From: Sphingopyxis sp. GW247-27LB
GTDB lineage: Bacteria; Pseudomonadota; Alphaproteobacteria; Sphingomonadales; Sphingomonadaceae
NCBI RefSeq assembly: GCF_002277025.1
Contig: NZ_NIWD01000015.1
Span: 241,968-305,967, forward strand
Direction of reading: 5' to 3'
DNA: 64,000 nucleotides
Shown: in pieces, positions 1 through 64,000 of the stretch
How positions within the stretch are numbered: position 1 is the first letter of the stretch
Layout: the number at the start of each line of letters is the position of its first letter
Translations under genes and position numbers: made by a program
Notes under the pieces: generated by a model
What the model was told of the DNA's origin: nothing
Databases searched by the model: none
Seen by the model: only the letters and a program-made list of their open reading frames with translations

Positions 1-2107
1 TCGACAGCTTCGTGGACCCCGGAATCGCGCGGATCGCGTCCTTGATCTTGATATCGAACCAGTCGGCGGTGAGCGACAGGCCGGGGACCAGCCCCTTCGG
101 CGAGATCACGGTGCCGACCGTCCAGGTGGTCGAGCTTTCGGGCTGGAGATTCTCGTTCCCGCCCACCGTGGTGAGGATCGTGGTGCCGAGCTGGACATAG
201 TTGGCGGGCACGCCCGATGCCTGGCAGTTCGCGATCAGCGTCGCATTGCCGCTGGTCGCGTAGCGCGAGCAAGGATCGGTCGTCGTCAGATTGCCCTCCG
301 ACACACCCCCGAACAGTTCGGGGACGTTCGGAATGCGGAAACCGGTGCCGTAGGTCCCGCGCAGGCGGAAGCTGTCATTGATGACCCAGTCAACGCTACC
401 CTTGTAGTTCCAGTCGCTGCCGAACAGGTCGTAGTTCGAGTAGCGAACCGCACCATCGAGCGTAAGCGACTGGAAGAAGGGCTTGTCGGCGAGGATCGGC
501 ACCGACAGTTCGAGATAGGCTTCCTTGGCGATGCTCGTTCCCGAAATCGGGCTTTGCTGGTTGGTGTTGGCGATGCCGAGCACGGTCAGCGGATCGGGAT
601 CGCGCCAGCCCTTCTCCTTGCGATAGACGACGCCCGCCGCGAAGGAGACGGGCCCTGCGGGCAGCTTGAACAGGTCGCCGTTGATGTCTGCCGTGACCGT
701 CGCCAGTTCGTTACCGCCACGATCGCGCGAGGTGAACAGGATATAGTCGAGAACTTCGGGCGTCAGGTCGCCGAACCCCAGATAGTCGGCGCAGGGAATC
801 GAAGCCCCCGCCGCGAGGCTGCACTTGGTCGTATCGAGCGTGTTGCCGACGCGCTCGAGGTTGGCGATGTTGGTCGAACCATCGACCGCGGTGTTACGCC
901 CGAACGCGCCCGCGACTTCCCATCCCCAATTGTTCGACAGCTTGCCGCGGAGGCCGAAGGTGCCCTGCCAGGTATCGGTTTCCTGGAAGAACTGACGCGG
1001 GCCGGGCTCGGCGAGGCGGCGCTGGATGAGGACGATATTCTGTCCGGTCGGGTTGGTCGGATTGCTCGCCGCGATCGACAGGTTGCGCAGCGTTCCCGGC
1101 GTCGCGATCTGGTTCGATTTGCGGAAGGTGTAGAGGAACTCGCCAAACGTCTCGATATTGTCGGTCAGGTCATAATCGGCGAAGAAGGCCGTGCTGACAC
1201 GCTCGACCGGGCTGACCGCGTTCAGGAACGGGTTCGAGTTGAAGTTGTGCTTCGCAGCGCTGTACGGCTCGAAGAAATTGCCGTTGCCGCCCGGCACCTG
1301 GTTGAAGTTGATCTGCTGACCGTTGGGCAGCACCGCACGCCCACCGATGGTCGAAGCGCTGTTGACGCAGCTCAGCGATCCCGGCGTCGTTTCCGCGAGC
1401 GAACAGGGCGCTCGCGAGGCCATGTTGACGGCCTTCGTCTTCTGGTAGGTGACGGCTGCCATGAAGCCGCCACGGTCGTTGCGGATACCCCAGAGGAGAT
1501 CGGCGGTGAAATCCGACCCATCGCCCTTTTCGGTGATCCCCTGCCGGACGCTGAGGCCGAGGCCTTCATAGTCGGTGCGCGTTACAAGGTTGACGACACC
1601 CGCCATCGCATCGGCGCCATAGATCGCCGAGGCGCCGTCCTTCAGCACATCGGTGCGCGCGAGTGCGGCGACCGGGATCATGTTGAGGTCGGGCGACGAG
1701 TTCGCCCCGGTGCCACCCGCGACGAGACGGCGGCCGTTGAGCAGCACAAGGGTGCGCTTGATACCGAGGCCGCGCAGGTTCACCTGCGCCGTCCCATAGC
1801 CATTGTTCGCCCAATAGGCCGAGGTCTGGTTGCCCGCGAAACCGGCGTTGGCCGGCAGGCGCTGCAGCACCGTCTCGATATTGACGACACCGGTATTTTC
1901 TATCTGTTCGGCGGATACCACCGTCGCAGGCCCCACGCCCGCGAGGTCCTGGCGACGAATGCGCGAGCCGGTCACGACGATGTCCGATCCGTTCGGAGCA
2001 TCCTCCGCAGCGGGTGACTGCGTCGCTGCATCGCTCTGCGCGAGCGCTGGCGTTGCAAAGGTGGCGACCGCTGCGGCGCTCGCGAGCAAAATTGTCCTGG
2101 TCATCAT
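1..2107 (-). CDS. TonB-dependent receptor, C-terminus cut by window edge
   Basis: Outer-membrane gated porin that would import a substrate using TonB energy; the substrate is not readable. Seen: an open frame from the ATG at 2107 to the window edge. It starts with a signal peptide (ILLASAAAVATFATPALA) and a TonB-box-like segment (DIVVTGSRIRR). A plug domain follows, with the LNGRR and DGASAIYGADAMAGVVN motifs typical of this family, then beta-barrel sequence with the GTGFRIPNVPELF motif. About 700 residues are present and the terminal strands are missing. The start is supported by an AGGGGG ribosome-binding site. An ECF-type promoter motif lies about 127 bp upstream (2234-2261), which suggests control by the copper-module sigma factors. 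A second in-frame ATG directly follows the first. Confidence 0.93.
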   Translation of the reverse strand, partial: MMTRTILLASAAAVATFATPALAQSDAATQSPAAEDAPNGSDIVVTGSRIRRQDLAGVGPATVVSAEQIENTGVVNIETVLQRLPANAGFAGNQTSAYWANNGYGTAQVNLRGLGIKRTLVLLNGRRLVAGGTGANSSPDLNMIPVAALARTDVLKDGASAIYGADAMAGVVNLVTRTDYEGLGLSVRQGITEKGDGSDFTADLLWGIRNDRGGFMAAVTYQKTKAVNMASRAPCSLAETTPGSLSCVNSASTIGGRAVLPNGQQINFNQVPGGNGNFFEPYSAAKHNFNSNPFLNAVSPVERVSTAFFADYDLTDNIETFGEFLYTFRKSNQIATPGTLRNLSIAASNPTNPTGQNIVLIQRRLAEPGPRQFFQETDTWQGTFGLRGKLSNNWGWEVAGAFGRNTAVDGSTNIANLERVGNTLDTTKCSLAAGASIPCADYLGFGDLTPEVLDYILFTSRDRGGNELATVTADINGDLFKLPAGPVSFAAGVVYRKEKGWRDPDPLTVLGIANTNQQSPISGTSIAKEAYLELSVPILADKPFFQSLTLDGAVRYSNYDLFGSDWNYKGSVDWVINDSFRLRGTYGTGFRIPNVPELFGGVSEGNLTTTDPCSRYATSGNATLIANCQASGVPANYVQLGTTILTTVGGNENLQPESSTTWTVGTVISPKGLVPGLSLTADWFDIKIKDAIRAIPGSTKLS

Positions 2108-2233
2108 AGCGAAACCCCCTGATGGTTAGCTGATTCCCCTCAGAGAGCATCAAATGTATATACAGGTCAATAGGAATTTATTGAATCATATCAATTAGTT
2201 ATGAAGGAAATTCCGGGCGCATGATACCTATTA

Positions 2234-2261
2234 GATACGCACCCCAAAGCTCTACCCCTCA
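2234..2261 (-). promoter_or_regulatory. ECF-type promoter motif (P1) before TonB receptor
   Basis: On the minus strand this reads TGAGGG, 16 bases, CGTATC, with a G just before CGTA. It matches the motif found before the copper genes in both copper modules. It points at the TonB receptor starting at 2107 and would give a leader of roughly 120 nt. Inferred from pattern identity only. Confidence 0.6.
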
Positions 2262-2391
2262 TCGATTTTGAAATTTTTTTGCTGGCCCGAGCCTATTGGC
2301 GCAAGGAGCCGGCTGGTCTCTCCCTCGGCTTGCTCATGAAATGACATGATTAAGTAGGTCGGCACCGCTTGGGGCGACCGACATGAGCCGT

Positions 2392-3144
2392 TCAATGCGA
2401 AATTATCTGTTCGAGAAAGGTCCGTGCGCGCTCGCTTTTCGGCGCCGCGAAAAAATCGGCCGGCCTCGCGTCTTCGATGATCTGGCCCTGATCCATGAAA
2501 AGAATGCGATCGGCCGCCTCGCGCGCGAATCCCATTTCGTGCGTCACGCACACCATCGTCCGTCCTTCGCCGGCAAGGGCCGTCATCACATCTAGTACCT
2601 CCTTGATCATTTCGGGATCGAGCGCCGATGTCGGCTCGTCGAAGAGAAAAATCCGGGGTTCCATCGTCAGAGCGCGGGCGATCGCGGCCCGCTGTTGCTG
2701 CCCTCCCGAGAGCTGCCCCGGATATTTGTCCGCCTGGTCGGCAATCCTCACTTTGTCCAAATAGGATATGGCCCGCGCCTCCGCCTCCGGAAGAGACAAG
2801 CCGCCGAGCAGGACAGGCGCGAGGGTGCAATTCTCCAGCACCGTCTTGTGCGGGAACAGATTGAACAGTTGAAAGACCATGCCGACGGCGCGGAGCGCCG
2901 CAACGGCCTCCCGCGACGCGTCGGTTATCTTGGTTCCCTCGATCAAAACGGCACCGGAGTCGGGCACTTCGAGCCTGTTCATGCAGCGAATGAGCGTCGA
3001 TTTGCCGGAGCCTGAAGGGCCGCAAATCACGATCCGCTCGCGCGGGGCGATTTCGAGGTCGATCGAGCGGAGGGCATGATAGGCGCCATAATATTTGTCG
3101 ACCTGCCGCAAGCTGACGGCCGCGTGGCCCGAGGCGTCGGTCAT
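2392..3144 (-). CDS. Amino-acid ABC transporter ATP-binding protein (AapP/GlnQ type)
   Basis: Cytoplasmic ATPase that powers a polar amino-acid importer. Seen: 250 residues with Walker A GPSGSGKST, a Q-loop, signature LSGGQQQR, Walker B IFLFDEPTSALDPEM and switch histidine CVTHEM, all intact. The ATG at 3144 is chosen because it overlaps the metC stop by four bases (ATGA) and gives the normal family length; a longer upstream reading is the shadow of metC. It is the last gene of the operon that runs leftward from 7637: substrate-binding protein, fused permease, MetC, ATPase. The substrate is unknown, but MetC in the operon suggests a sulfur amino acid such as cystine or cystathionine (inference). 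Confidence 0.93.
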   Translation of the reverse strand: MTDASGHAAVSLRQVDKYYGAYHALRSIDLEIAPRERIVICGPSGSGKSTLIRCMNRLEVPDSGAVLIEGTKITDASREAVAALRAVGMVFQLFNLFPHKTVLENCTLAPVLLGGLSLPEAEARAISYLDKVRIADQADKYPGQLSGGQQQRAAIARALTMEPRIFLFDEPTSALDPEMIKEVLDVMTALAGEGRTMVCVTHEMGFAREAADRILFMDQGQIIEDARPADFFAAPKSERARTFLEQIISH

Positions 3145-4388
3145 GACGCCTGCCCCCGGCCGCGTAGCGCCCGTACCCGCGCGAAGGCTGCGGCGAGGTC
3201 GGCGATCAGATCCTGCGGCGCTTCGAGGCCGGCGTGAATACGGATCAGCGCCCCATCTGCCTCGCCATTGGGAAAGTCGCGGATCGGAGCGGGCCACGCC
3301 GGAACCGCGAGGCTTTCGAAGCCGCCCCAACTCGAACCGAGCTGGAACAGCGAGAATTCGTTGAAAAAGGCGCTGGTTTCCGGAGGGGTAAGACCATCGA
3401 GCTGAACACCGAACAATCCGGACGCTCCGGTGAAATCCCGCTTCCAGATCGCATGGCCGGGATCGGCGGGATGGGCCGGATAGCGGACCGCGACCACTTC
3501 GGGTTGCTGGGCGAACCATTCGATCAGCGTCGCTGCGGTACGCTGGTGGCGTTCAAGGCGGGCATCGAGCGTCCTGATGCCCCGGTGGACGAGATAACAA
3601 TTGTCGGGACTCGCGCAGTTGCCCCAGCGCGCCGCCGCATCCTTGAGCTGGCGGTAGACGGCATCGCTGGCGGCGGTCATCGTGCCGAGCAGACAGTCGG
3701 AGTGCCCCGAGAGATATTTGGTTGCCGAAGCAAGCGAGATGTCGACCCCATGGGCCAAGGGTTTGAAGAAAAGCGGCGTCGCCCAGGTGTTGTCGAGAGC
3801 GGTCAATATGCCCCGGCTGCGTGCAACCGCCGTGATCGCGGGGACGTCGATCATATCGAATGTCTGCGAGCCCGGGGTCTCGATGTAGATGAGCCGGGTG
3901 TTGCTGCGGCACAGCCCGGCAATCTCCGCTCCGATATCGGGCCGGAAATACTCCACCTCGACCCCGAAGCGCGCGAGAACGTCGGTCAGAAACTTGCGGG
4001 TCGGCCCATAGACGCAATCCGCAACGAGCAGATGATCGCCCCCGGCCACGAAAGCCGTGAGGGCTAGCGCGATCGCGCTGGTTCCAGACGAGGTGATGAC
4101 GGTGGCGCAGCCGCCTTCGAGTTCGCTGACGGCCTCGGCGAGCGCAAAGGTCGTTCGCGTTCCGTACAGGCCATAGATGACCTCATCGTAGAGACCCTGG
4201 TGCCGGTCCATATAGGCCTCGACGCTGCCGTAGATAATGGTGGAGGCTCGATCGACGGGCGGATTGATGAGGCCCCGCTGATCGCGCGGGCGGGGACCGC
4301 CGTGAACGGCACGCGTCGGGTCCTGCCAGGCGTGCCCTTTCGGGCTTGCCGGCTCCCCGGGCCATTTTCTGTCGTGATTATCCTGCAT
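3141..4388 (-). CDS. metC: Cystathionine beta-lyase / Cys-Met PLP enzyme
   Basis: Pyridoxal-phosphate enzyme of the Cys/Met metabolism family. It probably cleaves a C-S bond in cystathionine or cystine to give pyruvate, ammonia and a thiol. Seen: 415 residues. The PLP lysine lies in SATKYLSGHSD, the phosphate-binding region is SSGTSAIALAL, the cofactor aspartate is in LTALDNTWATPLFF, and the active-site tyrosine is in IYGLYGTRT. Length is normal for MetC. It overlaps the permease gene by 11 bp and the ATPase gene by 4 bp, so translation is likely coupled. Lying inside an ABC importer operon suggests that it processes the imported compound. A gamma-lyase or related activity cannot be excluded from sequence alone. 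Confidence 0.9.
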   Translation of the reverse strand: MQDNHDRKWPGEPASPKGHAWQDPTRAVHGGPRPRDQRGLINPPVDRASTIIYGSVEAYMDRHQGLYDEVIYGLYGTRTTFALAEAVSELEGGCATVITSSGTSAIALALTAFVAGGDHLLVADCVYGPTRKFLTDVLARFGVEVEYFRPDIGAEIAGLCRSNTRLIYIETPGSQTFDMIDVPAITAVARSRGILTALDNTWATPLFFKPLAHGVDISLASATKYLSGHSDCLLGTMTAASDAVYRQLKDAAARWGNCASPDNCYLVHRGIRTLDARLERHQRTAATLIEWFAQQPEVVAVRYPAHPADPGHAIWKRDFTGASGLFGVQLDGLTPPETSAFFNEFSLFQLGSSWGGFESLAVPAWPAPIRDFPNGEADGALIRIHAGLEAPQDLIADLAAAFARVRALRGRGQAS

Positions 4389-6570
4389 AGTTTAGTTTCC
4401 GTTCGATCTTCATGCTGAGCCGGGACAGGGAAAAACAGAGGAGGAAGAAGATTGTCCCGGTAAAAAGATAGGCTTCGGCGAAATAGGGTCGCCATTGCGC
4501 CTCGACGTAGGAGAGGCGGGTCGTCTGCAACAAATCGAAGACGCCGACGATGAGGACGAGCGTCGTGTTCTTCACCTCGCTGATCGAAGTGTTGACCAGT
4601 CCGGGTACGCTGACTTTCAGGGCCTGCGGCAACAGGATGTGGCGCCGCGCCTGCCATTTGGCGAGGCCAAGAGCCTGCGCGGCCTCGGCCTGCCCCGCGG
4701 GAACCGCCAGCAGGCCGCCCCGGATGACCTCCGCCATATAGGCGGCGGTGAAGAATATGAGCGCGAGCTGGACGCGCGGCAGGCTGTCGATCGAGAGATA
4801 AGAGGGCACGAACAGCGGGAACAGGACCGCGGCGAGGAAGAGCACGCCGATCAGCGGCGTTCCACGAACCAGCTCGATGAAGGCGATGCTCGGCCAGCTA
4901 ATCCCGCGCCGCGACGACCTGCGGCCGAATGCGAGGAGTATGGCCAGCGGAAACGCGCCGACCACCGCTAGGCTCGCGAGCAGCAATGTGACCGGCAGGC
5001 CGCTCCACTTCTCCATCGGCACATAGGAAAGGCCCGCGAACCCGCCGCGCAGCAGAAGTACCGCCACCGCGATCGCGCCGAGCCAGGCTAGGCCGAGGCG
5101 GCTACGCCAAAATCGCGGAACGAAGGAGAACGCGAGGCAGGAAAGCAGCGCCGCCGCCGCTGCTGCGGACCGCCACTGCTCGGCTTCGGGATAGGTCCCG
5201 AACAATATAAGCCGCACATTTTCGCGGAGGAATGGCCAGCAGGCACCGCTGGCCAAACGGCAATCGGCCGCGCCCCCGGCGAAGGTCGCGTCGAACAGCA
5301 GCCACGAGAGTGCCTTGCCGGCAAGAGCCGCGGTCATGGCGAGGATCGCGATGGTCAATATTGACTGGCGCCCTCCCCCGAAGAGATTGCGCCGCATCCA
5401 CGACGGCCAGGCGACTACCGAGCGCAGCGGAAAGGGTTCGAGGGGCGCCGACGGGATGCTCCGGCCGGGCTGCCCGGCAACGTTCCAGCCCAACCGGCGG
5501 GCATAGCGGCCGGTAACGAACGACAAGGACAGCGAGAGCAGGAGGAAAGTCGCGACGATCAGACCAACACCTTCGATCGCCTGCCCTGTCTGGCTGATAA
5601 CGGTATCGACTACCGAGACAAACTCGGGATAACCGATCGCTACCCCCAGGGAGCTGTTCTTGATCGTGTTGAGATGCCAGCTCGTCATCGGCGGGATGGC
5701 AATGCGCAGCGCTTGCGGAATCACGATCCGTCTCATCGTTTGCGCGGTTGACAGGCCGAGCGCTTTGGCGGCCTCGCTCTGCCCTGCAGGAACGGCGAGG
5801 ATCGCGCCGCGGAATATCTCGGCCAGATAGGCCGAGGCATAGACCGAAAGGCTGGCGACCAGCGTCAGAAACTCTGTGGAGAGCGACAGCCCGCCCACGG
5901 TTCCGAAGCGCCCCGCCCGCGGCAGATCGATCCCGCCCCACAGCAGGAGCGGAGCCAGGGAGATGCCGGCGAAGGCCAGCGCGGTGCGTGTGCGAACGGC
6001 TCCTCGCCGCACGGCACCCAGCAGGATCGCACAGGCAACGATAGCGATGAGCAGGGCCGCCCTTCCCGGACCGGCCAGGGTGAGCGCGGGGATGTGCAAG
6101 CCCCGATTGTCGAGGTCGAACGCACCGATGGCGTCCGGACCGGGGCCGGGTAGACCGAAAAGCAGGACCGCGTACCAGACGAACATCTGGAGCAGCAGCG
6201 GAATGTTGCGAACAAGTTCGATGTAAAGGCCGGAGAGCCTCGCAAGCAGCCAGTTGGACGACAGGCGCGCCATGCAGACCGCGAGGCCGAGCAAGGTCGA
6301 GAAGATAATACCGAGCGCCGATATCAGAAGCGTGTTGAGAAGACCCACCGCCAGCGCCGCGACATAGGAGTCGCCCGGCGCGTATGCGATCAGCGTTTCG
6401 CCGATTGCGAAACCCGCCCGGTCGAACAGGAAACCGAACCCCGTCCGGATGTTTCGGTCCGCGAGATTGTCCGCCAATGTCGCAAAGAGGCCGTAGGCGA
6501 CCACTAGCCCGCCCGCGATCAGCAGCCAGGGCAACGCAGCGATGGCAAGCCGCCTGTGTTTATGAGTCAT
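4378..6570 (-). CDS. Fused amino-acid ABC transporter permease (AapQ-AapM type)
   Basis: Inner-membrane channel of the importer. Known systems of this class (AapQMP) use two separate permeases; here one 730-residue chain carries both. Seen: two copies of the permease EAA loop, EAAKALGLSTAQTMRRIVIP at roughly residues 265-285 and EAAQALGLAKWQARRHILLP at roughly 630-650. Each lies in its own set of hydrophobic segments, joined by a hydrophobic linker region. I see no stop or frameshift between the halves. The ATG at 6570 overlaps the substrate-binding protein stop (ATGA). A sequencing-error fusion is possible but nothing suggests it. Confidence 0.9.
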   Translation of the reverse strand: MTHKHRRLAIAALPWLLIAGGLVVAYGLFATLADNLADRNIRTGFGFLFDRAGFAIGETLIAYAPGDSYVAALAVGLLNTLLISALGIIFSTLLGLAVCMARLSSNWLLARLSGLYIELVRNIPLLLQMFVWYAVLLFGLPGPGPDAIGAFDLDNRGLHIPALTLAGPGRAALLIAIVACAILLGAVRRGAVRTRTALAFAGISLAPLLLWGGIDLPRAGRFGTVGGLSLSTEFLTLVASLSVYASAYLAEIFRGAILAVPAGQSEAAKALGLSTAQTMRRIVIPQALRIAIPPMTSWHLNTIKNSSLGVAIGYPEFVSVVDTVISQTGQAIEGVGLIVATFLLLSLSLSFVTGRYARRLGWNVAGQPGRSIPSAPLEPFPLRSVVAWPSWMRRNLFGGGRQSILTIAILAMTAALAGKALSWLLFDATFAGGAADCRLASGACWPFLRENVRLILFGTYPEAEQWRSAAAAAALLSCLAFSFVPRFWRSRLGLAWLGAIAVAVLLLRGGFAGLSYVPMEKWSGLPVTLLLASLAVVGAFPLAILLAFGRRSSRRGISWPSIAFIELVRGTPLIGVLFLAAVLFPLFVPSYLSIDSLPRVQLALIFFTAAYMAEVIRGGLLAVPAGQAEAAQALGLAKWQARRHILLPQALKVSVPGLVNTSISEVKNTTLVLIVGVFDLLQTTRLSYVEAQWRPYFAEAYLFTGTIFFLLCFSLSRLSMKIERKLNYAG

Positions 6571-7637
6571 CGCATCGGCAACGGGTAGATCAGCCCGCCG
6601 TCCCGATAGAGCTTATTTTGCCCGCGCTCGACGCCGAGCGGCGTAATGTGCCGGTCGAAGATTTCGCCATAATTGCCCGTCGCCTCGATCGCCCGATACG
6701 CCCAGTCATCGTCGAGGCCGAGCGACTTGCCGAATCCGGGCAGGCCGCCGAGCATCTTGCGCACTTCGGGGTCACGCGAGGCCACGCGCATGCGCGCTGC
6801 ATTCGCGCGGGTGACCCCCATTTCCTCGGCAGCAAAGAGCGCGTTCAGCACCCATTTGTTGATCTCATACCATTGCTCGTCGTCGCTGCGCACGACGGGA
6901 CCTACCGGCTCCTTGGTGAGTCGTTCGGGCAGCACAACATAATCGTCCGGATGCGCGGTATCGGCGAGACGGATCACGGTCAGCGTGAAGGCATCGGTGG
7001 TCATCGCGTCGCACCGCCCGGCAAAGAAGGCGAGCTTGGCTTCCTCGGGATTCTCGAACACGACCGACTGGAAGCGCAGCCCCTTGCGCTCGAAATATTC
7101 GGCGGTGTTGAGTTCAGAAGTCGTTCCCTTGGTGATGCAGATCGACGCGCCGTCAAGATCTGCGGGCAGCCGCACGCCCGACCGACGCGGCACCAGAAAA
7201 CTCTGCCCGTCATAATACATGGTGCCGACGAAATTCACCCCGAGGTCGGTGTCGCGCGTCAGCGTCCATGTCGTCGTCCGCGACAGGACGTCGGCCTCGC
7301 CCGTCTGCACGATCGTGAAGCGCTTGTTCGAGGCGACCGGCATGAACCGGACCTTGCGGGCATCGCCGAGGACCGCGGCGGCGAGCGCCCGGCAATAATC
7401 GACGAAGAACCCTTGCCAGCGCCCGCGCTTGTCGAGATAGGACATACCGAGCTGCCCCGTATGAATGGCGCAATTGAGCGTTCCGCGCGCACGAATCCGC
7501 GCGAGCGTAGATCCCTTCGCCGCGGCAATCTCATATCCGCCGGTGCCGGCCGGCTCGCGGTCGCAGCCGCCAAGAAGCAGGGCGCCGGCGGCGAGCAGCG
7601 CCGGAAGCCAGCGGCGCGGTGCGTGCGACCTATTCAT
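6567..7637 (-). CDS. Amino-acid ABC transporter substrate-binding lipoprotein (AapJ type)
   Basis: Periplasmic binding protein that delivers substrate to the fused permease. Seen: 356 residues from the ATG at 7637. There is a short basic n-region, a hydrophobic stretch and a lipobox ending in LLLGGC, so it is probably membrane-anchored. The body has family-3 features (RARGTLNCAIHTGQLGMSY near the mature N-terminus, then TWTLTRDTDLGVNF). A start at 7664 would add nine residues before the signal peptide; neither start has a clear ribosome-binding site. First gene of a four-gene operon, transcribed divergently from the LysR gene with about 55 bp between them. Confidence 0.9.
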   Translation of the reverse strand: MNRSHAPRRWLPALLAAGALLLGGCDREPAGTGGYEIAAAKGSTLARIRARGTLNCAIHTGQLGMSYLDKRGRWQGFFVDYCRALAAAVLGDARKVRFMPVASNKRFTIVQTGEADVLSRTTTWTLTRDTDLGVNFVGTMYYDGQSFLVPRRSGVRLPADLDGASICITKGTTSELNTAEYFERKGLRFQSVVFENPEEAKLAFFAGRCDAMTTDAFTLTVIRLADTAHPDDYVVLPERLTKEPVGPVVRSDDEQWYEINKWVLNALFAAEEMGVTRANAARMRVASRDPEVRKMLGGLPGFGKSLGLDDDWAYRAIEATGNYGEIFDRHITPLGVERGQNKLYRDGGLIYPLPMR

Positions 7638-7692
7638 GAACGAGGCTTTCGATGCTAGCGCCATAAGAAATAGCTATAGGGAGCGATGTCCA

Positions 7693-8598
7693 ATGAACCT
7701 GCGTCACCTCGAAGCCTTCAGAGCCGTAATGCTCTCCGGATCGGTTACTCAGGCCGCACAGTCGCTCAACCTGTCGCAACCCGCAGTGAGCAAGATGCTT
7801 GCCGAGCTCGAGCATCAGCTGGGCTTTCAGCTCTTCCTGCGCTCGCGCGGCAGCGCGCTCACTGTGACGCCCGAAGCCGACGCCTTTTTCTACGAAGTCG
7901 AGCGGAGTTTCTCGGGCATTGCGGCCCTGAAGCGGGTAGCGGAAGACATTCGCAACATGGCGACCGGTACGCTCCGGATCGCGGCCCTCCCGGCGCTCGC
8001 GGTCAGTTTCCTGCCGCGCGTGATCGCGGCCTTTCGCGAGACACATTCCGGCGTCACCGTTCAGCTCCAGACCCGCAGCTCCTCGACGGTGCGGCAATGG
8101 ATGGCGAACCAGCAGTTCGACATCGGCCTCGCAACGCCGGCGCGCGAACTGCCAGGCATAAGGATGGAGCGCTTCCTGCGCTGCCCCGGCGCCTGCGTTC
8201 TCCCCGCCGGCCACCGGCTGGCTGTCAAGGACGTCATCCGGCCGGCCGATCTCGAGGGCGAGCCCTTCATTTCGCTCGCGCTCGAGGACGGTGTGCGTCA
8301 CCGCATCGACCGCATTTTCGAAGACGCAGGCGTCCACCGCGAGATGGTCATCGAAACCCAATATGCGATGACCATCTGCGCGCTTGTCATGCAGGGGGTC
8401 GGATGTTCGATTCTCAACCCCGTGACCGCAGCGGATTATGCCGAGCGGGGCCTTACGGTCCGTGATTTCGCGCCGGAGGTCCATTTCGAATATATGCTCT
8501 TCACGCCGAAGTTGAGGCCGATGTCCCAAGTCGCTGCGGCCTTTATAGCGGTGCTCGAATCCCACCGAGACGCGATGTTCGGCTCCGACGCCAGCTGA
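7693..8598 (+). CDS. LysR-family transcriptional regulator
   Basis: DNA-binding regulator that probably controls the divergent ABC transporter/metC operon, as is usual for LysR genes placed this way (inference). Seen: 301 residues beginning MNLRHLEAFRAVM, with a winged helix-turn-helix in the first 60 residues (SVTQAAQSLNLSQPAVSKML) and a LysR substrate-binding domain after it. The start has GGGAGCG about nine bases upstream. The same short sequence TATAGYTAT occurs in its promoter region and before the TonB receptor starting at 11106, so that receptor may be in its regulon. Confidence 0.93.
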   Translation: MNLRHLEAFRAVMLSGSVTQAAQSLNLSQPAVSKMLAELEHQLGFQLFLRSRGSALTVTPEADAFFYEVERSFSGIAALKRVAEDIRNMATGTLRIAALPALAVSFLPRVIAAFRETHSGVTVQLQTRSSSTVRQWMANQQFDIGLATPARELPGIRMERFLRCPGACVLPAGHRLAVKDVIRPADLEGEPFISLALEDGVRHRIDRIFEDAGVHREMVIETQYAMTICALVMQGVGCSILNPVTAADYAERGLTVRDFAPEVHFEYMLFTPKLRPMSQVAAAFIAVLESHRDAMFGSDAS

Positions 8599-8634
8599 AG
8601 ACACAGGTCGCCGCACGGCCTTCACGGCCACCGA

Positions 8635-11106
8635 TCAGAAGGAGGCGGTCGCACGGACGTACCAGAAGCCTCCGTTGAACCCGGTCGGCGCGAAGCGGAG
8701 ATATCGGATCCCGTTGTTGATCTGGGATTGCCGCGCCTCGACGTCGGGGTAATTGTCGAAGATATTCTCGCCGCCGACCGCAAGCTTGAGCATGTCGCTG
8801 ACCTTGTAGGACAGCTCGAGATCGACCAGCAGTTCGGCGGCGCCCGTCTGGTCGGCAGCCGGTGCGGCGCCATAGTCGGTCCATTTGCCGTAATAATTTG
8901 CACGCGCGACGAAGCCGAAGCGCTCACCCGCATAGGTGAAGGACGCATTGCCCTTCCACTTCGGAACGAAGCCCTCGAGTTCGAGCAGCCGCTCGCGGTC
9001 CGCAGTGATCACCGGCGAGGCCTTGATGACATCGGTTTTGGTATAGTTGCCGTTGAGACCGAGCGTGGCCTTGCCGCCGCCGAGGTCGAAGCCCACGGTG
9101 AGCACTGCATCGACGCCCTGGGTGCGGCTGTCGAAGGAGTTGGTGAAGAAGCTCACCTGCTGGAAGGAATCCCCACCGGGAATGCCAAGCGCCGCGAGCT
9201 GCGCGCGCTGCGCCGGGGTGAGGTTGAAGTTGCCCGAAACGGCGATCCGGTCTTCGACCTTGATGTTGAAATAGTCGATGGTGAGGGTGACCCGATTAGA
9301 AGGTTTCACCACGATGCCACCGGTGAAGTTGAACGAATTCTCGGGCTTGAGCGGCGTCGCGCCGAAGAATTGCGCGACCGGATTGTTGGGCGCGATAATG
9401 CCTGCGGTCAGCGGCGCCCCGGTTATCGAGTCGATGTTGGTCTGGACCTGCGAGGCGTTCGACTGGCCCGGCGTCGGCGCACGAAAGCCGGTGTTGACCG
9501 ATCCGCGCACCGCGAAGACGTCCGAGAAATCATATCGCCCGTTGACCTTCCAGGTGAATTTCGAGCCGAAGTCCGAATAATTCTCGTAGCGGCCGGCAAG
9601 GCCGAACTGGAGCGCGTCGGTGAGATTGCCCTCGATCGACGCATAGGCAGCCCAATTGCTGCGCGCGAACTCACCTGCCTGGATGGGACTGAAGCCCGGG
9701 AAGCCGTTCGAGCCGACCGGCAGTCCGACGCGGTTCCCGGTATCGGGATCGATAACCGACGCGAAAGGCCCAACCTGCCACGATGCGATGTCGCCAGCCG
9801 TGATCTCATATGTCTCGCGCCGATACTCAAGACCGCCGGCAAGCGTCAGCGGATCGGAGGTGCCGATCGCGATGGGGTAAGTGAGATCGAGATTGAAAGC
9901 GAGTTCGCGCTGCTTGAGTTGCCCCGGCTTGAACGACGTCGGCGACGTGAGGCCAAGCGACGGATTGACCGTATTGTCGATCCGGTAGGAAGCATGGTTC
10001 TGACCATAGGAAGCGCTGAGATCATAGGTCAGGCCCGAGGAGAATTCGCCCTTGAGGCCGGCCGCAAGCGCGGCATCGGTTACCGTCGCGCCGAAATCCG
10101 GGGTAAAGCCGCCGGGAAAGAGCTGGCGGAAGCTGAACCGCTGTCCTCCGGGCGTATTGGTGAGCGGAATCGAGGTGGAAATGAAGCTGGCATTGGGGTT
10201 GCGGTAGAAGAAGGCCGTCGTGCCGCGGCTCCAGCTATAGTTGCCGAAGGTGTAGAATTCCATCTCGTCCGACAGTTCGATGCCTGCGTTGACGAAGATG
10301 CGCGCCGCCTCGGATTCGGGATTTCCCCAGCGCTGCGCCGGGACCGGGACATCCTGAACGCCGGCATCGATGAGCGCCTGCGCGTCGGGACGCTGGATAC
10401 CGCGCGACGTCGTGCTGGCGTTCACATATTCGCCGCTGATGTTGACGAAACCCGCGTCGGTGAAGGGAAGCCCGACATTGCCCTGAACGAGGAAATCCTC
10501 GCCGTCGCCCTTGTAGAATTGGCCATAGCGGGCGATCAGCAATCCGCCCTCGCGGTCGCGGCGCAGACCGAAATTGAGTACGCCCGCGATCGCATCGGAT
10601 CCATAGAGCGCCGACGCGCCGTCACGCAGAACCTCGAGCTGGCCGATCGCGATCGACGGGATCGCCGAAAGATCGGGTCCCTGCGATCCTCGGATATAGG
10701 GAACATTGGTGAACTGGACCGTTGCGCCGCGATGGCGCCGCTTGCCGTTCACGAGCACCAGCGTCTGGTCCGGCGGCAGGCCGCGGAGCGAGAAAGGCCG
10801 GGTGAAGACGGCGCCGTCGTTGCTTACGAGGCGCTGGACGTTGAGCGACGGGACCTCGGTGCGGAGGAGATCGTTCATGTCGGCCGTGCCCTTTTCGAGC
10901 AGTTCGGCGCCGGAGATGATGTCGATCGGCTGAGCGGAATCGGCCGCCTTGAGATCGTTCCGCCGCGTGCCCGTCACGACGATTTCGCCCTGCGACGCGC
11001 CTGACTGCGGCGCCTCTTTGGCGTTATCCTGCGCGAAGGCGGCGGCGGCCGACAATCCTGCCAGGACGGCGATAATCGAGCCACTCGTGCGAAGCAATTT
11101 CCTCAT
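8635..11106 (-). CDS. TonB-dependent receptor
   Basis: Outer-membrane receptor of 823 residues, complete. Seen: signal peptide (GSIIAVLAGLSAAAAFA), a TonB-box-like EIVVTGTRR, a plug domain with VNGKRRHRG and DGASALYGSDAIAGVLNFG, and a barrel ending in FWYVRATASF, the usual terminal aromatic. The ATG at 11106 is preferred over the upstream one because GGAGGGG lies just before it and the signal peptide starts there. It stands alone, converging with the LysR gene. The nearby amino-acid importer suggests a shared substrate, but the substrate cannot be read from the sequence. No copper-type ECF motif was found before it. Confidence 0.94.
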   Translation of the reverse strand: MRKLLRTSGSIIAVLAGLSAAAAFAQDNAKEAPQSGASQGEIVVTGTRRNDLKAADSAQPIDIISGAELLEKGTADMNDLLRTEVPSLNVQRLVSNDGAVFTRPFSLRGLPPDQTLVLVNGKRRHRGATVQFTNVPYIRGSQGPDLSAIPSIAIGQLEVLRDGASALYGSDAIAGVLNFGLRRDREGGLLIARYGQFYKGDGEDFLVQGNVGLPFTDAGFVNISGEYVNASTTSRGIQRPDAQALIDAGVQDVPVPAQRWGNPESEAARIFVNAGIELSDEMEFYTFGNYSWSRGTTAFFYRNPNASFISTSIPLTNTPGGQRFSFRQLFPGGFTPDFGATVTDAALAAGLKGEFSSGLTYDLSASYGQNHASYRIDNTVNPSLGLTSPTSFKPGQLKQRELAFNLDLTYPIAIGTSDPLTLAGGLEYRRETYEITAGDIASWQVGPFASVIDPDTGNRVGLPVGSNGFPGFSPIQAGEFARSNWAAYASIEGNLTDALQFGLAGRYENYSDFGSKFTWKVNGRYDFSDVFAVRGSVNTGFRAPTPGQSNASQVQTNIDSITGAPLTAGIIAPNNPVAQFFGATPLKPENSFNFTGGIVVKPSNRVTLTIDYFNIKVEDRIAVSGNFNLTPAQRAQLAALGIPGGDSFQQVSFFTNSFDSRTQGVDAVLTVGFDLGGGKATLGLNGNYTKTDVIKASPVITADRERLLELEGFVPKWKGNASFTYAGERFGFVARANYYGKWTDYGAAPAADQTGAAELLVDLELSYKVSDMLKLAVGGENIFDNYPDVEARQSQINNGIRYLRFAPTGFNGGFWYVRATASF

Positions 11107-11446
11107 GGTCCCCTCCATTTGCGAAAGCTCTCGGCTTCGCCACCGAGCTATCTCTGTGACCGTGGCATGACCAGAAATAATCACGACTCATCGCTAAAAA
11201 CGAGATGGTTATTCCATATAGTTATATCTCTCGCTCCGTGCCGCACGGCGGCGCGCCGCGCCCAACCCGGCCTCGCCGTTCCATTCTCCCGGACGGGCTT
11301 CGGCGCGAACAGCGTGATCTGCGGGGGCCGCCCGCCATTGCGGCGAACAGGCGGCCGGTCCCGCGGGTGATTACCAGTCCCGGCGGGCGCTTCATGCCGG
11401 CTGTCCTTGGGTGGCCGGCCGACAAGCCTCATCGGCAAATGATCTC
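11107..11446. other. Intergenic region, TonB-receptor promoter side
   Basis: About 340 bp without a convincing gene. The left part is AT-rich and should hold the promoter of the leftward TonB receptor; it contains a near-palindrome ATATAGTTATAT at 11216-11227. The rest is GC-rich, and its short open frames on both strands look like compositional shadows. Confidence 0.5.
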
Positions 11447-11779
11447 TTACTTTTTATCCATATCGTGCCCGGCGTGCGGATCGGGCTCGGTTTCTACGGG
11501 CTTCGGCGCTTCCGGCGCGGCCTTAGCCCGCGGCGGAACAGCAGGTTTTGCGGCAAGTTTGGAATTCTCCGCCGGCCTTGCTGCTTCTGTCGGTGCCGCT
11601 TCAGGGGCTGTTGGCGTCTCGTCGGCAGCCGGCGTGGTCTCGACCATTGCCGGGGCCTCACCGGCAGGGACTTCGCTTTGTTCCGGCGCCGTGTCGCTCT
11701 TCTGCGCAGACTCCGCGCCGCATCCCGCCAGTGCGACCATCAGCGCTGCGGCGCTCGCGAGGGGAATATATCTCGTCAT
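11447..11779 (-). CDS. Small Ala/Pro/Glu-rich lipoprotein with C-terminal HAGHDM
   Basis: Function not recognised. Seen: 110 residues with a lipobox (LMVALAGC), a long low-complexity region rich in Ala, Pro and Glu, and a metal-binding-looking tail HAGHDMDKK. The ATG at 11779 has GGAGA just upstream; a longer frame would bury the signal peptide. It is the last gene of the copper module 1 run (Y, X, sigma, copA, copB, DUF305, DUF411, this gene), so a role in periplasmic copper handling is likely by context only. Confidence 0.7.
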   Translation of the reverse strand: MTRYIPLASAAALMVALAGCGAESAQKSDTAPEQSEVPAGEAPAMVETTPAADETPTAPEAAPTEAARPAENSKLAAKPAVPPRAKAAPEAPKPVETEPDPHAGHDMDKK

Positions 11780-11807
11780 ATCAATCTCCACTTGTCGTTG
11801 CGACAGC

Positions 11808-12332
11808 TCATGCGCGAAATTGCGCAACCTTGCCGTCGCCAGCGAACGCCATCACTTCGAAGGCGTCGGTTCTTCCATCCGGCATTTCCATGCCCGGAGA
11901 TCCGCGCGGCATGCCAGGCACGGCGATCCCGCGAATGTCGCGCGGCTTGTCGCGAAGCAGCTTCGCGACATGTGGCATCGGCACATGGCCTTCGATGGCA
12001 TAGCCACCGACGATCGCGGTGTGACACGAAGCTAGCTCGTCGGGCACACCATATCGCGCCTTTACGGCAGGCATGTCGGAACGGTTCTCAACGGTCACCG
12101 CATAGCCCGCCGCGCGCGCAATATCCGCCCAGGCTTCACAGCATCCGCATTCGGGATCGCGATAGACGAGCATCTGCCGGATGTTCGCCGCATCGGCGCG
12201 AGGCTCGCGAGCCCCGCCGTCTTTGTCGCTGGTTGCCGCCGGTCCCGGGGAAGAATTGCATGCCGCAAGCCCCATCCCCGAGCCGACGGCAATCAGACCG
12301 AGAAGGTGACGGCGCGTCATCGGACTTTTCAT
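11808..12332 (-). CDS. DUF411 metal-binding protein
   Basis: DUF411 proteins are small exported proteins common in copper and mercury resistance clusters and are thought to bind metal. Seen: 174 residues. The N-terminus has RRHLLGL and a lipobox-like GLAAC, so it is either a Tat-exported protein or a lipoprotein. The conserved cysteine cluster DPECGCCEAW is at about residues 58-67, followed by ASCHTA and GHVPM, the usual DUF411 hallmarks. The ATG at 12332 has AGGA eight bases upstream. It follows the DUF305 gene directly, with no gap beyond the stop codon. Confidence 0.9.
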   Translation of the reverse strand: MKSPMTRRHLLGLIAVGSGMGLAACNSSPGPAATSDKDGGAREPRADAANIRQMLVYRDPECGCCEAWADIARAAGYAVTVENRSDMPAVKARYGVPDELASCHTAIVGGYAIEGHVPMPHVAKLLRDKPRDIRGIAVPGMPRGSPGMEMPDGRTDAFEVMAFAGDGKVAQFRA

Positions 12333-12333
12333 G

Positions 12334-12777
12334 TCATTTCCTCGCGAGAATGGATTTCATCTGTTCGATTTCGGCCGCCTGCCCTGCGATGATGCCGCGG
12401 CAAAGTTCGCGTATTTCGGCATCCCTGAGGGAAGCCTGTTCGCACATGAGGATCGCGCCCGAATGATGCGGGATCATCGAACGCAAGAAGGCCGTGTCGC
12501 CGATGGTCGTCTGAGTCCGAATCAGCGCGAAGCTTCCGAAGAAGGCGACTGCCGATCCCAGCAGCAGGAGCGTGTTAAGGCGTTTCGACGGGAACATGTC
12601 AGGCATCGCGACGATCATCAGTACGACCATCGGCGAAACCATCATCAGCGTCATGTAGAGCATGTTGAGATTATTGTAGAAGCTCGAGAGGCGGTCGATC
12701 ATGACGAACATCACCAGATACATGATGACGCCGCTGATGATTGTCTGCAGCGCGAGGCTGCGATAGGCTGGTTTCAC
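12334..12777 (-). CDS. DUF305-type membrane protein
   Basis: Small inner-membrane protein with a DUF305-like C-terminal part, often found in copper islands; its biochemical role is not established. Seen: 147 residues with hydrophobic helices in the first ~100 residues. The family motif FLRSMIPHHSGAILMC follows, then a cysteine-containing helix (IRELCRGIIAGQ). The start is the GTG at 12777, because GAGGAGAA lies eight bases before it; the longer upstream reading is non-family sequence. Cotranscribed after copB. Confidence 0.85.
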   Translation of the reverse strand: MKPAYRSLALQTIISGVIMYLVMFVMIDRLSSFYNNLNMLYMTLMMVSPMVVLMIVAMPDMFPSKRLNTLLLLGSAVAFFGSFALIRTQTTIGDTAFLRSMIPHHSGAILMCEQASLRDAEIRELCRGIIAGQAAEIEQMKSILARK

Positions 12778-12815
12778 GGCATTTCTCCTCGACGTGTCGC
12801 CACCCCGCGAAACTT

Positions 12816-14033
12816 CTAGAACCAGGCCCGCACCCCCATCACGAAACTGACACCGCTCGCATCCTCGCCAGCGGCGCGGGCGAAACGCGCGGTATCGCCG
12901 ACCTTGCCGGCCCATTCGACGCCGACATAAGGCGCGAACTCCTTCACGACCTCGTAACGCAGGCGAAGCCCGAGCTCGAAGTCGGAGAGGCCCGAGCCAA
13001 CGCCGGTCTCGGGGACATCCTGGAGCGCAAAATTGACCTCCGCCATCGGCTGCAGGATCAGCTTCTGCGTGATGCGCTGGTCGTAATAGCCTTCGAGCCG
13101 GGCGAGCAGGTCACCCTTGTTCGAAAGGAACAGAGCGCCCTCGACTTCGAACCAATAGGGCGCGAGCCCCTCGAAACCGATCGTCGCATAGGTGCGATCG
13201 GGGCCGAGTCCGAGATCCTGCCTGATACCCGCCTGCGCGTTGAAATAGGGTCCGATCGCCCGGCTGTACAGCGCCTGTACCTCGGCGCCTTCGATGCCTT
13301 CGCCGAACACGCCCTCGCCTTCGCTCTTGATCGTCAGCCGGTTGATGTCGCCGCCGTACCAGGCCTCACCGTCCCAGCGGAACCCGTCGCGGCCCTTGCG
13401 CGCCTGAAATTCGGCAAGGTTGAAGCTGATGAAAGCGATGGTCTGCGCGCCATTCTCTTTCATCATGTCGTGGCGCGAATGCTCCATTTCGGCTTTGGGG
13501 TAGATGCGATCGGCATACCAGTCGCCGGGAGGCGCAGGCGCGGTAGCATCTCCCGGCGGCAAATCGGTGCCGCTAGCGCTGGTCGTGGTCGCCATGCCTT
13601 CCATTCCCGCCACGGGGTCCGCATATCCGCCCTTCGGGGTGCAATGGCCCATTTTGGCATGTTCGGGCGGGCAATCGGGATCGGACGGCTGCGGTGCGCC
13701 ATGATCCATCGCGCCCATGTCCGAAGCGCCCTTGTCTGGAGCCTCCGCCTCAGGCGTACAATGACCCATCGCCGCATGTTCGGGCGGGCAGCTTGAAGCC
13801 TCGGGTTCCATGTCCATGCCCTGCATGTTCCCATGGTCCATCTGCTCCATCGACCCTTCGGCGGGCGCTTCGGGCGCGGGCTGCGCTACCGGCGCTGGCG
13901 CTGGCGTTGGCGAGGGAACGGGTGTCGGCGCGGGCGCCGCGCCATGCATCGAATGATTCATGGACTGCGCGGCAGCGGGCACAGCAAATGTCAGCGGGGC
14001 GATACCCGCGAGGAGAAGCGCGACCCGGGTCAT
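12816..14033 (-). CDS. copB: Copper resistance protein CopB (module 1)
   Basis: Outer-membrane copper resistance protein. Seen: 405 residues from the ATG at 14033, which overlaps the copA stop (ATGA). A signal peptide is followed by a Met/His/Pro-rich region over about residues 24-150, then the CopB barrel beginning near DWYADRIYPKAEMEHSRHDM and ending in aromatic GVRAWF. The Met-rich region holds two copies of a motif CPPEHAxMGHCTP that also occurs in the neighbouring CopA. The paralogue CopB2 (62405-63370) lacks this motif and is 84 residues shorter. CopB normally works with CopA by sequestering or moving copper at the outer membrane. Confidence 0.94.
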   Translation of the reverse strand: MTRVALLLAGIAPLTFAVPAAAQSMNHSMHGAAPAPTPVPSPTPAPAPVAQPAPEAPAEGSMEQMDHGNMQGMDMEPEASSCPPEHAAMGHCTPEAEAPDKGASDMGAMDHGAPQPSDPDCPPEHAKMGHCTPKGGYADPVAGMEGMATTTSASGTDLPPGDATAPAPPGDWYADRIYPKAEMEHSRHDMMKENGAQTIAFISFNLAEFQARKGRDGFRWDGEAWYGGDINRLTIKSEGEGVFGEGIEGAEVQALYSRAIGPYFNAQAGIRQDLGLGPDRTYATIGFEGLAPYWFEVEGALFLSNKGDLLARLEGYYDQRITQKLILQPMAEVNFALQDVPETGVGSGLSDFELGLRLRYEVVKEFAPYVGVEWAGKVGDTARFARAAGEDASGVSFVMGVRAWF

Positions 14034-15880
14034 TCGCCGTCTCCCTTCGGACGGACGCTGACGACGCGCATCATCCCCGCGTGCATGTGATAGAGAAGGT
14101 GGCAATGGAACGCCCAGTCGCCGAGCGCGTCGGCGGTGAAGTCGAAACTCGCGGTCCCGCCCGGCTGGACCAGCACCGTATGCTTGCGCGGCGACCGGTC
14201 GCCCCTCCCCGTGACCAGCTCGAAAAAATGGCCGTGCAGGTGGATGGGGTGGCTCATCATCGAATCGTTGATGAGGTTCACACGCACCCGCTCGCCCTCG
14301 ATGAAGGGGATGGGTTCGTGATGATCGGACATCTTCACGCCGTCGAACGACCACATGAAGCGTTCCATGTTGCCTGTCAGATGGATGTCGAGCGAGCGCG
14401 AGGCGGCGCGCACGTCAGGATTGCGCTCGAGCGCCACCAGATCGTGGTAGGTCAGCACCTTGTGCCCGACGTCTTCAAGTCCCTGTCCTGGCTCGCCCAT
14501 GCGATCCATCGGCATCGGCGAGATCGTCTGGACGCTCGGGTCGCGCTTGACCTGCGGCGCGACACTGAAGTCGCGCATGCTGTGCTGCATGCCTCCGCCC
14601 GATCCATGATCCATGCCCGCCATCGCGCCGCTTTCTCCCGCTGGCGTGCAATGGCCCATCTTGGCATGTTCAGGGGGACAGGAAGGATCGCTCGCCGGCA
14701 TGGGCATGGCGCCCATATCGCCGCCGCCCGAATGGTCCATGCCCGCCATCGAGCCGCCCGACATATCCATGTCGCCCATGCCCATGTCCTTCATCGTCGC
14801 GAGTGGCCGCTCGCGGAGCGGCGGCACCTCGGCGACAATGCCGGCGCGCGGTGCGAGCGTCGCGCGCCCCATGCCCGAGCGGTCATTGGCCTCGGCAACG
14901 AGCGTATAAGCTCGGTCCTCGACCGGGGTCACGATGACGTCGTAGGTCTCGGCAACCGCGATCTGGAACTCGTCGATCTCGGTCGGCACGACATTGAGGC
15001 CGTCGGCCTGCACCACGGTCATCCTGAGGCCCGGGATGCGGACGTTGAAGATCGTCATCGCCGACGCATTGACGATACGCAGCCGCACGCGCTCCCCCGG
15101 CTTGAAGAGCGCGGTCCAGTTATCGCGCGGGCCGTGGCCGTTGACGAGGAAAGTGTAGGTTGAACCATTGACGTCGGCGACGTCGGTCGGGTCCATCCGC
15201 ATCGCGCCCCACTCGATCCGGTCCTTCAGCGGCTGGTCCTTACCGGCAAGGAGACCGCTCAGCGTCTGGCGCTGCATGTTGAAATGGCCGGGATTGACCT
15301 TGAGCTTGCGGAAGATCGCCTCGGGCGACAATTGACTGTGGTCGGACAGGACGACGACATGCTCGCGATCATAACCGATCGGGTCGGCGCCAGCAGGATC
15401 GATGACGATCGGGCCATAGTGGCCGAGCTGCTCCTGGAGACCCGAGTGACTGTGATACCAGTAGGTCCCCGACTGGACGACCGGGAATTCATAGACGAAT
15501 TGAGAGCGCGGTTTGATCCCCGGAAAGCTGACGCCCGGCACGCCGTCCATCTGGAACGGCAGGATCAGGCCGTGCCAGTGAATCGAGCTGTCCTCGTCGA
15601 GATCGTTGACGACGGTCAGGCGCGCGGTCTGTCCTTCCTTCAGCCGGACGAGCGGCGCGGGCACGGTGCCGTTGATCCCGATCGCACGGCTGACCTTGCC
15701 GTCGATGCGCATAGTCTGGCGCGCGATGCGCAGCGTGATGTCATTGCCGGATACGGTCGGAAGAGGCGCGGTGATGCCCGACGACACCGGCTGGGCCCAG
15801 GCCGGGAACCATGCGGCCATCGCCGCAGCCGCCCCTCCGCCCAAAGCTCCACTGACGAACCGGCGCCTTTCCATCTGCAT
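14030..15880 (-). CDS. copA: Copper resistance multicopper oxidase CopA (module 1)
   Basis: Periplasmic multicopper oxidase thought to oxidise Cu(I) and bind extra copper. Seen: 616 residues with a twin-arginine signal (MERRRFVSGALGGG) for folded export. The four copper-ligand motifs are present: IHWHG, YWYHSHSG, HPIHLHGHFF and HCHLLYHMHAGM. Between about residues 360 and 440 there is a Met/His-rich insert with several MxxM and MDHS patches and one CPPEHAKMGHCTP motif. The ATG at 15880 has GGAAAGAA before it. A dedicated ECF-type promoter lies at 15915-15942, so copAB can be driven apart from the upstream sigma operon. Confidence 0.96.
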   Translation of the reverse strand: MQMERRRFVSGALGGGAAAAMAAWFPAWAQPVSSGITAPLPTVSGNDITLRIARQTMRIDGKVSRAIGINGTVPAPLVRLKEGQTARLTVVNDLDEDSSIHWHGLILPFQMDGVPGVSFPGIKPRSQFVYEFPVVQSGTYWYHSHSGLQEQLGHYGPIVIDPAGADPIGYDREHVVVLSDHSQLSPEAIFRKLKVNPGHFNMQRQTLSGLLAGKDQPLKDRIEWGAMRMDPTDVADVNGSTYTFLVNGHGPRDNWTALFKPGERVRLRIVNASAMTIFNVRIPGLRMTVVQADGLNVVPTEIDEFQIAVAETYDVIVTPVEDRAYTLVAEANDRSGMGRATLAPRAGIVAEVPPLRERPLATMKDMGMGDMDMSGGSMAGMDHSGGGDMGAMPMPASDPSCPPEHAKMGHCTPAGESGAMAGMDHGSGGGMQHSMRDFSVAPQVKRDPSVQTISPMPMDRMGEPGQGLEDVGHKVLTYHDLVALERNPDVRAASRSLDIHLTGNMERFMWSFDGVKMSDHHEPIPFIEGERVRVNLINDSMMSHPIHLHGHFFELVTGRGDRSPRKHTVLVQPGGTASFDFTADALGDWAFHCHLLYHMHAGMMRVVSVRPKGDGE

Positions 15881-15914
15881 ATTCTTTCCGACCGTTACTG
15901 ACTGTTCCTAAAGC

Positions 15915-15942
15915 TATACGCAGGCGGCACCGCTGCCCCTCA
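15915..15942 (-). promoter_or_regulatory. ECF-type promoter motif (P2) before copA of module 1
   Basis: Minus strand reads TGAGGG, 16 bases, CGTATA, with G before CGTA. It sits in the gap between the sigma gene stop and copA, about 35 bp before the copA start. Confidence 0.75.
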
Positions 15943-15993
15943 ATAAAAATGCCGGACGATGAGGAGATGCCGCCTGAACGAGCAGTCGAACCC

Positions 15994-16578
15994 TCAACCC
16001 TCGGCGCTCGCGGATGTTCCCGCGAGCAATTCCCGGAGCCTGGTCCGCGCTCGATAGAGACGGGTTTCGACCGTTTTCTCGCTGACGCGCAAAATCACCG
16101 CGGTTTCGGCCTGGCTGACCTCGTCGACACCGCGGAGGAGCAACACCTCGCGCAAATTCTGTGGCAGCTGGTCGATCGCCCCGCGAACCCTGGCAAGCTC
16201 TCGCCTGTCGGTCGCAGCGGAATCGGGCGCAGGACCATCGCTCGCTATGTGATGCGCGCTCTCGAGTGGGAGCGCGCGGGAGAAAAAGGCCCGAACCTTT
16301 CGCCGTCGTGCCCAGTCGCGACATTTGTTGAGCGCGATACGCGCGATCCAGGTACGAAAGGGCCGATCGCCATCATAGCGATCAAGCGCAGAAAAACCGG
16401 AGACGAAGGTCTCCTGCGTTAAATCCATCGCCTCGTCGGTATCGCCGATCTGCTTTGCGATGAGCCGGTATACGCCCGTTTTGTAACGGCGCAGCAACTC
16501 GCGATAGGCGTCCTCGCGGTGCGCGCGCGCAAACGTCGCTAAATCCTGGTCGCTATATTGCGATAGGTCGGCGCTCAC
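15994..16578 (-). CDS. ECF sigma factor, CnrH-like (module 1)
   Basis: RNA polymerase sigma factor of the extracytoplasmic-function group. Seen: 194 residues. Region 2 includes DLTQETFVSGFSALDRYDG and PFRTWIARIALNKCRDWARR. Region 4 has LREVLLLRGVDEVSQAETAV with a helix-turn-helix VSEKTVETRLYRAR. It overlaps the sensor gene by four bases (ATGA). Gene order (small membrane protein, periplasmic sensor, sigma) is that of cnrYXH/nccYXH in Cupriavidus, where the Y protein holds the H sigma until X senses metal. Here the trio leads copAB, so a copper signal is likely (inference). Expected target: the TGAGGG-N16-CGTA motif, including its own operon promoter. Confidence 0.93.
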   Translation of the reverse strand: MSADLSQYSDQDLATFARAHREDAYRELLRRYKTGVYRLIAKQIGDTDEAMDLTQETFVSGFSALDRYDGDRPFRTWIARIALNKCRDWARRRKVRAFFSRALPLESAHHIASDGPAPDSAATDRRELARVRGAIDQLPQNLREVLLLRGVDEVSQAETAVILRVSEKTVETRLYRARTRLRELLAGTSASAEG

Positions 16579-17012
16579 CGCGCATCGGCGGTCAGCGCCT
16601 TGACCACGCTCTTGTCGAACATTTCCGCTTGATCGGGGTTGAGAACCCCTCGCATCGCGAAGAGATGCTGGAGCGTTTCCTTCTGCAATGTCCCCATCAC
16701 CTCATGCGTCTCGTCGATCGCCTCGGTGACGCGCGGTCCATAGCCATGTTCGGCTTCGATCGCCTGCGCAAGCCGGACGTTGGCGGCGCGCATCTCGAGT
16801 TCGAGCGCCTGGCGGCGACCGGCGAAGTCGGCTTCGATCCGCTCGAGTTTCACTTCCTGCTCCGGGGTCAGGTCGAGTTGACCGTGGAGAAGCGCATGAA
16901 GTTCGGTTTCGCTGGCTCTGGGCGCATCGGCCACCAGACGGCCGATGAACACGCCGGCAATCGCGGCGGCGAAAGCAATGAGCCCTAAGAGAAGAAGACG
17001 GCGCGACGGCAT
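16575..17012 (-). CDS. CnrX-like periplasmic metal sensor (module 1)
   Basis: Membrane-anchored periplasmic metal sensor of the metal-resistance (CnrX/Spy-like) family. Seen: 145 residues with an N-terminal membrane anchor (about residues 6-28), then helical, charged sequence. His39, His43, Glu60, His116 and Met120 have exactly the spacing of the CnrX metal ligands His42, His46, Glu63, His119 and Met123 (4, 17, 56, 4). The paralogue in module 2 has the same set. It lies between the anti-sigma-like and sigma genes. By analogy, metal binding would release the sigma through the Y protein. Which metal binds cannot be read from the sequence; the neighbours argue for copper. Confidence 0.9.
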   Translation of the reverse strand: MPSRRLLLLGLIAFAAAIAGVFIGRLVADAPRASETELHALLHGQLDLTPEQEVKLERIEADFAGRRQALELEMRAANVRLAQAIEAEHGYGPRVTEAIDETHEVMGTLQKETLQHLFAMRGVLNPDQAEMFDKSVVKALTADAR

Positions 17013-17014
17013 TG

Positions 17015-17281
17015 CTACTGCACATCCAGCAAGGTGGAAGGCGCCAATGCGCTAGGCGGACCGAACGGGGTAAGCGGACTTGCCGCGACCGCCGGCTGGG
17101 AAATCGCGCTCCCCGCAAAAATACCGCCGCCAAGCGAGACAAAGGCCGCGAGCGCCATCAGGCGGCGCGTCGCAACCGCTTCGCGCCGGCGGATCGCCAA
17201 TGCACCCATGATGCGATCGTCGAGCGCGTCGAGCGCTGCGGGCAGATCGATCCTGTTCAAAATGCGAAGCTCCTCATCCAT
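17015..17281 (-). CDS. CnrY-like small membrane anti-sigma factor (module 1)
   Basis: Probable anti-sigma factor that holds the CnrH-like sigma at the membrane. Seen: 88 residues, with about 40 cytoplasmic residues (LRILNRIDLPAALDALDDRI, then a basic stretch), one transmembrane segment (about residues 40-60) and a short periplasmic tail ending PSALAPSTLLDVQ. Size and topology match CnrY (about 95 residues). The tail motif APSTLLD recurs in the module 2 paralogue although the rest has diverged, so it may be the contact to the X sensor. The ATG at 17281 has GAAGAGA upstream; the upstream TTG reading is rejected. First gene of the leftward operon behind promoter P3. Confidence 0.82.
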   Translation of the reverse strand: MDEELRILNRIDLPAALDALDDRIMGALAIRRREAVATRRLMALAAFVSLGGGIFAGSAISQPAVAASPLTPFGPPSALAPSTLLDVQ

Positions 17282-17313
17282 CGATCGTCTCTTCAAACCT
17301 TTCCATCATTGTA

Positions 17314-17341
17314 CATACGCGCCGAAACGCTTCACCCCTCA
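17314..17341 (-). promoter_or_regulatory. ECF-type promoter motif (P3) for Y-X-sigma operon of module 1
   Basis: Minus strand: TGAGGG, 16 bases, CGTATG, preceded by G. It ends about 33 bp before the ATG at 17281, so the sigma would drive its own operon. It sits back-to-back with P4. Confidence 0.78.
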
Positions 17342-17353
17342 CACCGGAATATT

Positions 17354-17381
17354 TGAGGGCCATGCCGATATCCTGCGTATT
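17354..17381 (+). promoter_or_regulatory. ECF-type promoter motif (P4) for copC-copD of module 1
   Basis: Plus strand: TGAGGG, 16 bases, CGTATT, preceded by G. It ends about 31 bp before the copC ATG. Together with P3 it forms a divergent promoter pair whose -35 elements lie 12 bp apart. Confidence 0.78.
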
Positions 17382-17411
17382 AGCAGGACAGACACGCAAT
17401 TGGAGGTGTTC

Positions 17412-17795
17412 ATGTTCAAGTCTCTTCTCCCCTCTGCAGCCGCGGCTTTCGCACTGCTTATCACGCCGGTCGCAGCGAGCGCCCACACCAAGCTCGTCAG
17501 CTCGACGCCGGCCGCCAATTCGACCGTTTCGAAGGTCACGTCGGTCAATCTGCAGTTCAACGAAAAGATCGTCGCCTCGACCCTCAAGACCGAGCTGGTC
17601 ATGACCGGCATGCCCGGCATGGCCAATCATGCACCGATGAAGGTGCCTTACTCGTCGATGATGGGCAAAGAGGGCAAGTCGGCGATGCTGATGCTCAAGC
17701 GGCCGCTGACAGCCGGAACCTACAAGGTCACATGGTCGGCGGCGGGCGCTGATACCCACCGCATGGGCAGCGAATTCAGCTTCACCGTAAAGTAA
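17412..17795 (+). CDS. copC: Periplasmic copper chaperone CopC (module 1)
   Basis: Small periplasmic copper-binding protein that hands copper to CopD or CopA. Seen: 127 residues. A signal peptide is cut before His (ASA/HTKLVSS), so the mature protein starts with the copper-ligand His. The second conserved site is ADTHRMGSEFSF near the C-terminus. A Met-rich loop (GMPGMANHAPM) lies between, typical of Cu(I)-binding CopC forms. GGAGG lies just before the ATG. The first gene of the rightward arm, followed seven bases later by copD. Confidence 0.95.
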   Translation: MFKSLLPSAAAAFALLITPVAASAHTKLVSSTPAANSTVSKVTSVNLQFNEKIVASTLKTELVMTGMPGMANHAPMKVPYSSMMGKEGKSAMLMLKRPLTAGTYKVTWSAAGADTHRMGSEFSFTVK

Positions 17796-17801
17796 AAGAC
17801 G

Positions 17802-18770
17802 GTGGGGGACCCCGTTCTGATCGGCATCAGGTTCGCACTCTATGCGGACCTGATGCTCATCGCCGGTCTTGGTGCGTTCCCGCTTTTTGCGCTGACACGG
17901 AGCGAACGCCTTGCGCCGCAGCCGATGATGGCCGCGATCTGGCGCGCAGAACGGTGGCTCTGCACCATCGGGCTCCTCGTCTCCACCCTCGGAATGGGCG
18001 TGCTCGCGGCCTCGATGCAGGGCGTGGGCATCCTCTCCCTGGAATTCCAGCCATTCTGGGACCTTGTTCGCGAGACCGACGTCGGCACAGCCTGGGTCTA
18101 CCGGAGCGCAGCGCTGCTGCTCGCGCTGGCAGTCGCGATCTGGATGGTCCGCTGGCCGACCACTTCGGCCGCCGTACTCGCGGGCGCAGGCTCGGTGGCC
18201 GTCGCGAGTCTGGTCTGGTCCGGCCACGCCGGCGCGACCGAAGGCACCGCGGGCACCATCCACCGGATCAGCGATATATTGCATATGATCGCGGCCGCGG
18301 TCTGGGTTGGCGCGATCGGCGCCTTTCTTCTCCTGATTTCGCCGCGACGCGTCCGCGACTGGCCGGACGGGCTCGCTGTTGCCGCACGCAGCCTCGATCG
18401 ATTTTCCCTGGTCGGTACGGTCTGCGTCCTCATCATTGCCGTGACCGGGCTCATCAACAGCCAGCTCATCGTCGGCGCCGAGAACATCGGCCGGTCGCTC
18501 GGCTCGCCCTATGGACAATTGCTCCTTGCCAAGCTGGCGCTGTTCGGACTGATGCTGGCCCTCGCCGCCGCCAATCGCTGGCGCCTCACGCCGGCGCTCG
18601 CCGCTGCGGTGGCGGGCGGCGATGCCGAAGACATCGATACCGATCCAGACGCTGCGCTCGCGGCCATGCGCAGGAGCCTGATCATCGAAGCGCTGGCCGC
18701 CCTCGCCATTCTCGCGCTGGTCGCGTGGTTCGGCACGCTCGAACCATTTGTCGGCGCCGACGCGGCTTGA
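17802..18770 (+). CDS. copD: Copper resistance inner-membrane protein CopD (module 1)
   Basis: Integral membrane protein thought to move copper across the inner membrane with CopC. Seen: 322 residues with about eight hydrophobic segments, conserved histidines in VWSGHAGATEG and IHRISDILHMIAAAVWVG, and the usual CopD ending. The start is a GTG at 17802 right behind copC, with no strong ribosome-binding site, so coupling to copC is likely. Its stop overlaps the start of the broken AraC gene. Confidence 0.92.
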   Translation: MGDPVLIGIRFALYADLMLIAGLGAFPLFALTRSERLAPQPMMAAIWRAERWLCTIGLLVSTLGMGVLAASMQGVGILSLEFQPFWDLVRETDVGTAWVYRSAALLLALAVAIWMVRWPTTSAAVLAGAGSVAVASLVWSGHAGATEGTAGTIHRISDILHMIAAAVWVGAIGAFLLLISPRRVRDWPDGLAVAARSLDRFSLVGTVCVLIIAVTGLINSQLIVGAENIGRSLGSPYGQLLLAKLALFGLMLALAAANRWRLTPALAAAVAGGDAEDIDTDPDAALAAMRRSLIIEALAALAILALVAWFGTLEPFVGADAA

Positions 18771-19494
18771 CCGCCGGCACCGCGCCCTGGTCGGGTTCGA
18801 TCACGCTCGGGGCCGGCTGGGCTTTGATCGATGCCCGCATCGGAACCAGCCGCCCCCATAGCCATCTGGCGCATCAGATCAGCCTCGCGGTCGAACAGGA
18901 TCTCAAGATTTCCGGCGACGTCGACATGACGGTCCCGGCCGGACAGGCGGTCGTTTTCGCGTCGCATGTTCCGCACCATCTGGGGCCGCAGGGCGCAATG
19001 GTGCGGTCTTTCTATCTCGACCCGCTCTTTCGCGCCGGTGCGCGGATGTCGGCCGGATCGGCACCCAGGCTGCTGCCACCGGCGGAAACGGCCGGCCTCG
19101 GCGCGATCGCCAATGGTGACATGCGAAGTGCTGGGCCTCCTCCCATCTCGACCGGACGTCCGGAGATCGGATCGATTCGCGCCTGTCCTCGGCGCTCGCG
19201 AACCCCGGCGATCTGTCGACCGCCCGCGCGCTCGCCGATGTCGCCTGTCTCTCGCCTTCGCGCCTGCGCGAAATCGTCGGCCGGGACTTCGGCGTGCCGC
19301 CAGCGAAATTGTTGCAATGGCTCCAGCTTCAGCGGGCGCTGCGCGCGCTTGTCGGCGGCGGCGGCGGCCTCGCCGACGCGGCCGCGGCGGGCGGCTTTGC
19401 CGACCAGTCGCACTTCACCCGCCGCTGTGCGCAATGGCTCGGGGTGACGCCTTCGGCAGGCCTCGCGGCGTTCGCTTTCGAAATCGTCCCCTGA
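18767..19494 (+). pseudogene. AraC-family regulator, frame-disrupted
   Basis: Remnant or mis-read gene for an AraC-type regulator. Seen: one frame starts at the TTG at 18767, overlapping the copD stop, and encodes a cupin-like sensor part (RPHSHLAHQISLAV, VVFASHVPHHLGPQG). From about 19100 this frame loses family character. The DNA-binding half (LSTARALADVACLSPSRLRE, then QSHFTRRCAQWLGVTP) is in another frame and ends at 19494. A stretch between them looks best in the third frame, so more than one shift may be present. Either a true pseudogene or assembly errors. Confidence 0.65.
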
Positions 19495-19624
19495 GCGGCG
19501 GCACCCGCAGCGCTGCCCCGGCGAAACGTTCAAGACCGGAGCCGTGACCGGCTTCTATGCGGCTTATCCATGCTGGCATCGGCGGCATAACGCAGCGAGT
19601 CAAGCAGCAGGGAGGAGTGGAACG

Positions 19625-20302
19625 ATGCCCGAACCCGCAGGCGCTGACCGAAGCTACACGCCGGCGGCCGGCTATCATTTTCTGACGCCGCTCTATGATT
19701 TCGGCGTCGCCGTCACAACGCGCGAACGCCTGTGGCGTGACCATCTCGTTCACCATATGGCGCTAGCCAAGGGCGAGATCCTTCTCGATATCGGCTCGGG
19801 AACGGGGAATCTCGCGCTGGCGATTGCCCGGCGCACTGACGGCGTGCGCTATCTCGGCATCGACCCCGATGAGGCCGCGACGCGCATTGCCCGAACCAAG
19901 ACGGCGCAGCTTGATCCCCTGCCTGAGTTTCGCGTCGGCTTTTTCTCGGCGCCAGCGGTCGCGGACTGGCCGCCCCCGTCGACGATCGCAATCTGTCTCG
20001 TCCTCCACCAGGTGGGAATGGAGGAAAAGGCCCGGCTGCTGCGCGAGGCCTGGCACAAGCTCGCCCCTGGCGGCGCGCTCTATATCGCCGACTATGGCGA
20101 ACAGCGCAGCCGCCTGATGCGCTGTCTGTTCCGCTTGACGATCCAGCAGCTCGATGGTGTCCACGATACCCGGCCCAACGCCGATGGCTTGCTGCCAGTC
20201 CTCATGCGCGAAGCCGGTTTTGACGATATTCGCGAACTCGAGAATTTTCGGACGCCCACCGGCGCCATCGGCATTCTGCGCGCCAGAAAGCGCGTAGCCT
20301 GA
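19625..20302 (+). CDS. Class I SAM-dependent methyltransferase
   Basis: Probable methyltransferase of unknown substrate. Seen: 225 residues with the SAM-binding glycine motif LLDIGSGTGNLALAIA at about residues 48-63, an acidic residue after strand two (GIDPDEAA), and the usual LAPGGALYIADYG strand four/five region. The ATG at 19625 is chosen because GGGAGGAG lies nine bases upstream; the longer frame has no such site. It sits between the broken AraC gene and the copper ATPase. A second, unrelated methyltransferase lies next to the other copper ATPase (54937-55806), which hints that methylation has some role in both clusters. Confidence 0.88.
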   Translation: MPEPAGADRSYTPAAGYHFLTPLYDFGVAVTTRERLWRDHLVHHMALAKGEILLDIGSGTGNLALAIARRTDGVRYLGIDPDEAATRIARTKTAQLDPLPEFRVGFFSAPAVADWPPPSTIAICLVLHQVGMEEKARLLREAWHKLAPGGALYIADYGEQRSRLMRCLFRLTIQQLDGVHDTRPNADGLLPVLMREAGFDDIRELENFRTPTGAIGILRARKRVA

Positions 20303-20321
20303 CGGCACCGCCAAGAAAATC

Positions 20322-20349
20322 CAAGGGGCAACGGCTTGCCTTGCGTATC
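20322..20349 (+). promoter_or_regulatory. Variant ECF-type promoter motif (P9) before Cu ATPase of module 1
   Basis: Plus strand: CAAGGG, 16 bases, CGTATC, preceded by G. The -35 half differs from TGAGGG at two positions, but the spacing and -10 are identical to the eight perfect sites. It lies about 110 bp before the ATPase start. Confidence 0.4.
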
Positions 20350-20458
20350 GATAGGAGCGGCCTCATTCTGCTGCCGCAACGATGGCCACGGTCGGGAAGC
20401 CCGACCGGCAAGCCCGCGCGCGACCTTTCCCGGCCACGCCGAGGCAGCGACAGGAGCG

Positions 20459-22786
20459 ATGGCGGTGCACGATCATCAGGACGCAGGAGAAGGCAGCGAC
20501 AACACGACCGATCCGGTCTGCGGCATGACGGTCGACCCCGCGACCACGCCGCATGTCGCGACGCATGACGGCGCGCATCATTATTTCTGTAGCGCGGGCT
20601 GCCTCGCGAAATTCGAGGCCGACCCAGGGCGCTACATTACCGGGCGTGAGCCGACCGAGGCCAAAGCGGTCGAGGGCGCGATCTGGACCTGTCCGATGCA
20701 TCCCGAGATCCAGCGCCCAGGGCCCGGAAGCTGTCCGATTTGCGGCATGGCGCTCGAGCCCCTCATGCCCGAGGCGACAAGCGGTCCGAGCGAAGAATAT
20801 CGCGACATGCGGCGACGCTTCTGGGTCGGGCTCCTGCTCGCCCTTCCGGTTTTCGCGCTCGAGATGGGCGGCCATATGACGGGCCTTCACGAGATCCTCG
20901 GCCGCCAGACGAGCAACTGGATCCAGATGCTGCTCGCCACTCCGGTTGTGCTGTGGGCAGGCTGGCCCTTTTTCGAGCGAGCATGGCTCTCGATCCGTAA
21001 CAAGAGCCTCAACATGTTCACCCTCATCGCGATGGGGACGGGCGTCGCCTGGGGCTACAGCATGATCGCGGCGCTCGCACCGCAGATTTTCCCGGACGCG
21101 TTCCGCGCGGCCGACGGGTCGGTCGCGGTCTATTTCGAGGCCGCGGCGGTCATCACGGTGTTGGTCCTGCTCGGACAGGTGCTCGAGCTGAGGGCGCGCG
21201 AGACGACAAGCGGAGCGATCCGCGCCCTTCTCGACCTGACGCCCAAGCTCGCGCGGCGCGTCCGGGGCGATGGAAGCGACGAAGAAGTCGCACTCGAGGC
21301 AGTTGCCGTCGGCGACGTGCTGCGCATCCGCCCGGGCGAGAAGGTTCCCGTCGACGGGGTCGTGCTCGAAGGCCGCGGCACGGTCGATGAGTCAATGGTC
21401 ACGGGCGAATCGATGCCGGTCACCAAGGAAGCAGGCGCGGCGCTCATCGGCGGCACGATCAACCAGACCGGCGGGCTGCTGATGCGCAGCGAGAAGGTCG
21501 GCCGCGACACGATGCTGGCGCGCATCGTTCAGATGGTCGCCGATGCGCAGCGGAGCCGCGCACCGATCCAGCGGCTTGCCGATACGGTTTCGGGCTGGTT
21601 CGTACCCAGCGTCATCGTCGTCGCCGTCATCGCCTTCATCATCTGGTCGCTTGTCGGCCCTTCTCCCGCCATGGCCTATGGCCTGATCGCGGCGGTCTCG
21701 GTGCTGATCATCGCCTGCCCGTGCGCGCTCGGCCTTGCGACGCCCATGTCGATCATGGTCGGGGTCGGGCGCGGCGCCGAAGCCGGCGTGCTGATCAAGA
21801 ATGCCGAAGCCCTCGAACGGATGGAGAAGGTCGATACGCTTGTCGTCGACAAGACTGGAACCCTGACCGAAGGCAGGCCCTCGGTCGTGGCGATCGAGGT
21901 CGCGGACGGATTTGATGAGACAGACCTCCTCCGGATCGCCGCCAGCCTCGAGCGCAGCAGCGAGCATCCGCTCGCGGCCGCGATCGTCAAGGCCGCCGAA
22001 GATCGGGGCCTCGCGCTCGTCGAGCCGTCGGGGGTCGACCAGCCGGTCGGCAAGGGCATCGTCGGGGCGGTCGACGACAAGGCCATCGTCCTCGGCAACG
22101 CCGGCTTCCTCGAAGAATATGATGTCGATCCCGGCGCGCTCGGCGAGGCGGCCGACCGGCTGCGTGCGGACGGCGCGACGGCGATCTACATCGCCGTCAA
22201 CGGGACGGCGGCCGGCGTCATTGCGATCGCCGACCCGGTCAAGGAGACGACGGGTGCAGCGCTCGCGGCACTGCGCGACGCGGGAATCAGCGTCATCATG
22301 CTGACCGGCGACAATCGTGTTACCGCCGAGGCGATCGCCCGGCGGCTCGGCATCACCGATGTTGAGGCTGACGTCCTTCCCGACCAGAAGAGCGCCGTCG
22401 TGCAGCGGCTGCGCGAGCAGGGGCGGGTGGTCGCGATGGCGGGCGACGGGGTCAATGACGCCCCTGCGCTCGCCGCCGCCGATGTCGGGATCGCGATGGG
22501 TTCGGGAACCGACGTCGCCATCGAAAGCGCGGGCGTCACGCTGTTGCGCGGCGACCTTATGGGTATCGTGCGGGCACGGCACCTCAGCCATGCGACGATG
22601 GCGAACATCCGCCAGAATCTCTTTTTCGCCTTTGCCTATAATGTCGCGGGCATTCCGGTGGCGGCGGGCGTGCTCTACCCGGTCTTCGGGCTGCTGCTGT
22701 CGCCGATCATCGCCGCCGCCGCGATGGCGCTTTCCTCGGTCAGCGTCATCGCCAATTCGCTGCGCCTGCGGTTCGTGAAAATCTGA
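20459..22786 (+). CDS. Copper-translocating P1B-type ATPase (module 1)
   Basis: Inner-membrane ATPase that exports Cu(I). Seen: 775 residues. A YHS-type metal domain is at about residues 15-60 ([16 protein letters not shown]). A second heavy-metal-binding domain follows ([20 protein letters not shown]), then membrane helices with the metal-site motif CPC ([11 protein letters not shown], near residue 420). The phosphorylation site is DKTGTLTEG, with SEHPL and [10 protein letters not shown] in the nucleotide domain, and MxxSS in the last helices. The usual HMA domain is absent and replaced by the YHS plus HMBD pair. The ATG at 20459 has AGGAG nearby. A paralogue is at 55806-57968. Confidence 0.95.
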
Positions 22787-22841
22787 TCAAAGCACTGCCG
22801 CAGCCTTTGGGTCGCGGCGATCACAAAAAGGGAGAATGAGG

Positions 22842-23300
22842 ATGAGAGGTTTCACAATGGCGGCAATCGGGCTGGCGCTGGTCATGGCGATTCCCGCCCA
22901 TGCTGCCGAGGCTCCGGATTATGAAACGGCGACCGCGACGCTGGCGCAATATAAGCAGGCGATCGAGAAGCGAGACCTGTCGGGCGTCGAAGCGCTGTTT
23001 GCGCCTGGCGCTCAGATCTTCGAGTCGGGCGGCATCGAGGGCAATTTTGCGCATTACCGCGACCATCATCTCGCGCCCGAGCTCAAGGCTTTCAAATCTT
23101 TCGCATTTCGCGACTATAAAGTCGCGGTGCGCGGCGAAGGCGAGGTCGCGATTGCCACAGAGACCTATTCCTACACGATCGTCCTCCCGAACGGCGAGAC
23201 CATCGCGCGCGACGGCGTCGCGACGAGCGTCCTCAAATGGATGGGCGACAAATGGCAGATCATCAGCCTGCATAGCTCCTCGCGCAAGCCGAAGGCTTGA
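22842..23300 (+). CDS. Exported NTF2/SnoaL-like protein
   Basis: Small periplasmic protein with a nuclear-transport-factor-2-like fold of unknown function. Seen: 152 residues with a signal peptide (MAAIGLALVMAIPAHA). The body has the pattern of the DUF4440/SnoaL family: YKQAIEKRDLSGVEALFAP, then GVATSVLKWMGDKWQIISLH near the end. The ATG at 22842 is chosen because GGGAG lies eight bases before it; an ATG six bases earlier has poor spacing. It follows the copper ATPase by 55 bp and is followed by a GC-rich hairpin. Confidence 0.82.
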   Translation: MRGFTMAAIGLALVMAIPAHAAEAPDYETATATLAQYKQAIEKRDLSGVEALFAPGAQIFESGGIEGNFAHYRDHHLAPELKAFKSFAFRDYKVAVRGEGEVAIATETYSYTIVLPNGETIARDGVATSVLKWMGDKWQIISLHSSSRKPKA

Positions 23301-23308
23301 GCGCGTTG

Positions 23309-23334
23309 GCGGCGCGGGATACTGTTCGCGCCGC
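23309..23334 (+). terminator. GC-rich hairpin after the NTF2-like gene
   Basis: Perfect 8-bp stem (GCGGCGCG / CGCGCCGC) with a 10-nt loop, just after the stop at 23300. There is no clear T run, so it may act with Rho or as an mRNA stabiliser. Confidence 0.4.
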
Positions 23335-23456
23335 GGTCAGGACCGTGGGTCATAGAAGGTCGGGTTCGGATGTAACCGCGGCGGGCCTGTCGGCGAATAG
23401 GCCCGCAGTTCCAGTTTCGAATTGACGCCAAGTTTGACAAGGATCATGCTTCAACC

Positions 23457-23822
23457 GTGAAACGCTGGCTTTCCTTCCTGCTGCTTTTCGGAGCCGTACT
23501 GGGCCTTTTGGGCCAAGAGGCCGCGTTCGCGTCTGCTCCGGCAATCCCGGCGTCCGGCATGACGATCGCAGCGCCAGCGATGAGCGATGAATGCGCGGAA
23601 ATGATGGGCATCGACAAATCCGGGGACGGCGTGCCCTGCAAGGGCCTGACGTTCGACTGCATCGCCAAGATGGGCTGTGCGCTCCCGCCCATCGTCGTAT
23701 CGCCGCCAATGATGATAGCGGCAGCGACTCACGTGCCGGGCTTGCTCGATCCGCTTCCGATCCAGCGACTGGATGGCCGGACATTCGGCCCCGAGCCCGA
23801 TCCACCGCTAATTCTCGGCTGA
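23457..23822 (+). CDS. Small exported Cys/Met protein ahead of the Cus operon
   Basis: Not assigned to a known family by me. Seen: 121 residues from a GTG at 23457, with a signal peptide (LLLFGAVLGLLGQEAAFA), then a segment with four cysteines and clustered methionines (ECAEMMG, GVPCKGLTFDCIAKMGC). The C-terminus is Pro-rich. The ribosome-binding site is weak. A similar-sized Cys/His protein precedes the Czc operon (33849-34169), so both RND systems have a small thiol-rich periplasmic protein before them. A metal-binding or metal-buffering role is inferred. Confidence 0.6.
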   Translation: MKRWLSFLLLFGAVLGLLGQEAAFASAPAIPASGMTIAAPAMSDECAEMMGIDKSGDGVPCKGLTFDCIAKMGCALPPIVVSPPMMIAAATHVPGLLDPLPIQRLDGRTFGPEPDPPLILG

Positions 23823-23830
23823 ATTGCGCG

Positions 23831-23858
23831 ACGCGCGCTGGCCCGTTCCGGCGCGCGT
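23831..23858 (+). terminator. Hairpin followed by T-rich stretch
   Basis: Stem ACGCGCGC / GCGCGCGT with a 12-nt loop, followed by TTTCCTGCCTTTT. It lies between two small exported-protein genes on the same strand; terminator or attenuator. Confidence 0.5.
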
Positions 23859-23887
23859 TTCCTGCCTTTTCAACTGAGGAATTCAAC

Positions 23888-24154
23888 ATGAAACCGTTTT
23901 TTGCCGTTGCCGCGTTCGCGGCAGCAACCCTTGCAGCTCCCGTTTTCGCTCAAGAGCAATCGGGCGGCCATTATGAATGGCAGACCCGCCAGGTGCCGGG
24001 ACCGAACAAGTCCAATACCAACTCGCGATTCCGCGTCTGGGTCAAAGACAAGCCGGGACAGATGGCACATTGCGACTGCGACATGATGAAGGTGAGTCCG
24101 GCTGACTGCATGAAGAAAATGTCCGGCGACCATAAGATGCCCCCACAAGGGTGA
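23888..24154 (+). CDS. Small exported protein with Cys/Met-rich tail
   Basis: Function unknown. Seen: 88 residues with a clear signal peptide (FFAVAAFAAATLAAPVFA) and a mature part of about 68 residues. Its C-terminal third is packed with possible metal ligands (MAHCDCDMMK, ADCMKKMSGDHKM). GAGGA lies about ten bases before the ATG at 23888. It lies between hairpins at 23831 and 24163, so it may be expressed from its own transcript. By context it probably belongs to copper handling with the Cus system that follows. Confidence 0.7.
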   Translation: MKPFFAVAAFAAATLAAPVFAQEQSGGHYEWQTRQVPGPNKSNTNSRFRVWVKDKPGQMAHCDCDMMKVSPADCMKKMSGDHKMPPQG

Positions 24155-24162
24155 CGGTCTTT

Positions 24163-24190
24163 CCTCCCCGGCGTACATCCGCCGGGGAGG
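24163..24190 (+). terminator. Strong hairpin before the Cus operon
   Basis: Perfect 11-bp stem (CCTCCCCGGCG / CGCCGGGGAGG) with a 6-nt loop, nine bases after the stop of the small exported protein. No T run follows; a terminator, attenuator or RNA-stability element. Confidence 0.5.
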
Positions 24191-24220
24191 CATTCGTCCA
24201 GTCCACAACAGGGGGACATC

Positions 24221-25447
24221 ATGCGCCTATTCTTTACGGCAGCCTTGCTCGCGCTGCCCACGGCCCTTCACGCCGAGCCGATGACGCTCGACACGGCGCT
24301 TGGGCTGGCAGCGACGCGCGCGCCGGAACTGCAAGCTCGCGAAGCCGGCATCGACGCCGCCCAATCGGCGGCGATCGCCGCCGACCGGCTGCCCGACCCG
24401 AAACTCAATATCGTCCTGCAGGACTTCCCGGTGACCGGGCCCGATGCGGGCCGGTTCAATCGCGACGATTTCACGATGCAGGTCATCGGCGTCAGCCAGG
24501 ATTTTCCGAACCCCGCCAAGCGCCGCGCGCGCGCAACGCGCGCGCAGGCCGATATCGGAATCGCCCGCGCCGACGAGGCGGTCACTGCGCAGGACATCAG
24601 GCTCGCGACCGCGCTCGCCTGGGTCGATCTCTTCTACGCCAAGAAGCGCCTCAAGGAACTCGACCTGCTCGATACCGGCCTCGAAGACCTTCAAGCGACG
24701 GTGACCGCGCGGCTCGCCAGCGGCGCGGCGCGCCCGGCGCACGCGCTCGAGCCCGACCAGCTTCGCGCCGCGATCGCCGATCGCCGCAGCGCGCTCGCCG
24801 CCGAGATCGCCCGAGCCCGCGCACAGCTCGCCCGCTTTACCGGCGACCCCGCCGCCGATACGCTCGGCGATTTGCCGCCGCAGATGATCGACGAGCAAGG
24901 ATTGCGCGCCGGGATCGACGCCCTGCCAAGGCTACGCGCGCTCGACGCCCGCGCGCTCGCGGCCGATGCCGAGACCGGTCTCGCGCGCGCCGACAAGCGC
25001 CCCGACTGGAGCGTCAATGCGGCCTATGGGCGGCGCGAACCCAATTTTGGCGACCTCGTCACGGTCGGGGTTACCGTCGACCTGCCCTTCTTCTCGAAGA
25101 AACGGCAGGACCCGAAGATTGCCGCGCGCGCCAGCGAAGCGGCGCGCGCGCGGCTCGACCGCGAGGCGGCCAAGCGCGACATCGCGGCGGCGCTCGACGC
25201 CGATCTCGCCGATCACCGCATGCATCATGAGCAGCTCGCCAATGCGCGCACGCGGCTCGTGCCGCTCGCGAAGAAGCGCGCCGAGCTCGATCTTGCAAGT
25301 TACGCCGCCGGAAAGCTCGACCTCGGGACCGCACTGCTGTCGACCCTCGCGCTCGCCGAGGCCGAAGTCGATGCGCTGGCGCGCGAAGCCGAGGTCGCGC
25401 GCGACGCGATCCGGATCAATTATGTTTATGGGGAGGCAGGTCGATGA
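24221..25447 (+). CDS. RND outer-membrane channel, TolC/CzcC family (Cus-type operon)
   Basis: Outer-membrane duct of a tripartite metal efflux pump. Seen: 408 residues with a signal peptide (FTAALLALPTALHA) and two outer-membrane-efflux repeats rich in Ala/Arg/Glu coiled-coil helices. The family pattern DPKLNIVLQDFPVTG is near residue 65. There is no lipobox. The stop overlaps the next gene by four bases (ATGA), so channel, adaptor and pump are made together. It belongs with the Cus-type adaptor and pump downstream and probably exports Cu(I)/Ag(I). Confidence 0.92.
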   Translation: MRLFFTAALLALPTALHAEPMTLDTALGLAATRAPELQAREAGIDAAQSAAIAADRLPDPKLNIVLQDFPVTGPDAGRFNRDDFTMQVIGVSQDFPNPAKRRARATRAQADIGIARADEAVTAQDIRLATALAWVDLFYAKKRLKELDLLDTGLEDLQATVTARLASGAARPAHALEPDQLRAAIADRRSALAAEIARARAQLARFTGDPAADTLGDLPPQMIDEQGLRAGIDALPRLRALDARALAADAETGLARADKRPDWSVNAAYGRREPNFGDLVTVGVTVDLPFFSKKRQDPKIAARASEAARARLDREAAKRDIAAALDADLADHRMHHEQLANARTRLVPLAKKRAELDLASYAAGKLDLGTALLSTLALAEAEVDALAREAEVARDAIRINYVYGEAGR

Positions 25448-26673
25448 CCGATGCAACATCAGCGGCGCGTTGGCGCGCCGGAATATTGGCCGCGGTGCTG
25501 ATCGCGGGCGGCGGCGGTTACTGGCTCGGACAGAGCGGCCAGGGCGATGCGCCAACCGAGGCGGCCGGCAGCGGCGGGCGCAAGATCCTCTATTATTATG
25601 ATCCGATGTTCCCGAACCAGAAGTTCGACAAGCCCGGCAAGTCGCCCTTCATGGATATGCAGCTCGAGCCCAAATATGCCGACGACGGCAGCGGCATCGC
25701 ACCGGGCGTGTCGGTCGATCCGGCCGCAAGGCAGAGCCTCGGCATAAGGGTGGTCGCGGCCGAAATGGGAAGCCTCGCGGCGACCTTCGACGTCAACGGC
25801 AGTATCGATTTCAACCAGCGCGACGTCGCGATCGTCCAGGCGCGCTCGGGCGGTTTCGTTGAGCGCGTCTATCGTCTCGCGCCGGGCGACGTGATCGGGT
25901 CCGGCACGCCAATCGCCGACCTGCAATTGCCCGAATGGGGCAGCGCCCAGACCGAATATCTGAGCGTCAAAAAGCTCGGCAAACCCGACCTCACCGCGGC
26001 GGCGCGGCTGCGGCTGCGGCTGATGGGCATGCCCGAAGGCGTGATAACCGAGGTCGACCGGACCGGGCGCACCGGCGGCAGACTGACGGTGCGCGCGCCG
26101 ATCGGCGGGGTTGTCCAGACGCTCAATGCGCGCGCGGGTGTGACGCTCGCCGCCGGCCAGACCCTTGCCGAAATCTCGGGGCTCGGCACGGTATGGCTCA
26201 ACGCCGCGCTTCCCGAGGCGCAAGCCGGACTCGTAAAGATCGGCCAGCGGGCGAGCGCGACCCTCACCGCCTTTCCCGGCGAAACATTCACCGGCAGGGT
26301 CATCGCCATCCTGCCGACCGCATCGGCCGACAGCCGGACGCTGACGGTGCGCGTCGAGCTCGCCAATCGCGGCGGGCGCCTCCGCCCCGGCATGTTCGCG
26401 GTGGTCGCGCTCGGCGGCGACGCCAAGCCTGCGCTGCTGGTGCCGAGCGAAGCGGTGATCCGCACCGGCACGCGCAGCATCGTGATGCTCGAAAAGGGCG
26501 ACGGACGGTACCATCCCGCCGAGGTGGTCGCCGGACGCGAAGGCGGCGGCAAGACCGAGATATTGCAGGGTCTCGCTCCCGGCGAGAAGGTCGTCGCGTC
26601 GGGTCAGTTCCTGCTCGATTCCGAAGCGAGCCTGACCGGCCTCACCGTCCGCCCGCTGGAGGCGGCGCAATGA
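25444..26673 (+). CDS. cusB: Cus-type RND membrane-fusion protein
   Basis: Periplasmic adaptor linking the pump to the outer-membrane channel. Seen: 409 residues with an N-terminal membrane anchor (about 12-28). A CusB-type heavy-metal-binding segment follows ([20 protein letters not shown], then MDMQ), where Met residues are the known Cu/Ag ligands. The HlyD-like lipoyl and beta-barrel domains follow ([32 protein letters not shown]). The start overlaps the channel gene and the stop overlaps the pump gene (both ATGA). The MxM segment favours monovalent copper/silver over divalent metals. Confidence 0.93.
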
Positions 26674-29600
26674 TCGCGAAGATCATTCGCGCCTCGGTCG
26701 CGGCGCGCGGACTTGTCGTCGCGGCGGCACTGATCCTCACGTTGCTCGGGATCGCCGCGGTACGCACGACGCCGGTCGATGCCCTGCCCGACCTGTCGGA
26801 CGTCCAGGTCATCATCCGCACGACTTATGCGGGCCAAGCGCCGCGGATCGTCGAGGACCAGGTCACCTACCCGATCACGACGACGATGCTCTCGGTGCCA
26901 GGCGCGCGTGTGGTCCGCGGCTATAGCTTCGTCGGCGACAGCTTCGTCTACGTGCTGTTCGACGACGGCACCGATCCCTATTGGGCGCGTAGCCGCGTGC
27001 TCGAATATCTGAGCCAGGTGCAAAGCCGTCTCCCCGAGGACGCACGCGCAAGCCTCGGCCCCGACGCGACCGGGGTCGGCTGGATCTATGAATATGCGCT
27101 GGTCGACAAGAGCGGCCGCCACGATCTTGCCGAGCTGCGCAGCCTCCAGGACTGGTTCCTGCGCTTCGAACTCAAGTCGGTTCCCGGCGTCGCCGAGGTC
27201 GCGAGCATCGGCGGCATGGTGCGCCAGTATCAGATCATCGTCGATCCGCAGAAGCTTGCCGCCTTCGACGTGACCGCAACCGAGGTGGCAGATGCCCTCA
27301 AGCGCGCCAACCAGGAGAGCGGCGGCGGCTCCCTCGAACTCGCCGAGGCCGAATATATCGTCCGCGCGAGCGGCTATCTGAAGTCGCTCGACGACTTCCG
27401 TTCGGTCCCCGTCCGCACCGCCGGCGGCGGACTCCCGGTGACGGTCGGCGATGTCGCGACGGTCCAGATCGGCCCCGACACAAGGCGCGGCATCGCCGAA
27501 CTCAATGGCGAGGGCGAAGTTGCGGGCGGCGTGATCGTCATGCGCGAAGGCAAGAATGCCCGCGAGGTCATCGACGGCGTCCGCGCCAAGCTCGCCGAGC
27601 TCAAGCGCAGCCTGCCGCCCGGTGTCGAGATCGTCACCACCTATGATCGCTCGGGGCTGATCGACCGCGCGGTCGACAATCTGACCTCGAAGCTCGTCGA
27701 GGAGTTCATCATCGTCGGGCTCGTCTGCGCACTGTTCCTCTGGCACGCCCGGTCGGCGCTGGTCGCGATCCTGACCCTCCCGCTCGGCATCCTCATCGCC
27801 TTCATCGTCATGCGGCTGCAGGGGCTCAACGCCAATATATTGTCGCTCGGCGGCATCGCGATCGCGGTCGGCGCGATGGTCGATGCGGCCGTGGTGATGA
27901 TCGAAAATGCCCACAAGCATCTCGAACATTGGGAACGCGATCATCCTGGCGAGGAGCTGAAAGGCGCCGTGCGCTGGCGCGTCATCACCGACGCCGCCGC
28001 AGAGGTCGGTCCGGCGCTGTTCCTCAGCCTCCTCATCATCACCTTCTCCTTCTTGCCGATCTTCACGCTCGAAGGCCAGGAAGGGCGGCTCTTCTCGCCG
28101 CTCGCCTTCACCAAAACCTATGCGATGGCGGCCGCCGCGATCCTCTCGATCACGCTCATCCCCGTGCTGATGGGCTGGCTGATCCGCGGAAAGATCCCCG
28201 CCGAACAGGCCAATCCGGTCAACCGCTGGCTGACCCGCATCTATCGCCCGGCACTCGACTGGGTGCTCGAACGGCCGAAAAAGGCGCTCCTCATCGCCGG
28301 CCTCGTCTTCGCCACCAGCCTCTGGCCGATGACCCAGATCGGCGGCGAGTTCATGCCGCAGATGCATGAGGGCGATCTCCTCTACATGCCCTCAGCGCTT
28401 CCCGGCATCTCAGCAGCGCGGGCGTCGAGCCTGCTCCAGCAGACCGATCGGCTGATCAAGACGGTGCCAGAGGTCGAAAGCGTGTTCGGCAAGGCCGGCC
28501 GCGCCGACAGTGCGACCGACCCCGCGCCCCTCGAGATGTTCGAGACGACGATCCGCTTCAAGCCGAAGGACCAGTGGCGCCCCGGCATGACCGAGGAGAA
28601 GCTGATCGAGGAGCTCGATGCGCGGGTCCGGGTTCCCGGGCTCGCCAATTTCTGGATTCCGCCGATCCGCAACCGGATCGACATGCTTGCGACCGGGATC
28701 AAAAGCCCGGTCGGCATCAAGGTCGCGGGCTCGGATCTTGCCGAGATCGACCGCACCGCGAAGCGCATCGAGGGCGTAGTCAGGACCGTCCCCGGCGTCG
28801 CCTCGGCGCTGGCCGAGCGCCTGACTGGCGGCCGTTATATCGACGTCGACATCGATCGCGCCGCCGCGGCGCGCTATGGTCTCAACGTCGCCGACGTGCA
28901 GGCGATCGTCGCGGGCGCGATCGGCGGCGAGACGATCGGCCAGACGGTCGAGGGGCTCGCGCGCTATCCGATCAGCGTCCGCTATCCACGCGAGCTGCGC
29001 GACAGCATCGGCAAGCTCGCGGCCCTTCCGATCCTGACGCCGTCGCGCCAGCAGATCACGCTCGGGACGGTGGCGAGCGTCAAGGTCAGCGACGGGCCGC
29101 CGATGCTGCGCAGCGAGAATGGCCGCCCGGTGACCTGGATCTATGTCGACAGCCGCGGCCGCGATTTGCAGGGTCTGGTGCACGACATCCAGCGGGCGAT
29201 CGCGCGCGATGTCGAGCTGCCCCCCGGCGTCAGCATCTCCTACACCGGGCAGTTCGAGTTCCTCGTTCGTGCGACCGAGCGGATGAAGGTGGTCGTGCCG
29301 GTCACGCTCGCGATCATCTTCATCCTGCTCTACCTCACCTTCCGCCGCTGGGACGAGGCGCTGCTCATCATGGCGACCTTGCCCTTTGCACTCACCGGCG
29401 GGCTCTGGCTGCTCTATCTGCTCGGTTACAACCAGTCGGTCGCGAGCGCGGTCGGGTTCATCGCTCTCGCCGGCGTCGCCGCCGAGTTCGGGGTCGTCAT
29501 GCTCATCTACCTCAAGCATGCGCTCGCCGATCGCGGCGATGGCGACATATTGGCCGCGGTTCGCGAGGGCGCGCTGCTTCGCGTCCGGCCGAAGGCGATG

Positions 29601-29804
29601 ACCGTCGCGGTGATCCTCGCGGGCCTGTTCCCGATCCTCGTCGGGACCGGCACCGGCTCCGAAGTGATGAGCCGCATCGCCGCGCCGATGATCGGCGGCA
29701 TGCTGACCGCGCCGCTGCTCTCGATGCTCATCATTCCCGCCGCCTATCTGCTGATGCGCAGGCGCGCGGCCCATCCCGTTCAACCCGAAGGAGAAATGAC
29801 ATGA
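26670..29804 (+). CDS. cusA: Cus-type heavy-metal RND pump (HME4 class)
   Basis: Proton-driven inner-membrane pump for Cu(I)/Ag(I). Seen: 1044 residues, the normal length. TM4 carries [20 protein letters not shown], the pattern of the monovalent-metal CusA class rather than the DFGxxxDG pattern of CzcA. Two large periplasmic loops and the duplicated RND layout are present. The start at 26670 overlaps the adaptor stop; the upstream extension of the frame is a shadow. It is followed at once by a CusF-like chaperone gene, again as in Cus systems. Compare the CzcA-type pump at 36660-39887. Confidence 0.95.
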
Positions 29805-30169
29805 AGAATTTGACCGCCATCGCACTGGGCATCGCGCTCAGCGCAGGACTTGCCGGCTGCGGCAAGCAGGGCGAAGCGCCGAAGACCGAAGAAAAGGCCG
29901 CGATGGCCGATGACGCCGGAACCATGGCGATGCCCGCCGAAACCAAACATGGCAAGGGCACGGCGACCGTGACCGCAATCGATAGCGCGAAGGGACAGGT
30001 CACGCTCGATCATGGCGCGATCGCCGAACTCGAATGGCCGCCGATGACGATGGGCTTCGCCGCAAAGCCCGAGCTGCTGAAGGACATCAAGGTCGGCGAC
30101 AAGGTCGCGTTCGAGCTCGACTGGAACGGCAAGGCCGGGACGATCACCAAGCTCGACAAGGCGCCGTAA
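29801..30169 (+). CDS. cusF: CusF-like copper-binding lipoprotein
   Basis: Periplasmic Cu(I)/Ag(I) chaperone that feeds CusB. Seen: 122 residues with a lipobox (LSAGLAGC), so unlike the soluble E. coli CusF it is probably membrane-anchored. Then a linker and a CusF domain. His71, Trp79, Met82 and Met84 have exactly the spacing of the E. coli CusF ligands His36, Trp44, Met47 and Met49. The ATG at 29801 overlaps the end of cusA and has AAGGAGAA eight bases before it. Last gene of the Cus operon, before a bidirectional hairpin. Confidence 0.93.
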
Positions 30170-30177
30170 GATCCGCC

Positions 30178-30211
30178 GGCGCGCGCGGCGAAGCCAGTCG
30201 TCGCGCGCGCC
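30178..30211. terminator. Bidirectional terminator hairpin between cusF and merR
   Basis: 14-bp arms (one mismatch) around a 6-nt loop, between the convergent cusF and MerR-family genes. GC-rich stem, weak T content on the right side. Confidence 0.6.
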
Positions 30212-30254
30212 AGCCCCTTCCTTCCCCGAACCCGGATGCGTCCGGTCGGATCGA

Positions 30255-30677
30255 TCAATCGGTCTGGAGCGCGAGTTCGGTGCCCGCGATCGCCTCGATC
30301 ACCCGGCATTCGGCGGCCCGGCCGCCCTCGCAGGAGGTCGCGACTTCGGTCAGCGCCGAGCGCAAGGTTTCGAGCCGCGCGATGCGGATGCCGATATCGG
30401 CAAGATGCGCGCGCGCGATCGCCGCGGCCGCGCCGCAATCGCGGTCGGGCTGATCCGAAAGCGCCAGCAGCGAGCGGATTTCGGGGATCGAAAAACCGAG
30501 CTGCCGGCCGTGGCGGACGAAGGCGAGCCGCCGAAGGTCGGCCGCATCATAGCTTCGCCGTCCCGAAGCGGTGCGCAGGGCTTCGGGCAGCAGCCCGATC
30601 TCTTCATAGAAGCGGATGGTGTTGACCTTGGTCCCGGTCTCCCGGGCAAGGTCGCCGATCGCGAGCCGCTTGGTCAT
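30255..30677 (-). CDS. MerR-family metal regulator (CadR/PbrR/ZntR type)
   Basis: Metal-responsive activator that twists its target promoter. Seen: 140 residues with a MerR helix-turn-helix (IGDLARETGTKVNTIRFYEE) and a long dimerisation helix. Cysteines are at 81, 116 and 124. The Cys81 position is the one that separates divalent-metal sensors from CueR (Ser there), and Cys116/Cys124 form the metal loop. This fits the CDF divalent-cation exporter next door. The ATG at 30677 is the conserved MerR start. It faces the exporter across an operator at 30685-30715. Confidence 0.92.
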   Translation of the reverse strand: MTKRLAIGDLARETGTKVNTIRFYEEIGLLPEALRTASGRRSYDAADLRRLAFVRHGRQLGFSIPEIRSLLALSDQPDRDCGAAAAIARAHLADIGIRIARLETLRSALTEVATSCEGGRAAECRVIEAIAGTELALQTD

Positions 30678-30684
30678 ATTATGC

Positions 30685-30715
30685 TTGATCCTCCAGTGAC
30701 TGGAGGATGTATAGG
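30685..30715 (+). promoter_or_regulatory. MerR-type promoter/operator for the CDF exporter
   Basis: A -35 TTGATC (30685-30690) and a -10 TATAGG (30710-30715) are 19 bp apart, the over-long spacer typical of MerR-controlled promoters. Inside lies a perfect inverted repeat, ATCCTCCAGT-G-ACTGGAGGAT (30688-30708). It reads toward the CDF gene, giving a leader of about 60 nt. Confidence 0.88.
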
Positions 30716-30781
30716 CGCGCCCTGTACGAAGTTGAAGGCGGCAAAGCGAAGAGCGCGCCGCCACCATGGAGTGAAGACGCG

Positions 30782-31435
30782 ATGGCGGAGGGATCCGAGA
30801 GCGGTGACGGCTGCGGATGCACGGGAGACCCGGTGCGCGCGGAAAAGGACCCCGCCTATCGCCGTGCCCTCTGGATCGTGGTTATCCTAAATCTCGGCTT
30901 CGGCGCTATCGAGATCGTCGGCGGATTCATCGCCAACAGCCAGGCGCTGAAGGCCGACTCGCTCGACTTCATCGGCGACGGCACGATCACGCTGGCCGGC
31001 CTCGTCGCGATCGGCTGGACGGCGCTCGCCCGCACCCGCATCGCTCTTGCCCAAGGCCTGTTCCTGCTGACGCTCGGGCTCGGCGTCATCGGCGTCGCGC
31101 TGTGGCGCGCCCTGACAGCGGTTCCGCCCGAAGCCGAGCTGATGGGCGGCATCGGCTTCGTTGCACTGCTCGTCAATCTCACCTCGGCGGCGGTCCTCTC
31201 GCGGTTTCGCGAAGGCGACGCCAATGTCCGCGCTGTTTGGCTGTTCAGCCGCAATGACGCGGTCGCTAATGTCGCGGTAATCATCGCTGCGGGCCTCGTC
31301 GCATGGACCGGCCAGGCCTGGCCCGACCTTGCAGTCGCCGCCATCATTGCAGCGCTTTTCCTTCATTCAGCCTATGAGATTCTGCGCAGTGCCCGGACCG
31401 AACTGCGCGAATTGTCGACTGTGACCGGGCAATAG
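30782..31435 (+). CDS. CDF-type cation efflux protein
   Basis: Inner-membrane exporter of divalent cations (Zn, Cd, Pb or Co). Seen: 217 residues with a cysteine-containing N-terminus (GDGCGCTGDP) and six hydrophobic segments. The usual TM2 HxxxD site is replaced by DSLDFIGD, and the TM5 site by SRNDAVAN. It lacks the long cytoplasmic C-terminal domain of classical CzcD, so it belongs to the short CDF subgroup. The ATG at 30782 has GGAGTGAAG before it; an earlier in-frame ATG lies inside the operator and is rejected. Controlled by the divergent MerR-type regulator. Confidence 0.85.
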   Translation: MAEGSESGDGCGCTGDPVRAEKDPAYRRALWIVVILNLGFGAIEIVGGFIANSQALKADSLDFIGDGTITLAGLVAIGWTALARTRIALAQGLFLLTLGLGVIGVALWRALTAVPPEAELMGGIGFVALLVNLTSAAVLSRFREGDANVRAVWLFSRNDAVANVAVIIAAGLVAWTGQAWPDLAVAAIIAALFLHSAYEILRSARTELRELSTVTGQ

Positions 31436-31440
31436 GACCG

Positions 31441-33384
31441 ATGCCACCCACTCGCGGCCTTCGCTTCTTGCTGGTCTTGCTTGCCGCCATTGGCAGCCTC
31501 GCCGCGCAGGGTGCGCAGGCGCGCAGCGATGCCGATGAAGTCCAGACCGTCTGGCGCCTGCTGGACTATATTGCCGTCGATTATGGCGGGGCCGTCGCGA
31601 ATGGGGAGGTAACTAGCACAGTCGAATATGCCGAGATGACGGAGTTCGCGGCCACTGTTCGCAAAGGTATCGCCGCTCTCCCGGTATCACCGGCGCGGGC
31701 TCGCCTGGTTGCCGAAGCGGGGCAACTCGAAGCGGCGATCGCGTCGAAGACCGAGCCCGGCAAGGTTGCCGGCCAAGCACGCGCACTCGCGGCGGACCTG
31801 CTTGCCGCCTATCCGGTGCCTCTCGCCCCGCGCAACGCTCCCGATCCCCGGCGCGGAGCCCAAATCTATCTCGAGAATTGCGCCAGCTGTCACGGGGTAC
31901 GAGGCGATGGCAACGGACCTCAGGCTAAGGGGCTGGACCCCGCACCCATCGATTTCACCGATGCCGCACGTGCTCGCAAGCGCAGCCTGTTCGCTCTCTA
32001 CCAGGTCATAGGCCAAGGGCTCGAGGGCACCTCCATGCCCAGCTTTGCCAATTTGCCATCGGACGATCGCTGGGCGGTGGCAGCCTATGCTGGTGGGTTT
32101 GCCTTTCGCGACATCGCGGCCGGTCAGAAATTCTGGAACCAGACTCCCGCCGCTCGCGAAATGGTCCCCGACCTGCAGGCCTTGACGAGCCTCAGCCCGG
32201 AAGCGCTTGGGCGTATGCTCGACCCCGAGAAGGCTGATGCGCTCACAGCCTATTTGCGCTCCGATCCCAAGGCATTGAGCACCGCCTCGCCCGCAACGCT
32301 CGCGGTTGCACGGGCTAAACTGGCGCAAAGCCTGGCCGCCTACCGCAAGGGAAATCGGAGCGAAGCAGCGCGTCTGGCGTTGTCCGCCTATCTTGATGGT
32401 TTTGAACCAGTCGAGCCGATTCTGACGACGCGAGATTCGGCCCTTATGGCGCAAATCGAATCCGCGATGTCCGATTACCGCGTCTCCATCACGCGAGGAA
32501 TGCCGGTCGATGCGGTCGCGGGTAAAGCCGCCGCAGTCGAAGCCCTTTTCACCGACGCAGAAGCCGCTCTGTCTCCAGATGCAGCCAGCGACGCGTCGAC
32601 CTTTGTCGGGGCGCTGACCATCTTGCTGCGCGAAGGTCTCGAAGCCCTTCTGATCATCGTGGCGATGATCGCCTTCTTGCGAAAAGCTGAACGACCCGAC
32701 GTCCTGTCCTATGTTCATGGCGGCTGGATCGCCGCCCTGGCGGCCGGCGGCGCAACCTGGGCGGTCGCGACCTATGCGATCTCGATCAGCGGCGCGAACC
32801 GCGAGTTGACCGAAGGGTTCGGCTCGCTCTTCGCCGCGGTGGTTCTGGTCTGGGTTGGCATCTGGATGCACGGCAAGTCCCATGCGGAGAGCTGGCAGCG
32901 CTATATTCGCGAAGCGATGGGCAAGGCGCTTTCGCGCCGCTCAGCCTGGTTTCTATTCGGGCTCGCCTTCCTGGTGGTCTATCGGGAAGTCTTTGAGACC
33001 ATCCTGTTTTTCGCGGCGCTTGCCGCGCAAGGAAGCCGCGGCGCAATCGCCGCCGGAGCTGGAACCGCATTGGTAATCCTCGCAGCAATCGCATGGGTCA
33101 TGCTTCGGTACAGCCGGGTCCTGCCGATCGGGAAATTTTTCGCTTATAGTTCTGCGCTGATCGCGATCCTGGCAGTCATCCTGGCTGGCAAGGGCGCGGG
33201 CGCGCTGCAGGAAGCTGGTCTCCTCGGCGTTACGCCGCTCGCCCTTGTTCCCCGGCTCCCGACGCTTGGGGTTTTTCCAACGATGGAATCCCTTTTGCTG
33301 CAGTTTTTGTCGTTGACGATTCTCTGGGCTGGTTATCGCTACAACAGCCGAAAGCACCGGCAGAACGAGGCGGCGCATGGATAA
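31441..33384 (+). CDS. Cytochrome c - FTR1 family iron permease fusion
   Basis: Predicted high-affinity iron transporter with its own electron-transfer domain. Seen: 647 residues. The order is: signal peptide; helical domain; c-type haem motif CASCH near residue 153 with an axial Met candidate (GTSMPSFANLP); long helical linker; FTR1 permease half with REGLE (LLREGLEALL, near residue 400) and the second E-motif YREVFET. About seven transmembrane helices follow the haem domain. In FTR1 systems oxidation of Fe(II) is coupled to uptake; here the haem domain may supply that step. It lies six bases after the CDF gene. Confidence 0.9.
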   Translation: MPPTRGLRFLLVLLAAIGSLAAQGAQARSDADEVQTVWRLLDYIAVDYGGAVANGEVTSTVEYAEMTEFAATVRKGIAALPVSPARARLVAEAGQLEAAIASKTEPGKVAGQARALAADLLAAYPVPLAPRNAPDPRRGAQIYLENCASCHGVRGDGNGPQAKGLDPAPIDFTDAARARKRSLFALYQVIGQGLEGTSMPSFANLPSDDRWAVAAYAGGFAFRDIAAGQKFWNQTPAAREMVPDLQALTSLSPEALGRMLDPEKADALTAYLRSDPKALSTASPATLAVARAKLAQSLAAYRKGNRSEAARLALSAYLDGFEPVEPILTTRDSALMAQIESAMSDYRVSITRGMPVDAVAGKAAAVEALFTDAEAALSPDAASDASTFVGALTILLREGLEALLIIVAMIAFLRKAERPDVLSYVHGGWIAALAAGGATWAVATYAISISGANRELTEGFGSLFAAVVLVWVGIWMHGKSHAESWQRYIREAMGKALSRRSAWFLFGLAFLVVYREVFETILFFAALAAQGSRGAIAAGAGTALVILAAIAWVMLRYSRVLPIGKFFAYSSALIAILAVILAGKGAGALQEAGLLGVTPLALVPRLPTLGVFPTMESLLLQFLSLTILWAGYRYNSRKHRQNEAAHG

Positions 33385-33461
33385 CGGTGCGGCAATCGTC
33401 AGCAAATGCCATCACAAGGAGACGTGTCGGCGTCAGGCATTGCGCGCTCGTAAGGGACTCG

Positions 33462-33840
33462 ATGACTTCGGCAAGACGTCAACGGCCCGAGATTCTGCTT
33501 GCCTTTGAAACGGATCGGTTTCGTTTCGCCAAGCAGGCGATGGACCAGCCGTCCGGGTGGCGTGCGCTGGAGCGCGCGCATATCATCGCCCAGCCCTACT
33601 TTGCGCCCCATCTGGTCACGGAATGGTGGAGGGCTCTCTTCGCCTTGGTGCTCCGAGATTGGCGCGAGGTGGCGGGTCAGCTTTTCGATGCTCGCCCTGG
33701 TCCCCATGGGTTCGCTTACGGGCCGACTGCCTGCGGGAAATAGGGGGCGGGCCCGGGTCAGCGCGTTCTTGCCCATGGCAATTCCATCCGATCTGGCCGC
33801 CGCGATGTCATGCGGCGACGATCGGCTTAAGAGCCGGTAA
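33462..33840 (+). pseudogene. DUF3703 protein gene, frameshifted
   Basis: DUF3703 proteins are short and of unknown role, often near metal efflux genes. Seen: from the ATG at 33462 (AAGGGA upstream) one frame encodes the N-terminal two thirds (GWRALERAHIIAQPYFAPHL, TEWWRALFALVLRDWREVAG). After about 33690 the family-like continuation (LVPMGSLTGRLPAGN, RVSAFLPMAIP) is in the +1 frame, ending at the stop at 33840. The first frame alone stops at 33743. One extra base near 33688-33700 explains it: a real mutation, an assembly error or, less likely, a programmed shift. Confidence 0.72.
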
Positions 33841-33848
33841 GGGACTTT

Positions 33849-34169
33849 ATGGCTGGTGCAATGATGCGATTGCTGGTGATTGTGGGCGTGCTGCTTTGTA
33901 CGTTGCAATTCTGCGAGCCCGCGTCCGCCCACACTGCCGATCAAGGCGCCGCCTATTCGCTGGGTCAGGACAGCGATGAGCGACGGCCAAGCGAGCCGGC
34001 GAAAAAGGTCGCCCATAGCGGTCACGATCATTGTTGCATTGCATCGGACCAGCACCAAGTCGCCAGCACGGCTCAGCTTGCTCCGGCCAGCGAACCGCCA
34101 TTTTCAGCGACGGTCGTGCAACGACCGTCGCGGGTGCTGCCTCCCTTGCTCGATCCACCTCTCGCCTGA
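33849..34169 (+). CDS. Small exported His/Cys protein ahead of the Czc operon
   Basis: Unassigned. Seen: 106 residues with a signal peptide (MMRLLVIVGVLLCTLQFCEPASA) and a central metal-ligand patch HSGHDHCCIASDQHQ. The tail is Pro-rich. Starts at 33849 and 33861 are both possible; GGGA lies about eight bases before the first. Small His-rich proteins in this position are common just before czcCBA genes and are thought to buffer metal in the periplasm. A short hairpin (34183-34202) separates it from czcC. Confidence 0.65.
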   Translation: MAGAMMRLLVIVGVLLCTLQFCEPASAHTADQGAAYSLGQDSDERRPSEPAKKVAHSGHDHCCIASDQHQVASTAQLAPASEPPFSATVVQRPSRVLPPLLDPPLA

Positions 34170-34182
34170 CCCCTTGACGCAC

Positions 34183-34202
34183 TCGCCGCTTTCCCGCGGC
34201 GA
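34183..34202 (+). terminator. Short hairpin before czcC
   Basis: Perfect 7-bp stem (TCGCCGC / GCGGCGA) with a 6-nt loop between the small His/Cys gene and czcC. No T run; weak terminator or processing site at most. Confidence 0.3.
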
Positions 34203-34231
34203 TCTCTCCGATCAATCGAGGATGGATCTTT

Positions 34232-35503
34232 ATGTTCAGGTACGTTGCTGCCCTCGTGGCAGCCACATCGTGCGTCGCAATCGCGCATGCACAGGAGGCC
34301 GGCACCGAAAGCCGGCAGATATCAGGCCCGCTCCTGACGCTCGACGAGGCGGTCGCGCTCGCGGGTGGTAGCGCGCCCGCGGCGGAAGCGGCGGCGGCGA
34401 ATGTCGATGCCGCGAATGCCGCGCGGCGCGTAGCGGGTCTCAGGCCAAACCCCGCTCTCTCGGTCGAAGTCGAGAATTTCGTCGGCACTGGCCCCTATAA
34501 TGGCGTCAAGGGCGCCGATGTGACGGCCAGCATCGCCATCCCGCTCGAACTCGGCGGCAAGCGGCAAGCCCGGATCGCGGTCGCCGATGCGGCGGCGCTC
34601 CGTGCGCAAATCGCACAGGCAATCGCAGAGGCCGACATCCGCTTGCAGGTGACCGAGCTTTATATCCAGGCCTCAGCCGCCGAAGTGCGCGTCGCGATTG
34701 CCGAGGACCAATATCGTATTGCCGGGGATACGGCGCGCGCCGCTACCATAAGAGTGCAGGCCGGGCGCGCCTCACCGCTCGAACAGGAACGCGCCGAAGT
34801 CGCGCGCCTGACGGCGGAAGCCGAGGCCAAGAAAGCACGCCGGCTCGCCGATGCCGCGCGCGGCAATCTCGCGCGCCGCATCGGCCGCCCGATCGCCGGC
34901 CCGCTCGATATCGCGGTGCTCGGCGGACCCGGCGCCGGGACGATGGGGCCACCGCGGCCGACCTCGGCGGCGGGAACGCTCGCGCTGGCGGCGGCCGACG
35001 TCGACCTCGCCACCGCCGATGCCGGCGTCGAGCTGGCACGTTCGCAGCGCGTGCCCGATCTCACCGTCGGCCCGGGCATTCGCCGGCTGGAGGCGACCAA
35101 TGATGTCGCGGCGGTGTTCAGCGTCTCGGTGCCGCTGCCGCTGTTCAACAACGGCCGCGCCGCGGTCGACCAGGCGAATGCCGAACGGCGGCGCGCCGAT
35201 GCCGAGCGCCGCGTCACCGCGCTCGATGTCGAGCAACAGATCAGCGACGCCGAAGTCGAGGCCGCCAACGCGGCGGCCGCGGCACGCGTGGCCAGCGGCC
35301 CCGCTCTGTCCTCCGCGATGGAGGCCGCGCGGATCGCGCGCATCGGCTACCGCGAGGGCAAATTCGGACAGCTCGAACTGCTCGATGCCGAACGGACGCT
35401 GACCGAGATGCGCTCCGCGTCGATCGATGCCCTCGCCTCCTATCAACTCGCCAAGGCCCGGTTGGAACGCCTCACGGCTCCCGCGCCGCTCGAAGGAAAT
35501 TGA
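34232..35503 (+). CDS. czcC: CzcC-type outer-membrane efflux channel
   Basis: Outer-membrane duct for the CzcBA pump. Seen: 423 residues with a signal peptide (YVAALVAATSCVAIAHA) and two outer-membrane-efflux repeats with long Ala-rich coiled-coil helices. The first repeat begins LLTLDEAVALAGG, and NPALSVEVENF is the usual strand after it. The ATG at 34232 follows a weak GGATC-type site. czcB begins four bases after its stop, so the three genes form one operon. Confidence 0.92.
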   Translation: MFRYVAALVAATSCVAIAHAQEAGTESRQISGPLLTLDEAVALAGGSAPAAEAAAANVDAANAARRVAGLRPNPALSVEVENFVGTGPYNGVKGADVTASIAIPLELGGKRQARIAVADAAALRAQIAQAIAEADIRLQVTELYIQASAAEVRVAIAEDQYRIAGDTARAATIRVQAGRASPLEQERAEVARLTAEAEAKKARRLADAARGNLARRIGRPIAGPLDIAVLGGPGAGTMGPPRPTSAAGTLALAAADVDLATADAGVELARSQRVPDLTVGPGIRRLEATNDVAAVFSVSVPLPLFNNGRAAVDQANAERRRADAERRVTALDVEQQISDAEVEAANAAAAARVASGPALSSAMEAARIARIGYREGKFGQLELLDAERTLTEMRSASIDALASYQLAKARLERLTAPAPLEGN

Positions 35504-35507
35504 TCCC

Positions 35508-36656
35508 ATGACCATCACTATAAACCGAAAGCTGCTGCTCGCCGCGACGCTGCCGCTGTTCCTCGCCGCCTGCGGTGGCGGCGAGAGTGCCAAGCCCGCC
35601 GACGAGCATGGCGAAGAAGAGGCAGGCCATGCCGACGAGGGCAAGATCACCCTCACCAACGAGCAGATCAAGATCGCCGGGATTGCGCTCGGCCGTCCGA
35701 CCGTCGGCAACGCCGGTGCGCTGCAACTGCCCGCGACGATCGAAGGCGATCCGCAAGGAACGCAGGCCGTGTCGGCGGCGATCGGCGGGCGCGTCGTCGC
35801 GCTCAATCGCAATCTCGGGCAGAGCGTCGGGCGCGGACAGACGCTCGCGATCATCGAAAGCCGCGAGGCCGCGCAGCTCCAGGGCGAGGTGCAGGCGACG
35901 CGCGCTCGGCTCGCACTCGCCAACTCCAATCTCGCGCGCGAGGAACGGCTGTTCGCACAGCGCGTGTCGCCCGAGCAGGATGTGATTGCGGCACGCACCG
36001 CCGCGACCGAAGCCAGGATCGCCTATCAACTCGCACAGCAGCAGGTATCCGCCGCAGGCGGCGGCGGCGGCCAGCTCAACCGGATTGCCATTACCGCGCC
36101 GATTTCGGGCCAGGTAATCGCGCGCAGCGTGGTGCTCGGTCAGACGGTCCCCGCCGATGCAGAACTCTATCGCATCGCCAACCTCTCGAGCGTTTCGCTC
36201 TCGCTGAACCTCCAGCCCGCCGACGCCGGTCGTATCCGGCCCGGCGCCACCGTCTCGGTAAGCGCACCCGGACGCCAGGCGACCGGCAAGATCAGCTTCG
36301 TCTCGCCCGCGCTCGATCCGGCCACGAAGCTCGTGCCCGCAATCGCGATCCTCGACAATCGCGCCGGCCAATGGCGCGTTGGCGAAGCCGTGACCGCCTC
36401 GGTCGCGCTGGCTGCGAGCGGCGGCGACGGCTCGATCAGCGTTCCCGCGACCGCGATCCAGACCGTCGAGGGCAAGAGCGTCGTGTTCGTGCGTACCAAG
36501 GACGGGTTCGAGGCTGTCCCCGTGGTGCTCGGCGACCGCGCGGGAGCCAATGTCATCGTCCGCTCCGGGCTCAAGGGCACCGAGCAGATCGCCATCACCA
36601 ACAGCTTTTCGCTCAAGGCCGAGATCGGCAAGGGCGAAGCAGGCGATGAGGACTAA
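35508..36656 (+). CDS. czcB: CzcB-type membrane-fusion lipoprotein
   Basis: Periplasmic adaptor of the divalent-metal pump. Seen: 382 residues from the ATG at 35508 (GAAGGAAA upstream) with a lipobox (LFLAACGGG). A His/Glu/Asp-rich stretch (DEHGEEEAGHADEG) just after it is probably a metal-collecting segment. Then HlyD-type helical hairpin, lipoyl (ITAPISGQVIARSVVLGQ) and beta-barrel domains follow. It lacks the CusB-type Met segment of the adaptor at 25444. Directly followed by czcA, three bases after its stop. Confidence 0.92.
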   Translation: MTITINRKLLLAATLPLFLAACGGGESAKPADEHGEEEAGHADEGKITLTNEQIKIAGIALGRPTVGNAGALQLPATIEGDPQGTQAVSAAIGGRVVALNRNLGQSVGRGQTLAIIESREAAQLQGEVQATRARLALANSNLAREERLFAQRVSPEQDVIAARTAATEARIAYQLAQQQVSAAGGGGGQLNRIAITAPISGQVIARSVVLGQTVPADAELYRIANLSSVSLSLNLQPADAGRIRPGATVSVSAPGRQATGKISFVSPALDPATKLVPAIAILDNRAGQWRVGEAVTASVALAASGGDGSISVPATAIQTVEGKSVVFVRTKDGFEAVPVVLGDRAGANVIVRSGLKGTEQIAITNSFSLKAEIGKGEAGDED

Positions 36657-36659
36657 GCC

Positions 36660-39600
36660 ATGATCGCTCGTATCGTTACCTGGGCGGTCGAGAAGCGCTG
36701 GCTTGTCGTCCTGCTCACCGCCATCGCCGCCATAATCGGAGCGACAGCATTGTCGCGCCTGCCGATCGACGCGGTTCCCGACATCACCAACAACCAGATC
36801 CAGATCAACGTCCGCGCCCCCGCGCTGTCGCCCGAACTCGTCGAGAAGCAGGTCGCCTTCCCGATCGAGACCGCGCTCGCGGGGATCCCCGGCCTCGATC
36901 ACACAAGGTCGCTGAGCCGCAACGGCTTCGCGCAGGTCACCGCGGTCTTCGACGATTCGACCGACATTTATTTCGCGCGCCAGCAGGTGGGCGAACGCCT
37001 CAACGAGGCAACCGAGAATATGCCCGACGGGGTTCGCCCCGAGATGGGGCCGATCGCGACGGGTCTCGGCGACGTCTATATGTGGACGGTCCGCCTCGCG
37101 CACCGCAAGGACGATGCGCACAAGGCCGGCGAGCCCGGCCTGCAACCCGACGGCAGCTATGTGACCCCCGAAGGCGAACGGCTCGTCACCGAGGCCGACA
37201 AGTCGACCTATCTTCGCACGACGCAGGACTGGATCGTCACGCCGCTCGTCCGGACGGTTCCCGGCGTCGCGGGCGTCGATGCGATCGGCGGCTATTCGAA
37301 GCAGTATCTGGTCGTTCCCGACGTGCAGCGCCTCGCCGCGCTCGACCTCAGCCTCACCGAGCTCGCCGAAGCCCTCGAACGGAACAATAGCGCGGTCGGC
37401 GGCGGCGTCGTCGAGCGCAATGGCGAAGGGCTCGCCGTTCGTTCGGACGCGCTGGTCCGCGACACCGCCGAGCTGGCGCGCACCGTCGTCGCAACGCGCG
37501 CGGGCGTTCCGATCACGCTCGACCAGGTGGCGACGGTCCGCACCGGCCAGGCGGTTCGCATGGGTTCAGCCTCTGAAAATGGCACCGAAGTCGTCGTCGG
37601 CACCGCGGTCATGCGCATCGGCGAGAACAGCCGGACGGTCGCGACCGCGGTCGCAGACCGGCTGAAGGAGGTAAACGCCTCGCTGCCGCCCGATGTCGTT
37701 ATCGAGCCCGCGCTCGATCGTACCAAGCTCGTCAATTCGACGATCTGGACGGTCGGCAAGAACCTGACCGAGGGTGCGCTGCTCGTCATTGTCGTGCTTT
37801 TCCTGCTGCTCGGCAATTTCCGCGCGGCGCTGATCGCGGCGCTCGTCATCCCGATCACAATGCTGCTCACCAGCTTCGGCATGCTGCGCGCCGGCGTCTC
37901 GGCGAACCTGATGAGCCTCGGCGCACTCGACTTCGGCCTCATCGTCGATGGCGCCGTCATCATCGTCGAGAATGCGCTGCGGCGCATGGCCGACCTCCAG
38001 CATCGCCACGGCCGCATCCTGACCGTCCAAGAGCGTCTCGCAACCGTCGCATCGGCGGCGCGCGAGATGGTGCGCCCGTCAGTCTATGGGCAGGCGATCA
38101 TCATCCTCGTCTATGTGCCGCTGCTCACGCTCAGCGGGGTCGAGGGCAAGACCTTCATCCCGATGGCGCTGACCGTGATCATCGCCCTCGCTTTCGCCTT
38201 CATCCTCTCGCTCACCTTCGTCCCCGCCGCGATCGCCATCTGGCTGTCGAAGCGGGTCGAGGAGAAAGAGGGCCGCATCATGAGCTGGCTGAAGCAACGC
38301 TACGAGCCCGGTCTCGACCGCGCTATGAGCAAGCCCAAGGTCACGCTCGGCGCGGGCATCGGGGGGTTCCTTGTTGCGATCCTCGCCTTCTTCTCGCTCG
38401 GCCAGGTGTTCCTGCCGCAGCTCGACGAGGGCGATCTCCTGATCCAGGCGTTTCGCGTGCCCTCGACGTCCGTCGAACAGAGCCAGGCCATGCAAGTGCC
38501 AATCGAGAAAATGCTCGCAAGGCAGCCCGAAGTCGCGATTGTCTTCTCGAAGACCGGCACGGCGGACCTTGCGTCCGATCCGATGCCGCCCAACGCGACC
38601 GACAATTTCGTGATCCTCAAGCCTCGGAAAGAATGGCCGGACCCAAGCCTCCCCAAGGCCGAACTCGTCGAGCGGCTGGAGAAGGAACTGAACAAGATCC
38701 CGGGCAATGCCTATGAGATCACTCAGCCGATCCAGATGCGCTTCAACGAGCTGATTGCGGGCGTGCGCGGTGACATTGCGATCAAGGTCTATGGCGACGA
38801 CTTCGACGCGATGAACGCGACCGCGCAGCAAGTCGCCGCAATCTTGCGGAAGACCGAAGGCGCGAGCGACGTGCGCGTCGAAGAGACCGAAGGTCTCTCG
38901 ATGCTCGACATTCGGGCGAACCGCGACGCGATGGCGCGGCTCGGCGTCAGCGCGCGTGACGTGCAGGATGTCGTCACCGCAACGATCGGCGGCCGCGAGG
39001 CCGGCACGATCTTCGAAGGCGACCGGCGCTTCCCGATCGTCATCCGGCTGTCCGACGCGCAGCGCGCTGACCTGTCGGTGCTCGAACAGGTACAGGTCCC
39101 GGTGGCGGGCGGCGCCTTCGTGCCGCTGGCGAGCGTCGCCGATATCCGTATCGTCGAGGGACCGAACCAGATCAGCCGCGAAAACGGGAAGAGGCGCGTC
39201 GTCGTACAGGCCAATGTCCGCGGGCGTGCCATCTCCGACGTCGTGGCCGATGCAAAGGCCGGCATCGCGAACGATGTTCGCTTGCCCGCCGGCAGCTATC
39301 TCGAATGGGGCGGCCAGTTCGAGAACCTCGCCTCCGCACGCGATCGGCTCCAGCTCGTCGTCCCGGCCTGTTTCGTGCTAATTCTGTTGCTGCTCTATGG
39401 CGCGCTTCGATCGTCGCGCGATGCGGCGATCGTATTCACGGGCGTGCCGCTGGCACTGATCGGCGGCGTGCTCGCGCTGTTCCTCCGGGGCATGGATTTC
39501 TCCATATCGGCGGCGGTCGGGTTCATCGCGCTGTCGGGCATCGCCGTGCTCAACGGGCTCGTGATGGTGTCCTCGATCCAGGAGCTGATGCGCTCGGGCA

Positions 39601-39887
39601 TGGCGCGGGCCGAAGCCGCAAGGCAAGGCGCGCTCATGCGCCTTCGCCCTGTGGTGATGACCGCACTCGTCGCCAGCCTCGGCTTCGTGCCGATGGCACT
39701 TGCGACCGGTGCGGGCGCGGAAGTCCAGAAGCCGCTCGCAACTGTGGTGATCGGCGGGCTGATCTCGGCGACCCTGCTGACGCTCTTCGTACTTCCGACC
39801 CTCTATGCCCGCTATGGCAGCCGGGAAGCGGACCTGCGGGAAGATCATTTGCAGTACGACGACAGCCTACCTGCGAGCACCCCCTGA
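36660..39887 (+). CDS. czcA: CzcA-type heavy-metal RND pump (HME1 class)
   Basis: Proton-driven exporter of Co, Zn and Cd. Seen: 1075 residues. TM4 has LDFGLIVDGAVIIVENALRR, with the two Asp and one Glu typical of the divalent-metal (HME1) class. RND domains are duplicated and large periplasmic loops are present. The first residues (MIARIVTWAVEKRWLVVL) match the family start. The window thus holds one Cus-type and one Czc-type RND system on the same strand, 7 kb apart. A tiny frame overlaps its stop (39887-40081). Confidence 0.95.
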   Translation: MIARIVTWAVEKRWLVVLLTAIAAIIGATALSRLPIDAVPDITNNQIQINVRAPALSPELVEKQVAFPIETALAGIPGLDHTRSLSRNGFAQVTAVFDDSTDIYFARQQVGERLNEATENMPDGVRPEMGPIATGLGDVYMWTVRLAHRKDDAHKAGEPGLQPDGSYVTPEGERLVTEADKSTYLRTTQDWIVTPLVRTVPGVAGVDAIGGYSKQYLVVPDVQRLAALDLSLTELAEALERNNSAVGGGVVERNGEGLAVRSDALVRDTAELARTVVATRAGVPITLDQVATVRTGQAVRMGSASENGTEVVVGTAVMRIGENSRTVATAVADRLKEVNASLPPDVVIEPALDRTKLVNSTIWTVGKNLTEGALLVIVVLFLLLGNFRAALIAALVIPITMLLTSFGMLRAGVSANLMSLGALDFGLIVDGAVIIVENALRRMADLQHRHGRILTVQERLATVASAAREMVRPSVYGQAIIILVYVPLLTLSGVEGKTFIPMALTVIIALAFAFILSLTFVPAAIAIWLSKRVEEKEGRIMSWLKQRYEPGLDRAMSKPKVTLGAGIGGFLVAILAFFSLGQVFLPQLDEGDLLIQAFRVPSTSVEQSQAMQVPIEKMLARQPEVAIVFSKTGTADLASDPMPPNATDNFVILKPRKEWPDPSLPKAELVERLEKELNKIPGNAYEITQPIQMRFNELIAGVRGDIAIKVYGDDFDAMNATAQQVAAILRKTEGASDVRVEETEGLSMLDIRANRDAMARLGVSARDVQDVVTATIGGREAGTIFEGDRRFPIVIRLSDAQRADLSVLEQVQVPVAGGAFVPLASVADIRIVEGPNQISRENGKRRVVVQANVRGRAISDVVADAKAGIANDVRLPAGSYLEWGGQFENLASARDRLQLVVPACFVLILLLLYGALRSSRDAAIVFTGVPLALIGGVLALFLRGMDFSISAAVGFIALSGIAVLNGLVMVSSIQELMRSGMARAEAARQGALMRLRPVVMTALVASLGFVPMALATGAGAEVQKPLATVVIGGLISATLLTLFVLPTLYARYGSREADLREDHLQYDDSLPASTP

Positions 39888-40081
39888 TGATCAGCACGAC
39901 AAGACGCGCGGCGCGCAAGGCTGCGGTTCTTTTGGACCGGCGGGCAACCATGCTGCCCGCTGGCGCCCGGGCGCCGATCCTCGACGACTTCGTGAACATG
40001 TTGCCACATTGCCTGGTGATTCACATCGTAAGGGATCAGAATTCTAAAAATCTGGATCCAGGTCCAGCCCGGAACGGATGA
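39887..40081 (+). CDS. Possible small ORF coupled to czcA
   Basis: A 64-codon frame whose ATG shares its first base with the czcA stop (TGATGA), a usual mark of translational coupling. The product begins MISTTRRAARKAAVLLDRR and has no signal peptide or motif I know. It could be spurious; no ribosome-binding site can be separated from czcA sequence. Confidence 0.25.
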   Translation: MISTTRRAARKAAVLLDRRATMLPAGARAPILDDFVNMLPHCLVIHIVRDQNSKNLDPGPARNG

Positions 40082-40147
40082 GGTGCTCGTCACCGGAAGC
40101 GCCCAACGAGCCGGGACGAGCAGTGTCGTACACTGCGGGCATCTTCA

Positions 40148-40176
40148 CGCTTCCGCCGACATCGTCGGTGGAAGCG
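40148..40176. terminator. 13-bp stem-loop downstream of czcA
   Basis: CGCTTCCGCCGAC / GTCGGTGGAAGCG (one G-T pair) around a 3-nt loop. Very stable, without a T run; a terminator of the Czc operon or a structural relic. Confidence 0.45.
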
Positions 40177-40526
40177 AGTCGATTATCGCAGACGCGCGCT
40201 AGACCTGTCCGATTTCCCCGCGCGTTAGACATTTTGGCCCGGTTCGGCGTACCTATACCGGTTTGAACATCGATCTGCTCCGCAACCGCTTGGTTGGAAT
40301 GAGTGGGAATCGCTGCCGGAGAATATGACAACGTCCTCTTCCGCCTTGGCCGGGCAGCCATTTCCGAAGGGGTCACGCCGTTGGCGTTCCACTCCAGCAA
40401 TTTTAACGCATTTCAGCCGATCGGAGGGACCGACGCATCCTGCTGCGCGCTTGCGCCCCGATCCGGTAGTTGCGGCACGCTAAGCGCCAATCCTTTCCTA
40501 GAGACACCCGTCGGCTCGCCGTCATC

Positions 40527-40600
40527 ATATTACGCCCTTATTACGCGAGACGAAATGCGCCTCGACGTAACGCGGCATATTACGCCGCCCTTTAGCGTAA
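40527..40600. repeat. Short ATTACGC repeats next to the att site
   Basis: ATATTACGCC (40527-40536), TTATTACGCG (about 40538-40547), ATATTACGCC again (about 40577-40586) and GTAACGCGG between them, plus an inverted AGCGTAA. They lie 25-100 bp from the tRNA-Gly fragment and might be integrase arm sites. Confidence 0.4.
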
Positions 40601-40623
40601 GTGGCTGAAATTAGCCGGAAAAT

Positions 40624-40668
40624 TGGAGCGGGCGAAGGGATTCGAACCCTCGACCCCAACCTTGGCAA
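40624..40668 (-). other. tRNA-Gly(GCC) 3' fragment: probable attachment site
   Basis: On the minus strand these 45 bases read from the anticodon loop (TTGCCAA) through the anticodon stem 3' arm, T arm (GGGTTCGAATCCC) and acceptor to CCA. They match the 3' half of an alphaproteobacterial tRNA-Gly(GCC). The 5' half is absent: the sequence beyond 40668 does not continue a tRNA. A 3' tRNA remnant about 180 bp before a tyrosine integrase is the usual sign of an integration junction (attL/attR). Confidence 0.82.
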
Positions 40669-40850
40669 AACGATTCAGGTAGTTTCGCCATTGTAGCCGA
40701 ATCTACGAAATAGCACGGTAAATCCGATAGTTGTTGCAGTCCATGCCGCGCCACCTTACTCTTGTTTTCGCCACGAAACGGCAAAATCTGGAGACAATAT
40801 GGAGACAGAAGGCCCCGATTTCGGCTTTGTCTCCAAATGGAGTGGTAACG

Positions 40851-42116
40851 ATGCCGACTGCAAAGATCAACAAGCGCTCGGTCGATGCCTTCAGCGCGGA
40901 CGGACAGGCGCAGGCAGTTCTGTGGGATAGCGAGATTCGGGGCTTCGGCGTCCGTGCGCTGCCATCAGGGCTGAAGACGTTCATCGTTCAGTACCGCAAT
41001 GCCGAGGGCATCAAGCGGCGGATCAACCTCGGTCGGTACGGCGTCATCACGGTCGAACGCGCGCGCGACCTGGCAAAGATCAAGCTCGGCGAAGTGGCTG
41101 CAGGCGATGACCCGGCAGTCGCCGTGCACGAGGCCCGCAAGGGAATGACGGTTGCCCAGATGTGCGACTGGTATCTGACCGAGGCGCGCGCCGGGAATAT
41201 TCTCGGGCGCAAGAACCGGCCGATCAAGGAATCCTCGCTCAAGATGGACGAGAGCCGGATCAACACGCATATCAAGCCTTTGCTGGGCAAGCGACACGCC
41301 AAGCACCTGACCATCGCCGAAGTTGAGCAAATGCAGTCCGACGTGCGGGACGGCAAGACCGCCAAGGTGCGTGGCGGCGGGCGCGGCGGCAAGGCGGCAG
41401 GCGGCCCGGGCGTCGCGGCGCGCTGCCTTGGCACGCTTCAGGCGATCCTGGGCCATGCCAAGCACAAGGGGTTGCTGGCAGAGCATCCGACGCGGGGCGC
41501 CAAGAAGCTGGCCACCAACAAGAAGACCCGGCGACTTAGTTCCGTCGAGATCGGCGCACTGGGCAAGGCGATGGCCTATGCCGAGCGCAATGGAGAAAAC
41601 CTGACCGCACTTGCGGTTGTCCGACTCCTGGTGCTGACCGGTTTTCGGCGAGAGGAAGGCCAGGCGATGAAGCGCGCCTGGGTCCATGCCGAAGGCGGGT
41701 TTGTCGCCTTCCCCGACACCAAGACCGACGCCCAGGTGCGCGCGATCGGACCGGAGGCACTCCGGGTTGTGCTCGCGCAGGTAGAGGTCGCCGGCAATCC
41801 CCATGTCTTTCCGTCGTTGACCGGCGCCGGCCCCTATCAGGCCTCCAGCGCATGCTTCATTCGCGTCTGCCGGTTGGCCGGGATCGAGGGCGCAACGCTG
41901 CACACGTTGCGTCACACCTTCGCCAGCATCGCTGGCGAACTCGGCTTCACCGAGCTGACCATCCGCGCCATGCTGGGCCACGCATCGCAGAATGTGACGC
42001 AGGACTACATTCATATCGACGAGGCGCTGAAACTCGCAGTGCGGCGCACCTCGGACGAGATCGCCCGCCTGCTTGACGAGGGGGCGGCCGGCCTGCGCCC
42101 TAGCCTTGCGGCCTGA
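40851..42116 (+). CDS. Tyrosine recombinase / island integrase
   Basis: Site-specific recombinase that integrates a mobile island, probably at tRNA-Gly. Seen: 421 residues. The N-terminus is the DUF4102-like arm-binding domain of P4-type integrases (VLWDSEIRGFGVRALPSG, INLGRYGVITVERAR). Catalytic residues are visible: Arg in LTGFRREEG, Lys in DTKTDAQVRAIG, HTLRHTFA, GH in MLGHAS and the nucleophile Tyr in TQDYIHID. The ATG at 40851 has GGAGTGG upstream; a longer frame to 40731 is possible but less likely. TGGAGACA repeats in direct and inverted orientation lie just upstream and may be regulatory. Confidence 0.93.
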   Translation: MPTAKINKRSVDAFSADGQAQAVLWDSEIRGFGVRALPSGLKTFIVQYRNAEGIKRRINLGRYGVITVERARDLAKIKLGEVAAGDDPAVAVHEARKGMTVAQMCDWYLTEARAGNILGRKNRPIKESSLKMDESRINTHIKPLLGKRHAKHLTIAEVEQMQSDVRDGKTAKVRGGGRGGKAAGGPGVAARCLGTLQAILGHAKHKGLLAEHPTRGAKKLATNKKTRRLSSVEIGALGKAMAYAERNGENLTALAVVRLLVLTGFRREEGQAMKRAWVHAEGGFVAFPDTKTDAQVRAIGPEALRVVLAQVEVAGNPHVFPSLTGAGPYQASSACFIRVCRLAGIEGATLHTLRHTFASIAGELGFTELTIRAMLGHASQNVTQDYIHIDEALKLAVRRTSDEIARLLDEGAAGLRPSLAA

Positions 42117-42145
42117 TCGTGCTGAAACTGAATCCCTCGACAGAA

Positions 42146-42163
42146 GGTAACGAATATGTTACC
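42146..42163. promoter_or_regulatory. Palindromic operator candidate for the TA pair
   Basis: GGTAAC-GAATAT-GTTACC, perfect 6-bp arms, 14 bp before the toxin ATG. Position and symmetry fit autoregulation by the antitoxin. Confidence 0.5.
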
Positions 42164-42177
42164 CAAAGTGGCGCAGT

Positions 42178-42516
42178 ATGATTGTTGAGGAGTATATTTG
42201 CGAGGATGGCTCCTGCCCGTTCCGGGGCTGGTTCGATGATCTCGATGTCCAGGCTGCGGCCAAGGTAGCGACGTCCATCGTCCGGCTGGAACTGGGCAAT
42301 CTGTCGAACGTCAAATGGATCGGCGGTGGTCTTGGCGAATACCGGATCGACTGGGGGCCGGGATACCGGCTCTACCTCACCCAGGACGGGGATCAGCTGA
42401 TCATCCTCTTCGTGGGCGGAACCAAGAAGCGGCAACAGACCGATATCAATCAGGCGAGCGCGCTGCTTGCCGAATACAAGGGCCGAAAGGCCAAGGCAAA
42501 GAAGGCCAGGAGATAG
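42178..42516 (+). CDS. HigB/RelE-like toxin (Gp49-type)
   Basis: Probable mRNA-cleaving toxin of a type II toxin-antitoxin pair. Seen: 112 residues. The Gp49/HigB family pattern is visible: LGNLSNVKWIGGGLGEYRIDW followed by GPGYRLYLTQDGDQLIILFVG, then a basic tail (GTKKRQQTD, KGRKAKAKKARR). Toxin-first order, as in higBA. The antitoxin gene follows by four bases. It lies just behind the integrase, where such pairs stabilise islands. Confidence 0.85.
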   Translation: MIVEEYICEDGSCPFRGWFDDLDVQAAAKVATSIVRLELGNLSNVKWIGGGLGEYRIDWGPGYRLYLTQDGDQLIILFVGGTKKRQQTDINQASALLAEYKGRKAKAKKARR

Positions 42517-42520
42517 CGAA

Positions 42521-42844
42521 GTGGTACTGACACGGGATTTCAAGGAGACAGTGAAGGAACGCGCGGCGCGCGATCCCGCCTTTGCCAAAGCCATGCTTGA
42601 CGAAGCCGCGACCGCTTTCCTCAATGGCGAGCCCCATGTCGCGCGTCTGATCCTGCGCGACCTGGTCAACGCCTCAGTGGGCTTCGAGCACCTGGCCGCC
42701 GAGACCAACCGGCCCAGCAAGAGCCTCCACCGCATGCTCTCGGAGAAGGGCAACCCAAGCATGGACAATCTTGCTGCGATCTTTGGCGCGGTCCGCAAGC
42801 GGCTAGGTGTGGATTTCGAGGCCCATGCGGTTGAGGCTGGCTGA
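42521..42844 (+). CDS. HigA-like antitoxin
   Basis: Probable antitoxin and autorepressor. Seen: 107 residues from the GTG at 42521, with AGGAGAT about eight bases upstream. A helix-turn-helix region lies in the C-terminal half (FEHLAAETNRPSKSLHRMLS, then NPSMDNLAAIFGAVRKRLG), the pattern of the addiction-module antidote family. It follows the HigB-like toxin directly. Confidence 0.83.
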   Translation: MVLTRDFKETVKERAARDPAFAKAMLDEAATAFLNGEPHVARLILRDLVNASVGFEHLAAETNRPSKSLHRMLSEKGNPSMDNLAAIFGAVRKRLGVDFEAHAVEAG

Positions 42845-42960
42845 CGCCCGGTATTATCGACCGCACTGGCGCTCACTCATTCTGAACTTGCTAATCTGCG
42901 AGGACGCATTGGACGGCAGGTAGCGCCGGAATTTACTACACCCACCCGGATTGGCATCGC

Positions 42961-44064
42961 CTACCAGCTGCGCCTGAATATGAGCCATGCTCCCGAAAAC
43001 ATAAGCACACTGATGAAACCGAGGGCGGCTGCGTGCAGCCAGAGTTCGGCAATCCCCGAGCCCTTGAGGAACAGCCCGCTGACGATCTCCGTGAAATGCC
43101 TCAGCGGACTCCCCAGGCTCGCGGCTTGGAGAGCCTTGGGCATGCTCTCCACCGGAGCCACGCTCCCCGAAAGGAACAGGAGGGGGAACAGGCTGAAGAA
43201 GCTGACAAGCATCGACTGCTGGAGAGTACGGGTGATGCAGGCAACGAAGACGCCGATGGCAACCGCGCTAAGCAGGAAGATCACGTTAAGCACAAGCAGC
43301 GTTCCCAGGTTTCCTTCCATGGGCACGCCGATGAGCCTGGTGACAACCAATGCCGGGAACAGCGCGCCTTCGGAGAGCACGATGGTCGGCACGACCTTGG
43401 CCAGGAACAGTTCGTGCGCCCGGATCGGTGTGACGCGGATCTGCTCCATCGTCCCGTTCTGCTTTTCGCGCACCATCGCCGCAGCCGGCAGGACCACCGC
43501 CAGCATGAAGCCTGCCTGGGCCAGCATGCCAAGCGCCATGAAACGCGTATTGGTCAGATCCGGATTGTACCAGATGCGCACCGATGCCTCGACACCGGGC
43601 CTGGCTCGTCCCTCCTTGTGAGCGTGCCGAGCCGTGTAACGCGCAACGAGCTCGATGAAATAGGCGCGCGCGCGCGTCGCGACGGTGGCGTTCGAACCAT
43701 CCACAACTGCCCCCAGAGTGGTGCGCCTTCCGCTTTGCAGTCTTGCACCGAGATTTGGCGGAATCTCGAGGACGGCGTCCAATCGCCCCTTGCGCAGTTC
43801 TGCGCCTGCGGCCGCGAACGAGGCATACTGGCCGCTGAGGATAAACGTGTCGGCAGATGTCAGTTCTTCGATGAGCCCGCGGCTCACGACGGTCCGATCG
43901 TTATCGACCACGCCGAGCCGCAGGTTCTTGACGTCGAAGCCCAGCGCCATTGTGCACATGACCAATTCCGCCGAGTAGAGCCAGAACACCAGGAAGAGGA
44001 CCACCGGATCGCGCAGCATCTGCGCGAATTCCTTGACGAACAGGCCGTGCAAGCGCCGTAGCAT
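42961..44064 (-). CDS. ABC-2 type permease (YhhJ-like), second subunit
   Basis: Inner-membrane subunit of a drug- or metal-type ABC exporter. Seen: 367 residues, with an N-terminal helix, a large periplasmic loop (about residues 45-170) and five more helices in the C-terminal half. The ABC-2 family motif AAAMVREKQNGTMEQIRVTP is near residue 195. Together with the next permease, the double ATPase and a HlyD protein it forms a YhiI/RbbA/YhhJ-like exporter. Last gene of the leftward run from copC (59252); its start shares one base with the stop of the upstream permease. Confidence 0.9.
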   Translation of the reverse strand: MLRRLHGLFVKEFAQMLRDPVVLFLVFWLYSAELVMCTMALGFDVKNLRLGVVDNDRTVVSRGLIEELTSADTFILSGQYASFAAAGAELRKGRLDAVLEIPPNLGARLQSGRRTTLGAVVDGSNATVATRARAYFIELVARYTARHAHKEGRARPGVEASVRIWYNPDLTNTRFMALGMLAQAGFMLAVVLPAAAMVREKQNGTMEQIRVTPIRAHELFLAKVVPTIVLSEGALFPALVVTRLIGVPMEGNLGTLLVLNVIFLLSAVAIGVFVACITRTLQQSMLVSFFSLFPLLFLSGSVAPVESMPKALQAASLGSPLRHFTEIVSGLFLKGSGIAELWLHAAALGFISVLMFSGAWLIFRRSW

Positions 44065-45161
44065 CAGCCGATCCGCTTCCTGAACAGGAGAATACCCGCC
44101 GCAAGTACGATCAGAGTGTAGGCGATCAGGACCACGACTTCATACCAGAGCTCGTCGAGGCCAGCGCCGCGCATGACGATTCCGCGAGAGATGTTGACGA
44201 AGTACATTGTCGGGATTTTGGCAGAATAGGCCTGGAAGAATGGCGGCATCGTTGCCACCGGGTAGATCAGTCCCGAAAACAGGAATGAAGGCATCAGGGT
44301 CATGATCAGGGCGACGAGCATGGCTGCAAGCTGCGTGCGCACGATGATCGAGACGAGCAGGCCCACCGCCACCGTGCACAGGACATAGACCACACCCAGC
44401 AGGATCAGCAGCAGCATGGAGCCGTGCATCGGTATGTCGAACCAAAGGAACGCGGCAGCGAAGACGACTGCCATCTCGACAAAGGCGATCAATCCGTAGG
44501 GCAGCAACTTGCCGATGATGAACTCGACCTTCGTAAGCGGAGACGCATATATCTGCATGATCGTCCCCAGTTCCTTTTCGCGTGCGACGGCGAGCGCCGT
44601 TAGCAGAGGCGGGAAGGCCATCAGGATCACTGCGAAGAGGCCAGGCACAATGAAATCGCGGCTACGCAATTGGGGGTTGTACCAGACTCGCACTTCAGGC
44701 TGGATGGGCATGTCCAGCCTTCCAGAGGGAAAGGCATAGAGGATCGCCCGTCCATAAGCCGAAACGACCGCGGCCGTGGAAGCATAGGTGCCATCGACCA
44801 CGAATTCGACGGGAGCGCTGCGCCCGGAGGCGAGCCGGCGACCGAAGTCGCGCGGAATATAGAGAAAGGCACGTACCTTCCCAGTCATCACCGCGTGTTC
44901 TGCGACCGCTTCGCTCTCTGGGGCGCTGTCGAGCCTGAAATAGCCGGAATTCAGGAACTGGTGTGAAAGCGCTCTGCTGGCCACCGACTTGTCGTGATCG
45001 ACGATAACCAGCGGCGCATTCTCGACGTCGAAAGTGAGCGCGTAACCGAACAGGAAGAGCATCACCATCGGCATGAGCAGAGCCACGCCTATCGTGATCG
45101 GATCGCGCGCGATCTCGAGCATTTCCTTGCGTACAAAAGCCCGCATTCGCCGGAGTTTCAT
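44064..45161 (-). CDS. ABC-2 type permease (YhhJ-like), first subunit
   Basis: Paralogue of the neighbouring permease. Seen: 365 residues with the same layout: N-terminal helix (ITIGVALLMPMVMLFLFGYAL), large periplasmic loop, and ABC-2 motif LTALAVAREKELGTIMQIYASP. The ATG at 45161 overlaps the ATPase stop by four bases (ATGA). Two different permeases with one double ATPase fit a heteromeric exporter. Substrate unknown; position in a copper operon behind promoter P5 points to copper or a copper complex, but a xenobiotic is possible. Confidence 0.9.
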   Translation of the reverse strand: MKLRRMRAFVRKEMLEIARDPITIGVALLMPMVMLFLFGYALTFDVENAPLVIVDHDKSVASRALSHQFLNSGYFRLDSAPESEAVAEHAVMTGKVRAFLYIPRDFGRRLASGRSAPVEFVVDGTYASTAAVVSAYGRAILYAFPSGRLDMPIQPEVRVWYNPQLRSRDFIVPGLFAVILMAFPPLLTALAVAREKELGTIMQIYASPLTKVEFIIGKLLPYGLIAFVEMAVVFAAAFLWFDIPMHGSMLLLILLGVVYVLCTVAVGLLVSIIVRTQLAAMLVALIMTLMPSFLFSGLIYPVATMPPFFQAYSAKIPTMYFVNISRGIVMRGAGLDELWYEVVVLIAYTLIVLAAGILLFRKRIG

Positions 45162-46897
45162 GACTTCTTCTCCAGCGCGCGCTCGCGCGCGATGAAGCCG
45201 AGGAACACATCCTCTACCCGGGCATCTTCCAAGCCAAGTCGGGACCGTAGCTCCTCCAACGTGCCCATGGCGATCAGCCGACCGTCCATCATCAACCCCA
45301 GGCGATCACAGTAGGTCGCCTCCTCGAGATAATGGGTCGAAACGATGATGCTGACGCCTTCGGCCGCCAGCGCCGAAATGAGGCGCCAGAAGCGGAAGCG
45401 GGAAAGAGGATCGACGCCAGATGTCGGTTCGTCGAGAAATAGGACGAGCGGCCGGTGGACGATCGCGCAGGCCAGCGCGAGGCGCTGGCGCAGAGCGCTC
45501 GACAGGCTGCCGACAAGGCGCTCGCTGAGTGCGTCAAGTCCGGCCCGGCGTGCCGCCGAGGTTATGCGTTCTTCCATTTGCGATCGAGGCACGCCGTAAG
45601 CGCGCGCGAAAAAGCGCAAGTTCTCCATCGGCGTCATGTCGGTGAACAGCGAAAAGCGTTGGGAGACATAGCCAATCCGGCTGCGGACCTCATGGCTTTG
45701 CCTCGCGACATCGAAACCTGCCAATGTCGCATGGCCCTCCGATGGCGGCAGCAATCCGCACAGGATACGGATCAGAGTGGTCTTGCCGGCGCCATTGGGG
45801 CCAAGCAGTCCGATGATCTCGCCTTTGCGGATGGCCATATCGACCGCGTCAACGGCCACGAACTTGCCGAACCTGCGGGTAACGCCCACGCTTTTTACGC
45901 TGATGTCATCCGTCAGGGCGGGCCGGACGGCCGATACACCCTCGCCCTGATCTATATTGCTGGTCGATTCGACGGTGAAAACATCCTCCATTGTCGGGTC
46001 GGTGGGTGAAACGTCAGCGTTGACTATCACCGGAGATTGGGCCGTCAGCGTCTGAACCCGGTATTCCCGGACCGCCACTTTCTGAAAGCTGATTACATCG
46101 TCCGATGCTTCGAGCGCCCGCTCCGAAAAGCCGGTGCCGGCAGCCAGCTGATAGACCTTGCCCTGCGCACGCCGACGCAATTCGGCCGGTGTTCCCATCG
46201 CCAGTGGACGCCCTTCGCGCAGCAGCAACACCTGGTCGCTGGCGTCGGCCTCATCCATGTAGGACGTTGCGAAGATAACCGATTTTCCCTGTGCCCGCGC
46301 CCGATCGAGGATGTTCCACAATTCGCGGCGCGAGAGCGGGTCCACCCCGAGGCTTGGTTCATCGAGAATCAGCAGGCGGGTTTCGTGGATGAGGATCGTG
46401 CAGAGCGCGAGTTTCTTGCGCATTCCCCCCGACAGGTCGCCTTCTTGACGATTCTCGAAGCGTCCGAGGCCCGCCATTGCAAGCAACTCCGCCTTTCGTT
46501 CCTCGAACGACTCCTCCGGGACATCGCGTATGTCGGCGGCGAAAGCGAGATTTTCGGCAACGCTCAGCTTGTCATACAGGGAAAAGCCCTGCGACATGTA
46601 GCCGACCTGTGCCTGGATCTGCGCTGCCTCCCGAACAACGTCGGATCCAAAAACCCTGCACTCGCCGGTGGACGGTCGCAGTATTGCGGCGATCATCTGC
46701 AGCAGGGTGGTCTTGCCGGCACCGTCGGGACCGACAATCCCGAGCAACTCGCCCTCGCGCAACGTCAGACTTATATCCTGCAGAACGGGCCGCCCATGGA
46801 AGCTCCGGCCAAGGGCGCTCGTCTCCACGATTGGCTCGGGCGCCACGTCCCTGCTACTCGGGCACGCGCAGCCGCGCGGGCCAGCCTTTGCCGGCAT
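45158..46897 (-). CDS. Double ABC ATPase (RbbA/YhiH-like)
   Basis: One chain carrying two ATP-binding domains for the YhhJ-like permeases. Seen: 579 residues. Domain 1 has Walker A GPDGAGKTT, signature LSGGMRKK and Walker B LLILDEPSLGVDP. Domain 2 has GPNGAGKTT, a degenerate signature LSSALRQR and LFLDEPTSGVDP. The altered second signature suggests unequal ATP sites. The ATG at 46897 gives a 44-bp overlap with the HlyD gene; a GTG at 46846 just after the HlyD stop is an alternative start that keeps all domains. No ribosome-binding site decides between them. Confidence 0.9.
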   Translation of the reverse strand: MPAKAGPRGCACPSSRDVAPEPIVETSALGRSFHGRPVLQDISLTLREGELLGIVGPDGAGKTTLLQMIAAILRPSTGECRVFGSDVVREAAQIQAQVGYMSQGFSLYDKLSVAENLAFAADIRDVPEESFEERKAELLAMAGLGRFENRQEGDLSGGMRKKLALCTILIHETRLLILDEPSLGVDPLSRRELWNILDRARAQGKSVIFATSYMDEADASDQVLLLREGRPLAMGTPAELRRRAQGKVYQLAAGTGFSERALEASDDVISFQKVAVREYRVQTLTAQSPVIVNADVSPTDPTMEDVFTVESTSNIDQGEGVSAVRPALTDDISVKSVGVTRRFGKFVAVDAVDMAIRKGEIIGLLGPNGAGKTTLIRILCGLLPPSEGHATLAGFDVARQSHEVRSRIGYVSQRFSLFTDMTPMENLRFFARAYGVPRSQMEERITSAARRAGLDALSERLVGSLSSALRQRLALACAIVHRPLVLFLDEPTSGVDPLSRFRFWRLISALAAEGVSIIVSTHYLEEATYCDRLGLMMDGRLIAMGTLEELRSRLGLEDARVEDVFLGFIARERALEKKS

Positions 46898-47810
46898 CCC
46901 AGAGAATCCAGGCGTCAGCGGGCATTCCGGGTTTGAGCAGGCCGCTCGGGTTCTCCGCTTCCAGCGTCACCCCATAGACCGTGCGGCTCCGTTCTTCCTG
47001 GAGATGGACGTCGCGTGGCGTGAACTGCGCCTGTGCGTCCACTTGCGACACACGTGCGGCGAAAGTTCTATCGGGAAAAGCATCGACCTTGAGGCGCGCG
47101 GGTGCGCCTAGCCGAATCTTTCCGAGGTCGGTCTCCGGAATGAATATCTTCAACCGCACGCGACCGAGATTGGCGAGAATTGCCACAGGCTGTCCGGAGG
47201 CGACGATCTCTCCCGGCTCGGCCAGGCGTTCGAGCACAGCGCCCGTCAGAGGCGCGATAACCTGCGTATTGGTGACGCGCGACCGGGCGAGCGCGGCGGA
47301 TTTGCCCGCCGCCTGGGATTGTGCATTCGCTTCGGCGCGCTGGCGTATCAGGACGGAAACCTGACTCGCTGCGGCCTCATAGGAATTTCTCGCAGTGTCG
47401 AGTTGGCGGGCCGTAATCCAGCCATTCGACTTCAGGGACTCAAAGCGCCTCAGGTCCGTCAGTGCGGTCCGGGCGTGGTGCTGGGCTAGACTGATCTGGG
47501 CGTCGAACTGCGAAACCGCGATCTGGGTGGCGGTGCGCTGGGCATCCGCCTGTTCGGCGTGGAGCTTGTAGTCGGCAGGATCGACACGGGCGACGACCGT
47601 TCCCGAGGCAACGGTCGTCCCCTCGATGGCGAGATTATCCAGCAGTCGGCCGCCAAACTGCGGGGCTAACCGCACCTCGTCGACCTCGATGCGTCCACTG
47701 CCGTAGACAACCTGTGCCGGCGGTGGTTCAGGCTGGAGGCGGAGATAGGCAAACCAGGACAGCGCCGCGAGCAGCGTCAGAATGACCGCGATTAGCCCCA
47801 CCCGCCTCAT
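46854..47810 (-). CDS. HlyD-family periplasmic adaptor (YhiI-like)
   Basis: Membrane-anchored adaptor that couples the ABC exporter to an outer-membrane channel. Seen: 318 residues with an N-terminal membrane anchor (IAVILTLLAALSWFAYLRLQ). Then follow a lipoyl half-motif (DEVRLAPQFGGRLLDNLAIE), a coiled-coil hairpin rich in Ala/Gln/Arg, the second lipoyl half (VIAPLTGAVLERLAEPGE) and a beta-barrel domain. Six bases separate its start from the Met/His-rich protein gene upstream, so both share promoter P5. No outer-membrane channel is encoded with it; CzcC-type or another channel may serve. Confidence 0.9.
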   Translation of the reverse strand: MRRVGLIAVILTLLAALSWFAYLRLQPEPPPAQVVYGSGRIEVDEVRLAPQFGGRLLDNLAIEGTTVASGTVVARVDPADYKLHAEQADAQRTATQIAVSQFDAQISLAQHHARTALTDLRRFESLKSNGWITARQLDTARNSYEAAASQVSVLIRQRAEANAQSQAAGKSAALARSRVTNTQVIAPLTGAVLERLAEPGEIVASGQPVAILANLGRVRLKIFIPETDLGKIRLGAPARLKVDAFPDRTFAARVSQVDAQAQFTPRDVHLQEERSRTVYGVTLEAENPSGLLKPGMPADAWILWDAGKGWPARLRVPE

Positions 47811-47816
47811 ACCTGG

Positions 47817-48173
47817 TTACGGCTTGGCGGGGTCGGCGTGACCGGTTTGCTGCCCCGCGCCGCCTTGAGCGCCGTGGCCCATCATTTGACGCATCATCTG
47901 GGGCATCATCTCACTCATCATCTGCCGCATCTTTGCCTCATCGCAGCAGCATTTGCCGTCCATCATCTGGTTGCCTTGGCCGCCGGCTGCCGGTCCGGCT
48001 GCGTGATCATGACCTGGTTGGGCCGTACCGGACTTCGGGGCAGGAGGCGTGGCCGGCTGGCCGGCCGCTGCTTCGCCAGCGGCATGCTGGTGAGGATCGG
48101 CGGTTTTGGTCTGCGCCTGAACCGGCACGGCGGCGAAAGCGGCAATGGCCACGAGCGGCAAAATGAACTTCAT
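47817..48173 (-). CDS. Met/His-rich periplasmic metal-binding protein
   Basis: Probable copper-binding protein; no named family recognised. Seen: 118 residues with a signal peptide (FILPLVAIAAFAAVPVQA) and a His/Gly/Ala/Pro-rich middle (HQHAAGEA, GHDHAAGP). Then come a triple cysteine DGKCCCDEAKM and a run of methionines (MRQMMSEMMPQMMRQMMGHG). AAGGAGG lies seven bases before the ATG at 48173. It follows the ECF-type promoter P5 at 48232-48259, so the sigma factors probably control it together with the HlyD/ABC exporter behind it. Confidence 0.82.
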   Translation of the reverse strand: MKFILPLVAIAAFAAVPVQAQTKTADPHQHAAGEAAAGQPATPPAPKSGTAQPGHDHAAGPAAGGQGNQMMDGKCCCDEAKMRQMMSEMMPQMMRQMMGHGAQGGAGQQTGHADPAKP

Positions 48174-48231
48174 GGGATCCTCCTTACTTGAGCCCTTCGG
48201 TCAGGGCGGGAATCTTCGACTCTTCCTCAGT

Positions 48232-48259
48232 CATACGCAGGGCGATCGCGAGCCCCTCA
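48232..48259 (-). promoter_or_regulatory. ECF-type promoter motif (P5) inside the long minus-strand run
   Basis: Minus strand: TGAGGG, 16 bases, CGTATG, preceded by G. It lies about 58 bp before the Met/His-rich protein start, in a gap of about 95 bp after DUF5676, and would allow separate induction of the exporter part. Confidence 0.75.
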
Positions 48260-48269
48260 AGTTCCCGGG

Positions 48270-48551
48270 TTACGCCCGGCGCGAGACGAGGAAGTTGTAG
48301 AGTGGTCCGAAGACCAGCGCGATGTACCAGCCCCAGCCGAAGCTCTCGCCAAGACCGAGGAAGAAGGTGCGCCAGCTCAGCAGCTCGAAGCCGGGCAGAA
48401 AGATCGAGAGAGCGGAATGCTGGACGGGCATCCCCGGCAGCAACAGATATCCCAGGATGCACAGGACATAGGAAAATGTCAGGAACAGACTGAGCGCAAG
48501 GCCCAGGGTGACGACCGGTATGAGTGCCGGACGGTGCGGATCATGCGGCAT
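48270..48551 (-). CDS. DUF5676-type small membrane protein
   Basis: Small inner-membrane protein of unknown function found in copper clusters. Seen: 93 residues with two or three hydrophobic segments (TLGLALSLFLTFSYVLCILG; WGWYIALVFGPLYNFLV) and the family-like middle LLPGFELLSWRTFFLGLGES. The ATG at 48551 is preferred because AGGAGAA lies upstream; it overlaps the YHS gene end by 11 bp. Confidence 0.82.
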   Translation of the reverse strand: MPHDPHRPALIPVVTLGLALSLFLTFSYVLCILGYLLLPGMPVQHSALSIFLPGFELLSWRTFFLGLGESFGWGWYIALVFGPLYNFLVSRRA

Positions 48552-48870
48552 GGTGCGGTTCTCCTGTTGAATGCGCGGCGTCTGCCTTGGCATATTGCTG
48601 CGGAGCCGCTTCGAACTTGTCGCGGCATGAAGCGGAGCAGAAATACCACGCTCTGCCCTCGAAGATGGTGCTCTTGGCACCTGCTGTCGCCACGGTCATG
48701 CCGCAGACCGGATCGACGGCCTGCGCCGGCTGGGATAGCCGGTCGCTTCCACCGCCGCTCTCGCTATGATGCCCATGGTGGCGATGACCCATGACATGAG
48801 CGCCGCATCCAAAGCGCATCATGAACATGAACAAGAGAGCCCAGAACAAAAGATAGGCAACGGTCTCCAT
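48541..48870 (-). CDS. Membrane-anchored YHS-domain protein
   Basis: Small protein with a metal-binding YHS domain like that at the N-terminus of the copper ATPases. Seen: 109 residues. An N-terminal transmembrane segment is followed by a His cluster (HRHHGHHSES) and a YHS domain with DPVCGMTV and WYFCSASCRDKF. Such proteins may pass copper to the ATPase (inference). It lies between the isoprenylcysteine-methyltransferase-like gene and DUF5676 in the minus-strand run. Confidence 0.88.
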   Translation of the reverse strand: METVAYLLFWALLFMFMMRFGCGAHVMGHRHHGHHSESGGGSDRLSQPAQAVDPVCGMTVATAGAKSTIFEGRAWYFCSASCRDKFEAAPQQYAKADAAHSTGEPHHAA

Positions 48871-48894
48871 GACAACCTCCTCTCAGCTATTAGA

Positions 48895-49557
48895 CTAATG
48901 ACAGCCTGGGTTTCGATCGGGGCCGCCAAGTTTCGGGATGAACCCGGGCACACGCGCCATGTATCGGCGGTATTCATCCCCGAATTCCTTGATCGCATCC
49001 TGTTCTTCATGGCGGGCGAGACGAACGTACATCACCACCAGCACCGGGAACATCGCGAGCGTCAGAAGCGTCGGCCATTGCAGGAGGAAGCCAAACATCA
49101 CCGCGATGAACCCGACATATTGGGGATGGCGCATCCGGGCGTAGAGCCCGGTCGTGACCAGCTGGCGCTTCTGCTGGGCTGCGTGGAGCGCCTTCCATCC
49201 CGAAGAGATCAGAAGGAAGCCGCCGCCGATGAAGACGAAGCTGGCGATGTGGAAGGGTCCGAAATGCGGATTAACCTTCCAGCCGAACATCATCTCAAGC
49301 AAGTGCCCCGCGTCATGCGAGAACCAGTCGATCCCCGGGAACCGGCTCTGCAGCCAGCCTGACAACAGGTAGATCGTCAGGGGGAATCCATACATCTCGA
49401 CAAATAGCGCAACAAGAAAGGCGCTGAACGCACTGAAGCTGCGCCAATCCCGCTTCGTCTCCGGCTTGAAAAAGCTGAAGGCGAAGAAAATGAAGATTGC
49501 GGCGTTGACCAGGGCCAGGCCCCAGAGGCCATATGCCGGTGCATCGTTGTGGTTCAT
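48895..49557 (-). CDS. Isoprenylcysteine methyltransferase-like membrane protein
   Basis: Integral membrane protein of the ICMT/phospholipid-methyltransferase-like family; substrate in bacteria unknown. Seen: 220 residues, about five hydrophobic segments, and the family region TTGLYARMRHPQYVGFIAVM followed by EEQDAIKEFGDEYRRYMARV and PGFIPKL. The ATG at 49557 overlaps the DUF2933 stop (ATGA) and has AGGAGAC upstream; the longer frame is a shadow. Confidence 0.88.
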   Translation of the reverse strand: MNHNDAPAYGLWGLALVNAAIFIFFAFSFFKPETKRDWRSFSAFSAFLVALFVEMYGFPLTIYLLSGWLQSRFPGIDWFSHDAGHLLEMMFGWKVNPHFGPFHIASFVFIGGGFLLISSGWKALHAAQQKRQLVTTGLYARMRHPQYVGFIAVMFGFLLQWPTLLTLAMFPVLVVMYVRLARHEEQDAIKEFGDEYRRYMARVPGFIPKLGGPDRNPGCH

Positions 49558-49766
49558 TTGCCGTCTCCTGCGCCGTGCTTGTGCCCGCCGTGCATGAAGA
49601 AGTGCATGAGCGGGCAAAGCAGGAGAATTCCGAAGGGCAGAAAGCCCAGAAGATGGGCGCGATGCTCGGTGATGAGGTAAAAGCCCGCCACCAGCATAAA
49701 GCCGATCAGAACGATATTGGCTCGCCAGCGCGGCACCTCGCCACGGTTCCCGGAATGGTCAGGCAT
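49554..49766 (-). CDS. DUF2933-type small membrane protein
   Basis: Short membrane protein of unknown function, common in copper and heavy-metal clusters. Seen: 70 residues with two hydrophobic segments (IVLIGFMLVAGFYLITEH; LLGFLPFGILLLCPLMHFFM) and a His/Gly-rich tail HGGHKHGAG. The ATG at 49766 has GGGGGGAC upstream and overlaps the end of the PRPP synthetase gene by 8 bp. Confidence 0.85.
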   Translation of the reverse strand: MPDHSGNRGEVPRWRANIVLIGFMLVAGFYLITEHRAHLLGFLPFGILLLCPLMHFFMHGGHKHGAGDGK

Positions 49767-50685
49767 GGTCACGTCCCCCCGTTGATAATGAGCTTTCGGA
49801 ACTCTGCAGCGACTGCACGGCAAACCCCAGTTCCTGCACCACGCTGATGGCATTGGTCGGATGGGGAACCGTGTCGCTGCTCACGATCGAAGCAACCGAT
49901 CTCGTGAGATCGGCATGGGCATTCTGGCTAAATAGCGCGTGCGTCACGGCGCACACAGGTTTGGCGAAGCCCGCGATATCGAGAAGCCGTGCCGCCTCGA
50001 TCAGCGTTCGTCCTGACGACACGATATCATCGACAAGCACGGGCTGGCGTCCAGCGTAGCGGCTAAGATCGGGAGGATCGATCCGCACCTGCCGGTCACC
50101 GAGCCTCGTCTTGGTGAACACGGCATAGGGCGCATCGATGCCGGCCGCGACCTCGGAAACCCACTGCTCGCTTTCGGCATCGGGCCCGAGAATGAGCGGA
50201 TTGCCAACGTTTTCCGCGATCCAGCATCCGAGAAGCGGCGCTGCGTGTACGACCCGCGAGGGAATGGCATAGATCTCGTCGAGCGAGGCATAGCGATGCA
50301 GGTGCGGATCGACAGTCGCGAGCCAGTCGAAGGCGGACGACAACACGCGGGCGAAGGTCCGCGAGGTGACAGCTTCCCCGGCGTGAAAGCGGCGGTCCTG
50401 GCGCATATAGGCAAGGTAGGGAGCAACAAGGCCGACCTGCGTCGCTCCGAAATCGCGCGCGGCATCCGCGACGAACAGCAGGGGAGCGAGTTTCGGGTCG
50501 GGACGCGCGAGAGTGCAGTTGATGACGACCCGTCGTCCTGCCAGGCTCTCCGGCAGCGCGATGTGGCTCTCGCCATCGGGGAAATGGCGCCACAACAACT
50601 CGCCGTGTTCGACGCCCAGCGCACCCGCAAGCGCTTGGCCGAATGCTGCGTCGTCCGGCAGCGACAGGACAATCGCCTCTGTCAT
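49759..50685 (-). CDS. prs: Ribose-phosphate pyrophosphokinase family protein
   Basis: Makes PRPP from ribose 5-phosphate and ATP, or a related reaction. Seen: 308 residues. HFPDGESHI near the start, the catalytic loop region VFTKTRLGDRQV, and the PRPP-binding motif QPVLVDDIVSSGRTLIEAA near residue 220 are all present. The ATG overlaps the AMP-phosphorylase-like gene stop by four bases. The neighbour is predicted to give ribose 1,5-bisphosphate, so a role in that pathway is possible. Probably not the housekeeping copy, given its place in an accessory operon. Confidence 0.88.
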   Translation of the reverse strand: MTEAIVLSLPDDAAFGQALAGALGVEHGELLWRHFPDGESHIALPESLAGRRVVINCTLARPDPKLAPLLFVADAARDFGATQVGLVAPYLAYMRQDRRFHAGEAVTSRTFARVLSSAFDWLATVDPHLHRYASLDEIYAIPSRVVHAAPLLGCWIAENVGNPLILGPDAESEQWVSEVAAGIDAPYAVFTKTRLGDRQVRIDPPDLSRYAGRQPVLVDDIVSSGRTLIEAARLLDIAGFAKPVCAVTHALFSQNAHADLTRSVASIVSSDTVPHPTNAISVVQELGFAVQSLQSSESSLSTGGRDHA

Positions 50686-52226
50686 TGCTGGCCCAGCGCG
50701 AAGATCGCGCCTCCGGCGGCCACATAATCGAGTGCGTAGCTAAGTTCGCTGCGGCTCTCCGCGTGAACTGTGCATAGAGGCGCTCCAGCCTCAAGCTGAT
50801 CGCCCAGCCGCGCATGCATCTCGACCCCGGCAGCCGGTGCCGCTGGTGCACCGGCCAACTTGGCAAGCTTGGCCAGGCGTCGATTGTCGAGCGCGCTGAG
50901 CCGACCGGCGTGCGGAGCGACAAGCGTGTGGCGCCAAGCGGCCACTGGCGGCACGCGCATACCGCCCTGGGCTTCGCAGATGCGCTGGAATTTCGCCCAG
51001 GCGCGCCCCTCGACGAGCGTCTCGCGCGCCAGCGCTTCGCCCTGGCCTGCAGCAGACCTCCCGCCGAGTTCGAGAATGGCGCCAGCCAACTGGACAGCGC
51101 GTTCGCCCAGATCTTGCGGGCCGTCCTGCTGTTGGAGCACAGCAAGCACATCACGCGCTTCCAGCGCCGGCCCGATGCCACGGCCGATCGGCTGTAGTCC
51201 AGATCCTTCGAGCACACGGGTTTGCAGCCCGAATGCATTTCCGACCGAGACGAGGGCATCGGACAGAGTGGCTGCGGCTTGTGCTGTGCGGACTTTGGCG
51301 GTCGGGCCGACCGGAAGGTCAATGACCAGATGCGTCGATCCGGCGGCGACCTTTTTCGAAAGGATCGAAGCCACCATCTGCCCGACTGCATCGAGATCGA
51401 GGACACGTTCGATACCGATGATGGTGTCATCGGCGGGACTGAGCCGCACCGAACCGCCCCAGGCGATGCACCCGCCTTCCTGCTCCACGACCCGGCGGAT
51501 GGCGGCAAGGTTGAGGTCCACCGGGGCAAGCGTCTCCATGGTATCAGCGGTGCCCGCCGGCGAGGTGATCGCGCGCGATGACGTCTTGGGCATGACGAGA
51601 CCGTTGGCTGCAACGATCGCCACGATGATCGGGGTTGTCCGGTTACCCGGCAATCCGCCGACGCTGTGCTTGTCGACAATCGGACCATCGCCCCATGCAA
51701 GACGATCGCCGGCATCGACCATGGCACGCGTCAGTCCCGCCATTTCAGTATGATCGAGCGGCAGGGCCGAACAGGCCGTGACGAACGAGGACAGATGCAC
51801 GTCATTGTAACGCCCGGCGACGATGTCAGTGATAATGGCGTGGAAGGCGGCATCGTCGAGCCGGTTGCCGTAAACCCGGCTGCGCAGGGCACTGAGCGAT
51901 CCGGCCGGTGGCGAGTGCCGTACCGCTACCAATTGTCCGGCTTCCACACCAAGCCTGTCCCAAGCCGCCTTGGACATTCCGATCTCGTCTTCGGCCAACA
52001 CGTCGCCTGACGTACGAAAGACACTTGCGACAATTTCGCGCCCGTCCGCCACCACCAGGATTTCCGGACGCGAGGTCAGCCCTTCGGATCGGCAGAGGAA
52101 GCAGTCTTCCCGCATGAAGACAACCGGCTCGTGTTGGGTAGTGGTAATTCCCATCCGCCTGGCATGCAGCCGATGCTGATGCATCGACTCGGAAGCCGGC
52201 ATCGCGAGTGGTGCGTCAGCCGTCAT
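50682..52226 (-). CDS. AMP phosphorylase-like (thymidine phosphorylase family) enzyme
   Basis: Nucleoside or nucleotide phosphorylase. In archaea the family member with this build cleaves AMP with phosphate to adenine and ribose 1,5-bisphosphate. Seen: 514 residues with about 90 extra N-terminal residues, as in archaeal AMP phosphorylases. Then come DKHSVGGLPGNRTTPIIVA and the region KTSSRAITSPAGTADTMETL. In classical thymidine phosphorylase this is KMSGRGL..TGGTLDKLES, so the site here looks AMP-type. The ATG at 52226 overlaps the MBL gene stop (ATGA). Followed by a PRPP synthetase gene. No R15P isomerase or RuBisCO is in the window. Confidence 0.82.
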   Translation of the reverse strand: MTADAPLAMPASESMHQHRLHARRMGITTTQHEPVVFMREDCFLCRSEGLTSRPEILVVADGREIVASVFRTSGDVLAEDEIGMSKAAWDRLGVEAGQLVAVRHSPPAGSLSALRSRVYGNRLDDAAFHAIITDIVAGRYNDVHLSSFVTACSALPLDHTEMAGLTRAMVDAGDRLAWGDGPIVDKHSVGGLPGNRTTPIIVAIVAANGLVMPKTSSRAITSPAGTADTMETLAPVDLNLAAIRRVVEQEGGCIAWGGSVRLSPADDTIIGIERVLDLDAVGQMVASILSKKVAAGSTHLVIDLPVGPTAKVRTAQAAATLSDALVSVGNAFGLQTRVLEGSGLQPIGRGIGPALEARDVLAVLQQQDGPQDLGERAVQLAGAILELGGRSAAGQGEALARETLVEGRAWAKFQRICEAQGGMRVPPVAAWRHTLVAPHAGRLSALDNRRLAKLAKLAGAPAAPAAGVEMHARLGDQLEAGAPLCTVHAESRSELSYALDYVAAGGAIFALGQQ

Positions 52227-53662
52227 GCCAGAAACATTTTCTGGCCCTGAAGTGGCACCTTGCAGGCCCAACCCAGTTCCTCTGCGATCCTCTGGCGGAG
52301 CGCTTCGGATGATTCCGGCTCGCCATGCGTCACGAAGGTCATCCGGGGCGGTTGCGGAAACCCGCGAAGCCAGCGCATGATTTCATTCGCATCGGCGTGT
52401 CCCGAGAGCATGGGCAAGCTTGCGACTTCGGCGCGCACCGGGATTGTCTCGCCGTAGATCCTGATGGTGGGAGCTCCGCCCAACATGGCCGCACCCCTCG
52501 TTCCGGCCGCCTGATACCCGGCAAAGAGCACCAGGCTACGGGGATCGGGCGCATATTGCATGAGATGATGCACCACCCGTCCGCCAGTCGCCATGCCGCT
52601 GGCCGACACGATGACCTTCGGCATCGGATCGCGCGAGATCTGCTTCGACTCCTCAACCTCGCGAATGTAATGCGCGACGTTGCAGGCGGCCCTGCATTGC
52701 TCGGGACCAAGCCGGTGTTCCGATCGGTGGCTGCACATGATCTCGCTGGCATCAATCGCCATCGGGCTGTCGAGATAGACCGGCACGTTCGACAACCGCC
52801 CCGCTGCCTTGAGGCGCGACAGGTGATACAGCAGTGTCTGGGCACGGCCGACGGCAAATGCCGGAATGACGACCGTTCCGCCGCGACCTGTGCATTTTTC
52901 AATGAGTTCGCCCAGTATCTCCTGCGGATCGACCTTCTCGTGAAGACGATCACCATAGGTCGATTCCACGACCAGATAGTCGGTGGCGCCGGGAATCTCG
53001 GGATCGCACATGACCGGATCGTCGTAACGCCCCAGATCACCCGAGAACGTGATCTTCGTCCCGCCTGCCGTCAGTTCGAGGAACGAGGCGCCAAGGATAT
53101 GGCCGGCCCTGCGGAAGCGGAAGCGCAGGTTATCGCTGAGTTCGACGTCGTCTCCCGGAGAAACCGGCGAAAAATGCTCAAGCGCCGACCAGGCGTCGTC
53201 CTCGGTGTAAAGCGGCAGGGCCGGATGGTGACGCGAACTCCGGCGGCGATTTGAGTAGTCGGCATCCTTTTCTTGCAGGTAGCCGCTGTCGGGCAGCAAC
53301 AACCGGCACAGATCCGCCGTTGCATCCGTACAGAAAACCTGCCCCGACCACCCGTTGCGGACGAGGCGGGGCAGATAGCCGGAGTGATCGAGATGGGCGT
53401 GGGTCAGGAGCACCGCATCCACGGCCTCGGCCGCGTGGGGAATCTCCACCCAGTTTCTCTCGCGCAGTTCACGAGGCCCCTGGAACAGCCCACAGTCGAC
53501 GAGCACGCGGTCTTGCCCTGCGGTGACAAGGTAGCGCGAACCGGTAACTGTCCCTGCCGCTCCCAGGAACCGGATCGAAGGCGGCTCGGACCAACCCACT
53601 GAGGGCTGCGGCAATTCCTCGCCTAGCTGCTGTGTCTCATTGGATTGTACATCGCTGGCCAT
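52223..53662 (-). CDS. MBL-fold/beta-CASP RNA-processing-like protein
   Basis: Metallo-beta-lactamase-fold protein with a beta-CASP domain, the family of RNA exonucleases and CPSF-like nucleases. Seen: 479 residues. The metal motif is LLTHAHLDHSGYLPRL near residue 90, with GHILGASFLEL and FSGDLGRYDDP as further ligand motifs. The beta-CASP region includes VVIPAFAVGRAQTLLYHL and VIVSASGMATGGRV, with THGEPES near the end. Eighteen bases separate it from the SAM synthetase gene. The archaeal flavour of its neighbours raises the chance that the block came as a set. Confidence 0.9.
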   Translation of the reverse strand: MASDVQSNETQQLGEELPQPSVGWSEPPSIRFLGAAGTVTGSRYLVTAGQDRVLVDCGLFQGPRELRERNWVEIPHAAEAVDAVLLTHAHLDHSGYLPRLVRNGWSGQVFCTDATADLCRLLLPDSGYLQEKDADYSNRRRSSRHHPALPLYTEDDAWSALEHFSPVSPGDDVELSDNLRFRFRRAGHILGASFLELTAGGTKITFSGDLGRYDDPVMCDPEIPGATDYLVVESTYGDRLHEKVDPQEILGELIEKCTGRGGTVVIPAFAVGRAQTLLYHLSRLKAAGRLSNVPVYLDSPMAIDASEIMCSHRSEHRLGPEQCRAACNVAHYIREVEESKQISRDPMPKVIVSASGMATGGRVVHHLMQYAPDPRSLVLFAGYQAAGTRGAAMLGGAPTIRIYGETIPVRAEVASLPMLSGHADANEIMRWLRGFPQPPRMTFVTHGEPESSEALRQRIAEELGWACKVPLQGQKMFLA

Positions 53663-53680
53663 GACGTAACCTCGTGTTCC

Positions 53681-54940
53681 TCAGGAATTTCGGTGGGGCG
53701 TGTTTCGACTTGAAAGAGGATCGCTGTCCGCTCTTCGCAGCGGCCAGTTGCCGATTGCTACCGATCCATTCGCAAGCGCCAGATCGGTCCCCGCGAGAAG
53801 TTCCAGTTCCTGCTCGACGATCGCAGACACGGCCGCCTGGTAGTCCTTCACGTTTCCCGCATCGGACAGCCGCAATCGAACATTGACGGTCAATGGTTCG
53901 GTCACCGGGTGCCCAATTTCGCTGACAAGCAGACATTGGGCCTCTGCGACCCCATCGAGACGCGCTACACGATCGGCGATGAGTCCGGCCGCAATATTGT
54001 AGAGTTTGCCGACGTGAGAGACGGCGTTCTTGCCCGGAACGGATTCTATTGTGGTCGGCCGGAAGGGCGTAATCAGGCCGTTGATGCGGTTTCCGCGGCC
54101 GGCCTGCCCATCGTCGCCGCATTCCGCCGAGGTACCGAGGACAGTGAGGTACAAGCTGCCGGCATCGGGGTCGTCGGCTGTATTGACCAGGACGTCAGCG
54201 TCGAGATCTTCAGCGCAGGCAACGCTCCTGACGATTTCCGCAATATCGGCCTTGGTCGAGAGATAGGCTTGCAGATCGGGAATATGACGATCGACCAGGG
54301 CGCAGGCAACGACGATCCTGGCTTTCCGCCCCTGGCGTATTCCCATGATCTTGATGTCGCGCCCGATCGCTGGAATGTCGCCGCAGGCCATCTCACCGAG
54401 CCTGTGCTCGGCGTCGAGCACGACGCGTTCGAGGCTGCTGAGCGGCGCGAAGCCAACGCCAATGGAGGTGTCGTTGGCCATCGCCGGCGCTCCGTCGCCG
54501 TGGCGTTCGAACAGGGAAGCGAGATCGGCGGAGCCCGGCCGCACGAGGCAATGGGTGCGCAGGTGGCGATCAAGATCGAGCAACGGGAAGTAACGCGCGA
54601 ACCACCTACGCACGACCTCCTTGACCAGGTCGTCGAGGGGCAGATGCCGGCCCGCCGCATCGACAATCGCACGACCTGCCAGGTAGACTTCCATCGGCTG
54701 GCTGATGCGCCCTCCACCGAAGCGGGGATCGGAACTGCCGCCCCACAGCAGGGCCTTGTCGACGTTGTAGTGCAGCGTGTGTCCATAAATCTCCCGATAG
54801 CTGCGTGAGAGTTCCTGACTGAGCGCTTCGGTCAGGTGGTCACAGATCGTATCCGGGTGGCCGAGCCCTTTGCGCTCGACGATCTCGAGTGGCAGAAGAT
54901 CGCCGCTTGCCTCGCCAATGGTTGTAACCGCGACAGTCAT
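53681..54940 (-). CDS. Archaeal-type S-adenosylmethionine synthetase
   Basis: Makes S-adenosylmethionine from methionine and ATP. Seen: 419 residues. LEIVERKGLGHPDTICDHL, GGGRISQPMEVYLAGRA and SNLY-like GKLYNIAAGLIAD are the patterns of the archaeal MAT family (AdoMet_Synthase), not of bacterial MetK. The ATG at 54940 overlaps the methyltransferase stop (ATGA) and has AAGG upstream. The preceding gene is a SAM-dependent methyltransferase, so the pair may supply and use SAM locally. Archaeal-type MAT is rare in bacteria. Confidence 0.9.
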   Translation of the reverse strand: MTVAVTTIGEASGDLLPLEIVERKGLGHPDTICDHLTEALSQELSRSYREIYGHTLHYNVDKALLWGGSSDPRFGGGRISQPMEVYLAGRAIVDAAGRHLPLDDLVKEVVRRWFARYFPLLDLDRHLRTHCLVRPGSADLASLFERHGDGAPAMANDTSIGVGFAPLSSLERVVLDAEHRLGEMACGDIPAIGRDIKIMGIRQGRKARIVVACALVDRHIPDLQAYLSTKADIAEIVRSVACAEDLDADVLVNTADDPDAGSLYLTVLGTSAECGDDGQAGRGNRINGLITPFRPTTIESVPGKNAVSHVGKLYNIAAGLIADRVARLDGVAEAQCLLVSEIGHPVTEPLTVNVRLRLSDAGNVKDYQAAVSAIVEQELELLAGTDLALANGSVAIGNWPLRRADSDPLSSRNTPHRNS

Positions 54941-55806
54941 GACCTTGGCCCTTCCGGGTTTGCAGACACGGCATTGCGGCAATTCCAGATTCCGATGCTT
55001 GAACGCCAATTCGCAGCGCGAAGGGGCACGAAACCGCCCGACTGCAAGATCTGGTCTGTCCTCCCATGGATGTGGCTGCGCAACTTTGTGCTCAGTCCGA
55101 GCGTCGCTCCAAGTATCCGCCCGACGAGGCTGGCCGGGCGATCAATCTCGGCAACAACCAAGCGCCCTTCCGGCTTGAGAACGCGTGATGCTTCCTTGAG
55201 CGCGGTGAGCTTGAGATCGGGCGGCAGTGCGCTCAGCAGGAAACTTGCAAGAACAACGTCAAAGCTAGCGTCAGGAAACGGAAGCGCTTCGGCAATGGCC
55301 AGCTCGAAACGTGGCCGAACGGCGGCTCGCATTGGTTGTTCGCGGGCAATCCTGATCATGTCGGGTGCTGCATCGATCCCGCAGACGCGGCCCGTTTCAC
55401 CGGCCCGGTAGGCGGCAAGGCAAGCGAGCCTTCCCGTCCCGCAGCCCATGTCCAGAACATGATCGCCTTCCCGAATTCCCGAGACTTCGATCAGACACAC
55501 GCGAAACGCGTGAGCGAGGCCAAGCCGGGCACAGCATTTCTCATACCAGGGAGCGATCCAGTTCAGCGTTCGTCCCCGCGTTCCCGGACACGGATCAAGC
55601 GGAACGGGGAGTGGCCGCTCGGACATGGCGTAAAGCCATACGGCAGCAACCGGACAGACGACGAAAAGCAGAAGCAGGATGATAGGCGCGCCCAGGCGGA
55701 AGAGCAGAACCGCGACAAGGGCAGCGAGCAGACACCACAGGAAGCACCGGCCGAGCAGGCTCCAATTGTGCGAGTGGACCGCACGCTGCTCGGTGGGCCG
55801 GACCAT
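54937..55806 (-). CDS. Membrane-anchored SAM-dependent methyltransferase
   Basis: Class I methyltransferase of unknown substrate. Seen: 289 residues. Two hydrophobic segments near the N-terminus (FLWCLLAALVAVLLFRLG; ILLLLFVVCPVAAVWLYAM) anchor it to the membrane. Then the SAM motif HVLDMGCGTGRLACLAA near residue 122, DAAPDMI, and the post-motif RVLKPEGRLVVAEID. The ATG at 55806 shares one base with the copper ATPase stop. It is followed by the archaeal-type SAM synthetase. Confidence 0.88.
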   Translation of the reverse strand: MVRPTEQRAVHSHNWSLLGRCFLWCLLAALVAVLLFRLGAPIILLLLFVVCPVAAVWLYAMSERPLPVPLDPCPGTRGRTLNWIAPWYEKCCARLGLAHAFRVCLIEVSGIREGDHVLDMGCGTGRLACLAAYRAGETGRVCGIDAAPDMIRIAREQPMRAAVRPRFELAIAEALPFPDASFDVVLASFLLSALPPDLKLTALKEASRVLKPEGRLVVAEIDRPASLVGRILGATLGLSTKLRSHIHGRTDQILQSGGFVPLRAANWRSSIGIWNCRNAVSANPEGPRS

Positions 55807-57968
55807 CACACGTCGAGCCTCGCCCGCTTGAGCAGCGCCGAATTCGCCACGACCGAGAGCGAGCTTAGCGCCATGGCGGCCGCCGCGATGATCGGATTGA
55901 GGAATCCGAGCGCGGCAATCGGGATGCCGATGCTGTTGTAGATGAAGGCCCAGAACAGGTTCTGCTTGATCTTGCGCAGCGTCGCGCGGGACAGACGGAT
56001 GGCGTAGACGACCTGCCGCACATCGTCGCGCATCAGGATGATGCCGCCGGTTTCCTTGGCAACGTCCGAGCCCGAGCCAATGGCGATGCCGATGTCCGCC
56101 GTCGCCAGGGCGGGTGCATCGTTGACCCCGTCGCCGACCATGGCTACGATGTTGCCCTTGGTCTGCAGGTCGCGGATCATCGCCGCCTTGTCGCCCGGCA
56201 GGACCTCGGCGATGATGTGATCGATCCCCAGCTCACGACCGATCGCCTCCGCCGTGCGCTTGTTGTCGCCAGACAGCATGATGACATCGATGCCTTCGGA
56301 CCTGAGCGCGGCGACCGCCTCCTTCGCCTCGGGCTTGAGCGTGTCCGCGACGGCGACGATGCCGGCGAGCGCACCGTCGAAGCCGACCAGCATGGCCGTC
56401 TTGCCCCCTTGCTCGAGCGCAGCCATCGTCTGCTCGGCGGGCGCGACATCGATCCCCTCACGCGCGAAGAGGCGGCGGTTGCCGAGCAGTATCTTGCGCC
56501 CTTCGGCCATCCCGCTGATGCCATGACCGGCGATGCCCTCGAAACTGGTGACGGCAGGAAGCTCGAGGTTGCGCATTGTCGCGCCGCGCACAATCGCCTC
56601 GCCCAAGGGATGCTCGGAGCCAACTTCGACAGCCGCGGCGAGCCGCAACAGCCCCGCCTCGTCGAGGCTGCCGAGCGGCACGACATCGGTGACGTTGGGT
56701 TCACCCTTGGTCAGCGTGCCGGTCTTGTCGAAGACGACCACGTTGAGCTTGCGCGCCCGCTCCAGCACTTCGGCACCGCGAATGAGGATACCGGCATCCG
56801 CCCCTCTGCCCACGCCGACCATCAGGGCGGCCGGCGTTGCTACGCCCAGCGCGCAGGGGCATGAAATGATCAGCACGGCGATGAAGGCGAGTAGCCCCTG
56901 CGGGAAGTTGCCAGCGATCCACCAGCCGAAGAAAGCAAGGAAGGCAACGATCACTACTGCAGGCACGAAATAACGCGTGACCTCGTCGGCGATGCGCTGG
57001 ACCTGCGCGGTACTCGATTGCGCTTCCTCGACCAGCCGGATGATCTGCGAAAGCGCCGTATCCTTACCGACGCGGGTCGCCTTGAAGCGCAGCATCCCGC
57101 TCTTGTTGAGCGAACCGCCGATAACACCCGCGCCCGGCTCTTTCGAGACCGGCATGGATTCGCCGGTGAGCATCGATTCATCGACGGCGGAGCTGCCTTC
57201 GATCACCTCGCCGTCGGTCGGTATCCGCTCGCCCGGCCGCAGCACGACGATCTCGCCCGCCATGATTGCCTCGGCCGGAATTTCCTCTTCCTTGCCGTCG
57301 CGGATGACATGCGCGATCGCGGGCCGCAGATCCATCAGCTTGCGCACTGCCGCCGAGGAGCGCTTCTTGATGATCTCCTCCATGTATCGTCCGAGCAGGA
57401 CGAAGGCGATGATCACGGCGGAGACTTCGAAGTAGACGTCGCGTTCTTCGACCTTCACCGGCAGGATATCGGGCGCAAAGACCACCGCGACGCTGTAGAA
57501 ATAGGCGACCGTCGTCCCGAGCGCGATCAGGAGGTCCATGTTGATCGACCAGCTTCGCAGCGCCGCCCATGCGCCTTTGTAGAAGCTCCACCCGCCGATG
57601 AATTGCACCGGCGTCACCAGAATGAACAGCCAGACGCCCCAGGTGAACCAGGGCAGCGCGGGGATTGGCGCCCAGCTGACGATGGTCGCGCCGGCGGCCA
57701 GCGCGAGGAAAGCGCCGGCGCGCAGGACGGCCAGCGCGAGCACGCCGGTTAGCGCCAGCGCCACGCGGGTGCGCATTGACTTCAATTCGCGCTCGGGATC
57801 CTCAAAGATCTGCTTGCAGGCCGGGCTGCAGAAATAGAAGGTCCGGCCGGCACGCTCCGATGTCAGCGCAGTCGCCTTCGCGACCATCATGCCGCAAATG
57901 GGATCACGCGCGCGCTCCCCGGCGGGAATGGCCTGGTCGGCGGCCTGATGGAGACTGTGGTCGTGCAT
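55806..57968 (-). CDS. Copper-translocating P1B-type ATPase (module 2 side)
   Basis: Inner-membrane Cu(I) exporter. Seen: 720 residues from the ATG at 57968. A His-rich start (HDHSLHQ) precedes a YHS domain (DPICGMMV, FYFCSPACKQIF). Membrane helices then hold the CPC motif (ISCPCALGVATP). The catalytic DKTGTLTKG, SEHPL and [10 protein letters not shown] motifs follow. It has a YHS domain but neither an HMA nor the second metal domain seen in the module 1 ATPase (20459-22786). A TTG start at 57989 is less likely. It lies third in the leftward copC-copD run, seventeen bases after copD. Confidence 0.95.
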   Translation of the reverse strand: MHDHSLHQAADQAIPAGERARDPICGMMVAKATALTSERAGRTFYFCSPACKQIFEDPERELKSMRTRVALALTGVLALAVLRAGAFLALAAGATIVSWAPIPALPWFTWGVWLFILVTPVQFIGGWSFYKGAWAALRSWSINMDLLIALGTTVAYFYSVAVVFAPDILPVKVEERDVYFEVSAVIIAFVLLGRYMEEIIKKRSSAAVRKLMDLRPAIAHVIRDGKEEEIPAEAIMAGEIVVLRPGERIPTDGEVIEGSSAVDESMLTGESMPVSKEPGAGVIGGSLNKSGMLRFKATRVGKDTALSQIIRLVEEAQSSTAQVQRIADEVTRYFVPAVVIVAFLAFFGWWIAGNFPQGLLAFIAVLIISCPCALGVATPAALMVGVGRGADAGILIRGAEVLERARKLNVVVFDKTGTLTKGEPNVTDVVPLGSLDEAGLLRLAAAVEVGSEHPLGEAIVRGATMRNLELPAVTSFEGIAGHGISGMAEGRKILLGNRRLFAREGIDVAPAEQTMAALEQGGKTAMLVGFDGALAGIVAVADTLKPEAKEAVAALRSEGIDVIMLSGDNKRTAEAIGRELGIDHIIAEVLPGDKAAMIRDLQTKGNIVAMVGDGVNDAPALATADIGIAIGSGSDVAKETGGIILMRDDVRQVVYAIRLSRATLRKIKQNLFWAFIYNSIGIPIAALGFLNPIIAAAAMALSSLSVVANSALLKRARLDV

Positions 57969-57985
57969 GGGTCCTGGCCCTTCCT

Positions 57986-58855
57986 TCAAGATGCCGGATC
58001 GAGCGTGCCGAGCCAGCCAACCAATGCCAGTACGGCGAGGGCGAGTGTGAATTCGACAGAAATGCTCGTGCGCAAGGCCCGCCCGGATTCGGCGATGCCG
58101 GTTGCGGCACTCCGCGCCGCCAGCCTGGGTGTCAGTTTGAAGCGATTGATCGAGGCCATCACCAGCATCCCCCCGAAGAGAACGAGTTTCAGTAGCAACA
58201 GGCGCTCGTATACGTTCGGCGGCCCCCAGCCTCTCTGATCGAGATCAATCTGGTAGACCACGTTGATCAGGCCGGAAGCTGCCAGTGCGATCACTGCGAT
58301 CGTGCCGACCGTCGAGAAGCGCCTGAGTGCAGCATAGCACACTTCTACATCTCGGGGAATCAATCGCAGGAACATGGCCAACGCCCCGAGCCAGGTGCCC
58401 GCGGCAAGAAGGTGGATAAGGCCGGCTGCAAGATGGATCGAGCCGCCTGGTCGCGGGGTCGAGTTTCCATGCCCCGCCCATGCGAGCGTCAGCAGCGCGC
58501 CGCCGCCAAGCATGGTGGCGAGCCATCCGTTCTTCGCGGTGATCGACGCAATTGCGGCGAGCGCGGAAAGCAGGATGAGGCGCACGAGCGCCGCCCGTCC
58601 GAAGCCGGTTTGCCCGACCACCATGCCCAGCAATTGTGGATCGATCTGCGCCGCCGATGCGCCGGCCATGGCGGCAGAAGTCAGCTGAAGAGATGCAAGG
58701 GTCAGGACGATGCCAGCGATCGCCAGCACCAACAGGAGCTTGCGAGGGACATGCTCCGCGCCGGGGTTGTAGAGTGCGAAAAGCGGCATGCCAAAGAGCA
58801 GCCCCAGATCGGTATACAGCGCCCAGCGCAGGAGATGGATTGCCCCCGGTTCCAC
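57986..58855 (-). CDS. copD: Copper resistance inner-membrane protein CopD (module 2 side)
   Basis: Integral membrane protein paired with CopC. Seen: 289 residues from a GTG at 58855, with about eight hydrophobic segments and conserved His in LTLAWAGHGNS and SIHLAAGLIHLLAAGTWLG, as in CopD. It starts one base after the copC stop. Paralogue of CopD at 17802-18770 but shorter. Confidence 0.92.
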   Translation of the reverse strand: MEPGAIHLLRWALYTDLGLLFGMPLFALYNPGAEHVPRKLLLVLAIAGIVLTLASLQLTSAAMAGASAAQIDPQLLGMVVGQTGFGRAALVRLILLSALAAIASITAKNGWLATMLGGGALLTLAWAGHGNSTPRPGGSIHLAAGLIHLLAAGTWLGALAMFLRLIPRDVEVCYAALRRFSTVGTIAVIALAASGLINVVYQIDLDQRGWGPPNVYERLLLLKLVLFGGMLVMASINRFKLTPRLAARSAATGIAESGRALRTSISVEFTLALAVLALVGWLGTLDPAS

Positions 58856-58856
58856 T

Positions 58857-59252
58857 CTACCGGACCGTGAAGGAAATTTTCCCGGTGATCCGGTGCGTGT
58901 CGGTGGAGACGGCGCGCCAGTTCACGTCATAGCTGCCCTGGGGGAGACGGCGCGCCAAGGTTCCAACCAGCGATTTGCCGTCGGGGCCAACCCTTACGAT
59001 GATGCCGCCAACCTTCAACGGCTGGTGTTGATGACCCGGAGCCATGCCGGGCATTGCGGTCATGACCACATCGAAGCCGGAAAAGGCAGCCGTCAGCGGT
59101 TCGCTGAATGTCAGGACAATGCGGTCAACGTGGTTGACGCTCGCCGATTGCGCCGGTGTCGCGGCTACAAGTCGAGGGTGGGCCAAAACCGGCGCGGAAA
59201 TGCCGATCGTCGCGGCGGCCAATGCGCTGGCAAGGGTCTTGTAAAGCTTCAT
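58857..59252 (-). CDS. copC: Periplasmic copper chaperone CopC (module 2 side)
   Basis: Periplasmic copper carrier. Seen: 131 residues with a signal peptide cut before His (VLAHPRLVAA) and the second ligand site STDTHRITGKISFTV at the end; a Met/His loop GMAPGHQHQP lies between. GAAGGA precedes the ATG at 59252. It opens the leftward run behind promoter P6 and is divergent from the CnrY-like gene, exactly as copC of module 1. Confidence 0.94.
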   Translation of the reverse strand: MKLYKTLASALAAATIGISAPVLAHPRLVAATPAQSASVNHVDRIVLTFSEPLTAAFSGFDVVMTAMPGMAPGHQHQPLKVGGIIVRVGPDGKSLVGTLARRLPQGSYDVNWRAVSTDTHRITGKISFTVR

Positions 59253-59284
59253 GAAAGAGTCCTTCGCTATGCAGTTCCTTGCCG

Positions 59285-59312
59285 TTTACGCAGCAGGGCG
59301 GCATAGCCCTCA
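59285..59312 (-). promoter_or_regulatory. ECF-type promoter motif (P6) for copC-copD and the long minus-strand run
   Basis: Minus strand: TGAGGG, 16 bases, CGTAAA, preceded by G. It ends about 32 bp before the copC start. Its -35 half lies 18 bp from that of the divergent P7. Confidence 0.72.
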
Positions 59313-59330
59313 CATTCTCCGATATATTTT

Positions 59331-59358
59331 TGAGGGAAAAGTACGCCGGCAGCGTATC
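59331..59358 (+). promoter_or_regulatory. ECF-type promoter motif (P7) for Y-X-sigma of module 2
   Basis: Plus strand: TGAGGG, 16 bases, CGTATC, preceded by G. It ends about 32 bp before the ATG at 59391. Confidence 0.78.
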
Positions 59359-59390
59359 AGCCTGACAAGTTCAACCGCAGCGAGACGGAC

Positions 59391-59669
59391 ATGACGGAAT
59401 TGGATCAACTGCTGGCCCGGGTTCGGGATTTGCCGCCCGACCCACGGCTGTCGTCCATCGACGCCGGAGTATTCGATGGTCTTGCCGCCCTGGCGGCCCG
59501 GCACGCCCTGCCCAGGGCTGCATTCGGCATGGCCTTTGGCATTGCCCTGTCAGTCGGTCTGTTGGGCTCAGCGCTTCCCCCGACGCCTGCGCAGGCTGCT
59601 TCGTTGTTCCCGCTGGGCGTCCCGCCGGTGCTGGCGCCTTCGACCCTGCTGGATGGCGCGCATGAATAA
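59391..59669 (+). CDS. CnrY-like small membrane anti-sigma factor (module 2)
   Basis: Probable anti-sigma factor for the module 2 sigma. Seen: 92 residues, with a cytoplasmic N-terminus (MTELDQLLARVRDLPPDPRL), one hydrophobic segment (about residues 46-62) and a periplasmic tail SLFPLGVPPVLAPSTLLDGA. The tail shares P-x-LAPSTLLD with the module 1 protein, the only strongly conserved stretch. GAGACGG lies before the ATG. Its end overlaps the sensor gene by 8 bp. I rate the anti-sigma role as inferred from order and topology. Confidence 0.8.
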   Translation: MTELDQLLARVRDLPPDPRLSSIDAGVFDGLAALAARHALPRAAFGMAFGIALSVGLLGSALPPTPAQAASLFPLGVPPVLAPSTLLDGAHE

Positions 59670-60102
59670 TCGGATCGGTCTCGGTCTGATCGCGCTGCTC
59701 GCCTTCGGCTCGGCGCTTGGCGGACTGTTCATCGGTCGCGCGTGGATTTTGCCTCAGAAGCCGGTCGAATCCGAGATCCACGTCCTGCTGCACCATGAAC
59801 TGAAACTCGACGCGCAGCAGGAAGCGCAGATTGAGAAGTTCGAGCGCGCGTTTGCGCCGCGAAAACAGGCCCTGGAACTCGAACTGCGTAGCGACAATGC
59901 CCGGCTTGCCGCTGCGATCGAGGCGGAACACGGCTACGGGCCGCAGGTCCAGGCGGCGGTCGACCGGTCGCACACCGCGATGGGCGAACTCCAGAAGATC
60001 ACGCTCGAACATATCTTTGCCATGCGTGGCGTGCTGCGGCCCAATCAAGCAGCCCGCTTCGATGAGGCCGTGACAAGGGCGCTCACCGCCAGAGAGCGGT
60101 GA
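59662..60102 (+). CDS. CnrX-like periplasmic metal sensor (module 2)
   Basis: Periplasmic sensor paralogous to 16575-17012. Seen: 146 residues, an N-terminal membrane anchor (IGLGLIALLAFGSALGGLFI) and a helical domain. His40, His44, Glu61, His117 and Met121 keep the 4-17-56-4 spacing of the CnrX metal ligands. Blocks AIEAEHGYGP and HIFAMRGVL are shared with the module 1 sensor. The ATG at 59662 overlaps the Y gene. The stop shares one base with the sigma ATG. Confidence 0.9.
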   Translation: MNNRIGLGLIALLAFGSALGGLFIGRAWILPQKPVESEIHVLLHHELKLDAQQEAQIEKFERAFAPRKQALELELRSDNARLAAAIEAEHGYGPQVQAAVDRSHTAMGELQKITLEHIFAMRGVLRPNQAARFDEAVTRALTARER

Positions 60103-60662
60103 TGATCGACCTTGCCGGATGCAGCGATGGCGAACTCGCGGCGCTGGCGCTTGGCGGACGACAGACAGCCTATGGCGAACTCATGCGCCGCCACCGCGAG
60201 GCGATCTTCCGCCTGGCGCGAAGCCACACCGGTGACGATGATACCGCACTCGAGGTTACCCAGCAGAGCTTCATCTCGGCATTTGCAGCGCTGAGGTCCT
60301 ATGATCCCCAGCGCCCGTTCCGCACCTGGATCAGCCGGATCGCGATCAACAAGTCACGTGACCTTGCTCGCCGCCGCATGGTGCGGCGGGCTTTCGCCTT
60401 TGCCTTGCCGCTGGAGGATGCCCGTGACGTTGCCGATGGCCACGTATTGGCCGACGCCGCGCTCGCGGACAGGGAGGAACTCAATCATACCATGGCGGCG
60501 ATTGCGACCCTTCCGACCAGGTTGAAGGAAGTGCTGCTGCTCCGTACGATCGAAGGCCTCAGCCAGTCTGAAGCAGCCGAGGTCCTCGAGATCAGCGAAA
60601 AGGCCGCGGAAACTCGGCTCTACCGGGCCCGCATGAAATTGCAGGAAATTCTGAGGGCCTGA
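60102..60662 (+). CDS. ECF sigma factor, CnrH-like (module 2)
   Basis: Sigma factor paralogous to 15994-16578. Seen: 186 residues. Region 2 has EVTQQSFISAFAALRSYDPQ and PFRTWISRIAINKSRDLARR. Region 4 has LKEVLLLRTIEGLSQSEAAE and ISEKAAETRLYRARMKL. A GTG three bases earlier is an alternative start. The -35 half of the copA promoter P8 lies inside the last codons of this gene. Both sigma factors probably recognise the same TGAGGG-N16-CGTA sites, which would make the modules cross-talk. Confidence 0.92.
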   Translation: MIDLAGCSDGELAALALGGRQTAYGELMRRHREAIFRLARSHTGDDDTALEVTQQSFISAFAALRSYDPQRPFRTWISRIAINKSRDLARRRMVRRAFAFALPLEDARDVADGHVLADAALADREELNHTMAAIATLPTRLKEVLLLRTIEGLSQSEAAEVLEISEKAAETRLYRARMKLQEILRA

Positions 60663-60679
60663 AGCCTCGTCCGCGTATC
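60652..60679 (+). promoter_or_regulatory. ECF-type promoter motif (P8) before copA of module 2
   Basis: Plus strand: TGAGGG, 16 bases, CGTATC, preceded by G. The -35 half overlaps the end of the sigma coding sequence. It lies about 34 bp before the copA start, at the same place relative to copA as P2 in module 1. Confidence 0.75.
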
Positions 60680-60713
60680 AGGTCAAGTTACGCAAGTCAG
60701 GGACGAATCCTTC

Positions 60714-62408
60714 ATGCATTTTCTCGATCTGGATCGCCGCAGCCTCCTGCGTGGCGGCGCGCTGTTCGGTGGAAGCGCGGCGCTCGCTGCGTGGTTACCG
60801 GCCTGGGCGCAGCCGGTGTCGGCAGGGCTCATCGCCTCGCCGCAGACCTTGAGCGGGCCCGAGATCGAACTGAAAGTCGCCACAGACACAATCCGGATCG
60901 AGGGCCGCACAGCGCGCGCCGTCACGATGAATGGAACCGTCCCCGCCCCGCTCCTGCGCTTGCGCGAAGGACAGACAGTCCGCATCCGGGTGGTCAATGA
61001 CCTCGACGAGGAAACCTCGCTGCACTGGCACGGACTTCTGGTGCCGTTCCAGATGGACGGCGTGCCGGGAGTGTCGTTCCCGGAAATCAAGCCGCGCTCA
61101 ACCTTCACTTACGAGCTCCCGGTCAATCAGGCCGGCACGTACTGGTATCACAGCCATTCGGGCCTCCAGGAACTGATGGGCCATTACGGTCCGATCGTGG
61201 TCGATCCCGCCGGTCCTGATCCGGTGCAGTACGACCGCGAGCATGTCGTGGTGCTGTCCGACCACAGCTTCGTCCATCCGGCGCGGATCCTGCGCAACCT
61301 CAAGCTCGATCCCGGCTACTACAACCGGCAGCGCCAGACTCTGGAAAGCCTGCTCGCAGGAAAGGACCAGCCCCTGTCGGAACGCGTGGCCTGGGGGCGC
61401 ATGCGGATGGACCCGAGCGATATTTCCGACGTGACCGGCGAGGTGCTGACTTACCTCGTGAACGGCCACGGCCCCGGGGACAACTGGACCGGCCTGTTCC
61501 GCCCTGGCGAAAGGGTGCGGCTGCGCTACATCAATGCCGCTGCGATGACCCTGTTCAACGTGCGCATACCGGGGTTGCAACTAAGCGTCGTCCAGGCAGA
61601 TGGCCAGAACGTTCGGCCCGTCACCGTCGAAGAGTTCCAGATTTCGCCAGGCGAGACTTACGATGTCGTGGTGACGCCCACCGAGGAACGCGCCTACGCC
61701 ATCGTCGGCGAGAGCGTCGACCGGTCGGGCATGGCTGTCGCCACACTCGCTCCGCGCCCTGGCATGCGCGCTGAACCACCTGCGCTGCGCGAGCGTCCGC
61801 TCCTCACCATGAAGGACATGGGCATGGAGATGGAAGGCATGGACATGAAGAGCATGTCCATGCGCGACCGCAAGAACGCCCCGCAGGTGAAGCTGGGGCC
61901 CGGCGTCGAAATGATCAGTCCGATGCCGATGGACCGGACCGGCGAGCCGGGCATCGGCCTCGACAAGGCCGGACACAGGGTGCTGACCTATCGCGACCTC
62001 GTGGCGATCGAGCGTAATCCGGATGTCCGCGCGCCAACGCGGGAAATCGAGGTGCACCTGACCGGCAACATGGAGCGCTACATGTGGTCGATGGACGGCA
62101 AGACGCTGTCCGAGGCGCATGAACCCTTGCCCATCCGCGCCGGCGAGCGCGTCCGCATCACCCTCGTCAACGATACGATGATGGCGCATCCGATCCACCT
62201 GCACGGGCACTACTTCGAACTGGTGACGGGGCATGGCGAATTCAGCCCCCGCAAGCATACGGTAAGCGTGCTTCCCGGCGGCAAGGTCAGCTGGGACGTC
62301 ACGGGGATTCCGGGTGACTGGGCTTTCCACTGCCACCTGTTCCTGCACATGGCCATGGGCATGATGCGCATCGTCCAGGTTCGTCCGGTGGAAGGAGACG
62401 GCCAGTGA
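60714..62408 (+). CDS. copA: Copper resistance multicopper oxidase CopA (module 2)
   Basis: Periplasmic multicopper oxidase. Seen: 564 residues with a twin-arginine signal (DRRSLLRGGALFGGSAAL). The copper motifs LHWHG, YWYHSHSG, HPIHLHGHYF and HCHLFLHMAMGM are present. Its Met-rich insert is short (MKDMGMEMEGMDMKSMSM) and lacks the CPPEHAxMGHCTP motif of the module 1 CopA, which explains most of the 52-residue difference. Its stop overlaps the copB start. Driven by P8 and by read-through from P7. Confidence 0.96.
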   Translation: MHFLDLDRRSLLRGGALFGGSAALAAWLPAWAQPVSAGLIASPQTLSGPEIELKVATDTIRIEGRTARAVTMNGTVPAPLLRLREGQTVRIRVVNDLDEETSLHWHGLLVPFQMDGVPGVSFPEIKPRSTFTYELPVNQAGTYWYHSHSGLQELMGHYGPIVVDPAGPDPVQYDREHVVVLSDHSFVHPARILRNLKLDPGYYNRQRQTLESLLAGKDQPLSERVAWGRMRMDPSDISDVTGEVLTYLVNGHGPGDNWTGLFRPGERVRLRYINAAAMTLFNVRIPGLQLSVVQADGQNVRPVTVEEFQISPGETYDVVVTPTEERAYAIVGESVDRSGMAVATLAPRPGMRAEPPALRERPLLTMKDMGMEMEGMDMKSMSMRDRKNAPQVKLGPGVEMISPMPMDRTGEPGIGLDKAGHRVLTYRDLVAIERNPDVRAPTREIEVHLTGNMERYMWSMDGKTLSEAHEPLPIRAGERVRITLVNDTMMAHPIHLHGHYFELVTGHGEFSPRKHTVSVLPGGKVSWDVTGIPGDWAFHCHLFLHMAMGMMRIVQVRPVEGDGQ

Positions 62409-63370
62409 AAAGGGCGCTTCCCCTTCTCCTCGCTGGCCTGGCCACCCCCGCGATGGCACAGTCCATGGACAGTCCCGTGGATCATTCGATGCATGGGACG
62501 AGCTATACGCCGGCGCCGCCAGCGCCCGTTCCTCAGAGCCCAGCTCCGGCGAGCGATCACGCCGGACACCAGTTGCCTGCACAGGAGAACCTGACTGCAG
62601 CCAATGGCGAACCGGTCGGCACCGATCAGTCGCCCGGAAGCGCCGAGCCGCCGCCCATTGCTCACGACCGTCCCGCCGACCGCTATTACGGTCCCGCGCA
62701 GATGGCAGCGGCGGAAGCGGCGGCCATGGGCGCACATGGCTCGGCCAGCTACACGCAGGTCCTGTTTGATCTCGCCGAATACCAGGTGCGCGATGGCAAG
62801 GACGGCTATCGCTGGGAAGGCGAGGCGTGGGTGGGCGATCTCAACCGGGCCGTGCTCCGCAGCAAGGGCGAAGGCACCTTCGGTGAGGGCATCGAACACG
62901 CCGAATTCCAGATTCTCTACAGCCGTGCGCTCGATCCATGGTGGAATTTGCAGGTCGGTGCCCGCCAGGATTTCCGCCCCGAGCCTGCGCGGACCCACGC
63001 CGTCGTCGGAGTCGAGGGTCTCGCCCCTTACTTCTTTCACGTTACGGCTGCCGCGTTCCTGTCCCACAAGGGCGACGTGACCGGGCGCGTTGAGGCCAGT
63101 TACGACCAGCGCCTGACCCAACGGCTGATCCTTCAGCCCAGGGTGGAGTTCGACCTGTCTGCTCAGGACATTCCCGAACTCAAGATCGGAAGCGGCCTTG
63201 CCCAAGCGGAACTCGGCCTGCGCCTGCGCTACGAAATCAGCCGCGAGTTCGCGCCTTACATCGGCGTGAACTGGACCTGGAAGACCGGCAGAACGGCTGA
63301 CTACGCCCGGATCGACGGACGTGATACGATTGACCGCGCAGCTGTCGCTGGCGTTCGCTTCTGGTTCTAG
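62405..63370 (+). CDS. copB: Copper resistance protein CopB (module 2)
   Basis: Outer-membrane copper resistance protein. Seen: 321 residues from a GTG at 62405 (GTGA overlap with copA). There is a signal peptide (LPLLLAGLATPAMA), a short Met/His region (MDSPVDHSMHG) and Pro/Ala linker, then the CopB barrel from DRYYGPAQMAAAEAAAMGAH on, ending in GVRFWF. Barrel blocks such as GEGTFGEGIEHAEFQILYSR match CopB1 closely, while the N-terminal metal-binding region is much reduced. Confidence 0.94.
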   Translation: MKRALPLLLAGLATPAMAQSMDSPVDHSMHGTSYTPAPPAPVPQSPAPASDHAGHQLPAQENLTAANGEPVGTDQSPGSAEPPPIAHDRPADRYYGPAQMAAAEAAAMGAHGSASYTQVLFDLAEYQVRDGKDGYRWEGEAWVGDLNRAVLRSKGEGTFGEGIEHAEFQILYSRALDPWWNLQVGARQDFRPEPARTHAVVGVEGLAPYFFHVTAAAFLSHKGDVTGRVEASYDQRLTQRLILQPRVEFDLSAQDIPELKIGSGLAQAELGLRLRYEISREFAPYIGVNWTWKTGRTADYARIDGRDTIDRAAVAGVRFWF

Positions 63371-63438
63371 CGGCGCCGGCAAGGGAACGGTCGGGACCAG
63401 CACCGACCGGCGCGCCCGGTTTCTGTCAGGGGTGCAGC

Positions 63439-63558
63439 ATGCGAGAAGATCAACAGGGTCGCGTTTTTCTTGTCGCGGCGATGCTGCTTTCCCTCTCGGG
63501 CTGCGATCAGCCTGCTGACGGCCCATTTGTCCGAAGCATGCATACATATATCGGATAA
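63439..63558 (+). CDS. 39-residue putative lipoprotein
   Basis: Very short gene. Seen: ATG at 63439 with AGGGG upstream, a basic start (MREDQQGR), a hydrophobic run and a good lipobox (LLSLSGC), then only about 18 mature residues ending at the TAA at 63558. It follows copB of module 2 by 68 bp on the same strand. Small lipoproteins at the end of resistance operons exist, but the function here is unknown. Could be chance; the lipobox plus ribosome-binding site argue for real. Confidence 0.5.
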   Translation: MREDQQGRVFLVAAMLLSLSGCDQPADGPFVRSMHTYIG

Positions 63559-63907
63559 CGGTCAGCAAAACTAACTGGCCGAGTACGGTGGAAGCAGGCC
63601 AACCTGCCGGACCTCACACCAGCCCGAGGGCCATGCCCACACCTACCCAGCATGATACGCTGGCTGACCTTGAGGTCGAGGAAGAATTCGGAACTGCGGC
63701 CATCGCCGTTTGCCGAACTCTCGATCCGCTGGACATCGCTGCCCGCTGCCGATTTCGACGTGCCCAGATCTTGTCCTCCCAGTCGAAGATGAGGTTGCCA
63801 AGGAAGTCTGAGCCAATGCAATGCGTGTATCGGGGCTTGACGCTGATCAGGACAGCATCACTTCGAAGTGACGCTGTCCCACCAATCATGCGCTTAAGGG
63901 TCTGACT
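63559..63907. other. Intergenic region with near-perfect palindrome
   Basis: About 350 bp with no gene I can support. It separates the rightward copB/lipoprotein genes from the leftward TonB receptor end and contains the palindrome at 63850-63879. Confidence 0.5.
63850..63879. terminator. 30-bp near-perfect palindrome, probable bidirectional terminator
   Basis: 15-bp arms GGACAGCATCACTTC and GAAGTGACGCTGTCC pair with one mismatch and no loop. It lies between convergent genes, about 30 bp after the TonB receptor stop on the minus strand. Confidence 0.5.
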
Positions 63908-64000
63908 TCAGAACTTTACGCGAGCAGTCAGGCGCGCATTAATCGGTGCACCGGTGGAGATGTTGTTATTGTTGTGCGCGTCGGAGAAGTAGGTTTCATC
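63908..64000 (-). CDS. TonB-dependent receptor, C-terminal end only
   Basis: The last 30 codons of a gene entering from the right. Seen: the frame is open to the window edge and ends ...STGAPINARLTARVKF and TGA. Ending in Phe after alternating small/charged residues (last beta-strand), with a preceding ETYFSDAHNNNN loop, is typical of TonB receptor barrels. A third such receptor flanking the copper region. Other outer-membrane barrels cannot be excluded on 30 residues. Confidence 0.7.
   Translation of the reverse strand, partial: DETYFSDAHNNNNISTGAPINARLTARVKF

Follow-up and report, generated by a model that had tools for sequence, protein, structure and literature searches.

A CnrYXH-type sigma-factor module linked to copper genes in Sphingopyxis, a probable copper-responsive branch of the family

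In the CnrYXH system, as passages of PMC7689651 describe it, Y holds H less firmly once metal is bound to X, and H then starts transcription. On plasmid pMOL28 the genes lie in the order cnrYXH-cnrCBAT. A copper-dependent ECF sigma factor, CorE of Myxococcus xanthus, is placed under its own cysteine-rich C-terminal extension in passages of PMC10141476. Our literature search, with most subscription journals outside its scope, found no description of a copper-linked branch of CnrYXH; the group may already be listed in the large ECF reclassification of 2021, and plasmid annotation labels these X proteins mostly just "periplasmic heavy metal sensor." Here we analyzed a stretch of 64,000 nucleotides from Sphingopyxis sp. 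GW247-27LB (the window) that carries such a three-gene module among copper genes. We estimate a probability of roughly 0.85 that this module is a branch of the CnrYXH-type transmembrane sigma switches that responds to copper, a reading carried, at the level of sequence, by the three genes, the ligands and (in a predicted model) the fold of CnrX, a promoter code, the targets of that code, and the co-occurrence of the code with the module.

A three-gene module among copper genes

Three open reading frames occupy positions 15994-17281 of the minus strand in the order Y-X-H, with a gap of 2 nt between Y and X and an overlap of 4 nt between X and H. The preliminary description had taken this order to be that of cnrYXH and nccYXH, and both the open frames and the cnrYXH order on pMOL28 bear it out. 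Y (17015..17281, minus strand, ATG start) is a predicted CnrY-like single-pass anti-sigma factor, as judged from its reading frame, its upstream position, and a weak match in a profile comparison with CnrY (probability 63 over 34 N-terminal columns). It matched no Pfam family. Its length of 88 amino acids and one hydrophobic segment (script criterion) agree with the single transmembrane segment first attributed to it and make it CnrY-like in size and topology; among 218 X genes, a Y-like frame lay directly upstream of 183 and none meeting the criterion was found for the other 35. X (16575..17012, minus strand, 145 aa) is a predicted CnrX-type periplasmic metal sensor, which scored well over the threshold of Pfam PF13801 (Metal_resist; 64.4 bits, cut-off 29.2). 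H (15994..16578, minus strand, GTG start, 194 aa) is a CnrH-like ECF sigma factor with Pfam sigma regions 2 and 4. Its best PDB match was CnrH (4cxf, 1.5e-30), followed by SigW (7.2e-23), and it was 40% identical to CnrH over 184 columns.

The genes on either side are copper genes. Downstream of H on the minus strand lie copA, a multicopper oxidase (14030..15880; TIGR01480, 809.8 bits), and copB, an outer-membrane copper protein (12816..14033; PF05275, 294.3 bits) whose start at 14033 overlaps the copA stop. On the plus strand beyond Y lie copC (17412..17795; NF033814, 99.9 bits, cut-off 95) and copD (17802..18770; NF033808, 282.7 bits). Three proteins of the 4.79-Mb genome belong to PF13801, each in a YXH module beside copAB. 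A second complete module, absent from the preliminary description, lies in the same window at 57986-63370, flanked by a divergent copCD and, at its opposite end, by copAB. It comprises Y (59391..59669, plus strand, 92 aa), X (59662..60102, plus strand, 146 aa, PF13801, 54% identical to the first X), and an open reading frame for H (60099..60662, plus strand), together with copC (58857..59252, minus strand), copD (57986..58855, minus strand), copA (60714..62408, plus strand), and copB (62405..63370, plus strand), these four read from their translations. The third module, on another contig (C12), carries copA and copB behind H; copC and copD were not found near it. Among the best 80 of 234 relatives, the closest named ones were Sphingopyxis.

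Other metal-related genes share this part of the genome. After copB follow DUF411 and DUF305/CopM-like genes (11808-12332 and 12334-12915, minus strand), and such genes recur near X in 81 (DUF411) and 82 (DUF305) of 217 loci. CusCBA-like efflux genes lie at 24221-29804 on the plus strand, where the RND gene (26670-29804) matched CusA best in the PDB (1,565 bits, against 542 for ZneA). No exact H-type promoter stood before these genes, which are therefore probably under other control. The same island holds a second RND system with a DFGLIVDGAV signature (34232-39887, plus strand; RND gene 36660-39887). Within the metal island there is also a frame at 53681-55009 (minus strand) whose motifs suggest an archaeal-type S-adenosylmethionine synthetase.

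To determine how widely X is linked to copper genes, we collected its relatives. With the window protein as query (E 1e-3), 101 of 296 genomes of the order had a relative of X, a count that may include the genome itself or that at the center of the sample. An 11-row profile (E 1e-8; counts include the genome itself or the center genome) found X in 5 of 385 genomes of the class, 17 of 398 of the phylum, 61 of 149 in an alphaproteobacterial family, and 6 of 249 in a family outside the class with cnr-type loci. Loci were taken from the genome matches, which were partly fetched, from named-genome contigs (the best 80 of 234 relatives), and from plasmids, where one search gave 79 records; six plasmid loci were inspected, three from this search and three from another. 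In all there were 220 pieces, each 4 kb or longer and including two from the window; tblastn found X in 217, and the three without it (L256-L258) were dropped. In 196 of the 217 loci, at least one of copA, copB, copC, and copD was located 5 kb or less from X. The set of loci is redundant and rich in Sphingopyxis, with some places fetched from two collections. The 21 loci lacking cop genes within 5 kb comprised 14 with RND genes and 7 with neither. Reduced to unique sequences, 218 X proteins became 174 (157 cop-linked, 10 RND-only, and 7 with neither), and thinning to below 80% identity left 102 of 115 cop-linked, 6 RND-only, and 7 with neither. Plasmid annotations for Sphingopyxis indica and Sphingobium SYK-6 likewise show the order copDC-YXH-copAB.

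A promoter pattern before the module and the copper genes

In the intergenic stretches of both window modules, the pattern TGAGGG-N16-CGTA, first spotted by eye, precedes Y, copC, and copA. The predicted H-type promoters of the first module lie at 17316..17341 (minus strand, 34 nt before Y), at 17354..17379 (plus strand, 32 nt before copC and divergent from the Y promoter), and at 15917..15942 (minus strand, 36 nt before copA). Those of the second lie at 59331..59356 (plus strand, 34 nt before Y), 59287..59312 (minus strand, 34 nt before copC), and 60652..60677 (plus strand, 36 nt before copA), so that all six sites of the YXH/cop units fall 32 to 36 nt upstream of start codons. Two further predicted promoters stand elsewhere in the window. 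One, at 48234..48259 (minus strand), lies 60 nt before a predicted Met/His-rich exported protein without a Pfam family (47817..48173, minus strand, 118 aa); behind it follow HlyD (46854-47810) and the ABC exporter genes, namely an ATP-binding frame read from its translation (45158-46897) and an ABC-2 permease (44064-45161). The other, at 2236..2261 (minus strand), precedes a putative TonB-dependent receptor, read from its translation, that starts at 2107 and runs off the window; the receptor is probably a target, a reading weakened by the distance of the site from the start (128 nt).

The window holds eight exact matches against 0.02 expected from shuffles, a count that is partly circular because the pattern was read off those sites; the tests are the counts across the genome, the genus, and the loci. 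The whole genome (4.8 Mb) contained 12 exact matches, and 1 for a reversed control. Eight of the 12 were at YXH/cop units of the three modules, one was before the Met/His-rich protein, one was before the TonB receptor, and two, on contigs C4 and C14, had no convincing gene behind them, and we take these as chance. Across 80 Sphingopyxis genomes, which are mutually related and in which 6 of the 15 lacking X are less than 90% complete, exact matches averaged 6.15 with X (n = 65) and 1.07 without (n = 15), against 2.43 and 1.93 for the reversed control. The number of matches followed the number of X copies (Spearman's ρ = 0.80; control, ρ = 0.26). There were exceptions: two X-less genomes of the 15 had 4 and 5 matches, and one genome with four X copies had only 2. 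The X-less exceptions were G236, in which three sites lie close together (contig C24, 103806-106127), and G1430; their sites perhaps mark a diverged YXH or leftover targets.

The pattern was also sought with up to one mismatch and a spacer of 15 to 17 in the 320-nt stretch upstream of Y in the 196 cop-linked loci. It was present in 172, of which 135 had the exact form with spacer 16, and the reversed control, run on the Y stretch only, was present in 5 of 196. After H the pattern occurred in 172 cop-linked loci, 147 of them with the exact form; for the strand opposite Y the corresponding figures were 144 and 93. Upstream of Y in the remaining rows, it occurred in 4 of 14 RND-only loci and 3 of 8 others. 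Twelve of the 24 cop-linked misses were inspected, and nine had CAAGGG-N16-CGTA instead. The fetched loci held 422 distinct exact sites, a biased sample in that loci were chosen as near X or near the pattern. Of these, 123 preceded copA, 119 Y (82 called by Y itself and 37 by X just behind it), and 66 copC; 23 more preceded TonB receptors, 9 other genes of the list, and 82 had no assigned gene. In this set, 308 of the 340 exact sites with an assigned gene precede YX, copA, or copC. By eye, the gene-less sites (at most 70 of the 82 listed) preceded diverged Y frames, Met/His- or His-rich exported proteins, and in some cases nothing evident. In four loci (L106, L109, L110, and L133), an exact promoter lay 113 to 118 nt before an amino-acid-permease-like frame (MGTGVMIGAGIFALTGQ...), a possible further member of the regulon.

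Because of this pattern, H is tied to copAB and copCD more directly than by gene order, and H would be the factor that reads it. That the trio serves copAB and copCD, as had been proposed from the gene neighborhood, thus gains support from the promoters before copA and copC and from the Pfam and NCBIfam identities of the cop genes.

Similar elements stand in the nickel/cobalt system. On pMOL28, CGAGGG-N17-CGTA lies between cnrH and cnrC, and CAAGGG-N17-CGTA lies before cnrY. Passages of PMC9045368 place the start sites of cnrC and cnrY at 54660 and 53286; computed against these, the first base of each element lies exactly 35 nt before the start. The same passages leave the class of the cnrY start ambiguous between RpoD- and CnrH-dependent, with 54660 in the other column. 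CGAGGG-N17-CGTA was found after H in all eight cnr/ncc loci outside the alphaproteobacteria (L214-L216, on Cupriavidus plasmids; L227; and L240-L243) and was absent at that place in two alphaproteobacterial cnr-type loci (L235 and L253). It thus seems that CnrH and the H of the copper branch recognize one set of elements, in which the spacer is 17 for the former and 16 for the latter.

The sensor and the metal it would answer to

X has the residues H39, H43, E60, H116, and M120, at spacings of 4, 17, 56, and 4. In the computed alignment with CnrX of C. metallidurans they match, residue for residue, H42, H46, E63, H119, and M123 of that protein, so that the identical spacing first reported for X holds. 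Among 157 unique cop-linked X proteins, H39 was kept in 154, H43, E60, and H116 in 157 each, and M120 in 156; on this alignment, the five-ligand match is not a matter of chance. The best PDB sequence matches of X were NccX (4clv, 1.2e-17) and CnrX, in line with the alignment and the structural match that the preliminary description had looked for. An AlphaFold2 model of X (31 sequences; mean pLDDT 84.9, pTM 0.63) retrieved CnrX or NccX as all of the top 15 Foldseek chains. In VIA-align the model matched CnrX 2y3d with Z 13.2 (rmsd 2.0 over 108 residues), the CnrX/NccX range being Z 10.9 to 13.2 and the first other row Z 9.8; since helical bundles may reach about Z 13 through their common arrangement, we use these scores only together with the sequence match. 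The initial view of a CnrYXH-type module targeting copAB and copCD therefore stands, with an amendment: the five-ligand site, being common to Ni/Co and copper-linked proteins, cannot by itself name the metal that is sensed.

We asked which positions, none of them named in the preliminary description, separate the branches, defined as those with one residue in at least 95% of the 157 unique cop-linked X proteins that is absent from six unique cnr/ncc-type X proteins. There were five (cop-linked/cnr-ncc): Q52/E, H103/E, M106/A, Q128/H, and F132/Y. H103 and M106 occurred together in 157 of 157 cop-linked proteins, as strictly as the ligands H43, E60, and H116, and Glu/Ala stood in their place in 6 of 6 cnr/ncc-type proteins. 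F132 aligns with CnrX Y135, for which a Y135F mutant structure exists (4wwb, by entry title). We tentatively suggest that His103-x-x-Met106 might form a second, soft-ligand metal site, perhaps across a dimer, that would give selectivity for copper, possibly Cu(I), and that the Ni/Co sensor might belong, as a single branch, to a wider family in which the members most often met in our sample serve copper. Other candidates were set aside. H89 and E88 are not copper ligands as a rule (present in 138 and 142 of the 157). A metal cluster of H103/M106 with H116/M120 found no support, as in the model the two pairs would sit on the same predicted helix (93-123) at least 10 residues apart.

The RND-only rows, with RND types assigned by alignment, divide along the same two positions. 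Six of the 10 unique X proteins have E/A and accompany DFGLI-type RNDs. Four have H/M: three of them (L127, L129, and L132, which come from a different family of this order) lie with an RND of CusA-like signature, resembling the window pump at 26670-29804, and the fourth (L105) with a third RND type. Several ligands were lost in L254 and L259, which are divergent rows lacking cop genes. One genome, G978, offers a natural side-by-side case with five X copies (loci L228, L232, L234, and L235): the X of L235 is of cnr type (E/A, beside a DFGLI-type RND), and the other four are of H/M type, two of them identical across the last 110 residues. In a first, midpoint-rooted tree of X, the CnrX/NccX rows formed one clade (100/100) nested among cop-linked rows. 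A descent of CnrX from the copper branch was not upheld, and we claim no direction, because a quick tree with one outgroup and the other rows as one clade was not rejected (p-AU 0.608). With the cnr/ncc rows as one clade, the separation at 103/106 may reflect a single evolutionary event, so its correlation with targets does not amount to many independent cases.

With the ligands unchanged, the metal sensed might still be Ni or Co, or some other divalent metal, the copper genes then being side targets of a broader metal response. According to PDB entry titles, CnrX has been crystallized with each of Ni, Co, Zn, and Cu (copper, 3epv); 21 of the 217 X loci have RND genes at a distance of 5 kb or less, and DFGLI-type RNDs (CzcA/CnrA-like) also occur in several cop-linked loci whose X is H/M (e.g., L092, L161, L162, L163, L168, and L224). 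We nevertheless consider this unlikely: the window's DFGLI-type RND is preceded by none of the 12 exact promoter matches of the genome, positions 103/106 are E/A in cnr/ncc-type X and H/M in cop-linked X, and the three RND-linked loci of the other family that keep H/M have CusA-like signatures. It is less probable still that X answers to copper-caused envelope stress or unfolded protein rather than binding copper. CpxP, ZraP, and Spy are envelope-stress proteins, and the predicted fold of X also resembles them (Z 8 to 9), with a Pfam LTXXQ match below the cut-off. Against this, the five metal ligands are near-invariant in the cop-linked proteins, CnrX and NccX are the nearest structures, and the assigned promoter sites belong mostly to the module itself, copA, and copC. 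Least probable of all is control of the cop genes by another copper regulator, such as CueR or a two-component system, with YXH as a minor input: Caulobacter sp. FWC26 and SYK-6 both have an annotated cueR close to the locus, and SYK-6 has response-regulator genes as well, but in either module of the window copA and copC each have an H-type promoter 32 to 36 nt ahead of them, and promoter number follows X copies.

We thus favor a switch that most probably turns on copper defense once copper, the likely inducer, reaches the cell envelope. Without excess copper, Y would hold H at the inner membrane, and X would keep Y in that state from the periplasm. Copper filling the His/His/Glu/His/Met site would change the shape of X, and Y would release H, a mechanism proposed by analogy with CnrYXH. 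Free H would then direct RNA polymerase to (T/C)(G/A)AGGG-N16-CGTA promoters, at YXH itself (autoregulation), copAB, and copCD, and probably at the genes for the Met/His-rich protein and its ABC exporter and at the TonB receptor. The output would be copper handling in the periplasm and outer membrane (CopAB), CopCD, and probably Met/His-rich buffering and export.

Comparison with described systems

The comparison makes testable the question of how a periplasmic sensor whose five ligands do not change could distinguish copper from nickel or cobalt. Because the natural Ni/Co and copper-linked series differ at five fixed positions only, within one small domain, a handful of point mutants would suffice. 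Many Sphingomonadales and Caulobacteraceae, in some cases on conjugative plasmids, are also predicted to have a copper regulon whose promoter code can be read. The TGAGGG-N16-CGTA code is new here.

Two described ECF sigma factors share the link to copper. SigF-NrsF of Caulobacter crescentus is likewise alphaproteobacterial with a copper-induced regulon, but in passages of PMC8224329, which do not mention a CnrX-like sensor, it has another anti-sigma factor (NrsF) and another regulon. CorE, as described in passages of PMC10141476, also serves copper defense; there the factor's own extension does the work, whereas the present module has a predicted separate periplasmic sensor and membrane anti-sigma factor. 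A CorE-type cysteine-rich C-terminal extension is absent from H, whose sigma region 4 extends to residue 181 of 194 (Pfam) and whose sole cysteine is residue 86.

CnrYXH of C. metallidurans pMOL28 (Ni/Co) is closer. The two share gene order, the five ligands and their spacing, the predicted fold (Z 13.2), an H that is 40% identical, and the same −35/−10 elements before Y and after H. They differ in targets (cop genes here versus cnrCBA), in spacer (16 versus 17), and in X, which here has Q52, H103, M106, Q128, and F132 where CnrX has E, E, A, H, and Y. The Y proteins are barely similar, with a conserved tail LAPSTLL here versus SPFGLLIG in CnrY. The likenesses and differences are the same for NccYXH (Ni/Co/Cd), whose NccX (4clv) ranks first among the PDB sequence matches of X. 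A Ni/Co RND pump (cnrCBA or nccCBA) was not found as a target; the neighbors and promoter targets are copAB and copCD, and we therefore file the module not as cnr or ncc but as their sister branch.
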